This document shows, one piece after another, positions 1-34,523 of a DNA stretch of 34,523 nt. The position numbers were made by a program, and so were the translations under genes. The notes under the pieces are model-generated. The model did not search any database, was not told where the DNA came from, and worked only from the letters and a program-made list of their open reading frames with translations. Source of the stretch: an uncultured Lachnospiraceae bacterium. GTDB lineage: Bacteria; Bacillota; Clostridia; Lachnospirales; Lachnospiraceae. Every line of letters starts with the position of its first letter. The first letter of the stretch is position 1. The stretch is taken from contig CAMVRS010000020.1 in assembly GCA_947169935.1 (NCBI GenBank), forward strand, positions 1-34,523, in the 5' to 3' direction.

Positions 1-78
1 TACGACAAGCGTCAGGACATCGCGAAGAAGGATGCGAGACGCGAACTCGAGCGTGACTTTAAGGTGAAGAATCTTTAA
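1..78 (+). CDS. smpB: SsrA-binding protein SmpB, C-terminal fragment
   Basis: The window opens inside a reading frame of 25 codons that ends in TAA at 76-78. The translated tail is very basic and begins YDKRQDIAKKDA, the typical C-terminal tail of SmpB, which binds tmRNA and delivers it to stalled ribosomes; this tail occupies the empty mRNA channel. The tmRNA gene follows about 150 bases downstream, which supports the call because smpB and ssrA are often adjacent in Firmicutes. The N-terminal OB-fold lies outside the window, so nothing can be said about its integrity. Confidence 0.9.
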   Translation, partial: YDKRQDIAKKDARRELERDFKVKNL

Positions 79-80
79 GC

Positions 81-135
81 CTTCCCCTCCCGAGGGGAAG
101 GTGTCAGTCCGAAGGACTGACGGATGAGGTGTCTA
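81..135. repeat. Two-hairpin intergenic palindromic repeat
   Basis: Two perfect hairpins lie back to back just after smpB. The first pairs CTTCCCCTC (81-89) with GAGGGGAAG (92-100); the second pairs GTCAGTCC (103-110) with GGACTGAC (114-121) around a GAA loop. A conserved-looking tail GGATGAGGTGT follows. There is no T-run, so it is not an ordinary rho-independent terminator. The layout resembles dispersed REP/MITE-like units of clostridial genomes (inference from memory). It could also stabilise the 3' end of the smpB message. Confidence 0.6.
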
Positions 136-156
136 CTGATGAGCTGTATTTACCTG

Positions 157-185
157 TTGTTATAAGCATATATTTATGCCATAAT
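157..185 (+). promoter_or_regulatory. Probable sigma-A promoter of ssrA
   Basis: TTGTTA at 157-162 and CATAAT at 180-185 are separated by 17 bases. This predicts transcription from about 192, giving a short 5' leader that RNase P would remove at 226. The AT-rich surroundings allow other -10 choices. Confidence 0.5.
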
Positions 186-225
186 ATATAATAATAAACG
201 CAATATCCACTGCGTTTACTATAAA

Positions 226-557
226 GGGCCTGACAGGTTTCGACGGGGCGTTTTAAGTTGAAGAAGCTATCCGCAGGAGTGCGTTAAACCCAAAATTAAA
301 CTAAACGCTGAAGATAATTTAGCACTGGCTGCCTAAGGGCAGCCCGTCCTTCCCAGTGCACCTGCACATTGGGGTAAGGGCGTCGGTTTGCAGGAAACGC
401 ATATGCAAAGCTTTGAGCATATGGCAGATCTATGAAGCTACTGAAACCGTTACGTTGCCGATGACATAACGGCAGAGGGAATGTCTGATCACCGGCTATG
501 ATAGTAGAAGGGCAATGGCGGGTATTTCGGACAGGGGTTCAATTCCCCTCAGGTCCA
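226..557 (+). ncRNA. ssrA: Transfer-messenger RNA (tmRNA)
   Basis: The 5' GGGCCTG (226-232) pairs with CAGGTCC (550-556) to form the tRNA-like acceptor stem, and GGTTCAATTCC near 536-546 is the T-arm. The mRNA-like part has resume codon GCT at 307 and stop TAA at 334-336, encoding the degradation tag (A)AEDNLALAA, whose ALAA end is the usual signal for ClpXP-type proteases. GC-rich segments after the stop fit the pseudoknots. After discriminator A557 the DNA reads CGA rather than CCA, so the CCA end must be added by nucleotidyltransferase. The RNA rescues stalled ribosomes together with SmpB, whose gene lies just upstream. The length, about 332 nt, is normal for one-piece tmRNA. Confidence 0.96.
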
Positions 558-564
558 CGATCAA

Positions 565-594
565 TGGCAGGTGCTTTGCACCTGTCAGCTTTTT
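565..594 (+). terminator. Rho-independent terminator of ssrA
   Basis: TGGCAGGTGC (565-574) pairs with GCACCTGTCA (578-587) around a TTT loop, with one G-U pair, and a TTTTT run follows closely. It lies 7 bases beyond the mature tmRNA end and 14 bases before the next start codon. Confidence 0.85.
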
Positions 595-608
595 AGACGG
601 TTTTTGGG

Positions 609-2048
609 ATGTTATTTAATTCGCTTGAATTTGCTATATTTCTTATCATAGTATTTGCGGTTTTCTGGGTGTGCAAGGAGCGCTTCAGACCGCATATTCT
701 TATGTTATCCAGTTTTTATTTTTACATGCAGTGGAAGGCAGAGTATCTGCTGCTGATCATAGCGATAATCCTTATATCTTATCTGTGTGCTGTGGGGATA
801 GCAAAGTATAAGGAAAAAGATGACGGCATTAAGATGCAGAAGTTCTTAGTGGCGTTAAACTGTCTGGGCTGTCTGGGACTCCTGTTTTATTTCAAATATT
901 TCAATTTCCTGAGTGAGAGCATCAGCAGTTTTCTTCAGGGTTTTAATATCTCAAATGGTACGCTTTTAATAGATGTGATACTTCCCGTGGGTATTTCCTT
1001 TTATACATTCCAGACCGTCGGTTATGTTATAGATGTTTACAGGGGAGATACCAAAGCGGAAAAGGATATCGTTACTTATGCGGCCTTTGTTTCCTTTTTC
1101 CCGCAGCTTGTGGCCGGCCCCATAGAGCGCAGTACCAATCTGCTCCCGCAGATCAAAAAGGAACACGTCTTTGATTATAAAGAAGCAACCTACGGGCTTA
1201 AGCTTATGGCCTGGGGATATTATAAAAAACTTGTGATATCGGATGTACTGGCTCCCTATATAGACCGTCTCTACGGAGACATCCACAGCCATACGGGTAT
1301 AGATCTGATAATAGGCGCAGTATTCTTTTCGATAATGATATATTGTGATTTTTCGGGCTATTCAGATATTGCCATCGGTACAGCCAGGCTTTTCGGTATC
1401 AAACTAATGAAGAATTTCGACAGCCCGTTCTTTTCAAAGTCCGTGGAGGAATGCTGGAGACGCTGGCATATATCTCTTTCAGGATGGTTTCGCGATTATC
1501 TGTATATTCCCATGGGCGGAGGCCGGAAGGGTCTGCTGCGCAAATATCTTAACTGGCTGGTGGTCTTTGCGGCCAGCGGTCTATGGCACGGTGCTGCATG
1601 GCATTTTGTCATCTGGGGAGTTTCACAGGGTATATTCCAGATCCTGGAGAATATTTTCAAAAAGCCGTTAAAAAAATTCAGGGAGAACAAGATAGGAGCG
1701 GTAATAGCCACGATAGTTACTTTTTCGCTTTTTACCCTGTCCTGTATATTCTTCCGCGCGCAGTCTGTATCGGACGGAGTCTATTCGATAACGCATCTTT
1801 TTGAGGGCTTTGGCAGCGCAGCGTATTTCAAGAATAATCTGGAACTGTGGCTTCTGCCTTCGATAGTGATAGCCTTCACCATTTTACTGCTGGCCGTATA
1901 CGACTATGCTTCGCTTAAGACGGATGTTATCGCCTGGATCAGTGAGAAACCGAAGGCTGTAAGATATACGGTCTATGCGGGACTTTTGCTTATCATAATG
2001 CTGTTTAAGGCGTCGTCAAAGGCTGAATTTGTTTACTTCCAGTTTTAG
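609..2048 (+). CDS. MBOAT-family membrane O-acyltransferase (AlgI/DltB-like)
   Basis: This 479-residue polytopic membrane protein begins MLFNSLEF, the classic start of AlgI/PatA-type MBOAT proteins, which supports the chosen ATG although its ribosome binding site is weak. Family motifs seen are PQLVAGPIER near 165-174, the DFSGYSDIAIG segment near 247, RRWHISLSGWFRDYLYIP near 284-301 (His287), and SGLWHG with the invariant His327. Such enzymes pass acyl groups, often acetyl or D-alanyl, across the membrane onto polysaccharides or teichoic acids. The next gene, 8 bases on, encodes an SGNH-like membrane-anchored protein, the usual partner that completes transfer outside the cell. No dltA/dltC or glycosyltransferase genes are near, so the acceptor is unknown. 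No clear promoter is seen between the ssrA terminator and this start. Confidence 0.9.
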   Translation: MLFNSLEFAIFLIIVFAVFWVCKERFRPHILMLSSFYFYMQWKAEYLLLIIAIILISYLCAVGIAKYKEKDDGIKMQKFLVALNCLGCLGLLFYFKYFNFLSESISSFLQGFNISNGTLLIDVILPVGISFYTFQTVGYVIDVYRGDTKAEKDIVTYAAFVSFFPQLVAGPIERSTNLLPQIKKEHVFDYKEATYGLKLMAWGYYKKLVISDVLAPYIDRLYGDIHSHTGIDLIIGAVFFSIMIYCDFSGYSDIAIGTARLFGIKLMKNFDSPFFSKSVEECWRRWHISLSGWFRDYLYIPMGGGRKGLLRKYLNWLVVFAASGLWHGAAWHFVIWGVSQGIFQILENIFKKPLKKFRENKIGAVIATIVTFSLFTLSCIFFRAQSVSDGVYSITHLFEGFGSAAYFKNNLELWLLPSIVIAFTILLLAVYDYASLKTDVIAWISEKPKAVRYTVYAGLLLIIMLFKASSKAEFVYFQF

Positions 2049-2056
2049 AGGTCTGA

Positions 2057-3106
2057 ATGAAGAAAGGTGATATGAAAAAATTTGTAATAAGGGCATTGAT
2101 ATGGGGCGCGGCCTGCGTAGCCTTTACTCTGCTTTTCTGTATCCTGGTGGATCCGTATAATGTGTTTCATCCGCTTGATATAAGGGATAACGGTGTGGAG
2201 CCGGATAAGAATTATATCAAGATGGTCTATATACTGGATAATCCGCAGAAGTTTGACAGTTATATGTTCGGCAGCTCCAGGGTTTCTTCGATACATACGG
2301 AAAAGCTTGAGGGAGAGAAGTGCTATAACATGACCTATTCTTCGGCGGCCGTCTGGGAGCATCTGGATAATGTGAAGACCATGATCGCTGACGGGGTGAA
2401 TATCAAAAAGATCTACGTCGGTCTCGACAGTATGTCTTATACCATGGATGTAAGAGGCAGGGAGGATGATCCTATGCGCCAGAGCTATGAATACGCCCGG
2501 GCAAACCCGGTAAAATTCTGGCTGGATCATCTGGATACGGCTAATACCTTTAAGTCGCTGAATACCAGCTTAAAACATCAGAGTAAAGAGAATTTTCAGG
2601 AGATCTTTTATGAATATGGCTGGTCTATGGATTATGATCTGCCGGGAATGGATTATAATATCGGGGCCTGGTCACAGCCCAGTATAGGCGACTCGCCTGA
2701 TGCGGATGAGCAGTTTGATAGAGTTCTGGAATGTACGAAAGAACTTAAGGAAATATGCGATGAGAATGACATAGAGCTTGTAGTATTTCTGCATCCTATG
2801 CTGTTTAAGGCTTATGTGGCATCTAAGCCCCAGAGATACCAGGAATTCATGCGGGAACTGGCGCAGATCACCGATTATTACAATTTCAGCGGCGTAAATG
2901 ACGTTACGGTGGATTATTCCAATTATACCGATCCAAGCCATTATACTGCGCAGGTCGGAGATATACTGATAGATTTCTTTAATAACGGTACCGTGGATGA
3001 GCGGCTGTATGAGCAGGGGTTCGGCTGGCATGTGGATGCGGACAATGTGGACGAACTGATCGATGTGCTTAATGCTACCGAAAAATGGTATAGTCATTAT
3101 TTATGA
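2057..3106 (+). CDS. Membrane-anchored SGNH-like protein, MBOAT partner
   Basis: This 349-residue protein has one N-terminal membrane segment (about 10-32), so the rest should face outside. FGSSRV (71-76) fits the GDSL/SGNH block-I serine and TDPSHYT (291-297) fits the block with the catalytic Asp and His, the pattern of AlgJ/AlgX/DltD-like acyltransferase partners. An IYVGLDSMSY segment near 119-128 follows. The gene starts 8 bases after the MBOAT gene and ends in a terminator, so the pair is probably one operon acylating a surface polymer. The start at 2057 has AGAGG five bases upstream; an alternative in-frame ATG at 2072 is also possible. Family membership is by motif only, and overall sequence is divergent. 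Confidence 0.75.
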   Translation: MKKGDMKKFVIRALIWGAACVAFTLLFCILVDPYNVFHPLDIRDNGVEPDKNYIKMVYILDNPQKFDSYMFGSSRVSSIHTEKLEGEKCYNMTYSSAAVWEHLDNVKTMIADGVNIKKIYVGLDSMSYTMDVRGREDDPMRQSYEYARANPVKFWLDHLDTANTFKSLNTSLKHQSKENFQEIFYEYGWSMDYDLPGMDYNIGAWSQPSIGDSPDADEQFDRVLECTKELKEICDENDIELVVFLHPMLFKAYVASKPQRYQEFMRELAQITDYYNFSGVNDVTVDYSNYTDPSHYTAQVGDILIDFFNNGTVDERLYEQGFGWHVDADNVDELIDVLNATEKWYSHYL

Positions 3107-3130
3107 AAAAAGGGGTTTTTCCCTTTTTTT
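3106..3130 (+). terminator. Rho-independent terminator after the acyltransferase pair
   Basis: AAAAAAGGG (3106-3114) pairs with CCCTTTTTT (3121-3129) and runs into the T-tract. The hairpin starts at the last base of the stop codon. Its symmetric A/T tails would also allow it to act on the opposite strand. Confidence 0.85.
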
Positions 3131-3147
3131 ATTTTGAAAACTGACTA

Positions 3148-3176
3148 TTTACACGGGTATTTCTTTGCTGTAATAT
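3148..3176 (+). promoter_or_regulatory. Probable promoter of the nucleoside importer operon
   Basis: TTTACA at 3148-3153 and TAATAT at 3171-3176 are spaced 17 bases apart, just downstream of the preceding terminator and about 40 bases before the lipoprotein start. The -10 box lies inside the left arm of an inverted repeat (3169-3197). Confidence 0.55.
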
Positions 3177-3197
3177 ACATTTTGTTTCCATATTACA
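3169..3197. promoter_or_regulatory. Inverted repeat, candidate operator
   Basis: TGTAATAT (3169-3176) is an exact inverted copy of ATATTACA (3190-3197), with 13 bases between and half-site centres 21 bases apart, about two helical turns. It covers the -10 box and the likely transcription start, where a dimeric repressor would block the promoter. I could not match it to a known operator, and no purine riboswitch core was recognised in this leader. Confidence 0.45.
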
Positions 3198-3217
3198 ACT
3201 TAATCAAGGAGGAAATT

Positions 3218-4456
3218 ATGAAAAAGAAGATAATGAGTATCTTGATGGCAGGTATTACCGTATTTTCGATGGCAGCCTGCACAAACGGAGGAGAAGCAGT
3301 TACGGATGGCGGCAGCAATGGCGACGGCGGTAATGCATCAGCCGGCGGAGTTAAGATCGGTGCGATCCTTGTAGGCGATGAGAACGAAGGCTACACCTAC
3401 GCACACATCGAGGGTATCAAGAAGGCTGCTGCAGCAACCGGCATCGGTGAGGAGAACATCATCTGGAAGTATTCCGTACCCGAGGATGAAAGCTGCGAGA
3501 CAGCTGCAAAGGACCTTGTTGATCAGGGCTGCAGCGCTGTATTCTCAAACAGCTACGGACATCAGTCATTTATGCAGCAGGTAGCTTCCGAGTATCCCGA
3601 AGTACAGTTCGTTTCCATGACAGGTGATACTGCGGCAGCAAGCGGTCTTAACAATTTCTCAAACGCTTTCACAAATATCTATGAGAGCCGTTATGTATCA
3701 GGCGTTGTAGCAGGCATGAAGGTAGCTGAGCTTGTTGCAGAAAATAAGCTGAGCGCAAACAACTATGATTCAAACGGAAACGTGCTCATCGGTTATGTAG
3801 GCGCATATCCTTACGCAGAGGTGGTTTCCGGATATACCGCATTCTTCCTGGGCGTACAGAGTGTATACCAGAATGTATCAATGGAAGTTAAATATACCAA
3901 TTCCTGGTTCGATATCACCAAGGAAGGTGAGACTGCAAATGCACTTATGGCTGACGGCTGCGTGATCATCGGACAGCATGCCGATTCTACAGGCGCACCT
4001 ACCGCTGTTGAGGCTGCTCTGGCTTCCGGCAAGGTTGCATATTCCGTAGGTTACAATGTTGATATGCTTGGCGTAGCACCTACAGCAGCGCTTACCTCTT
4101 CAACAAACAACTGGTCTGTATATTATACCCATGCTTTTGAGCAGGTTCTGGCAGGACAGAAGATCGATACCAACTGGGCACAGGGATATGCGCAGGATGC
4201 AGTTGGCATCACCAAGCTGGGCGATTCCGTAGCTGCAGGCACTGCTGAAAAGGTAGCAGAGGTTGAGGCTGCTATAAAGAGCGGATCACTGCATGTATTT
4301 GATACTTCCAAGTTTACCGTTGGCGGCGCACCTGTTGACAGCTTCAAGACAGATGACGGCTTTGAGTGCATAAGTGACGGATATTTCCATGAATCAGAGC
4401 ATATTTCCGCACCTGCTTTTTCACTCCGCATAGACGGTATCACAGAACTTAACTAA
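3218..4456 (+). CDS. nupN: BMP-family lipoprotein, purine nucleoside-binding component of ABC importer
   Basis: This 412-residue protein starts with a lipoprotein signal (MKKKIMSILMAG..., lipobox MAAC with Cys21), followed by a Gly/Asn/Asp-rich linker to about residue 44. The mature part has the BMP/PnrA fold hallmarks: KIGAILVGDENEGYTYAH, GCSAVFSNSYGHQ, and VGYNVDMLG near the end. BMP proteins deliver nucleosides to ABC importers. The downstream ATPase, two permeases and xpt match the NupNOPQ guanosine system of Bacillus, hence the symbol by analogy. The start is the ATG with AAGGAGG at 3206-3212; an upstream in-frame extension from 3134 covers the promoter and was rejected. Codon choice appears more biased than in its neighbours, fitting high expression. 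Confidence 0.9.
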   Translation: MKKKIMSILMAGITVFSMAACTNGGEAVTDGGSNGDGGNASAGGVKIGAILVGDENEGYTYAHIEGIKKAAAATGIGEENIIWKYSVPEDESCETAAKDLVDQGCSAVFSNSYGHQSFMQQVASEYPEVQFVSMTGDTAAASGLNNFSNAFTNIYESRYVSGVVAGMKVAELVAENKLSANNYDSNGNVLIGYVGAYPYAEVVSGYTAFFLGVQSVYQNVSMEVKYTNSWFDITKEGETANALMADGCVIIGQHADSTGAPTAVEAALASGKVAYSVGYNVDMLGVAPTAALTSSTNNWSVYYTHAFEQVLAGQKIDTNWAQGYAQDAVGITKLGDSVAAGTAEKVAEVEAAIKSGSLHVFDTSKFTVGGAPVDSFKTDDGFECISDGYFHESEHISAPAFSLRIDGITELN

Positions 4457-4469
4457 ACATTAAAAATAC

Positions 4470-4500
4470 GGGGAGTGTTTACGCACTCCCCATTTTCTTT
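4470..4500 (+). terminator. Intra-operon attenuating terminator
   Basis: GGGGAGTG (4470-4477) pairs perfectly with CACTCCCC (4484-4491) around a six-base loop, followed by ATTTTCTTT. It sits between the binding-protein gene and the ATPase gene, where partial termination would give a high lipoprotein-to-transporter ratio, a common arrangement in ABC importers. Confidence 0.8.
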
Positions 4501-4514
4501 ATAAGAGGGTTATC

Positions 4515-6053
4515 ATGAGTGAAGCGGTCATTTCTTTAAGCAATGTTACAAAAAGCTTCGGTGAAGTGCTGGCAAACGATAATGTCAGCATGGATATCTA
4601 TAAGGGAGAGATCTTATCTCTTTTGGGGGAAAACGGCAGCGGCAAGACTACTTTGATGAATATGCTCTCCGGTATTTATTATCCGGACAGCGGCGAGATA
4701 AAGGTAAACGGCAAGACCGTTAATATCAGGGATCCCAAGGATGCTTTTGCCTGCGGGATAGGTATGGTCCATCAGCATTTTAAGCTGGTGGATGTTTTTA
4801 CTGCCGCGGAGAACGTGGTGGTGGGTATCAAACAGAAGGGACACTTTGATCTGCGCTCTGTGGCTGCGGGGATAAGGGAGATCTGTGACAAGTACGGATT
4901 CGTTATGGATCCGGATAAAAAAGTCTATGACATGAGTGTGTCTGAAAAACAGACGCTTGAGATAATAAAGGTAATATACCGCGGGGCGGATATCCTGATC
5001 CTGGATGAGCCTACTGCGGTGCTTACGCCCCAGGAAACGGAGAAACTCTTCTCCGTTATACGCAATATGAAAAAAGACGGAAAGACCGTCGTGATCATAA
5101 CCCATAAGCTCCATGAGGTGCTTTCCATATCCGACAGGGTGGCGATACTGCGCAAAGGCGCTTATATCGACGCGGTAGCTACAAAGGATGCTACGGAAGA
5201 AAGCCTTACGGAAATGATGGTGGGCGAAAAGGTTGAACTTAACATCGAACGGCCGGAGGTTAAAGATAAGAAACTAAGGCTTAAGGTTGAGCATCTGAGC
5301 TGTTATAACGCCGACGGCGTTAAGATGCTGGATGATGTGAACTTTGAGGCTTTCAGCGGCGAGATACTGGGCATAGCCGGCGTTTCCGGAAACGGACAGA
5401 AGGAACTGCTGGAATCAGTGGCAGGACTTCAGAATACGATGCCCGGTGCTTCGATAGAATACTATTCACCGGAAGATGAGAAGTCCCGTGAGCTTATAGG
5501 GCTCACTCCCAGGAAGATCAGGGAGCTGGGCGTGCATCTTTCCTTTGTTCCGGAAGACCGTCTGGGCATGGGACTGGTTGGTTCCATGGGTATGTCGGAA
5601 AACATGATGCTCAAGGATTACAGCGAAGGAAATTCGATCTTTACCGATAAACAGAAACCTAAGGAGCTGGCGGAACAGATACTGAAAGAGCTTAAAGTCG
5701 TGACTCCCGGCATATCGACTCCGGTAAGGCGCTTGTCCGGCGGTAATGTGCAGAAGGTACTGGTGGGACGTGAGATAGCGGCTTCCCCCGCGGTGCTGAT
5801 GACTGCATACGCCGTAAGAGGTCTTGATATCAATACTTCCTATACCATCTACAGGCTTTTGAATGAGCAGAAGACATCCGGCGTGGCTGTCATATATGTT
5901 GGTGAGGACCTGGATGTGCTGATGGAACTGTGTGACCGCATACTGGTATTGTGCGGCGGCAGGGTCAGCGGCATACTGGATGGAAAGAGTGCGAAGAAAG
6001 AAGATATAGGCAGGCTGATGACGACTTACGGCGGCGGAAAGGAGAATAAGTGA
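4515..6053 (+). CDS. nupO: Nucleoside ABC importer, double ATPase subunit
   Basis: This 512-residue protein has two nucleotide-binding domains, as in the NupO/RbsA type. Domain 1 has Walker A GENGSGKT (38-45), a variant signature MSVSE (140-144) and Walker B ILILDEPTAVL (160-170). Domain 2 is degenerate: GVSGNGQKE replaces Walker A, the signature LSGGNVQKV is intact, and the Walker B region reads VLMTAYAVRGLD without the Asp-Glu pair. A degenerate second site is usual for this family, so hydrolysis should occur at one composite site. AAGAGGG lies upstream of the ATG. The stop codon overlaps the start of the next permease gene. It energises import by the two permeases that follow. Confidence 0.92.
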   Translation: MSEAVISLSNVTKSFGEVLANDNVSMDIYKGEILSLLGENGSGKTTLMNMLSGIYYPDSGEIKVNGKTVNIRDPKDAFACGIGMVHQHFKLVDVFTAAENVVVGIKQKGHFDLRSVAAGIREICDKYGFVMDPDKKVYDMSVSEKQTLEIIKVIYRGADILILDEPTAVLTPQETEKLFSVIRNMKKDGKTVVIITHKLHEVLSISDRVAILRKGAYIDAVATKDATEESLTEMMVGEKVELNIERPEVKDKKLRLKVEHLSCYNADGVKMLDDVNFEAFSGEILGIAGVSGNGQKELLESVAGLQNTMPGASIEYYSPEDEKSRELIGLTPRKIRELGVHLSFVPEDRLGMGLVGSMGMSENMMLKDYSEGNSIFTDKQKPKELAEQILKELKVVTPGISTPVRRLSGGNVQKVLVGREIAASPAVLMTAYAVRGLDINTSYTIYRLLNEQKTSGVAVIYVGEDLDVLMELCDRILVLCGGRVSGILDGKSAKKEDIGRLMTTYGGGKENK

Positions 6054-7153
6054 TGGCGGCAGCGAAGAAAGAACCTTTCATAAGGCTGGCTAAGCGTGAT
6101 GTGATGCCTGTGGGAAAGAAGATAGCGGTCAGACTCATAAGCCTGGCCATAGCGCTTATCGTGTGCGGTCTGCTGATATTCTCGATAACAGGCATTAATC
6201 CCCTGGAAGTATACAGTACCATGATCAAAGGAGCCTTCGGAACTAAGACCAGGGTCTGGGCTACCGTTAAAGAGATGATGATGCTTGCCTGCATAGCCAT
6301 TGGACTGGCGCCTGCATTTAAGATGCGTTTCTGGAACATCGGCGCGGAAGGCCAGGTGCTCATAGGAGGCATTGTTACGGCGGGCTGCATGATATACTTA
6401 AAGCCTCTGCCTCCGGTATTATTGTTTGCGATCATGTTTGTGGGGAGCGCCATAGCGGGGGCTCTCTGGGGCCTGCTGCCTGCAATATTTAAGGCAAAAT
6501 ATAATACCAACGAAACCCTCTTTACCCTGATGATGAATTATGTGGCGATACAGCTGACTTCCTTCTTTGTGGCAAAGTGGGAGAATCCCTTCGGATCAAA
6601 TACCGTAGGTATCATAAACCAGAACGGCCAGGAAGGCTGGTTCCCGGCAGTGTTCGGCAGCCGTTACTTTATAAGCGTGGTGCTGGTTCTTTTGCTCGCA
6701 GTGCTTATGTTTGTTTATCTCAAATATACCAAGCACGGCTATGAGATCTCGGTTGTGGGTGAATCGGAAAATACTGCGCGTTATGCCGGTATCAGCGTAG
6801 GCTGGGTTGTTATCAGGACCATGCTGGTGTCGGGAGCGCTTTGCGGCCTTGCCGGATTTATGGCTGTTGCAGGCGCATCGCATACCATATCCACATCTAC
6901 TGCAGGCGGCAGAGGCTTTACCGCCATCATAGTGGCATGGCTTGCCAAGTTTGACAGCGCTACGATGCTTCTGATATCCCTGCTTCTGGCATTTTTACAG
7001 AGCGGAGCCGGTGAGATAGCTTCCAAATGCAAATTGAACAGCTATGCATCGGAGATGATCACGGGTATCATCCTGTTCTTTATCCTGGGCAGCGAATTCT
7101 TCATCAATTTCCGTGTGATCATGCGCGGTAAAAAAGAAAAGGAGGAGAACTGA
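6053..7153 (+). CDS. nupP: Nucleoside ABC importer permease 1
   Basis: This 366-residue, highly hydrophobic protein has about nine or ten predicted membrane segments and the BPD_transp_2 family pattern: FWNIGAEGQVLIGGI, AKYNTNETLFTLMMNYVA, YEISVVGESENTARYAGI and GRGFTAIIVAWLAKF. It should form one half of the membrane channel, paired with the next gene product. The ATG at 6053 overlaps the ATPase stop by one base (TGATG) with AAAGGAG at 6038-6044. A GTG directly before it at 6050 could also be used and would add one residue. Tight overlap indicates translational coupling with the ATPase. Confidence 0.92.
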   Translation: MAAAKKEPFIRLAKRDVMPVGKKIAVRLISLAIALIVCGLLIFSITGINPLEVYSTMIKGAFGTKTRVWATVKEMMMLACIAIGLAPAFKMRFWNIGAEGQVLIGGIVTAGCMIYLKPLPPVLLFAIMFVGSAIAGALWGLLPAIFKAKYNTNETLFTLMMNYVAIQLTSFFVAKWENPFGSNTVGIINQNGQEGWFPAVFGSRYFISVVLVLLLAVLMFVYLKYTKHGYEISVVGESENTARYAGISVGWVVIRTMLVSGALCGLAGFMAVAGASHTISTSTAGGRGFTAIIVAWLAKFDSATMLLISLLLAFLQSGAGEIASKCKLNSYASEMITGIILFFILGSEFFINFRVIMRGKKEKEEN

Positions 7154-7154
7154 T

Positions 7155-8138
7155 ATGGAGGGCTTTATCTCTTTGTTCCAGGCAGCGGTATTCTTTGGCA
7201 CGGTCATAATGTTCGGCTGCGTCGGAGAGATAATAACGGAAAAAGCCGGAAACCTGAACCTGGGCGTTCCGGGCATAATGTATCTGGGCGGTATCTCCTC
7301 GCTGGTGGCGGTATTCCTTTATGAGGGAAGTACACAGAACCCGTCGCCTGTGATCTGCGTGATACTTGCGCTGGCGGCATCCTTTATCGGTGCGGCGCTG
7401 GGCGGACTGATATATGCTTTTCTCACCATAAGCTTAAGGGCCAATCAGAATGTTACGGGTCTTGCACTTTCCATATTCGGTTCCGGCGTTGCGAATTTCT
7501 TCGGCGGATCCTTAAATACCCTTGCGGGAAGATTTGAACAGATAGCCGTACCTGTTACTTCGGCGGCTTTCAGGAGCAATATCTCCGTGCTGGCGGATCT
7601 GGGCGTTGTGGGCAAGCTGTTCTTCTCTTATGGATTTATGGTTTATCTGGCGATAATACTTGCACTGGTGGTCAACTACTTCCTGCATCATACTGCGGCA
7701 GGACTTGATCTTCGTACCGTGGGTGAGAATCCCCAGGCTGCCGATGCTGCGGGCATAAATGTAACATTAAATAAGTATCTGGCCATCTGCATAGGCGCGG
7801 GCATCTGCGGATTCGGCGGAGCATATTATGTAATGGATTATATAAAGGGCACCTGGGCAAATGACGGCAGTATAGAGAAACTTGGATGGCTGGCTGTGGC
7901 TCTGGTAATATTTGCTACCTGGAAAGCGAAGAACGCCATATGGGGAGCTTATCTCTTTGGCGTGCTTTACTGGATGTACCTGTACATTCCCGGCCTTACC
8001 AGGGCGTCACAGGAGATATTCAAGATGCTGCCTTATGTGGTGACCATAATCGTGCTGGTAGTTACCAGCCTTACCAACAGCAGGGAGAAACAGCCGCCTG
8101 CTGCACTGGGCCAGGCATATTTCAGAGAAGACAGATAA
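7155..8138 (+). CDS. nupQ: Nucleoside ABC importer permease 2
   Basis: This 327-residue integral membrane protein is the second BPD_transp_2-type permease. It shows the characteristic GEIITEKAGNLNLGVPGIM near 23-41, RANQNVTGLALSIFGSG, and LRTVGENPQAADAAGI, which is the coupling-helix region contacting the ATPase. It begins one base after the stop of permease 1 with a strong AGGAGG upstream. Two unequal permeases plus one double ATPase and one BMP lipoprotein is the complete set for a NupNOPQ/YufNOPQ-type importer. Nucleoside specificity, probably guanosine or another purine, is inferred from family and from xpt immediately downstream. Confidence 0.92.
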   Translation: MEGFISLFQAAVFFGTVIMFGCVGEIITEKAGNLNLGVPGIMYLGGISSLVAVFLYEGSTQNPSPVICVILALAASFIGAALGGLIYAFLTISLRANQNVTGLALSIFGSGVANFFGGSLNTLAGRFEQIAVPVTSAAFRSNISVLADLGVVGKLFFSYGFMVYLAIILALVVNYFLHHTAAGLDLRTVGENPQAADAAGINVTLNKYLAICIGAGICGFGGAYYVMDYIKGTWANDGSIEKLGWLAVALVIFATWKAKNAIWGAYLFGVLYWMYLYIPGLTRASQEIFKMLPYVVTIIVLVVTSLTNSREKQPPAALGQAYFREDR

Positions 8139-8150
8139 AGGAGGGGGCTT

Positions 8151-8726
8151 ATGCGTTTACTTGAGGAAAGGATCAGAAAAGACGGCGTTGTTAAACCGGG
8201 AAATGTGCTTAAGGTAGATTCGTTCTTAAACCATCAGATGGATATAGAGCTTTTTAATGAGATGGGTAAGGAATGGAAGAGACTTTACAGTGATGTGAAA
8301 GTTGATAAGATACTTACCATTGAAGCTTCCGGCATAGGCATTGCAGCCATCGCGGCCCAGTATTTTAATGTCCCTGTGGTATTTGCAAAGAAAACAAAGA
8401 CCATCAATCTGGACGGGGATCTGTATTCGACGGAAGTAAAGTCTTTTACACATCAGACGGTTTATAATGTTGTGGTTTCAAAAAGATTTATAAATGCAGG
8501 GGATAATCTGCTGATAATCGACGATTTCCTGGCTAACGGAAACGCCATCAACGGACTTATGGATATAGCCGCTGCTGCCGGGGCAAAGGTTGCGGGAGTG
8601 GGCATAGCCATAGAAAAAGGTTTTCAGGAAGGCGGCAGGGAACTGAGGGAAAAAGGGATCAGAGTTGAATCCCTGGCTATAATAAAGAGCATGGATGCCG
8701 AAAAGGGGACAATAGAATTCGGCTGA
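8151..8726 (+). CDS. xpt: Xanthine phosphoribosyltransferase
   Basis: This 191-residue enzyme has the length of the xanthine PRTase family and its PRPP-binding motif [14 protein letters not shown] (119-132). The N-terminus [21 protein letters not shown] is typical of Xpt, and [11 protein letters not shown] (57-66) corresponds to the conserved loop before the core. It converts xanthine and PRPP to XMP in purine salvage. It lies 12 bases after the last permease gene with a good AGGAGG, so it is probably the last gene of the nucleoside-uptake operon, coupling import to salvage. In Bacillus xpt is controlled by a purine riboswitch; none is visible here because the gene is embedded in the operon. 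Confidence 0.92.
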
Positions 8727-8733
8727 AAACTGG

Positions 8734-8762
8734 TTGACATAAGATTTTTATTTCGGTATAAT
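8734..8762 (+). promoter_or_regulatory. Consensus sigma-A promoter of nrdR
   Basis: TTGACA (8734-8739) and TATAAT (8757-8762) are perfect consensus hexamers with the optimal 17-base spacer, starting 7 bases after the xpt stop. This is the strongest promoter in the window by inspection. No terminator is seen between xpt and this promoter, so read-through may also occur. Confidence 0.85.
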
Positions 8763-8784
8763 CTTTAAAGGTTGTTCTTTAAAG
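8763..8784. repeat. Direct pair of CTTTAAAG palindromes downstream of the nrdR promoter
   Basis: The 8-base palindrome CTTTAAAG occurs at 8763-8770 and again at 8777-8784, 14 bases apart, spanning the predicted transcription start near 8769. It does not match the NrdR box as I know it. It may be a regulator site or an AT-rich leader coincidence. Confidence 0.35.
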
Positions 8785-8802
8785 AAACGGAGGAAAAAAC
8801 TT

Positions 8803-9258
8803 ATGAAATGTCCTTTTTGCGGTCATGAAAACACCAGAGTAGTTGATTCGCGTCCGGCTGAGGATAATGCTTCCATCAGAAGGCGCAGAGTCTGCGATGA
8901 ATGTGACAAGCGTTTTACGACTTATGAGAAAGTAGAGACCATACCTCTTATAGTCATCAAGAAAGATGATAACCGTGAGGCATATGACCGTAAGAAGATA
9001 GAGGCCGGAGTGCTGCTTGCCTGCCATAAGCGCCCCATAAGCGCAGAGTCTATCTCCAGACTGGTAGACGAGGTGGAGACAGAGGTCTTCAAACGTGAAG
9101 AGAAGGAAGTCCCCAGCGCTGTGATAGGCGAGATCGTAATGGAAAAACTGGAGAATCTGGATACCGTAGCCTACGTGCGTTTTGCATCGGTATACCGCGA
9201 ATTCAAAGATATCAATACTTTCATGGACGAATTGAAGAAAGTACTTGATAAGAAGTAA
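8803..9258 (+). CDS. nrdR: Transcriptional repressor NrdR
   Basis: This 151-residue protein has the NrdR architecture: an N-terminal zinc ribbon with C3-x2-C6 and C31-x2-C34, the signature VVDSRPAEDNASIRRRR in between, and an ATP-cone domain from about 46 to 136 (VIKKDDNREAYDRKKIEAG). It senses ATP/dATP and represses ribonucleotide reductase genes. The length is as expected. A good AGGAGG-like site (GGAGG near 8789) precedes the ATG. No ribonucleotide reductase genes lie in the window. It shares a transcript with the small membrane protein gene 8 bases downstream. Confidence 0.96.
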   Translation: MKCPFCGHENTRVVDSRPAEDNASIRRRRVCDECDKRFTTYEKVETIPLIVIKKDDNREAYDRKKIEAGVLLACHKRPISAESISRLVDEVETEVFKREEKEVPSAVIGEIVMEKLENLDTVAYVRFASVYREFKDINTFMDELKKVLDKK

Positions 9259-9266
9259 GAAGGATA

Positions 9267-9863
9267 ATGGCAGATACAGAAGTTAAGGAAGAAGAAAAAG
9301 CTTCCCGTTACGAACAGGGAATATATTCTTATGAAATGGTTGCAGAGGCGGATGATGCAAGGGTTGAAGCTCAGCGTATCGCCCGCCTTGAGAAGCAGCT
9401 TGATTATACAAGGCCGGCATTTGTGCTGGCTTTTTACAAAAAAGCCCTTGAAGACCGTGTTTTCAAAACGGTAGAGGGCTTTTCCTATCTGGTGCATCTG
9501 CGAAATTATCTCGAGAGCCGCAAGGAAGATCTTTCGGGAGTCATTCCGCCCATTCCCGCGGATTATATGAGTGAGCGGGCTCACTACCGCATGCTCATTA
9601 ACGAGGTCAAGGATAATCTCAAAAAAGAAAAAAAGAGAAGCCGCAAGCTTAAACATAACAATACCACCATGGGCATAGTCATTGCCGCTCTCGTGGTGGC
9701 TCTTATAGCAATGCTGGCGATAGCGCTGGTCAGCGATAATCCCAATATACTCAATTATGAGAGAGTGCTCCAGGATAAGTATGCTGCATGGGAAAAGGAA
9801 CTTGATGAACGTGAGGAACTTATCAGGGAAAAAGAACTGGAGCTTAAAAGAGAGCAAAATTAA
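9267..9863 (+). CDS. Unknown membrane protein with coiled-coil flanks
   Basis: I do not recognise this 198-residue protein. The N-terminal half is soluble and charged, with a segment around 40-90 that looks helical (LDYTRPAFVLAFYKKAL). A basic stretch KKEKKRSRKLKHNN (120-132) precedes a single membrane helix at about 135-156. The final 40 residues are Glu/Lys-rich with heptad-like spacing, suggesting a coiled coil. The positive-inside rule puts the N-terminal part in the cytoplasm and the coiled coil outside. It starts 8 bases after nrdR and probably shares its promoter. A link to septum, wall or nucleotide metabolism would be guesswork. Confidence 0.7.
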   Translation: MADTEVKEEEKASRYEQGIYSYEMVAEADDARVEAQRIARLEKQLDYTRPAFVLAFYKKALEDRVFKTVEGFSYLVHLRNYLESRKEDLSGVIPPIPADYMSERAHYRMLINEVKDNLKKEKKRSRKLKHNNTTMGIVIAALVVALIAMLAIALVSDNPNILNYERVLQDKYAAWEKELDEREELIREKELELKREQN

Positions 9864-9909
9864 TTCTTTCATTTCACAGAATGAACATAATAATATACTA
9901 TTATTAAAA

Positions 9910-9987
9910 AAGATTCTTCGTCGCTGCGCTCCTCAGAATGATAATACAGTACAGTGCGTGTCATCCTGAGCGAAGCGAAGGATCTTT
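9910..9987. repeat. Imperfect palindromic intergenic repeat (REP/MITE-like)
   Basis: The left arm AAGATTCTTCGTCGCTGCGC, beginning at 9910, is an imperfect inverted copy of the right arm around 9959-9987, which reads TCATCCTGAGCGAAGCGAAG followed by GATCTTT. The right-arm core (9966-9987) recurs with two mismatches at 14141-14162, showing that it is dispersed. No open reading frame or transposase is present. The nearby 9864-9909 stretch is AT-rich and holds nothing else I can name. Confidence 0.7.
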
Positions 9988-10013
9988 ACAAAAGTATATT
10001 TAACCATTAATAA
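9985..10013 (+). promoter_or_regulatory. Possible promoter of the two-component operon
   Basis: TTTACA (9985-9990) and TAATAA (10008-10013) are 17 bases apart, about 30 bases before the response-regulator start. The first hexamer overlaps the end of the palindromic repeat, so the repeat may supply part of the promoter. The -10 match is only moderate. Confidence 0.4.
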
Positions 10014-10044
10014 TGCAGTGTTAACAATCCCGGAGGTTACACAT

Positions 10045-10728
10045 ATGGAAAAAGCACGTATACTGGTTGTTGACGATGAGAGCAGGATGAGGAAGCTGGT
10101 CAGGGATTTCCTTGTCAGGAATGATTATGCTGTGCTGGAAGCAGAAGACGGAAGCGCAGCTCTCGATATATTCTATGCCGATAATAATATCGATCTTCTT
10201 ATACTGGATGTCATGATGCCAAAGATGGATGGCTGGGAAGTATGCAAGGAGATAAGAAAGACTTCGCAGGTGCCCATTATCATGCTGACTGCCCGCGGCG
10301 AGGAAAGGGATGAGCTGCTGGGATTTAAGCTGGGCGTTGATGAATACATGTCCAAGCCTTTCAGCCCCAAGATTCTGGTGGCCAGGGTTGAGGCGATACT
10401 GCGCCGCAGCACGGGCATGAGTGAAGATGCGCGCATTGAAGCGGGCGGAGTGGTAGTGGATAAAGTGGCGCATACCGTATTTGTTGACGGAGCCGCTATC
10501 GATCTTTCTTTCAAGGAATTTGAACTTCTGACTTTCTTTATGGAGAACCAGGGTATAGCCCTGTCAAGAGAGAAGATATTAAACAGTGTCTGGAATTATG
10601 ATTATTTCGGCGACGCCAGGACTATCGATACCCACGTTAAGAAGCTGCGCAGCAAGATGGGCCCCAAAGGGGATTATATCCATACTATCTGGGGACTTGG
10701 GTATAAGTTTGATACGAAGGAAGCATAA
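10045..10728 (+). CDS. OmpR/PhoB-family response regulator
   Basis: This 227-residue protein has a receiver domain (about 4-118) with acidic pair D10-D11, phospho-acceptor D55 (LLILDVMMP) and conserved K104 (SKPF), then a winged-helix DNA-binding domain (about 130-225) ending in RTIDTHVKKLRSKMG and IWGLGYKF. On phosphorylation it should bind DNA as a dimer. The ATG at 10045 has CGGAGG at 10031-10036; an upstream in-frame start at 10018 would place the Shine-Dalgarno inside the gene and was rejected. The cognate kinase gene follows after 2 bases. The signal and regulon are unknown; no obvious target gene lies next to it. Confidence 0.93.
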   Translation: MEKARILVVDDESRMRKLVRDFLVRNDYAVLEAEDGSAALDIFYADNNIDLLILDVMMPKMDGWEVCKEIRKTSQVPIIMLTARGEERDELLGFKLGVDEYMSKPFSPKILVARVEAILRRSTGMSEDARIEAGGVVVDKVAHTVFVDGAAIDLSFKEFELLTFFMENQGIALSREKILNSVWNYDYFGDARTIDTHVKKLRSKMGPKGDYIHTIWGLGYKFDTKEA

Positions 10729-10730
10729 GG

Positions 10731-12230
10731 ATGCCGGAAGAGAAAAAGAAAAAATGCAGGAGCATATTTTCAACGCTCAAGTTCCAGATGACGGTGACTT
10801 ATGTTGTCCTTTTGGTTGCCACTTTTTGGGGACTCTGTTTTTTTAATGATTACTTTCTTGAATTAAATTATCTGAATTATAAAAAAGATAATCTGATAGA
10901 AATCTACAGCAGGCTTTATCAGGCTAATGAAAATGATGATTTCGGTGATTCCGATTTTGAAAGCGAGATCATTGAGCTCTGTAATAATTACAACGTCAGT
11001 TTTGTCGTGACTGACGCTTCTTCAAATACAATATATTCAAATATCAAGGATCCGGGGCAGATATCCAGGCAGCTTAGGGATATCGTTTTTTCACGTGATG
11101 TTTTAGATAAAGAAGTTGTCATTGAAAATGAACAGTACAGCTTATACAATATGCGGGATCCGGCTACGGAGGCTGAATACGCGGTACTGTGGGGCGATCT
11201 AGATGACGATTCTTTTTTTATGGTGAGGACGGCGCTTGAAAGCGTTAGGGAGAGTGCGCGTATAGCCAATAAAAATCTGTTCACCATAGGCGTTGTGGCA
11301 ATGCTTATCGCTGCTGTGATAATCTGGGTGGTGACAAACACTATAACTAAGCCAATAAAATCGCTGGTTGAGGTTTCCGAGCATATGTCCGGTATGGATT
11401 TTGAAGTGCGGTATAACGGACATTACAATAATGAGATGGATGATCTTGGCGAGAATATAAACAGTCTGGCTGACAGTCTTAAGGATAATATAGGGCGTTT
11501 AAAGACTGCGAATATTGAGCTTCAGAGGGATGTTGAAGCCAGGATGAACGCCGATGAGAGACGTAAGGAATTCCTTGCGAATGTCTCCCACGAATTAAAG
11601 ACGCCTATCGCGCTGATCCAGGGATATGCGGAAGGCCTTAAGGACGGCATCATAGAGGATCAGGAGAGCAGGGATTATTATTGCGACGTTATCATGGATG
11701 AGACCCGCAAGATGAACCATCTTGTAAAATACCTCATTTCTTTGAATCAGGTGGAGAGCGGTGAAGATGCCATGGTCATAGAGCGTTTTGATCTGGATGC
11801 GCTGATAAATGCCAGTGTCAATTCTTTTGCCCAGATGTGTGAGCAGAATGAGATAAAGATGATCTATAACGGCGCTCCCGGACTCTTTGTCTGGGGTGAT
11901 GAATACCAGGTGGAAGAAGTTCTGAGAAACTATATATCGAATGCCGTGCATTACTGCAGCGGCAGGAAAGAGATAGTTATCCGGGTAGAACGTCAGGAAG
12001 ATAAGATACGTACCTGTGTATTCAACAGCGGGAATCCCATCCCGGAGGAAAGCCTGGGAAGATTATGGGAGAAGTTTTATAAGGTGGATAAAGCCAGGAC
12101 CCGCGAATACGGGGGCAGCGGCCTGGGACTTTCGATAGTAAAGGCTATAATGGAATCGATGCATCAGAAATACGGCGTATGTAATAAGGATGACGGCGTT
12201 GAATTCTATTTCGAACTGTCGACCAGATAA
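10731..12230 (+). CDS. Membrane sensor histidine kinase
   Basis: This 499-residue kinase has membrane helix 1 at about 20-38, an extracellular sensor region at about 40-180, helix 2 at about 184-205, a HAMP linker (205-258), HisKA with the phospho-acceptor His287 in FLANVSHELKTPIALIQGYA, and a HATPase domain with N-box N400/N404 (LRNYISNAVHY) and GGSGLGLSIVK near 461-471. The layout is that of PhoR/VanS-type kinases. It is encoded 2 bases after its presumed partner regulator. The sensor region matches no motif I recognise. It is rich in acidic residues at about 66-84, which might bind cations or cationic peptides (speculation). Confidence 0.93.
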   Translation: MPEEKKKKCRSIFSTLKFQMTVTYVVLLVATFWGLCFFNDYFLELNYLNYKKDNLIEIYSRLYQANENDDFGDSDFESEIIELCNNYNVSFVVTDASSNTIYSNIKDPGQISRQLRDIVFSRDVLDKEVVIENEQYSLYNMRDPATEAEYAVLWGDLDDDSFFMVRTALESVRESARIANKNLFTIGVVAMLIAAVIIWVVTNTITKPIKSLVEVSEHMSGMDFEVRYNGHYNNEMDDLGENINSLADSLKDNIGRLKTANIELQRDVEARMNADERRKEFLANVSHELKTPIALIQGYAEGLKDGIIEDQESRDYYCDVIMDETRKMNHLVKYLISLNQVESGEDAMVIERFDLDALINASVNSFAQMCEQNEIKMIYNGAPGLFVWGDEYQVEEVLRNYISNAVHYCSGRKEIVIRVERQEDKIRTCVFNSGNPIPEESLGRLWEKFYKVDKARTREYGGSGLGLSIVKAIMESMHQKYGVCNKDDGVEFYFELSTR

Positions 12231-12248
12231 AAGGCTTTTACAATTTGA

Positions 12249-12277
12249 TTGAAAAAACTGCATATTTATGGTATTAT
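12249..12277 (+). promoter_or_regulatory. Promoter placing the yqeG start at +1 (leaderless)
   Basis: TTGAAA (12249-12254) and TATTAT (12272-12277) each match consensus at five of six positions with a 17-base spacer. Transcription would begin about 7 bases downstream of the -10, which is exactly the ATG at 12284. No Shine-Dalgarno sequence exists upstream of that ATG. Confidence 0.65.
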
Positions 12278-12283
12278 CTGCCA

Positions 12284-12796
12284 ATGAGTATATTTAAGAA
12301 TTTATATCCGGATACATATTATAAAAATGCCTACAAAGTTGATTATGAATCCTTTCATGATCGCGGTTACAGGGGCATTATTTTTGATATCGACAATACT
12401 CTTGTTCCCCATGATGCGCCTGCGGATGCTAAGTCTGCGCTTTTGGTAAAGCGTCTTAAAAAGCGCGGCTTTAAAGTGGAGATAGTATCCAATAACGAAG
12501 AGCCCCGTGTGAAGAGCTTTGCTGCCGGGGTGGGCAGCGGCTATGTATATAAAGCCGGCAAGCCTGGAAGCAGGGGCTATCTTGAGGCTGTAAAAAAGAT
12601 GGGGCTTAAGAGGGAGCAGGTGCTGGTCATAGGCGATCAGCTTTTTACCGATATCTGGGGAGCCAACCGCAGCGGACTGCACAGCCTTCTGGTGGGCAGG
12701 ATAAATGCAAAAGAGCCCTTTCATATACATCTGAAAAGAGTATTGGAGAGGCGCATAAAATTAGTCTATTTTCTGGAAAAGAGGCTGGGAAGATGA
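12284..12796 (+). CDS. yqeG: YqeG-family HAD IIIA-type phosphatase
   Basis: This 170-residue protein starts MSIFKNLYPDTYY, like other YqeG proteins, and has the HAD motif I FDIDNTLVP (D35, D37), motif II in VEIVSNNEE, Lys in KAGKPGSRGY and motif IV GDQLFTDIWGA. Members are soluble phosphatases; a mitochondrial relative dephosphorylates phosphatidylglycerophosphate, but the bacterial substrate here is not established. An in-frame TTG at 12245 would start inside the promoter and was rejected. The gene overlaps aroE by four bases (ATGA), so it heads the shikimate operon. This association recurs in Firmicutes, though its functional reason is unclear. Confidence 0.88.
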   Translation: MSIFKNLYPDTYYKNAYKVDYESFHDRGYRGIIFDIDNTLVPHDAPADAKSALLVKRLKKRGFKVEIVSNNEEPRVKSFAAGVGSGYVYKAGKPGSRGYLEAVKKMGLKREQVLVIGDQLFTDIWGANRSGLHSLLVGRINAKEPFHIHLKRVLERRIKLVYFLEKRLGR

Positions 12797-13674
12797 GCGC
12801 AGCCATTAGTGCACATACCGGACTGCTGGGACTTTTGGGGCATCCGGTAGGTCATTCCAAATCACCACTGATACATAACAGACTGGCAGAGCATTTTGAT
12901 CTGGACCTGCGTTATCTGGCGTATGACGTAGAGCCGGATTCTTTGCGTGCGGCTGCAGAGGGGGCGTATGCCCTTAAGATAAAAGGGCTTAATGTTACCG
13001 TTCCCCATAAACAGGCTATAAGGGAATTTGTTGCGGCAGAGGACGAGATGGCATCACGCATAGGTGCTGTAAATACTCTTAAACGTGAAGCAAATGGCTG
13101 GCATGGCTATAATACCGATATGCCGGGGTTTTTACGTGCGCTTGATTCGGACGGCGTTTCCCTTAAAGGCAAAAATGTGGTGGTACTGGGTGCGGGCGGC
13201 GCAGCCAGGGCTATAGTCTGCGGTATTCTGGAAAGCGGCGTTAATAAACTGCTGATCTTTAACAGGACTCTTGAAAACGCCGTTAAGATGCAGGAGTATT
13301 TTGCCGGGTTTTATCCCGAAGCCGATATGACCTGCGCTTCATCGGCAGAGGATCTGGTCACGGTCATGAAAACCTGCGGTGATGACTGGATCGCCGTTAA
13401 TACCACCAGCGTGGGCATGTATCCCAATGTGGATGATATCCTTATTGATGATAAACGTTTTTACGAATTGTGCAGGACCGGCGTGGATATTATATTCAAT
13501 CCTCCGGTAACTTCATTTATGAAGGCCGTAGAAGGGGCACGGGAAGGAAACCGCGCATATAACGGGCTTAAGATGCTGCTCTTCCAGGGCGTGCGTTCCT
13601 TTGAGATATGGAATGATGTTGAAGTGCCTGATGAGGTAGCGATGGAAATCTATGATGAACTGTTGAAAGGATAA
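12793..13674 (+). CDS. aroE: Shikimate dehydrogenase
   Basis: This 293-residue enzyme reduces 3-dehydroshikimate to shikimate with NADPH. Visible motifs are GHPVGHSKSPLIHN (16-29) binding shikimate, NVTVPHK with catalytic Lys73, NTD with Asp109 of the catalytic pair, the Rossmann loop GAGGAARAI (about 133-141), NRT, VNTTSVGM, and NGLKMLLFQG near the end. Length is normal for the family. Its ATG overlaps the yqeG stop, indicating coupled translation. The following genes encode the preceding (aroQ) and next (aroK) pathway steps. Confidence 0.96.
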   Translation: MSAAISAHTGLLGLLGHPVGHSKSPLIHNRLAEHFDLDLRYLAYDVEPDSLRAAAEGAYALKIKGLNVTVPHKQAIREFVAAEDEMASRIGAVNTLKREANGWHGYNTDMPGFLRALDSDGVSLKGKNVVVLGAGGAARAIVCGILESGVNKLLIFNRTLENAVKMQEYFAGFYPEADMTCASSAEDLVTVMKTCGDDWIAVNTTSVGMYPNVDDILIDDKRFYELCRTGVDIIFNPPVTSFMKAVEGAREGNRAYNGLKMLLFQGVRSFEIWNDVEVPDEVAMEIYDELLKG

Positions 13675-13679
13675 TACTC

Positions 13680-14144
13680 ATGAAACTTCTTATCATAAAC
13701 GGACCCAATATCAATTTCCTTGGTATACGTGAAAAGGCAGTATACGGAAATGAGGATTACGACTTTCTTCTTAAGATGATCGAGAATAAAGCCAAAGAAC
13801 TGGATATACGCATAGAGGTTTTCCAGTCCAATCATGAAGGTGCCATCATTGACCGCATACAGGATGCATATTTTGATGAGACCGAAGGCATCATAATTAA
13901 TCCCGGCGCCTATACGCATTATTCCTATGCAATAAGGGATGCTCTTGCTTCAGTCAGCATGCCTAAGATAGAGATACACATATCGGATATCATGCAGCGC
14001 GAAGAATTTCGCCATCATTCGGTTACAGCCGAGGTATGCAATGAGCAGATCAAGGGACTGGGGCTTGAAGGCTATATCGTTGCAATAGAGCATATGATGA
14101 AAATGCTCGCAGATTCCGGTCAGACCGGGGCTCAGTCAAGCTGA
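13680..14144 (+). CDS. aroQ: Type II 3-dehydroquinate dehydratase
   Basis: This 154-residue enzyme dehydrates 3-dehydroquinate to 3-dehydroshikimate and normally forms a dodecamer. Motifs: NGPNINFLGIRE with catalytic Tyr22 in AVYGNEDY, FQSNHEG, INPGAYTHYS and EIHISD with catalytic His100, then REEFRHHS. It begins 5 bases after aroE. The last residues (DSGQTGAQSS) extend past the family core and are encoded by sequence next to and within a dispersed repeat (14130-14162), which also supplies the TGA stop. This looks like a tail altered by repeat insertion, harmless because it lies beyond the fold. Confidence 0.95.
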   Translation: MKLLIINGPNINFLGIREKAVYGNEDYDFLLKMIENKAKELDIRIEVFQSNHEGAIIDRIQDAYFDETEGIIINPGAYTHYSYAIRDALASVSMPKIEIHISDIMQREEFRHHSVTAEVCNEQIKGLGLEGYIVAIEHMMKMLADSGQTGAQSS

Positions 14145-14162
14145 GCGCAGCAAAGGATCTTT
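14130..14162. repeat. Partial copy of the dispersed repeat, spanning the aroQ stop
   Basis: Bases 14141-14162 match 9966-9987 at 20 of 22 positions (the CTGAGCGNAGCNAAGGATCT core). The copy begins with a hairpin, GCTCAG (14130-14135) against CTGAGC (14141-14146). The aroQ stop TGA (14142-14144) is inside the core. The repeat fills nearly all of the aroQ-aroK gap. Confidence 0.65.
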
Positions 14163-14177
14163 TGTTGAGGGTGTTTT

Positions 14178-14693
14178 ATGAACAGTATCGTATTAATAGG
14201 TTATATGGGAGCCGGAAAGAGCAGCGTGGCATTCTCTCTGGCAAGGGAATGCGGACTGACTTTTCTGGATACCGATGCACGTATAGCAGCCCTCTGCGGC
14301 ATGAGTATAAGCGATATCTTTAAGGAATACGGGGAGCCTTACTTCAGGGACAGGGAGACACGCCTTTTAAAGAGCCTTAAGGAAGAAGGCTTTAAGGGTA
14401 TCTTATCCACCGGCGGCGGTATGCCCCTTAAAGAAGAAAACAGGCAGCTCATGAAAGATCTGGGGACGGTTTTCTACTTGAAGGCTAAGCCTTCGACGAT
14501 CGCTGAGCGGCTTTCCCATGATACCAGCAGACCGCTCTTAGCCGGCGCTAAAGATCAGGCTGAGAAGGAGCAGCGTATCGCTGATATGCTTGCCGGGAGA
14601 GAGCCGGCATACGAGGATGCCGCGGATGTGGTGATAGATACCGATGAGCAATCAGTTCAGGAAATAGTAGACAAGATATTAAAATCCTCATAA
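14178..14693 (+). CDS. aroK: Shikimate kinase
   Basis: This 171-residue kinase phosphorylates shikimate with ATP. It shows Walker A GYMGAGKSS (8-16), the shikimate-binding DTD (31-33), YFRDRETRLL, STGGGMP and the lid-region Arg in DTSRPLLAG, followed by REPAYEDAADVVIDTD. Length is standard. It is the last gene of yqeG-aroE-aroQ-aroK; a terminator overlaps its stop codon. A weak upstream site (TTGAGGGTG) precedes the ATG. The chorismate branch genes are not in the window. Confidence 0.95.
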   Translation: MNSIVLIGYMGAGKSSVAFSLARECGLTFLDTDARIAALCGMSISDIFKEYGEPYFRDRETRLLKSLKEEGFKGILSTGGGMPLKEENRQLMKDLGTVFYLKAKPSTIAERLSHDTSRPLLAGAKDQAEKEQRIADMLAGREPAYEDAADVVIDTDEQSVQEIVDKILKSS

Positions 14694-14708
14694 ACATGAG
14701 GATTTTTC
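14682..14708 (+). terminator. Rho-independent terminator of the aro operon
   Basis: AAATCCTCAT (14682-14691) pairs with ATGAGGATTT (14696-14705) around AAAC, then TTC. The aroK stop TAA begins at the last base of the left arm, so the coding region runs into the hairpin. Confidence 0.85.
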
Positions 14709-14733
14709 TATTATAATAGATGACATTCTATAG

Positions 14734-14799
14734 AGCGGTGACTGCAGGTACAGCCATCGGGCGCCTTTGAAGTGAAGTGGCGTACCTGCAGACACCGCT
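14734..14799. other. Long intergenic stem-loop, unknown element or small RNA
   Basis: AGCGGTG (14734-14740) and CTGCAGGTAC (14742-14751) pair with GTACCTGCAG (14782-14791) and CACCGCT (14793-14799). This makes a 17-pair stem broken only by one A-A mismatch. GCC/GGC (14753-14755, 14779-14781) can extend it past a bulged A. The loop contains GGGCGCC. No T-run follows directly. A perfect TATAAT (14712-14717) lies upstream without a convincing -35. I cannot assign it to a known RNA family. Confidence 0.55.
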
Positions 14800-14805
14800 G
14801 AAAGA

Positions 14806-14850
14806 AACACTGGTAAATTAATATAAACATATATGCAGTGTTCTGATTTT
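14806..14850 (+). terminator. Weak hairpin with T-rich tail, possible terminator
   Basis: AACACTG (14806-14812) pairs with CAGTGTT (14836-14842) across a 23-base AT-rich loop, followed by CTGATTTTTCTT. It could end a transcript that contains the stem-loop just upstream. The long loop makes it less convincing than the other terminators here. Confidence 0.35.
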
Positions 14851-14852
14851 TC

Positions 14853-14881
14853 TTGCAGAAATTGCCAAGATACGCTATACT
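14853..14881 (+). promoter_or_regulatory. Probable promoter of the NUDIX operon
   Basis: TTGCAG (14853-14858) and TATACT (14876-14881) have a 17-base spacer, 36 bases before the NUDIX start codon. It lies downstream of the stem-loop, so the stem-loop is not part of this transcript's leader. Confidence 0.6.
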
Positions 14882-14917
14882 AATTTCAATTGTGCACATC
14901 CACAGGAGGACTACAGT

Positions 14918-15358
14918 ATGATCGAAGCAGTCAGCTGCGGTGGTGTGGTGATCTTTCGTGGCAAGATACTCTTGCTGTATAAGAATTACAGGAACAGATA
15001 TGAGGGCTGGGTTCTCCCCAAAGGTACGGTAGAGAAGGGCGAGGAGTATCCCCAGACAGCTCTGAGGGAAGTGGCGGAAGAAACAGGCGTTAAAGCGAAG
15101 ATCGTCAAGTATATAGGTAAGAGCGATTACAGCTTTAATGTACCGGAAGATGTGGTGGAGAAGGAAGTCCACTGGTATCTTATGAAATCCGGAAGCTATT
15201 ATTCCAGGCCCCAGAGAGAAGAATTTTTCTGTGATTCCGGCTACTATAAATACCATGAGGCTTACCACCTGCTGAAATTTGTAAATGAGAAGCAGATATT
15301 GGAAGAAGCCTACGAAGATTATCAGCGGCTCTACCGCGCACGTTTATGGAATGGGTGA
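14918..15358 (+). CDS. NUDIX hydrolase
   Basis: This 146-residue protein has a complete Nudix box at 36-58 (G36-x5-E42-x7-R50-E51-V-x-E54-E55-x-G57-V58), including both metal-binding Glu residues, so it should be catalytically active. The fold start (AVSCGGVVIF) and the WVLPKGTVEKGE stretch are typical of the small MutT/Ap4A-hydrolase-like group. Nucleoside diphosphate derivatives or diadenosine polyphosphates are possible substrates; the exact one cannot be told. CAGGAGG precedes the ATG. It heads a cluster with a small unknown gene and the DUF2953-gerW pair. Confidence 0.9.
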   Translation: MIEAVSCGGVVIFRGKILLLYKNYRNRYEGWVLPKGTVEKGEEYPQTALREVAEETGVKAKIVKYIGKSDYSFNVPEDVVEKEVHWYLMKSGSYYSRPQREEFFCDSGYYKYHEAYHLLKFVNEKQILEEAYEDYQRLYRARLWNG

Positions 15359-15363
15359 GGCTT

Positions 15364-15633
15364 ATGTTTACCTTTGATCCGGGCCTGTACGTAAGCAGCG
15401 CTCTTAAAGAGAAGAAGATGAGGCTTTGCGAATCCTTCATGAAAGGGGAGATAGTCCCGGATATCTATGTGATATACCAGAGCCCCGGCGGAAGCGCCGA
15501 ATTCATCAAAAGCCGTGAGCTTAAACAGCGTTATTACCGTGAACGGGATATCCATATACTTGGCCTGGCAGAGGACTATGATAAGGCGCTGCTATATCTG
15601 GCATATTTTGCGCTGGAGCATGCGGGAGCCTGA
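15364..15633 (+). CDS. Small protein of unknown function
   Basis: This 89-residue protein is not one I recognise. It has no membrane segment or Cys motif apart from one Cys. The middle VPDIYVIYQSPGGSAEFI looks like a beta-strand pair with a Gly-Gly turn, and the C-terminal half looks helical (AEDYDKALLYLAYFALEHAG). The ATG at 15364 has GGGTGAGG directly upstream. An in-frame ATG at 15346 would overlap the NUDIX gene by 13 bases and is less likely. It lies between the NUDIX and DUF2953 genes with tight spacing, so it is very probably translated. Confidence 0.7.
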   Translation: MFTFDPGLYVSSALKEKKMRLCESFMKGEIVPDIYVIYQSPGGSAEFIKSRELKQRYYRERDIHILGLAEDYDKALLYLAYFALEHAGA

Positions 15634-15635
15634 AG

Positions 15636-16706
15636 ATGGAGATATTTTTAAGCATATTAAAGATCATCGGGATAGTGCTTTTATGCATCCTGGCCTTTCT
15701 GCTGCTGGTGCTTCTGCTTATTGTGCTGGTACCCTACAGATATAAGGTATACGGCGAAAAAAAGGAAGGCATAAGCGCATACGCAAAGGTGACCTGGCTT
15801 CTGCATTTCGTTGTGGTGCTGCTGACCTATGATTCCGGCGGCATCAACTTAAAGCTTAAGATACTGGGCATATGTTTTTTCGATAAAAAGAAACGTGCCG
15901 AAAAGGCTAAGCTTAAGGAAGAAAAGCGGCGTCTAAAGGAAAAAAAGAGGGCCGAAGCCGAAGCAAAGCGGAAAAAGAAGAAAAAGCCCGCTGCGGAAGA
16001 AGAAGCGGAAACGGTTTTTGACAAGACCCGGGAAGAGGATACCGATACCGTTTCGGAAGAAAAAGATACCGTTACGGATACTGATAAAGACGAGGAAGCC
16101 GGGGGAGGATCTGCGGAGAAAGAGCCTTCCGGAAAAGAAAAGAGAAAAAAGAAGAAAAAACCTTTTCTTGAATGGGCTGAAGAGATTTTTGACAAGACGG
16201 AAGATTTGTTGGATAAGCTTCCCGATATGATAGAAGAAGGCGGCGAAGCCCTTTTTGAGAAGCTTGAGGCTATAAAGCAGAAGATCACCGATATCTTTGA
16301 AAAGATAGAATATTATCACAGGCTGCTTACCAGCGAAGGTGCGGAATGGGTCTATGAATATGTAAAGAAACATGTGATCGCCATATTGAAGGCGGTAAGG
16401 CCCACACGCTTTGATGCCATGGTGAATATAGCTGATGATGATCCGGCTGCGGTGGCTAAGGTATATGAATATGAAGTATACGCACTGCCGCTGATAGAGC
16501 TGATCCGCGGAAAGCGCGGGAAGGTGATCATCAACGCATATCAGGATGATAAATATTTTGACTTTGACGCGACCCTTAAGGGCAGGGTATTATTACTTCC
16601 CATAGGGATCCACGGACTTGCTATCATATTAAATAAGAAAGTCAAAGCTTTTATTAAGAGATTAAAGAGAGAAGAGGAAGGAGAGGAGAAGAAGAAAAAT
16701 GGCTGA
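15636..16706 (+). CDS. DUF2953 membrane-anchored protein (YtfI-like)
   Basis: This 356-residue protein has one strong N-terminal membrane helix (about 4-32), then YRYKVYGEKKEGISAYAKVTWLL. A highly charged Lys/Glu/Ala stretch follows from about 85 to 185, with repeated KKKKK and EEEAE runs and likely coiled-coil or disordered character. A DUF2953-like C-terminal region includes ADDDPAAVAKVYEYE and GKVIINAYQDDKYFDFDATLKGRV. Gene order DUF2953 then gerW/ytfJ matches Bacillus ytfI-ytfJ, which supports the family call and hints at a sporulation or envelope role. Its 3' end overlaps gerW by 8 bases. The charged insert is longer than I expect for the family. Confidence 0.78.
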   Translation: MEIFLSILKIIGIVLLCILAFLLLVLLLIVLVPYRYKVYGEKKEGISAYAKVTWLLHFVVVLLTYDSGGINLKLKILGICFFDKKKRAEKAKLKEEKRRLKEKKRAEAEAKRKKKKKPAAEEEAETVFDKTREEDTDTVSEEKDTVTDTDKDEEAGGGSAEKEPSGKEKRKKKKKPFLEWAEEIFDKTEDLLDKLPDMIEEGGEALFEKLEAIKQKITDIFEKIEYYHRLLTSEGAEWVYEYVKKHVIAILKAVRPTRFDAMVNIADDDPAAVAKVYEYEVYALPLIELIRGKRGKVIINAYQDDKYFDFDATLKGRVLLLPIGIHGLAIILNKKVKAFIKRLKREEEGEEKKKNG

Positions 16707-17133
16707 GAATAATATCTCAAACGTAATGGATTCTCTGATCAAAAACATGGAGCATCTGGTGGGCTCAAAGACTGTTATAGGCGAGCCTGTCAAGGTGGGG
16801 GATGCCACTATAATCCCTCTTGTAGATGTTTCCTTCGGTGTGGCTGCAGGGGCCGGATATAAGGCTAACGGCAGCAAGAAGGACAGCGGACTCGGAGGCA
16901 TGAATGCAAAGCTTTCACCTTCGGCGGTGCTGATGATCCAGGACGGACACGCCAGGATGATAAGTGTTAAGGAGACCAGCAACGTATCCAAGATAGCTGA
17001 TCTTATCCCTGAGCTTATTGACAAGTTTAAGGCGCGTAAAGCCGTTGATACCGATCCCGAAGAGGCGGCTGAGGCTGCTTTTCCGGAGGGAGAGGATGTA
17101 TCCAAGTCGGAGTCGTTTGATAAGAAGGATTGA
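16699..17133 (+). CDS. gerW: GerW-family sporulation protein (YtfJ)
   Basis: This 144-residue protein has the GerW/YtfJ pattern: an N-terminal helix MDSLIKNMEHLVGSKTVIGEP, then GDATIIPLVDVSFGVAAGAG and a GGMNAKLSPSAVLMIQDGHARMI core, and an acidic, poorly conserved C-terminus. In Bacillus the protein is needed for a late germination step; homologues also occur in clostridia regardless of sporulation ability. It overlaps the DUF2953 gene by 8 bases, so the two are co-translated. GGAGAGGAG upstream serves as the ribosome binding site. Its presence supports a spore-forming ancestry but does not prove sporulation. Confidence 0.92.
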   Translation: MAENNISNVMDSLIKNMEHLVGSKTVIGEPVKVGDATIIPLVDVSFGVAAGAGYKANGSKKDSGLGGMNAKLSPSAVLMIQDGHARMISVKETSNVSKIADLIPELIDKFKARKAVDTDPEEAAEAAFPEGEDVSKSESFDKKD

Positions 17134-17144
17134 TCAATTCTACT

Positions 17145-17738
17145 ATGGACAGATTTATGGAAAAGCTGGAAAGTATAAGCGATCCGGGAGAGCTGGAGGA
17201 TATCAGACATCAGCTCTTTCGTGAAAATGTGCGCATTCAGGCAGAACGCGCACAGATAGAAGCTGATCTGGATGAGCTGCATCGTGAGCGTCTGGCAATC
17301 GCCGGCGAGCGCAAGCAGCTGCAGCGGGAGAAAAGACAGCTGTCCATAGAGATGAACCAGCTGCGGGAATCGGTTGAATATGAGCGTAAGCGTCTCAAAG
17401 ATGATGAACGCATGCTGGACAAAAAGCAGAAGATCATCCAGAGATCCTATTCTTTATTTGATGAGGACCGGGCAAAGCTCAAGGAAGAATACAAGCAGGT
17501 TGAGCAGGAAAAGATCCGCCTGCGCAGGGCCAATGCCGCTGCCAGAAAAGAAGTCTATGCTACGGGACTGTTCTTCCGCGGGGTTGATAACATGGTAGCT
17601 CTTAAGAAACGATACAAAGAGCTTATGAAGATATATCATCCGGATAATATCTGCGGCGATCAGGAGATGCTCATCAAGATAAATGAGGAATATGAAGAGT
17701 TAAAGAATCGCTTTGCTTTTGCACGTTCGGGAAGCTGA
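17145..17738 (+). CDS. Coiled-coil protein with C-terminal J-domain-like motif
   Basis: This protein of about 197 residues has a long coiled coil from roughly 25 to 135 (Glu/Arg/Gln/Leu rich, heptad-like) and then LKKRYKELMKIYHPDN with the HPD tripeptide at 165-167. The following helix (EMLIKINEEYEELKNRF) resembles helix III of a J-domain. The region before HPD is shorter than in DnaJ, so this is a compact or degenerate J-domain that may recruit DnaK. The start is uncertain: TTG at 17130 overlaps gerW and lies too close to AAGAAGG, while ATG at 17145 or 17157 has no good site. It is the last gene of the NUDIX-DUF2953-gerW run. Confidence 0.72.
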   Translation: MDRFMEKLESISDPGELEDIRHQLFRENVRIQAERAQIEADLDELHRERLAIAGERKQLQREKRQLSIEMNQLRESVEYERKRLKDDERMLDKKQKIIQRSYSLFDEDRAKLKEEYKQVEQEKIRLRRANAAARKEVYATGLFFRGVDNMVALKKRYKELMKIYHPDNICGDQEMLIKINEEYEELKNRFAFARSGS

Positions 17739-17747
17739 AAAAAGTGC

Positions 17748-17776
17748 TTGCATTTTAAAACCGAATCTGGTAATAT
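17748..17776 (+). promoter_or_regulatory. Promoter of rpmB
   Basis: TTGCAT (17748-17753) and TAATAT (17771-17776) with a 17-base spacer. The resulting leader of about 50 bases ends in AAAGGAGG before rpmB. It contains a TTTTTT stretch but no stem that I could identify as an autoregulatory structure. Confidence 0.65.
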
Positions 17777-17833
17777 ATGAGCGTTGCGGGTTTTTTACGT
17801 AATATTTTTTAAGGCAAAAGGAGGTGTATTAAG

Positions 17834-18019
17834 ATGGCAAGATGTGATATTTGCGGAAAGGGAGCTCATTTCGGAAACAACGTAAGCCACTCTCACAGAA
17901 GATCAAATCATGTGTGGAATGCGAATATAAAGAACGTAAAGTGTAAGGTTGGCGGTACGCCTAAGAGACTTCATGTATGTACCACCTGTCTTAAGTCCGG
18001 CGCAGTAGAGCGCGCATAA
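17834..18019 (+). CDS. rpmB: Large-subunit ribosomal protein L28
   Basis: This 61-residue protein matches short Gram-positive L28: MARCDICGKGAHFGNNVSHS at the N-terminus, then HRRSNHVWNANIKNV and a TPKRLHVCTTCLKSG end. Cys4/Cys7 and Cys49/Cys52 form a zinc-binding C+ type, so ribosomal zinc is required in this paralogue. AAAGGAGG lies upstream and a terminator downstream, so it is monocistronic. It lies just upstream of asp23-fakA-recG, the same neighbourhood as in Bacillus. Confidence 0.97.
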   Translation: MARCDICGKGAHFGNNVSHSHRRSNHVWNANIKNVKCKVGGTPKRLHVCTTCLKSGAVERA

Positions 18020-18049
18020 TGGGTGTTATATTCCGTATTTAATGCAAAA

Positions 18050-18083
18050 AAAAGCCACCTTTATTTTTGAGGGTGGTTTTCTT
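18050..18083 (+). terminator. Rho-independent terminator of rpmB
   Basis: AAAGCCACCTT (18051-18061) pairs with AGGGTGGTTTT (18070-18080), with G-T wobbles, and a C and TT follow. It closes the rpmB transcript 31 bases past its stop. Confidence 0.8.
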
Positions 18084-18110
18084 GCGTTTATGGGAGCTTT
18101 CATATATAAT
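18082..18110 (+). promoter_or_regulatory. Probable promoter of asp23-fakA-recG
   Basis: A perfect TATAAT (18105-18110) has TTGCGT (18082-18087) 17 bases upstream. The -35 overlaps the tail of the rpmB terminator. Predicted start near 18117 leaves about 31 bases before the asp23 ATG. Confidence 0.55.
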
Positions 18111-18147
18111 ACAGAAAGTGTTTTAATAAAAGATCAGGAGGGCGGCT

Positions 18148-18504
18148 ATGAATAATTCTGTTGATACTCATCTGGGTAGTATTCAGATCGACAAAAATGT
18201 TATAGCGCAGTATGCGGGAACCGTGGCAAACGAATGCTTCGGTATCGTAGGCATGGCAAGCGTTAATCCCAAGGAGGGCCTGGTCCGCATACTTAAAAAG
18301 GAAAGTGTTAATCATGGCATTTCCGTAAAGAATTCCAACGGAAAGCTGATCCTTGATTTTCATATCATCATTGCTTACGGCGTCAGCATTATGGCAGTGA
18401 CGGAGAATCTCATCAGTAATGTCAAATACAAGCTCGAGAGTTACACCGGTATGGAAGTTGAGAAGATCAACATTTTCGTTGAAGGTGTCAGAGTGATCGA
18501 TTAA
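18148..18504 (+). CDS. Asp23/Gls24 envelope stress family protein (YloU)
   Basis: This 118-residue protein has the Asp23 domain pattern: LGSIQIDKNVIAQYAGTVANECFGIVGMAS at the N-terminus and HIIIAYGVSIMAVTENLISNVKY in the middle. It ends in VEKINIFVEGVRV, typical of the family. Members are small cytoplasmic or membrane-associated proteins linked to envelope stress and often lie directly before fakA (yloU-yloV). It has AGGAGGG before the ATG and is followed after 15 bases by fakA. The same operon order in Bacillus supports the call. Confidence 0.93.
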   Translation: MNNSVDTHLGSIQIDKNVIAQYAGTVANECFGIVGMASVNPKEGLVRILKKESVNHGISVKNSNGKLILDFHIIIAYGVSIMAVTENLISNVKYKLESYTGMEVEKINIFVEGVRVID

Positions 18505-18519
18505 CAGGAGGGTAGTAAA

Positions 18520-20187
18520 GTGGCAGCGAAGTGTCTTGATGCAAAGATCATCGCACAAATGTTCCTTGCCGGTGCCAAGAAACTGGAAGCAAACAGGGAG
18601 CATATAAATGAACTGAACGTTTTCCCCGTGCCCGATGGTGATACGGGAACAAACATGACCCTGACTATCATGTCGGCGGCTAAGGATGTATTTTCACTGG
18701 AAGATCCGGATATGGCTACATTATGCAAGAGCATTTCATCCGGTTCACTGCGCGGCGCGAGAGGAAATTCCGGCGTTATCTTAAGCCAGCTTTTCCGTGG
18801 TTTCACAAAGGTTGTCAAGACCTGTGATACCATTGATGTTGCGGTTATCAGCGCAGGCTGTGACAAGGCTGTGGAATCCGCATATAAAGCCGTTATGCAG
18901 CCCAAGGAAGGAACCATACTTACCGTTGCAAAGGCTGTGGCTGTTAAGACCAACGAAGTCTTTGAGCGCGGTGAGGAAGATATAGAAGTACTGCTTAAGG
19001 AAGTTATAGCGTACGCAAAGGAAGTTCTGGATAAGACTCCGGATATGCTCCCCGTATTAAAGGAAGCCGGAGTTGTGGATTCCGGCGGTGCGGGTCTTGT
19101 GGCAGTGCTGGAGGGCTTTTATGAGGGCCTTCAGGGCAAGGGAATACCCTTCACCCTTGATGAAGAGACTTCACAGAGTGCAGGTGAAGTAAGGCTTTTC
19201 AATAATCAGGAAGAAAAGAAGCCCGAATACCGTTATCTCTATCATACCAGTCTTTCGCTCAGGCTTGAAAAGACCTTCCATCTGCAGCGTGAACAGGAAG
19301 TACGCAAATTCCTGGAGAGCGTTGGTGATGAGGTTGCCCTGGCTGTTGATGAAAGTATTGTTAATGTCAGCGTAAATACCAACGATCCCGGTATGGTGCT
19401 CCAGAAAGCCATTAAATTCGGTGAGCTTCTGGATGTACAGGTTATCAACCGCAGCCGTCCGGCTAATGAGAACGCAGAGCAGACAAAGGCTGTGGAAAAA
19501 GCAGCGCCTGCTGCGGATATGCCCAGGAAGGATGTAGGCTTTATAGCTGTATCGGCAGGAGCCGGGCTTAGTGATGTATTCAGAAATCTTGGGGTTGACC
19601 ATATCATAGAGGGCGGCCAGACCATGAATCCCAGTACGGAGGATATGCTGAATGCCATCGCTGCGATAAACGCCGATGCCATCTATATTTTCCCCAACAA
19701 TAAGAACATTATCCTTGCTGCCAACCAGGCAAGGGATATGACAAAAGATAAGAAGATAATAGTGATCCCTGCAAAGACCATACCCCAGGGTATCTCTGCT
19801 TTAGTGGCTTATGTGCCCGATATGAGCGTTGAAGAGAACGAAAAACTGATGAACGACGCCATCAGCAGCGTAAAGACCGGACAGGTTACTTATGCGGTCC
19901 GCGATACTTCCATAGACGGCGTTGAGATACATCAGGATGATTATATGGGTATCGGTGATAAGGGCATCTTATCAAACGGAAAAGACATAGAGGATGTTAT
20001 CCTTAAGATGCTTGATAAGATGGTGGATGATGCTTCCGAGCTGGTGACCATCTACTTTGGCGCCGATGTAAAAGAAGAGGATGCAAAGGCTGTCTGCAAA
20101 AAGACAGCAGAACGTTTCCCCGCGCTGGAGGTTGATATCCAGACAGGAGGACAGCCGGTTTACTATTATATCATTTCGGTTGAGTAA
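18520..20187 (+). CDS. fakA: Fatty acid kinase subunit FakA (DAK2 domain, YloV)
   Basis: This 555-residue protein begins with a DAK2 kinase domain (about 1-205) carrying NVFPVPDGDTGTNM (33-46), whose Asp residues bind the two magnesium ions with ATP, and SLRGARGNSGVILSQLFRGF. The middle and C-terminal regions include PRKDVGFIAVSAGAGL and GGQTMNPSTEDML, as in FakA, which phosphorylates fatty acids held by a FakB (DegV) partner. No FakB gene is in the window. The start is GTG at 18520 with AGGAGGG at 18506-18512. Its stop TAA overlaps the ATG of recG by one base. Confidence 0.93.
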   Translation: MAAKCLDAKIIAQMFLAGAKKLEANREHINELNVFPVPDGDTGTNMTLTIMSAAKDVFSLEDPDMATLCKSISSGSLRGARGNSGVILSQLFRGFTKVVKTCDTIDVAVISAGCDKAVESAYKAVMQPKEGTILTVAKAVAVKTNEVFERGEEDIEVLLKEVIAYAKEVLDKTPDMLPVLKEAGVVDSGGAGLVAVLEGFYEGLQGKGIPFTLDEETSQSAGEVRLFNNQEEKKPEYRYLYHTSLSLRLEKTFHLQREQEVRKFLESVGDEVALAVDESIVNVSVNTNDPGMVLQKAIKFGELLDVQVINRSRPANENAEQTKAVEKAAPAADMPRKDVGFIAVSAGAGLSDVFRNLGVDHIIEGGQTMNPSTEDMLNAIAAINADAIYIFPNNKNIILAANQARDMTKDKKIIVIPAKTIPQGISALVAYVPDMSVEENEKLMNDAISSVKTGQVTYAVRDTSIDGVEIHQDDYMGIGDKGILSNGKDIEDVILKMLDKMVDDASELVTIYFGADVKEEDAKAVCKKTAERFPALEVDIQTGGQPVYYYIISVE

Positions 20188-22256
20188 TGCTGCTTACAGA
20201 TGATATTAAAACATTAAAAGGTATAGCTGATAAAACGGCGGAGGCTTTTTACTCCGCCGGTCTTTTTAACTTGAACGATCTCCTGCATTATTTTCCCAGA
20301 CGTTATGAGAGCCTTGGTGAGATAAGGCCGATGGCCGGGATAAATGCTGACGGCTATGTTACCTTATCGGGCTCTGTTTCCGGACAGCCCTCGATGGTAT
20401 ACAGAAACAGCAAGAGCATGCTGCAGTTTACTTTTGCCGACGGCAGCGGCAGCGGAAGGGTAACTGTCTTTAATATGCCCTGGCTTAAAAAGAGTCTTTT
20501 CCCCGGCAGGGAGATCATCATGCGTGTCTTTGCAAAAAGAAAGGGCATGCAGCTTTTCCTGTCCCAGCCCCGATTCATGAGCCGGGATGAATATGAAAAC
20601 GGTCTCAGAAGCTTAAAGCCCGTCTATCCCCTTACAAAGAAATTAAATGACGCCCCTTTAAGGAAGGCGATCGAGCAGGCGCTCCCCGTTGCTGAAGATA
20701 TAAAGGAATATCTGCCGGAGGATGTGATCGCCGAACGCGGACTTATGTCCATACCCGAGGCAATACGAAAGATGCACAAGCCGGCGGATATGGAGGAGGT
20801 CTATGCGGCCAGGAGACGTCTGGCCTTTGATGAGTTTTTCCTTTTCCTTGCCAAAATGGAATTTCTTAAAGAAGGTGAGGAAAAAACGCCTTCCTCTTAC
20901 AGATGCGATAATGCAGAGGATTCTTTCAGAAGACTTAGCGAAAGCCTGCCCTTTGAGCTGACCGGTGCCCAGAAGGGCGCCATAGCCGATGTTTTCAGGG
21001 ATATGAACAGCGGCTATTGCATGAACCGCCTGTTGCAGGGTGATGTGGGCAGCGGAAAGACCATAGTTGCTTTTTCTGCGGCTCTTGCGGTATGCGACGC
21101 CGGACATCAGGCGGCGTTGATGGCGCCTACGGAAGTGCTCGCAAAACAGCATTATGATGATGCGCTTCGCATGAGCAGTGAATACGGCTTATCCCTTAAG
21201 CCTGTGTTATTGAGCGGATCCTTAAAGGCTTCGGAAAAGAAAGCCGCAAAGAAAGGCATAGAAAACGGAGATTATAATTTCCTTATCGGGACCCACGCCC
21301 TGATACAGGATGATGTTATTGCAAAAGATCTGGCGCTGATGATCACCGATGAGCAGCACCGCTTTGGAGTGCGTCAGCGTATGAGCCTGGCTGCTAAGGG
21401 AAATGCGCCCCACGTGCTGGTCATGAGCGCAACTCCCATACCCAGAACACTTGGTCTGATACTATACGGGGATCTGGATGTTTCGGTGATAAATGAGCTG
21501 CCTGCAAACAGGCTTCCCATAAAGAACGCCGTAATGGGAGAGGATGAGCATAATAAGATCTACCAGTTCATATTAAAGCGCATCAGTGAAGGGCGGCAGG
21601 CTTATATCATATGCCCCATGGTAGAAGAGGGCGGACTGGAAGATGTGAGCAATGTTACCGAATACAGCGCCGAGCTTAAAAAGATCTTCCCTCCCAGAAT
21701 CAGGATAGATATGCTGCACGGCAAGATGAAGCCGGCGGAAAAGAATGAGATAATGGAGCGATTCTCAAAAGGAGAGAGCGATATACTGGTTTCTACCACG
21801 GTGGTGGAAGTGGGGGTTAATGTTCCGAATGCTACCGTAATGGTGGTGGAAAATGCAGAGCGTTTCGGCCTGTCACAGCTTCACCAGTTAAGAGGGCGCG
21901 TGGGCAGAGGAGGCTATCAGTCTTACTGTATTTTTGTTGCAGGCGGGGAAGGTGAAAACCTGAGCAAAAAGACAAAAGAGCGCTTAAATGTTCTTAAAGA
22001 GACCAATGACGGTTTTAAGATAGCAGAAGAGGATCTTAAACAGCGCGGCCCCGGGGATTTCTTTGGACTGCGTCAGTCGGGACTGCCCTATTTTAAGATC
22101 GCTGATATTTATACGGATGCCCTGCTGCTTAAGGAAACGAAGCAGAGTCTTGAGCGCATCATGGCGGCGGACGTCGAAAATATGCAAAAACTCCGGACGG
22201 CGCTCAGGGACCGCGAGGAAATGACTTATTCCGATTTTCATGGTATTTGTCTGTAA
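20187..22256 (+). CDS. recG: ATP-dependent DNA helicase RecG
   Basis: This 689-residue helicase remodels stalled replication forks and Holliday junctions. An N-terminal OB-fold wedge domain (about 50-150) precedes the helicase core: LTGAQKGAIADVF, Walker A GDVGSGKT (285-292), MAPTEVLAKQH, DEQH box DEQHRFG (388-394), VMSATPIPRTL, STTVVEVGVNVPNA, and QLRGRVGRGG. The RecG-specific GPGDFFGLRQSG follows. Length is normal and the frame intact. It overlaps fakA by one base (TAATG), continuing the yloU-yloV-recG order of Bacillus. No terminator follows; a new promoter-like element begins within 5 bases. Confidence 0.97.
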   Translation: MLLTDDIKTLKGIADKTAEAFYSAGLFNLNDLLHYFPRRYESLGEIRPMAGINADGYVTLSGSVSGQPSMVYRNSKSMLQFTFADGSGSGRVTVFNMPWLKKSLFPGREIIMRVFAKRKGMQLFLSQPRFMSRDEYENGLRSLKPVYPLTKKLNDAPLRKAIEQALPVAEDIKEYLPEDVIAERGLMSIPEAIRKMHKPADMEEVYAARRRLAFDEFFLFLAKMEFLKEGEEKTPSSYRCDNAEDSFRRLSESLPFELTGAQKGAIADVFRDMNSGYCMNRLLQGDVGSGKTIVAFSAALAVCDAGHQAALMAPTEVLAKQHYDDALRMSSEYGLSLKPVLLSGSLKASEKKAAKKGIENGDYNFLIGTHALIQDDVIAKDLALMITDEQHRFGVRQRMSLAAKGNAPHVLVMSATPIPRTLGLILYGDLDVSVINELPANRLPIKNAVMGEDEHNKIYQFILKRISEGRQAYIICPMVEEGGLEDVSNVTEYSAELKKIFPPRIRIDMLHGKMKPAEKNEIMERFSKGESDILVSTTVVEVGVNVPNATVMVVENAERFGLSQLHQLRGRVGRGGYQSYCIFVAGGEGENLSKKTKERLNVLKETNDGFKIAEEDLKQRGPGDFFGLRQSGLPYFKIADIYTDALLLKETKQSLERIMAADVENMQKLRTALRDREEMTYSDFHGICL

Positions 22257-22260
22257 AATA

Positions 22261-22273
22261 TGATATAATATCA
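22261..22273 (+). promoter_or_regulatory. Extended -10 promoter embedded in a palindrome
   Basis: TGATATAATATCA is a 13-base perfect palindrome (6+1+6). It contains TGnTATAAT, an extended -10 element with TATAAT at 22264-22269. No good -35 is needed or seen. Transcription would begin near 22276, only 11 bases before the first ATG of the EAL cluster. The palindrome may be an operator. Confidence 0.5.
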
Positions 22274-22286
22274 TCGTGATCTGTAT

Positions 22287-25200
22287 ATGAACGGGGGTTA
22301 TTATTTGGGAGAGCTGTCACTGTTCTATCGTTCTTCTTTCTACATGGCGGGCTTCTTTATATGCCTGTCTTCTCTCGTGTATACATTTATACGCGGCAAG
22401 ACCAAACGTAAACAGAACAGGACATACATTTCCATACTCGTATGCGTTATGGCCGGCGCCGTCTCCGATATTGCAGGGGTTTATTCGGAGCTGTTCAGCC
22501 CGGAAACGGCCAGGGTGCTCCGCAGCTTTTTCCTCTTTGTTTATTTCTTTTCACATGCGCTTCTTGCTCCCCTTATTTATGTATATATGATCTACATCAG
22601 CGGATCTGTTCATCTGTACCGCAAGCATAAAGAGCATTTCACGATACAGATGCTTCCCTTTGTGCTGATGGAACTGATTGTTTTTATAAATCCCTTCACA
22701 CATCTGCTTTATAAGATAACCGAAAATCTCGATTATATACGCGGGCCGCTGATAGTGGTCTATTATCTTATAGGCGCCCTGTATTTCGGCATGGCTATCG
22801 TAGATCTTATAAAACGCTGGAATGCTGTTACGCCCAAATGCCGCAACGGTCTCTGCTTTTTGTTCGCCTTATCCATAGTCGGCATTATCCTGCAGTTTGT
22901 TGATAATCTGCTGCAGGTGGAACTGTTTTTTGAAGCCATGGCGCTGATGTGCATCATGATCTTTATCGAAGATGATGAAGAGCGCATGGATGTTTACACC
23001 GGATTGTTCAACCGTAACGCCCTTTCCATGGATCTTAAGAATTATATAAGCATGGAGCAGGATTTCTCCGTTACCGTAGTCTATGTGAATAATGATGACA
23101 TACTGGGAAAGATCACGGGAAATTACAGCCATGAGAGCCTTCTGGACGGAGTGGCCGATTATCTGAAAACCGTGCTTCCGTATTATCATATCTATAAGAT
23201 GAGTCCCCAGTGTTTTGTGCTTGTGGGAATAGGCATGAGCAGGGAAGAAACGGAGGAAATGGCCGGAAAGATAAGGGAGAGATTTGAGAGCCCCTTTAAG
23301 AATGATGAGGTGGAATTAAAACTGCAGGCGCTGGTCATGCATGCGGGATATCCGTCCGATCTGCGTACGGCGGATGAAGTATTCCTTATGACGGATTCAC
23401 CGGTGCCTCTGGATATGGCAGGAAATATCGCGCCGGACGCCGGACTTGAACGTCTGCAGCACAGCATAAAGGTGGAAAAGGCTTTGAGACGGGGCTTTTC
23501 CGAACATAATTTTGAGGTCTATTACCAGCCGGTATATTTTCTTGAGAATCTTTCCATACATTCGGCAGAAGCGCTTATACGTCTGCATGACAGCGAACTG
23601 GGAGAAATACCGCCTTCCGAATTCATACCCATAGCCGAGCATGACGGCATTATAGACGAGATAGGTGATTTTGTTCTTGAAGAGGCCTGCCTTTTCCTTT
23701 CCAGCGGTCTGCCCGTGGAGATGGGGATCGAGTATATCAGCGTTAATCTTTCGATGCTGCAGTGTATGAGACCCGGCTTTGCACAGTATGCCAGGGATAT
23801 GGCGCTGCGTTATGATATATCGCCTTCCCTCATCAGTTTTGAGATAAATGAATCTGTTGTCGCGGGTGATCATGAGATACTCAGACAGATAATAGCCGAG
23901 ATAAAGAGCTATGGGTTCCGATTCTCCCTGGACAGTTACGGTACGGGCTTCTCCGATATGAAAGCTCTGTATTCCCTTGATTTTGATGTGATAAAGATAG
24001 ACAGGAGCATCCTGAGCAGAGCTTCCGACGGCAGTGTGGGAAGGGTTGTCCTGGAAAGCTGCGTGCGCATGATAAGGCAGATGCACAGACGCATCCTGTG
24101 TGAAGGCGTGGAAACGAAGGAACAGATAGATTTCCTGAAGAAACTGGAAGTTGATTATGTCCAGGGCTATTATTCCTCAAGACCCATTACCAAGAACGAG
24201 CTGCTGGGTATACTGCGCGTTACCGAGCTTGCCAGGATGGAGGAGAGGCGCGCCATTGCCGCCAGTGAGGCTAAATCCAGTTTCCTTGCCAATATGTCCC
24301 ACGAGATAAGAACGCCTATAAATGCAGTGCTGGGAATGAACGAGATGATACTCCGCGGATGTGATGAGGCTCCCATCATGAGATATGCAAAGGAGATCGA
24401 AACTGCAGGAAGGAATCTGCTGTCCCTCATCAATAACATACTGGACTATTCCAAGATAGAAGCAGGAGAGATGGAAATAGTCGAGGCTGAATACGATCTT
24501 AAACCTGCCCTGAGTGATGTGATAAAGGAAGTATACAGAAAGACCAACCAGAAGCATCTGACTTTCAGGGTATACATATCGGAAGAGCTGCCGGCCAGAC
24601 TTTACGGTGATGAATTCCGCATAAAGCAGATCATGATGAACATACTCAACAATGCAGTCAAGTATACTTCGGAGGGAAGCGTTCATCTGACTCTGGAAGG
24701 AGAGCAGTATTCGGAAGATGAAGTACTGATAAAGATCATCGTAGAAGATACCGGTGTGGGTATAAGGGAAGAGGATCAGAGCAGGCTTTATGAGATGTTC
24801 CAGAGACTTGATATGGAGAAGAACAAAACCGTTGAAGGAACGGGCCTGGGGCTGGCCATAAGCTATCATCTGCTGCAGATGATGCAGGGCGATATAGAAG
24901 TTGAGAGTGATTACGGACTGGGCTCCACCTTTACGGTACGTGTGCTGCAGAAGGTGGTGGGGAATGAACGTATCATGCCGTTCAAGGCAGAGGAATTAAA
25001 GGCTATTTATCAGGGCTACAGCGGACCAAGGGAGTTTGCAGCTCCGGATGCAAGACTGCTGCTTATAGATGATACCCCGCTTAACCATACTGTGATAAAA
25101 GAGCTTTTAAAGAAAACCAGGATACAGATCGATACCGCGCTAAGCGGCGAAGAAGGTCTTAAGATGGCAAAAGAGAAGTTTTACGATCTGATATTTATGG

Positions 25201-25436
25201 ATCAGCGCATGCCGGGGCTTTCCGGAAAGGAGACCCTTGAGCTGCTCAGGAAAACAGAGGATGCTGTCAGCCGCAGGGTCGGCGTTATCTCCATGACAGC
25301 AAATGCCTATGCAGGCATAAGGGATGCGGAGCGCGCAGCCGGTTTTGCTGATTATCTCGAAAAGCCCGTTGATATGGGCAGATTACTGGAACTGCTGTTA
25401 CAGTATCTGCCGGAGAGCAAGATATTCTATACATAG
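22287..25436 (+). CDS. Membrane 7TM, degenerate GGDEF, EAL, hybrid histidine kinase
   Basis: This 1049-residue protein has about seven membrane helices (1-228) with an INPFTHLLY loop, then a GGDEF-like domain (about 235-370) lacking the GGDEF motif, where KMSPQCFVLV takes its place. An EAL domain (about 395-645) has EAL at 428-430, but LDSYGTGFS (549-556) replaces the usual LDDFGTGYS, so one metal ligand is Ser550. A histidine kinase follows: His672 in FLANMSHEIRTPINAVLG, HATPase with NILNNAVKYT and GTGLGLAIS. A receiver (about 921-1046) ends it, with D928/D929, D972 and K1026. It may link phosphorelay input to c-di-GMP binding. The ATG lacks a clear Shine-Dalgarno; TTG at 22305, preceded by GGGGG, is an alternative start. 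It is the first of three tandem paralogues. Confidence 0.88.
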   Translation: MNGGYYLGELSLFYRSSFYMAGFFICLSSLVYTFIRGKTKRKQNRTYISILVCVMAGAVSDIAGVYSELFSPETARVLRSFFLFVYFFSHALLAPLIYVYMIYISGSVHLYRKHKEHFTIQMLPFVLMELIVFINPFTHLLYKITENLDYIRGPLIVVYYLIGALYFGMAIVDLIKRWNAVTPKCRNGLCFLFALSIVGIILQFVDNLLQVELFFEAMALMCIMIFIEDDEERMDVYTGLFNRNALSMDLKNYISMEQDFSVTVVYVNNDDILGKITGNYSHESLLDGVADYLKTVLPYYHIYKMSPQCFVLVGIGMSREETEEMAGKIRERFESPFKNDEVELKLQALVMHAGYPSDLRTADEVFLMTDSPVPLDMAGNIAPDAGLERLQHSIKVEKALRRGFSEHNFEVYYQPVYFLENLSIHSAEALIRLHDSELGEIPPSEFIPIAEHDGIIDEIGDFVLEEACLFLSSGLPVEMGIEYISVNLSMLQCMRPGFAQYARDMALRYDISPSLISFEINESVVAGDHEILRQIIAEIKSYGFRFSLDSYGTGFSDMKALYSLDFDVIKIDRSILSRASDGSVGRVVLESCVRMIRQMHRRILCEGVETKEQIDFLKKLEVDYVQGYYSSRPITKNELLGILRVTELARMEERRAIAASEAKSSFLANMSHEIRTPINAVLGMNEMILRGCDEAPIMRYAKEIETAGRNLLSLINNILDYSKIEAGEMEIVEAEYDLKPALSDVIKEVYRKTNQKHLTFRVYISEELPARLYGDEFRIKQIMMNILNNAVKYTSEGSVHLTLEGEQYSEDEVLIKIIVEDTGVGIREEDQSRLYEMFQRLDMEKNKTVEGTGLGLAISYHLLQMMQGDIEVESDYGLGSTFTVRVLQKVVGNERIMPFKAEELKAIYQGYSGPREFAAPDARLLLIDDTPLNHTVIKELLKKTRIQIDTALSGEEGLKMAKEKFYDLIFMDQRMPGLSGKETLELLRKTEDAVSRRVGVISMTANAYAGIRDAERAAGFADYLEKPVDMGRLLELLLQYLPESKIFYT

Positions 25437-25446
25437 GAAAATGCCC

Positions 25447-27363
25447 ATGATCTATGATTTTTTAAATATGTCAGCCTTCCTGATAGCGGCTATAGTTATA
25501 TTGCTGCTGGTATTGATATATACCCTGGTGGTCAGGCGGAATGACAGGTTCAGGAACAAAGTATTCATAATGATGCTGGTCTTTTCCCTTCTCTGCGCCT
25601 GCTGCGAGATGGGGAAGGAACTGGTGCGTTTCAGTATCGCAGAGCCGGCAAGGGTTTTGCTGATCCTGGATATACTCGAATACTTTCATTCCTTCTTCCA
25701 TGTGCTTATACCTGTGCTTTTCTGTTATTATATTATCAGGGCCAACGGATCCCACAGACATATGAACAGGCTGCTTAATGTAGTGTTTTTTGCACCCGGA
25801 TTTTTAAGCGAACTTATGGTGCTTTCAAATCCCCTGCATCATAAGATGTATTATCATGATGCGGATATGGCATTACACGGAGGCATCTGCATGACTGCGG
25901 CCTATGTGATAGCAGTGATATATATAATTGTCGGCGCGGTCAACCTGATCAAACACAGATACGCGATAGCCCGCAGGCGTGTATATTCCATGCTGCTTTT
26001 CTTCCCTGTTTCGCTTACCGGAATGTCCCTGCAGTTAATGTATAACTATACCAAATGCGAGATATTTGCCATATCCCTGACAATGCTGGGGATCATGCTT
26101 ACCATGGAAAACGAAGATGAACGCATGGATATGGCCTGCGGCGTATATAACAGAAATGAGCTGCGGCTGTTCCTGGCAAATGTTCTGAGGCTGGATATCA
26201 GATTCCACGTTATAACCATCAGGCTGACAAATTATGATATCCTGATGCGGCTTTCCGGCACCAGCGGAGTCGATCCCATAATGAGTGCCGTGGCTGCATG
26301 TCTTGTTAAGGAATATAACTGGTACAGGATATACAGATCGTCTATTACATCTTTCATGATACTTTCGGACATGAGCGCCGAGGAGGTAGAGCGCCTTTCC
26401 GAAAAAATGTATGTCCGCTTCCTTGAAGGCGTTTATGTTGAAGGCATAGATACGCCGGTGGCTATCCGGATGATGAGAGCTGCCATACCCGGAGATCTTT
26501 CGAATATCGAAGATGTTATGCTGATGGTAGACGGACCTCTGCCGCCTTATGAAGGCAGGGGGATCATCTGCGGTGAAAAGCTCAAATATCTTACCAGATC
26601 CAACGATCTGGAAGAGGCTATGGACAGAGGCTTAAAGAACGGCGGGTTCTCTATCTATTACCAGAGTGTTCATAAGATAGGTGATCTGGACATATGCGGG
26701 ATAAAAGCGTTGGTCCGGCTTAAGGATGAAAAACTTGGAACCCTTATGCCGGGGGAATTTATTCCCCAGGCGGAGCGCACGGGACAGATAAGGCAGATAG
26801 GCGATTTCGTTCTTGGCGAAGTGTGCGGTTTTATAAAGAACGGAGGGCTTAAGCGCATCGGATGTAATAAGGTATATGTAAATCTTTCCTTCGTACAATG
26901 CATGTCGCCGGATTACGCACTGCATGTTATAAGTCTGGTAGAATCATATGGCGTGGATCCTTCCATGATCATGTTTGAGATAACCAAGCCTGTTAACAAA
27001 GATGATTTTGAGATACTTGAGCGTTTTATGAAGATGTTAAAGACCAGGGGCTTTGGTTTCCTGATGGAGGATTTCGGATCGGGGTATGCTAATGTTGAAG
27101 CGATCTTTACCCTGGATTTTGATATAGTCAAGATAGACCGTTCAATATTATGGGAAGCTGTAAAGAGCGAATCAGGCAGGGTGGTTCTGGAAAATTCCAT
27201 AAGGATGATAAAGGAGCTGGACCGCAGCATACTGGCGGAAGGCGTGGAAAACAGCGCACAGATAGATATGCTTAAAGCACTGGAAGTTGATTATCTGCAG
27301 GGATACTATTTTTCAAAACCCATGCCGGCAGATAAAGTCGAAGAAATGACAGCAAAGAGGTAA
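25447..27363 (+). CDS. Membrane 7TM, degenerate GGDEF and EAL protein, no kinase module
   Basis: This 638-residue paralogue of the flanking genes has about seven helices (1-220), a GGDEF-like domain without its motif (YRSSITSFMIL at that position) and an EAL-like domain (about 385-632). The EAL signature reads KALVRL (420-425), and LMEDFGSGY replaces LDDFGTGY (E541, D542). The remaining signature residues persist: NLS near 479, FEIT near 510, VKIDRS, AEGVE and LQGYYFSKP. It is probably not a phosphodiesterase and may be a c-di-GMP sensor or protein-binding domain. It ends right after EAL, without the kinase and receiver. TAGGA at 25434-25438 favours ATG 25447 over 25441; longer upstream frames overlap the previous gene. 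It may form heteromers with its neighbours. Confidence 0.85.
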   Translation: MIYDFLNMSAFLIAAIVILLLVLIYTLVVRRNDRFRNKVFIMMLVFSLLCACCEMGKELVRFSIAEPARVLLILDILEYFHSFFHVLIPVLFCYYIIRANGSHRHMNRLLNVVFFAPGFLSELMVLSNPLHHKMYYHDADMALHGGICMTAAYVIAVIYIIVGAVNLIKHRYAIARRRVYSMLLFFPVSLTGMSLQLMYNYTKCEIFAISLTMLGIMLTMENEDERMDMACGVYNRNELRLFLANVLRLDIRFHVITIRLTNYDILMRLSGTSGVDPIMSAVAACLVKEYNWYRIYRSSITSFMILSDMSAEEVERLSEKMYVRFLEGVYVEGIDTPVAIRMMRAAIPGDLSNIEDVMLMVDGPLPPYEGRGIICGEKLKYLTRSNDLEEAMDRGLKNGGFSIYYQSVHKIGDLDICGIKALVRLKDEKLGTLMPGEFIPQAERTGQIRQIGDFVLGEVCGFIKNGGLKRIGCNKVYVNLSFVQCMSPDYALHVISLVESYGVDPSMIMFEITKPVNKDDFEILERFMKMLKTRGFGFLMEDFGSGYANVEAIFTLDFDIVKIDRSILWEAVKSESGRVVLENSIRMIKELDRSILAEGVENSAQIDMLKALEVDYLQGYYFSKPMPADKVEEMTAKR

Positions 27364-27365
27364 AT

Positions 27366-30300
27366 ATGACTGCGACATTACTGGCACAGATTCATGAAAG
27401 CAGCATAATGATAGTCACCATCATACTCGGAGTATGTCTTCTTCTTGTGACCTTTATCCAGGGTAGGACTGCAAGGAAACAGAACAGGATATTCTGTATC
27501 ACGGTATTGCTGGTGATATTTAATGCGGCAACGGGCATAGTCGTTCTCATGGGATCGCCTTATTACAGCCAGATCCCCTGGGTTGCGCAGCTGGTGCGGC
27601 TGATGCATTTCCTTTATTTCATCACCCATCCGCTTTTAGGAGCCATATTCTTTAATTATGTGATAGTATGTTCGGGCGTTGATGCACGTATGGAAGGATC
27701 GCGTGCCAGGATAAAGAAACATTTTTATCTTGTACCTGCAATATTGATACTTCTTATGGGGCTTACCAATCCTCTTACCCATTTTGTATTTTCTGTGGGG
27801 GATAACGGTCTGGTAATCCGCGGCAGCGGCGAGATGATAATGTACGCTCTTTCGTTTTTCTACTTTGCACTGGTATTTGCAGTGATAATACTCAACTGGA
27901 AATTCATAAGCGGCAATAAGAAATGGACAGTTATACTTTTCCTTATGGTCACGCTTACGGGCATATTGCTGCAGCTGATAATATCTAATATAAGGGCTGA
28001 GCTTTTTGCTGAGATGATAGGTCTTGTGGGAGTAATGATCCTGGTGGAAAATGAAGACCACAGGATGGATCTTTCTACCGGAGTATATAACAGGGCGGCG
28101 CTTCTGGCAGATCTGAATACCTCACTTAAACTACTGGAAGATTTTAATGCAATATGCATCAGGATAACCAATGCGGATACTCTGCAGCGCCTGATAGGTA
28201 CTACGGACAGTGACCAGCTTATAAGCCTTGTATCGGAGTATCTTAAAAGCGTACACCCGGGGCAGTATATTTACAGGACGACTCCGGATTCGTTTATGCT
28301 TATACAGGCAGGTTCACCCACCCAGGCAGAGATGAAGGCGTCAAAGATATTTGAGCGTCTGGAGGAAAGCTTTGAATACCAGGAAGCCAATGTGATGCTC
28401 CAGAGTGTGGTCATGTGCGCTGACGTAAAGGAGGTCTTTGAGCGCAAGGATGACATTATGCTTATGTGTGACGGCCCGCTGCCTTCACGTGAGAAAGACC
28501 ATGTGCTGAAGGGAAGCGAGCTTGGCTATCTGGTCCGCAGGGCAGAAGTGGAAAGTGCTCTTCACCGAGGGCTGGCGGAGAAACGTTTTGAAGTTTATTA
28601 CCAGCCTGTATACCGTACCAAAGGTATGTCGATCTATTCGGCAGAGGCGCTGCTTAGACTAAAGGACAGTAAGATAGGCAATATCACTCCTGATGAGTTT
28701 ATACCCATAGCGGAGCAGAATGGTCTTATCGACAGCCTTGGTGATTACGTACTTGAAGAAGTATGTCTTTTCCTTTCCAGCGGTATCCCTACCGAAATGG
28801 GTCTGGAGTGTATAGAGATCAACCTGTCGGTACTGCAGTGTCTGCAGCCCGGCTTTGTTGAACGTGTTCGGAGCATAGTGCGTAAGTATGATGTGACCCC
28901 GCGCTTTATAAATTTTGAAGTTACGGAGTCTGCGGCTGCCAGTGATTATGCCGTACTGGATACGGTCCTTAATGATCTGCGGAGCTGCGGATTCCTGCTT
29001 TCGCTGGATGATTACGGCGTAGGATATTCAAATGTACGCTCAGTATTCTCACTTGATTTTGACCTTGTTAAGATCGATAAGTCTATACTCTGGGAAGTGG
29101 ATAATTACGGAAGCGGTGAGAAGAGCAAGGGACGTGTGATCCTGGAAAACACCGTACGCATGATAAAGGAAATGAACTTAAAGAGCCTGGTGGAAGGTGT
29201 TGAGACCCAGGAACAGCTTTCGCTGCTGGAACAGCTTGATGTGGATTATCTGCAGGGCTACTATTTCTCAAGGCCGGTCAGCAAAAATGAGCTGCTTGGT
29301 ATATTAAGGGTTACCGAGCTGACACGTATGGAAGAGCAGAGAGCCAGGGCAGCCAGTGACGCTAAATCCAATTTCCTTGCGAATATGTCCCATGAGATAC
29401 GTACACCTATCAATGCGATCCTGGGCATGAACGAGATGATCCTGCGTGAAACAAAGAACACGCAGATACGCGACTACGCCCAGAACATAGAAGGTGCCGG
29501 CCGCACGCTTATCTCCCTCATAAACGATATACTTGATTTCTCCAAGATAGAATCGGGCAGTATGGAGATAGTCGAATCCGAATATGACTTAAGTTCTGTT
29601 GTGAATGACGTGGTGAATATGATACAGGTCAAAGCCGATGAGAAAAAGCTTAAGTTTAATATCAAGGTCAATCCCGATCTGCCGGATAACCTCTTTGGTG
29701 ACGGAATGCGCCTGCGGCAGATAATGGTAAATATCTTAAACAATGCGGTTAAGTATACCCAGCAGGGCAGCGTGACCCTGGATATAAACGGCAACCTTAT
29801 GGGAAGGGACCAGCTCCAGCTGCTGATCTCCGTGACCGATACGGGAATAGGGATAAAGGAGGAAGATCTGGGCAAGCTGTTCCTTAAGTTCCACCGATTC
29901 GATGAAAACTTAAACAGGAATATCGAGGGCAGCGGTCTGGGACTTGCTATCACCTACAGCCTGCTTCAGATAATGAACGGAGAGATAGACTGCCGCTCAA
30001 CTTATGGTGAGGGGTCGACCTTTACGGTATTGCTGCCGCAGAAGATCATCAAACATGAGGCTATCGGGGATTTCAGGAGCAGATACCAGAGCAATACCCG
30101 TGACAGGCTTACCTACCGCGAATCCTTTAGGGCGCCGGAAGCCCGGATACTGGTCGTTGACGATACTCCGGTAAACCATCTTGTCATCAAAGAACTGCTG
30201 AAGCAGACACAGATAAAGATAGATACTGCCATGAGCGGAAAAGAATGTCTGGAGATGGTGCAGAGCCAGCAGTATGATGTGATCCTTCTGGATTTCCGTA

Positions 30301-31172
30301 TGCCGGAGATGGATGGTATAGAGACTCTGCATATCATGAGATCCATGGGAGAATTCCTGAATGCCAAAACTCCTGTGGTAGCGCTTACGGCTAATGCGGT
30401 AACCGGTGCAAGGGAGCGTTTCCTGAACGAAGGCTTTGACGAATATATGATCAAGCCCGTAGACGGGGCAAAACTGGAAGAACTGCTGATGAAGTATCTG
30501 CCTACTTCAAAGATGCTGGTGGCAGGCGGATTCAGCGCTGAAGACCCGCAGGAAGAAGTGTTTGTCAGCCTTGAAGATCCCTGGCTTTCAGAGCTTAAGG
30601 ATCTGGATACGGATGCCGGTATCAAAAACTGCGGTTCGGCTTCCGGATACAGGAGTGTCCTTCAGATCTATTATGAAGGATATGAAGATAAAGCGGCGGA
30701 GATCGAAGGCTATTTTAAGAATGAAGACTGGGAGAATTATACCATACGTGTGCATGCATTAAAGAGCTCTTCAAGGGTGATAGGAGCTGCGGAGATCTCG
30801 CAGATGGCAGCCGATCTGGAAAAAGCCGGAAATGAGCTTGACACAGAGACGATTATATCGGATACTGATAAATTATTGACGGATTACCGCAGTCTTTGCA
30901 AGCACTTAAACAGTGTGCTGGGACCTGATGAAAATGAAGCGGACAGCGCAGACGATACGAGGCCGCTCATAAATGAAGCCGATCTTAAAGATGCTTACGC
31001 TACAATGAAAGACTTTGCAAAGATGTATGATTATGATAACATGATATTTGTACTTGATCAGCTTAAGGAATACAGGACCGGCGATGAAGATGCGCAGCTG
31101 CTGAAAAAACTGCGGTCCCTTACGGAAGATTTTAAGTGGGAAGAAATTGCCGGGCTTTTGAGTGATAAATAA
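27366..31172 (+). CDS. Membrane 7TM, degenerate GGDEF, EAL, hybrid histidine kinase with Hpt
   Basis: This 1268-residue protein has about seven helices (1-228) with a TNPLTHFVF loop, a motif-less GGDEF-like domain (235-370) and a well-kept EAL domain. The latter has EAL at 427-429, INLS, FEVTES, LDDYGVGYS (547-555) with both Asp, VKIDKS, VEGVE and LQGYYFSRP, so phosphodiesterase activity is plausible. HisKA has His676, HATPase has NILNNAVKYT and GSGLGLAIT, and the receiver has D976 (LLDFRMP) and K1030. The Hpt domain carries His1130 in VHALKSSSRVIGA. A further 70-residue helical tail (about 1200-1268) follows. It contains a full phosphorelay chain in one polypeptide; the next gene could receive phosphate from Hpt. 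AGAGG lies upstream of the ATG, 2 bases after the previous stop. Confidence 0.9.
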   Translation: MTATLLAQIHESSIMIVTIILGVCLLLVTFIQGRTARKQNRIFCITVLLVIFNAATGIVVLMGSPYYSQIPWVAQLVRLMHFLYFITHPLLGAIFFNYVIVCSGVDARMEGSRARIKKHFYLVPAILILLMGLTNPLTHFVFSVGDNGLVIRGSGEMIMYALSFFYFALVFAVIILNWKFISGNKKWTVILFLMVTLTGILLQLIISNIRAELFAEMIGLVGVMILVENEDHRMDLSTGVYNRAALLADLNTSLKLLEDFNAICIRITNADTLQRLIGTTDSDQLISLVSEYLKSVHPGQYIYRTTPDSFMLIQAGSPTQAEMKASKIFERLEESFEYQEANVMLQSVVMCADVKEVFERKDDIMLMCDGPLPSREKDHVLKGSELGYLVRRAEVESALHRGLAEKRFEVYYQPVYRTKGMSIYSAEALLRLKDSKIGNITPDEFIPIAEQNGLIDSLGDYVLEEVCLFLSSGIPTEMGLECIEINLSVLQCLQPGFVERVRSIVRKYDVTPRFINFEVTESAAASDYAVLDTVLNDLRSCGFLLSLDDYGVGYSNVRSVFSLDFDLVKIDKSILWEVDNYGSGEKSKGRVILENTVRMIKEMNLKSLVEGVETQEQLSLLEQLDVDYLQGYYFSRPVSKNELLGILRVTELTRMEEQRARAASDAKSNFLANMSHEIRTPINAILGMNEMILRETKNTQIRDYAQNIEGAGRTLISLINDILDFSKIESGSMEIVESEYDLSSVVNDVVNMIQVKADEKKLKFNIKVNPDLPDNLFGDGMRLRQIMVNILNNAVKYTQQGSVTLDINGNLMGRDQLQLLISVTDTGIGIKEEDLGKLFLKFHRFDENLNRNIEGSGLGLAITYSLLQIMNGEIDCRSTYGEGSTFTVLLPQKIIKHEAIGDFRSRYQSNTRDRLTYRESFRAPEARILVVDDTPVNHLVIKELLKQTQIKIDTAMSGKECLEMVQSQQYDVILLDFRMPEMDGIETLHIMRSMGEFLNAKTPVVALTANAVTGARERFLNEGFDEYMIKPVDGAKLEELLMKYLPTSKMLVAGGFSAEDPQEEVFVSLEDPWLSELKDLDTDAGIKNCGSASGYRSVLQIYYEGYEDKAAEIEGYFKNEDWENYTIRVHALKSSSRVIGAAEISQMAADLEKAGNELDTETIISDTDKLLTDYRSLCKHLNSVLGPDENEADSADDTRPLINEADLKDAYATMKDFAKMYDYDNMIFVLDQLKEYRTGDEDAQLLKKLRSLTEDFKWEEIAGLLSDK

Positions 31173-31198
31173 GATATTCTATATAAGAGGTGTGGAAC

Positions 31199-31963
31199 AT
31201 GGCAAAACCGGTTTTGGTGATAAGAAGGGATGAAACTTTTCTGGTAAACACCATTAAAACTCAGCTGGATAAGAATTTTTTCCCGCATATAGAATCGGGT
31301 ATCTCCGTTAAAGAACTGAGCAGATATAAAGATGATGTTACGTTGATGATACTGTATGCCGATGATTCTGTCGGAGAATCGAGGGATGCACTGGTCTATA
31401 TAAAAGATCTACTGCTGGAGGAAGAGAAAGAGCTGATCGTATTCGGCGGAAGAACAGAGCTTGATGAAGTGGATAAGATAATTCCAAGGGAACTGGTCGA
31501 GGCTGTCTTTGAAAGACCCTTCGATATGAATGTTATGATGGAGAAGATAGGGGAATTCATTGATGAGCAGAGTCTTATACAGCGCAAAAAGATGATACTC
31601 ATAGTGGATGACGATCCCACCTATCTTAAGCTTATCAAGGAATGGCTCAAGGATGATTACAGGGTTAGCATGGCCAATTCCGGCATGCAGGCGATCACCT
31701 GGCTTGCAAGCAATAAAGCGGATCTGGTGCTGCTGGATTATGAGATGCCTACCATAAAGGGATCGAAAGTCCTTGAGATGCTGCGCTCGGAATCCAGTTC
31801 ATCCTCTATACCCGTTATGTTCCTTACCGGAAAGAGTGATAAAGAAGCAATCATGGAAGTGCTTGCGCTTAAGCCGGCGGGGTATCTGTTAAAGTCCATT
31901 GACAGGAAGACTCTTCTGGAAACACTTGATAAATTCTTTGTTCAGCAGAAGTATAAGAACTGA
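31199..31963 (+). CDS. Double-receiver protein without output domain
   Basis: This 254-residue protein has two receiver-like halves. The N-terminal one (about 2-122) starts KPVLVIRRDETFL without the acidic pair and reads LMILYADDS where the phospho-Asp would lie, so it is probably a pseudo-receiver. The C-terminal one (about 130-252) is intact: ILIVDDDPTYLKLI, phospho-acceptor in LVLLDYEMPTIKGS, MFLTGKS and GYLLKSID with the conserved Lys. No DNA-binding, GGDEF or EAL output exists. It closes the EAL-kinase operon, 26 bases after the Hpt-bearing gene. It could be a phosphate sink or a protein-interaction switch. AAGAGGTG favours ATG 31199 over GTG 31190. Confidence 0.88.
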   Translation: MAKPVLVIRRDETFLVNTIKTQLDKNFFPHIESGISVKELSRYKDDVTLMILYADDSVGESRDALVYIKDLLLEEEKELIVFGGRTELDEVDKIIPRELVEAVFERPFDMNVMMEKIGEFIDEQSLIQRKKMILIVDDDPTYLKLIKEWLKDDYRVSMANSGMQAITWLASNKADLVLLDYEMPTIKGSKVLEMLRSESSSSSIPVMFLTGKSDKEAIMEVLALKPAGYLLKSIDRKTLLETLDKFFVQQKYKN

Positions 31964-31995
31964 AAAAGGGTTAGTATTGTTGAACTCTTACATGT

Positions 31996-32022
31996 AAAAG
32001 CTCCTTAAAGGGGGCTTTTTTT
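31996..32022 (+). terminator. Rho-independent terminator of the EAL-kinase cluster
   Basis: AAAAGCTCC (31996-32004) pairs with GGGGGCTTTT (32010-32019), with one wobble, followed by a T-tract to 32022. Confidence 0.85.
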
Positions 32023-32029
32023 GTTTGAC

Positions 32030-32058
32030 TTGCATAAAAAGCTTTATGGTGTTATATT
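32030..32058 (+). promoter_or_regulatory. Promoter of the TM-helix channel gene
   Basis: TTGCAT (32030-32035) and TATATT (32053-32058) with a 17-base spacer. The leader includes a small hairpin, GTCCG (32071-32075) with CGGAC (32085-32089), before AAGGAGG. Confidence 0.6.
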
Positions 32059-32113
32059 GGTTTTATCATAGTCCGTTCATCAGGCGGACCAATAAAAAAG
32101 GAGGAATGAAAAA

Positions 32114-33340
32114 ATGGATGTAGTAGCATGGTTCAATAACCTGTTGTCTAAGATCGTGAATGCGATCGGCGGGGTACTGGCGGCTGTTCTTTTGCTTGTT
32201 CTTGCGTTCATCATCAGCTCCGTTGTAAAGAATGCGGTGGTCAATCTTTTGAAGAAGACCAAGCTGGCACAGCTTAACATGGCGCAGCCCGGGGTTCAGG
32301 GCGGCTCACCTTTTAATACCGGTATAGGCATTATCGAATATATAGGTAAGCTGGTGTACCTGTTTGTATTCCTGCTCTTTGTACCCGGAATATTCACGGC
32401 TCTGGGAGTAAGCTCCATTGCAGCACCTGTTTCACAGCTGCTCAGCGTTATCTGGGGTTACGTTCCCAATATTTTTGCAGCGATAGTTGTACTTATCGCA
32501 GGTTCCATCATAGCAAAGCTTGTAAGGGAACTTCTTATCCCCGTGTTCCAGAGACTCAAGGTGGATGAGCTTCAGCAGAAGTTCGGCATCCAGGCAGACC
32601 AGAATTCACGTTTCTCTGTTACTCTTGCTTATATCGTTTATGTATTCATTATGATCCCCGTGGTCATCGTAGCTCTTCAGGCACTTAACATCACAGCAGT
32701 TTCCGGACCCGCTATCTCCATGCTGAGTGTGGTATTTACCTTTATACCCCAGATCGTTGTTGCGATAGTACTCATCTGGATAGGCGCCCTGATCGGCAAG
32801 TTCACAGGCCAGATCGTATGCCGTCTGATCGCTTCTTCAGGCGCTGATGCAAAGGTTAAGGATCTGGTAGGAGATAAGGCAAAGAATTTCGTGCTTTCAA
32901 AGACAGTCGGTCTTATTGTTACCATAGTGCTGGATATCTTCTTCATAGTTGAGGGCATTGACGTACTTAAACTTTCCGTACTCTCCGGTATAGGCGAGAA
33001 GCTTATCGCTTACATGCCCAATGTACTGGCTGCAGTTCTTATAATCATAGCAGCATTCTTCTGCGCATCCGCAGCAGAGAAGGTTATGAAGAAGGGCGGT
33101 CTTAAGGAATATGCTATCTATGCAAAGGCAGCTATCATAGTTGTGGCAGTGTTCATGGCTCTGAATCAGCTGGGTATCGCAGCAGCTATCGTTAACGCGG
33201 CATTCGTTATAGTACTGGCAGCTATAGGTATCGCATTCGCAGTGGCATTCGGCGTAGGCGGCAGGAAATTTGCAGCCGATCAGCTGGAGAAACTGGAAAA
33301 GAAGATGGACGAAGACAAGAAGGAAGATAAGAAAGAATAA
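32114..33340 (+). CDS. Conserved TM-helix (MscS/CmpX-like) membrane protein
   Basis: This 408-residue integral membrane protein contains repeated TM-helix units, for example ILSVIWGYVPNIFAAIVVLIAG-like and IAYMPNVLAAVLIIIAAFF-like segments. Each pairs a Y-x-P-N/Q motif with a long helix, as in Pfam TM_helix proteins such as cyanobacterial and Pseudomonas CmpX, which are related to mechanosensitive channels. The YVPNIFAA, FIPQIVVA and YMPNVLAA repeats are at about 117, 212 and 297. The C-terminus is a Lys/Asp/Glu-rich tail (KMDEDKKEDKKE). No classical MscS beta domain is visible. It has its own promoter, AAGGAGG and terminator, so it is a single-gene unit. A pore or osmotic role is inferred only. 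Confidence 0.82.
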   Translation: MDVVAWFNNLLSKIVNAIGGVLAAVLLLVLAFIISSVVKNAVVNLLKKTKLAQLNMAQPGVQGGSPFNTGIGIIEYIGKLVYLFVFLLFVPGIFTALGVSSIAAPVSQLLSVIWGYVPNIFAAIVVLIAGSIIAKLVRELLIPVFQRLKVDELQQKFGIQADQNSRFSVTLAYIVYVFIMIPVVIVALQALNITAVSGPAISMLSVVFTFIPQIVVAIVLIWIGALIGKFTGQIVCRLIASSGADAKVKDLVGDKAKNFVLSKTVGLIVTIVLDIFFIVEGIDVLKLSVLSGIGEKLIAYMPNVLAAVLIIIAAFFCASAAEKVMKKGGLKEYAIYAKAAIIVVAVFMALNQLGIAAAIVNAAFVIVLAAIGIAFAVAFGVGGRKFAADQLEKLEKKMDEDKKEDKKE

Positions 33341-33366
33341 GTCTCACGCAGTGAAGGTTCTTTCAG

Positions 33367-33405
33367 CCGGCCCCGATATAAAAATCGGGGCCGGTTTACT
33401 TTTCT
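33367..33405 (+). terminator. Strong rho-independent terminator of the channel gene
   Basis: CCGGCCCCGAT (33367-33377) pairs perfectly with ATCGGGGCCGG (33384-33394) around a six-base loop, followed by TTTACTTTT. Confidence 0.92.
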
Positions 33406-33423
33406 GTTCAGTTTTGATACAAT
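33395..33423 (+). promoter_or_regulatory. Possible extended -10 promoter of the rhomboid-like gene
   Basis: TTTACT (33395-33400) and TACAAT (33418-33423) are 17 bases apart, and TG at 33415-33416 makes an extended -10. The -35 lies in the T-rich tail of the preceding terminator. Confidence 0.45.
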
Positions 33424-33470
33424 AACTTTTTGTATGATGGGGAAAAGAAACGTCACAGGAGTGTTTGGAT

Positions 33471-34424
33471 ATGCCGCAGTTTTTGGTTAAACTTGAAAAG
33501 AAAATAGGTAAATATTCCATACCGCGTCTGCCGCTGATCATGATCATCTTCTATGCGGTCGGGTATATGATGCAGCTGATCAATCCGGATATTATAGATG
33601 TGCTCACGCTGAATCCGTACGCGATACTTCACGGCCAGGTATGGCGCATAATATCCTGGATGCTGATCCCGCCGGAGACTTCGAATCTCTTTTTTGTGCT
33701 GATCATGATGTATTTCTATTATTCCATAGGTACCACCTTGGAGCGTACCTGGGGAAGCTTTTATTTTAACGTATATATATTCTCAGGAATACTCTTTACG
33801 GTAATAGGCGCATTTTTGCTTTATATCACTGTGAATTTTTTAAGGCCGGGAGCAGCGGATGAATTTAACAGCGTATATATTGCGACGTTCGGGGAGGCTC
33901 TTCCGACGCTTTACGGCGGCCATGTTTATTATGCCATGATGGCACGTGAGTTTTCCACGTATTATGTGAATATGTCCATATTCCTGGCGTTTGCGGCAAC
34001 CTATCCCGATATGCAGGTGCTGCTTATGTTCATAATACCCATAAAAGTAAAGATCCTGGGAATAATCTATGCGGTATATCTTTTTTATCAGGCAGCAATG
34101 TCGCTTTCGGAAAACGGGTCTGTATCCGTACTGTTTGTAATTATGGCATCTATGCTTAACTTCATACTGTTCTTTATCTTTACCAGAAAAGGCTTTAAAC
34201 GGACGCCCCAGATGAAAGCAAGACAGAGGGAATTCCGGCGCCAGGTCAATGCAGCAAAGCCCAGAACGATAGCGAGACATAAATGTGCGATCTGCGGCAG
34301 GACCAGCGAGGAATATCCGGATCTGGAATTCCGCTTCTGTTCCAAATGTGAAGGTAATTACGAATACTGCAGCGATCATATTTTTACACATAAGCATTTT
34401 ACGAGGGATACAAATAATGGATGA
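33471..34424 (+). CDS. Rhomboid-like membrane protein with C-terminal zinc-binding motif
   Basis: This 317-residue protein has about six membrane helices (20-240). The segment GQVWRIISWMLIP matches the WR motif of the rhomboid L1 loop, and YYSIGTTLERTWGSFYFN matches the rhomboid TM2 G-x-x-x-E pattern. The TM4 GxSG motif is not present (VNMSIFLAFA at that place) and no TM6 His is seen, so it is probably not a protease. After a basic segment, the C-terminus has CAIC, CSKC and further Cys/His in CSDHIFTHKHF, a likely zinc-binding knuckle. The ATG at 33471 has AGGAG at 33457-33461; an in-frame TTG at 33465 is too close to it. It overlaps the next gene by 8 bases. Confidence 0.75.
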   Translation: MPQFLVKLEKKIGKYSIPRLPLIMIIFYAVGYMMQLINPDIIDVLTLNPYAILHGQVWRIISWMLIPPETSNLFFVLIMMYFYYSIGTTLERTWGSFYFNVYIFSGILFTVIGAFLLYITVNFLRPGAADEFNSVYIATFGEALPTLYGGHVYYAMMAREFSTYYVNMSIFLAFAATYPDMQVLLMFIIPIKVKILGIIYAVYLFYQAAMSLSENGSVSVLFVIMASMLNFILFFIFTRKGFKRTPQMKARQREFRRQVNAAKPRTIARHKCAICGRTSEEYPDLEFRFCSKCEGNYEYCSDHIFTHKHFTRDTNNG

Positions 34425-34523
34425 GCAGTCATTTATAAAAAATATTACAGAGCTCAAGGATACCGCTATATTTCAGGGAGGCTTTATCAGCCGTGAGCAG
34501 ATAGAAGAAGTATTCGGTGAGCT
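34417..34523 (+). CDS. Unknown protein, N-terminal fragment
   Basis: An ATG at 34417, with CGAGGG eight or nine bases upstream, opens a frame that overlaps the rhomboid-like gene by 8 bases and runs off the window after 35 residues. The readable part (FIKNITELKDTAIF, QGGFISREQIEEVFGEL) is helical and resembles the N-terminal segment of some sigma-70-like clostridial proteins, though this is a faint similarity from memory. The overlap suggests translational coupling with the gene before it. No function can be assigned. Confidence 0.6.
   Translation, partial: MDEQSFIKNITELKDTAIFQGGFISREQIEEVFGE

Follow-up and report, generated by a model that had tools for sequence, protein, structure and literature searches.

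The conserved four-gene unit described here, from an uncultured Lachnospiraceae bacterium with rumen relatives in its family, encodes two proteins (g1 and g3) in which an EAL domain is built in N-terminal to a histidine kinase, so that two major signalling systems of bacteria, c-di-GMP and the phosphorelay, may meet in a single cluster. Its features in the window, by which we mean the whole analysed stretch of 34,523 nucleotides, are as follows.

22287..25436, forward strand: g1, 1049 aa, with 7TM, degenerate GGDEF, EAL, HisKA (H672), HATPase and REC (D972), without Hpt
23478..24185, forward strand: EAL domain of g1 (Pfam)
24270..25394, forward strand: HisKA-HATPase-REC of g1 (Pfam)
25441..27363, forward strand: g2, 640 aa, with 7TM, degenerate GGDEF and EAL only, the motif being KAL
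26614..27321, forward strand: EAL domain of g2 (Pfam)
27366..31172, forward strand: g3, 1268 aa, with 7TM, degenerate GGDEF, EAL, HisKA (H676), HATPase, REC (D976), Hpt (H1130) and a C-terminal tail
28557..29276, forward strand: EAL domain of g3 (Pfam)
29283..29450, forward strand: predicted continuous helix of g3, residues 640-695, from the EAL end through H676 (AlphaFold)
29361..30485, forward strand: HisKA-HATPase-REC of g3 (Pfam)
30657..30878, forward strand: Hpt of g3, the sole Hpt found among the four proteins (Pfam)
31190..31963, forward strand: g4, 257 aa, GTG start, a pseudo-receiver-like domain and a receiver
31996..32019, forward strand: terminator-like (intrinsic) hairpin with T-run 3' of g4, the end of the unit

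A sequence-only reading of this DNA had described three adjacent paralogues with a 7TM, GGDEF and EAL front, two of them continuing into HisKA, HATPase and receiver domains and one also into Hpt. Pfam bears this out, with one frame for each protein and the 7TM-degenerate GGDEF-EAL front common to g1, g2 and g3. The matches of g1, in a single frame, are to EAL (E = 5e-57), HisKA (2e-17), HATPase (5e-23) and REC (2e-20), those of g2 to EAL (8e-53) and HisKA_7TM (2e-7), and those of g3 to EAL (3e-58), HisKA (2e-20), HATPase (2e-24), REC (2e-24) and Hpt (9e-7); g4 matches REC (1e-24). EAL and HisKA share a frame in both g1 and g3, and the domain search leaves the proposed fusion unrefuted. Calling the GGDEF domain motif-less was also fair: its Pfam match is weak or absent (E = 0.018 in g1, below the cut-off; 8e-6 in g3, at 26.1 bits against a cut-off of 23.8; none in g2), and no GG[DE]EF string occurs in the stretches that were inspected. 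The three other EAL frames of more than 1000 aa in the genome encode GGDEF-EAL proteins without a kinase match. At the gene boundaries, the start of g2 is placed at about 25441, the mechanical ORF start at 25324 being set aside, and the true start of g1 may be a TTG near 22305 that is preceded by a run of GGGGG; the alignment of several g1 orthologues begins only at about residue 10. As 35 promoter-like sites were seen against 31 expected in shuffles, no promoter is claimed, and in the scan for riboswitches and other RNA control the gathering score was reached only by a tmRNA at 226-560.

The phosphorelay residues are near-invariant. In g3 a His-Asp-His chain lies within one protein, with the HisKA His, the ATP-binding Asn and Gly, the REC Asp, Thr and Lys and the Hpt His all present, and alignment finds H676, D976 and H1130 where they had been placed before; H672 and D972 of g1 are deduced from these, the HisKA and EAL-His matches of the two proteins being shifted by 4 against each other. 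The scored His, Asp and Hpt residues are present in all 76 Hpt-bearing rows and the first N-box Asn in 73 of them, the other scored phosphorelay residues being complete. The least kept catalytic part is the REC of g1 (60% identity), and the REC Thr has become Ser in 3 of the 14 Hpt-less rows with letters at the site. As for the end of the chain, g4 consists of two receiver folds in tandem and stops after the second, and no output domain was found in it. The first fold looks like a pseudo-receiver, with Arg109-Pro at the usual Lys-Pro site of receivers; the second has DDD140-142, D183, T213 and K235, and these receiver residues are present in 38/38 g4 sequences chosen for alignment. The complete His-Asp-His-Asp chain put forward earlier is thus found in full, and so is an operon-encoded final receiver, although the supposed receiver-only protein proves to be a tandem with a pseudo-receiver-like first domain. 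Receivers of the g4 type (pREC-REC) adjoin HK-REC-Hpt kinases in related systems with other front ends: an HK, REC or Hpt frame is adjacent in 19 of 23 pREC-REC loci (1.5 kb flanks) and in 14/14 larger pREC-REC regions, most of which were picked for an already visible kinase.

The three EAL domains of the unit differ in their catalytic state, a feature absent from the sequence-only reading. We scored eight residues in all, among them RocR K316 and Q372, which we take to belong to the catalytic set. The remaining six are the catalytic residues of RocR E175, N233, E265, D295, D296 and E352 (PMC7911125). Within the window genus, g3 keeps all eight in 12/12 copies. In g1 the second metal Asp, RocR D296, is replaced by Ser and is lost in 12/12, the other listed residues being kept; mean identity of g1 within the genus is 76% for the EAL, 82% for the HK and 45% for the 7TM. 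E175 and D295 are lost from g2 in 12/12, and neither g1 nor g2 carries the full residue set of an active phosphodiesterase. The motif of g2 reads KAL with a following Arg in 12/12; g2 keeps the EALxR Arg, the Asn, the Lys and both Glu of EGVE. With its site intact, the g3 EAL probably works as a phosphodiesterase and reports occupancy at the same time. In this genus c-di-GMP is a plausible ligand of g1, g2 and g3. All eight residues are kept in 13/74 Hpt-bearing rows, the intact fused copies being window-genus g3 and that of locus L092, and because the phosphorelay residues are near-invariant by comparison, the kinase is, as far as the alignments go, the part that is always kept.

With intact sites in window-genus g3 and L092, it follows that the EAL could also be the output, the 7TM sensor and kinase phosphorylation controlling how g3 hydrolyses c-di-GMP, with no more than a tuning role for the inactive paralogues. 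The intact residues of g3, the conservation of its EAL (on average 80% identical) and a genome rich in c-di-GMP enzymes, with 51 GGDEF and 26 EAL matches over the cut-off, fit such an arrangement. We nevertheless consider it rather improbable, given that at least one of the eight residues is lost in 61 of the 62 copies with Hpt that lie outside this genus, as in every g1, with the architecture unchanged, and that the EAL lies upstream of the phospho-His, the usual place of input modules. The losses are heavy in the Butyrivibrio group: each of its 34 copies with Hpt lacks three or more of the eight residues and the EALxR Arg is gone in 30/34. Most of the pocket has disappeared there, so that in this group at least the EAL cannot be an ordinary c-di-GMP sensor and c-di-GMP is a doubtful ligand. 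That the unit persists in this state would suit a lobe serving solely as a structural spacer and dimerisation module that senses no nucleotide. This we regard as unlikely: the window genus has g3 intact, g1 a single residue short and g2 with its remaining pocket residues in place, which resembles the outcome of selection for a pocket.

The connection between EAL and kinase argues for coupling of the two. From Q630 to H676 it measures 47 residues, indel-free, in 93/93 rows, against 85 to 185 for the REC-Hpt spacing; distances inside folded domains are equally constant (E427-D548 of the EAL, 122 in 76/76; H676-N793, 118 in 76/76), and the 47 residues may simply reflect one ancestral fusion. In the single-chain prediction that had been suggested, AlphaFold runs a single helix across the connection, at residues 640-695 of g3, and leaves the placement of the domains unsure (pTM 0.55). 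For the membrane device coupling c-di-GMP to the phosphorelay that had been postulated, EAL-kinase coupling thus stands as the best reading of spacing and helix, and the part concerning c-di-GMP becomes doubtful in the Butyrivibrio group. Among the best 60 of 126 PDB sequences the best-matching stretch never spans EAL and kinase together, and the 50 Foldseek matches listed are by title either a GGDEF/EAL protein or a kinase, never both. The DHp segments of g1 and g3 were also compared for a heterodimer signal; they share 70% identity, and g3 reaches as much as 71% when set against other kinases (mean 60% over 43 segments), so heterodimers gain no support from this.

Since the source is a 306-contig assembly, and g1 of locus L080 is split into two frames and the g3 tail of L087 is split, assembly fusion or misread frames might be invoked. 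The neighbourhood comparison refutes this, leaving it a negligible probability: the order recG-g1-g2-g3 recurs in 11/34 same-genus genomes searched (in G009 split over two contigs, in G032 with the contig ending inside g3), a recurrence that rules out chance as well, and fused copies occur in 77 further loci, whose records are mostly Lachnospiraceae or Butyrivibrio, including strains NC2007 and XPD2006. A pREC-REC gene lies within the unit in 66 of these 77. Hpt is present in all 62 of the loci that have just one uncut fused copy, the split g1 of G009 being set aside, and the 13 uncut Hpt-less copies, which all accompany an Hpt-bearing paralogue, fall into two distinct parts of the tree: the 12 g1 copies represent one evolutionary event and L107 a second, in a single quick maximum-likelihood run with SH-aLRT as its only support measure, in which long branches (including L107 and L139) are flagged, as are the joins of L107 with the L135 and L139 rows. 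Further afield, the architecture was found in 9 of 392 genomes of the order besides the window's own, and in a phylum sample of 398, where scoring took in two candidates from each genome, only the own genome and G063 gave rows spanning the whole architecture at E <= 1e-150. Among the 1057 matching plasmid records none has 80% of g3 at a single site, and the 10 of these matches listed cover the kinase half only.

Drawing on architecture, residue conservation, spacing and co-occurrence, we infer a membrane phosphorelay unit in which the GGDEF-EAL lobe serves chiefly as allosteric input for the kinase and the paralogues divide the work, a proposal to which we give about an even chance. The lobe would stand between the 7TM input and the kinase, its state being relayed through the fixed-length helix into the kinase dimerisation helix that carries the phospho-His. 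Here g3 would contribute an intact EAL site and the only Hpt of the unit; g1, a kinase that lacks Hpt and whose EAL has a broken metal site, would likely route its phosphate through this shared Hpt; and g2 would be a kinase-less, LapD-like inactive EAL partner, putatively a c-di-GMP receptor. Phosphate would pass from His672/676 to Asp972/976, then to His1130 and finally to Asp183 of g4, the putative acceptor. A more elaborate form, tentative and in our estimate improbable, would have active, metal-broken and LapD-like EALs gate the unit as a heteromer responding to c-di-GMP, with two kinases sharing one Hpt and one tandem receiver; c-di-GMP occupancy would then be written directly into phosphate flow. 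Nature offers a graded series, with an intact EAL at one end, losses of single residues in between and largely degenerate copies at the other end, the 47-residue connection being the same throughout, and the question of an EAL-driven histidine kinase is therefore directly testable. Should c-di-GMP coupling hold, it would constitute a covalent c-di-GMP-phosphorelay link in Lachnospiraceae.

In its individual parts the unit resembles several known systems. Like the HisKA_7TM hybrid kinases (PF16927), g1 and g3 have a 7TM N-terminal to a histidine kinase, but with GGDEF-EAL inserted between the two; in the relatives L193, L194 and L200 the 7TM leads directly into HK-REC-Hpt, with a pREC-REC in the region (adjacent in L193 and L194). 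The best Foldseek matches of g4 are to PleD, which likewise has two receiver folds in tandem, whereas g4 lacks the GGDEF output domain and has its pseudo-receiver first, an order that differs from that of PleD. In LapD a periplasmic domain and a HAMP precede the GGDEF-EAL, whereas g2 has a HisKA_7TM front, no HAMP in its Pfam list and a kinase as its putative partner, that of LapD being the protease LapG. Against the NCBIfam LapD model NF045673, the GGDEF-EAL part of g2 scores 65.1 bits (E = 3.8e-18), far short of the cut-off of 1020. Both are nevertheless transmembrane proteins with an inactive GGDEF-EAL and a Lys as first residue of the EAL motif, which in LapD, according to PMC3032553, is KVL, with R450.

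Aimed searches of open-licence literature found no published account of this unit; the one paper to mention Butyrivibrio, EAL, GGDEF and histidine kinase together, PMC9540692, has AI-2 receptors as its topic and, in the text available, treats no c-di-GMP-phosphorelay link. Two hybrid or c-di-GMP-responsive kinases offer parallels. SgmT of Myxococcus xanthus is a hybrid histidine kinase with a built-in domain that binds c-di-GMP, but its receptor is a C-terminal GGDEF serving spatial sequestration, with a GAF as primary sensor (PMC3509222), whereas the GGDEF-EAL of g1 and g3 precedes the kinase and follows a 7TM front. ShkA is described as a kinase stimulated by c-di-GMP via a built-in domain, which unlike the present lobe is a pseudo-receiver (PMC7010744). 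Similar in composition are EAL proteins of Caulobacterales and Rhizobiales that are reported to contain HisKA, HATPase and Hpt as well, joining EAL, histidine kinase and Hpt in one protein (PMC9756655, as far as its accessible sections go). The arrangement had been described as not known to be characterised, which on these searches holds for the unit and not for the EAL-kinase fusion type, already known from these reports. Compared by description rather than by sequence, those proteins belong to another phylum and have HAMP among the domains named, and the tandem paralogues, 7TM front and following pREC-REC seen here do not appear in those sections; the parts are thus of known kinds and their combination is unusual.

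The sequence-only reading described tandem membrane EAL proteins fused to a full phosphorelay, and Pfam finds the domains as claimed: g1, g2 and g3 each carry EAL, to which g1 and g3 add HisKA, HATPase and receiver (REC) domains and g3 also an Hpt, while g4 carries a receiver. The GGDEF part of the shared 7TM-GGDEF-EAL front is degenerate. Gene starts are slightly corrected here, and we add that a pseudo-receiver precedes the receiver within g4 (pREC-REC). The four genes follow directly on recG on the forward strand, the successive gaps from recG through to g4 being 30, 4, 2 and 17 bases, counting g2 from 25441.

Features of the four-gene unit
22287-25436, + strand: g1, front joined to HisKA (H672), HATPase and REC (D972)
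25441-27363 (likely start 25441), + strand: g2, front only
27366-31172, + strand: g3, front joined to HisKA (H676), HATPase, REC (D976) and Hpt (H1130)
31190-31963, + strand: g4, pREC-REC protein
31996-32019: terminator-like hairpin

After its Hpt, g3 carries a C-terminal stretch (residues 1190-1268, window 30933-31169) unnamed by the Pfam scan and common to the HK-REC-Hpt kinases of larger pREC-REC regions. Elsewhere in the window lie a tmRNA gene (226-560, Rfam RF00023) and an ordinary pair of REC-Trans_reg_C response regulator and HAMP histidine kinase (10018-12230).

The four-gene unit is real and conserved. Among 60 relatives searched, 34 of them same-genus, with no more than 11 candidates scored in each, g3 was matched across most of its architecture in 13 of the 34, incomplete at one end as listed in G025, G032 and G021. 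The order recG-g1-g2-g3 is present in 11 of these 13 genomes and g4 was seen in 10 of the 11, G009 being split across two contigs and the G032 contig stopping within g3; G013 and G033 have a g3-g4 pair, with recG, g1 and g2 absent from the stretches fetched. A wider scan with a 655-residue front-end alignment against 84,980 species, one genome each, gave 77 loci titled Lachnospiraceae, Butyrivibrio, Pseudobutyrivibrio, Lachnospira, Clostridiaceae, Clostridiales or Clostridia, many titles naming rumen samples. The pREC-REC gene lies within the unit in 66/77 and the contig ends before it in 7; it sits ~7 kb upstream in L104 and L108, and was looked for and not found in L091 and L094. We assign 34 loci to a Butyrivibrio group, although two of them carry the title Pseudobutyrivibrio and one Lachnospiraceae; here the genes usually run from one encoding ~400-430 aa through the fused kinase (EAL front joined to kinase) and pREC-REC to an EAL-only protein. 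Pfam finds HDOD in the one preceding gene tested, that of L122, where a ~407-aa protein (8703-9923) stands before the fused kinase, as such a protein does in most loci of the group. On two MAG contigs a gene runs in two frames, either really or through assembly error: g1 in the L080 region at 4946-8085 and the g3 tail in the L087 region at 13388.

Eight EAL positions were scored in RocR numbering (E175, N233, E265, D295, D296, K316, E352 and Q372), of which all but K316 and Q372 are listed in PMC7911125. Mapping used an alignment to MorA, with spacing consistent with the RocR numbers, and covered 74 rows with Hpt, 17 without and 50 EAL-only, once two contigs present in duplicate and a single cut row had been removed. 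In the window genus, all eight positions are intact in g3 (12/12), while g1 loses only D296 (12/12; Ser 10, Gly 1, Arg 1) and g2 has E175 replaced by Lys and D295 by Glu (12/12), one row (L080) also being without Q372; at a site not among the eight, g2 also has Lys or Arg in place of the second Glu of ExxE (12/12). Judged by these residues, c-di-GMP hydrolysis can be expected from g3 alone of the three. Outside the window genus and the Butyrivibrio group, 28 Hpt-bearing copies comprise one intact (L092), 15 with E352 and 2 with D296 as sole loss, 2 with two losses and 8 with three or more. Three or more positions are lost in all 34 Hpt-bearing copies of the Butyrivibrio group, where the EALxR Arg is gone in 30/34, and in all 38 EAL-only copies outside the window genus. 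The five Hpt-less rows outside that genus, four of them cut by a contig end, show E352 as sole loss in 3, two losses in 1 and three or more in 1. The window's genome holds a second tandem, L079 (contig C81, 2687-4612 and 4609-6534, minus strand), of two 7TM-GGDEF-EAL-like proteins; EAL, NLS, FEITE, DDYGTG and EGVE motifs are present in the first, and none was found by pattern in the second.

The kinase half displays the opposite pattern, its residues being kept where EAL catalytic residues are lost. All 76 Hpt-bearing rows (two duplicates included) have the His-Glu of HisKA, the second Asn of the N-box and the scored G1 and G2 residues; all 76 likewise have the Asp pair, Asp, Thr and Lys of REC and the His and Lys of Hpt. 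The first N-box Asn is present in 73/76. Hpt-less rows retain the HisKA His (17/17) and, where there are letters, the REC Asp and Lys (14/14), with Thr changed to Ser in 3/14. Mean pairwise identity within the window genus is 45% (7TM), 45% (GGDEF), 76% (EAL), 82% (HK) and 60% (REC) for g1, from 11 rows omitting the split g1 of L080; 40%, 50% and 62% (7TM, GGDEF, EAL) for g2; and 42%, 53%, 80%, 81%, 77%, 63% and 54% (7TM, GGDEF, EAL, HK, REC, Hpt, C-tail) for g3. That the g1 EAL domain is so tightly conserved, though one metal ligand is lost, suggests a role other than catalysis.

From the EAL Gln (g3 630) to the HisKA His (676) the distance is 47 residues inclusive in 93/93 fused rows. In the 76 Hpt-bearing rows, control spacings range from 184 to 207 (GGDEF-to-EAL) and from 85 to 185 (REC-to-Hpt), but spacings within folded domains are as constant as the connection (E427-D548 122, H676-N793 118, each 76/76). 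The constancy is partly due to common descent from one fusion; the lack of indels also matches the prediction of a rigid helix. An AlphaFold2 model of g3 residues 1-920 (59 sequences, mean pLDDT 82.6, pTM 0.55) contains a single helix at 640-695, with block pLDDT of 70 to 86. In Foldseek the model matches GGDEF-EAL structures best (MorA, PA0575, DosP), LapD and the kinase GacS ranking lower.

A quick front-end tree (143 rows, SH-aLRT support) places window-genus g2 as sister to EAL-only proteins from six other loci (99) and g1 as sister to nine fused proteins, including those of the same six loci (98); at these loci the fused gene is followed by the EAL-only gene and then pREC-REC. From these placements the g1-g2 pair looks old; g3 is a further paralogue, and the Hpt has been lost from g1. 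Eight of the nine sister rows of g1 show an Hpt, the ninth being cut by a contig end. The 13 uncut Hpt-less copies (L107 and 12 from the window genus, among which L080 is split and L047 has its partner on another contig) occupy two separate places in the tree, and every one belongs with an Hpt-bearing paralogue. Single fused rows occur at 67 loci, of which 4 are cut and one is L047; the remaining 62 all show an Hpt. Taken together, the constant pairing and the 62/62 single copies suggest, without proving, that one Hpt serves two kinases. The dimerisation domains of g1 and g3, when tested, were not unusually similar to each other. L107 (5120-14981) shows a second arrangement, in which the Hpt-less EAL kinase faces an operon on the opposite strand that encodes a fused kinase, an EAL-only protein and pREC-REC.

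Searching 246 genomes of the order with g4 (E <= 1e-25, 10 candidates scored per genome) gave a match in 30; 23 of the 30 loci have the pREC-REC form, and an HK, REC or Hpt frame adjoins it within 1.5 kb in 19 of these 23. In 14/14 larger regions, most picked for an already visible kinase, pREC-REC lies beside an HK-REC-Hpt kinase, and EAL, looked for in these adjacent kinases, was matched in none. At L193, L194 and L200 the 7TM leads directly into the kinase, which adjoins pREC-REC in the first two. Since pREC-REC stands beside kinases without EAL, kinase and pREC-REC are a wider unit, with GGDEF-EAL one front end among several. The direct 7TM-HK-REC-Hpt joins (L193 3069-5576, L194 6120-8666, L200 2-2233) lie in regions with pREC-REC genes and several such kinases in tandem. 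Across 38 proteins chosen for alignment, g4 DDD140-142, D183, T213 and K235 are invariant, as is an Arg-Pro in the first domain at the position of the receiver's Lys-Pro; by fold, g4 is matched best by PleD entries, with both domains covered by the alignment.

Most likely, 7TM and GGDEF-EAL inputs are summed into the kinase and phosphate is relayed to g4. Whatever the 7TM senses would be added to the occupancy state of the GGDEF-EAL lobe, and the sum carried by the helix into HisKA, from which phosphate would travel via REC and Hpt to g4. For g2, a role as inactive partner or as receptor is conceivable. Proteins of c-di-GMP signalling abound in the window's genome (51 GGDEF, 26 EAL and 3 PilZ matches over cut-off). 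The mechanism is testable, and unproven.

LapD is the model of inactive GGDEF-EAL receptors. Its E-to-K change at the EAL motif (PMC3032553) also occurs in g2, but g2 scores under the NCBIfam LapD cut-off and is hence no LapD by that criterion. Two further papers report EAL with HisKA, HATPase and Hpt from Caulobacterales and Rhizobiales (PMC9756655) and SgmT, a kinase carrying a built-in c-di-GMP-binding GGDEF (PMC3509222). Aimed searches of the open-licence literature turned up no triple tandem that combines a graded loss of EAL residues with a single Hpt and a partner of pREC-REC type. The unit is real and conserved, its EAL-kinase combination already known and its triple-tandem arrangement apparently new.
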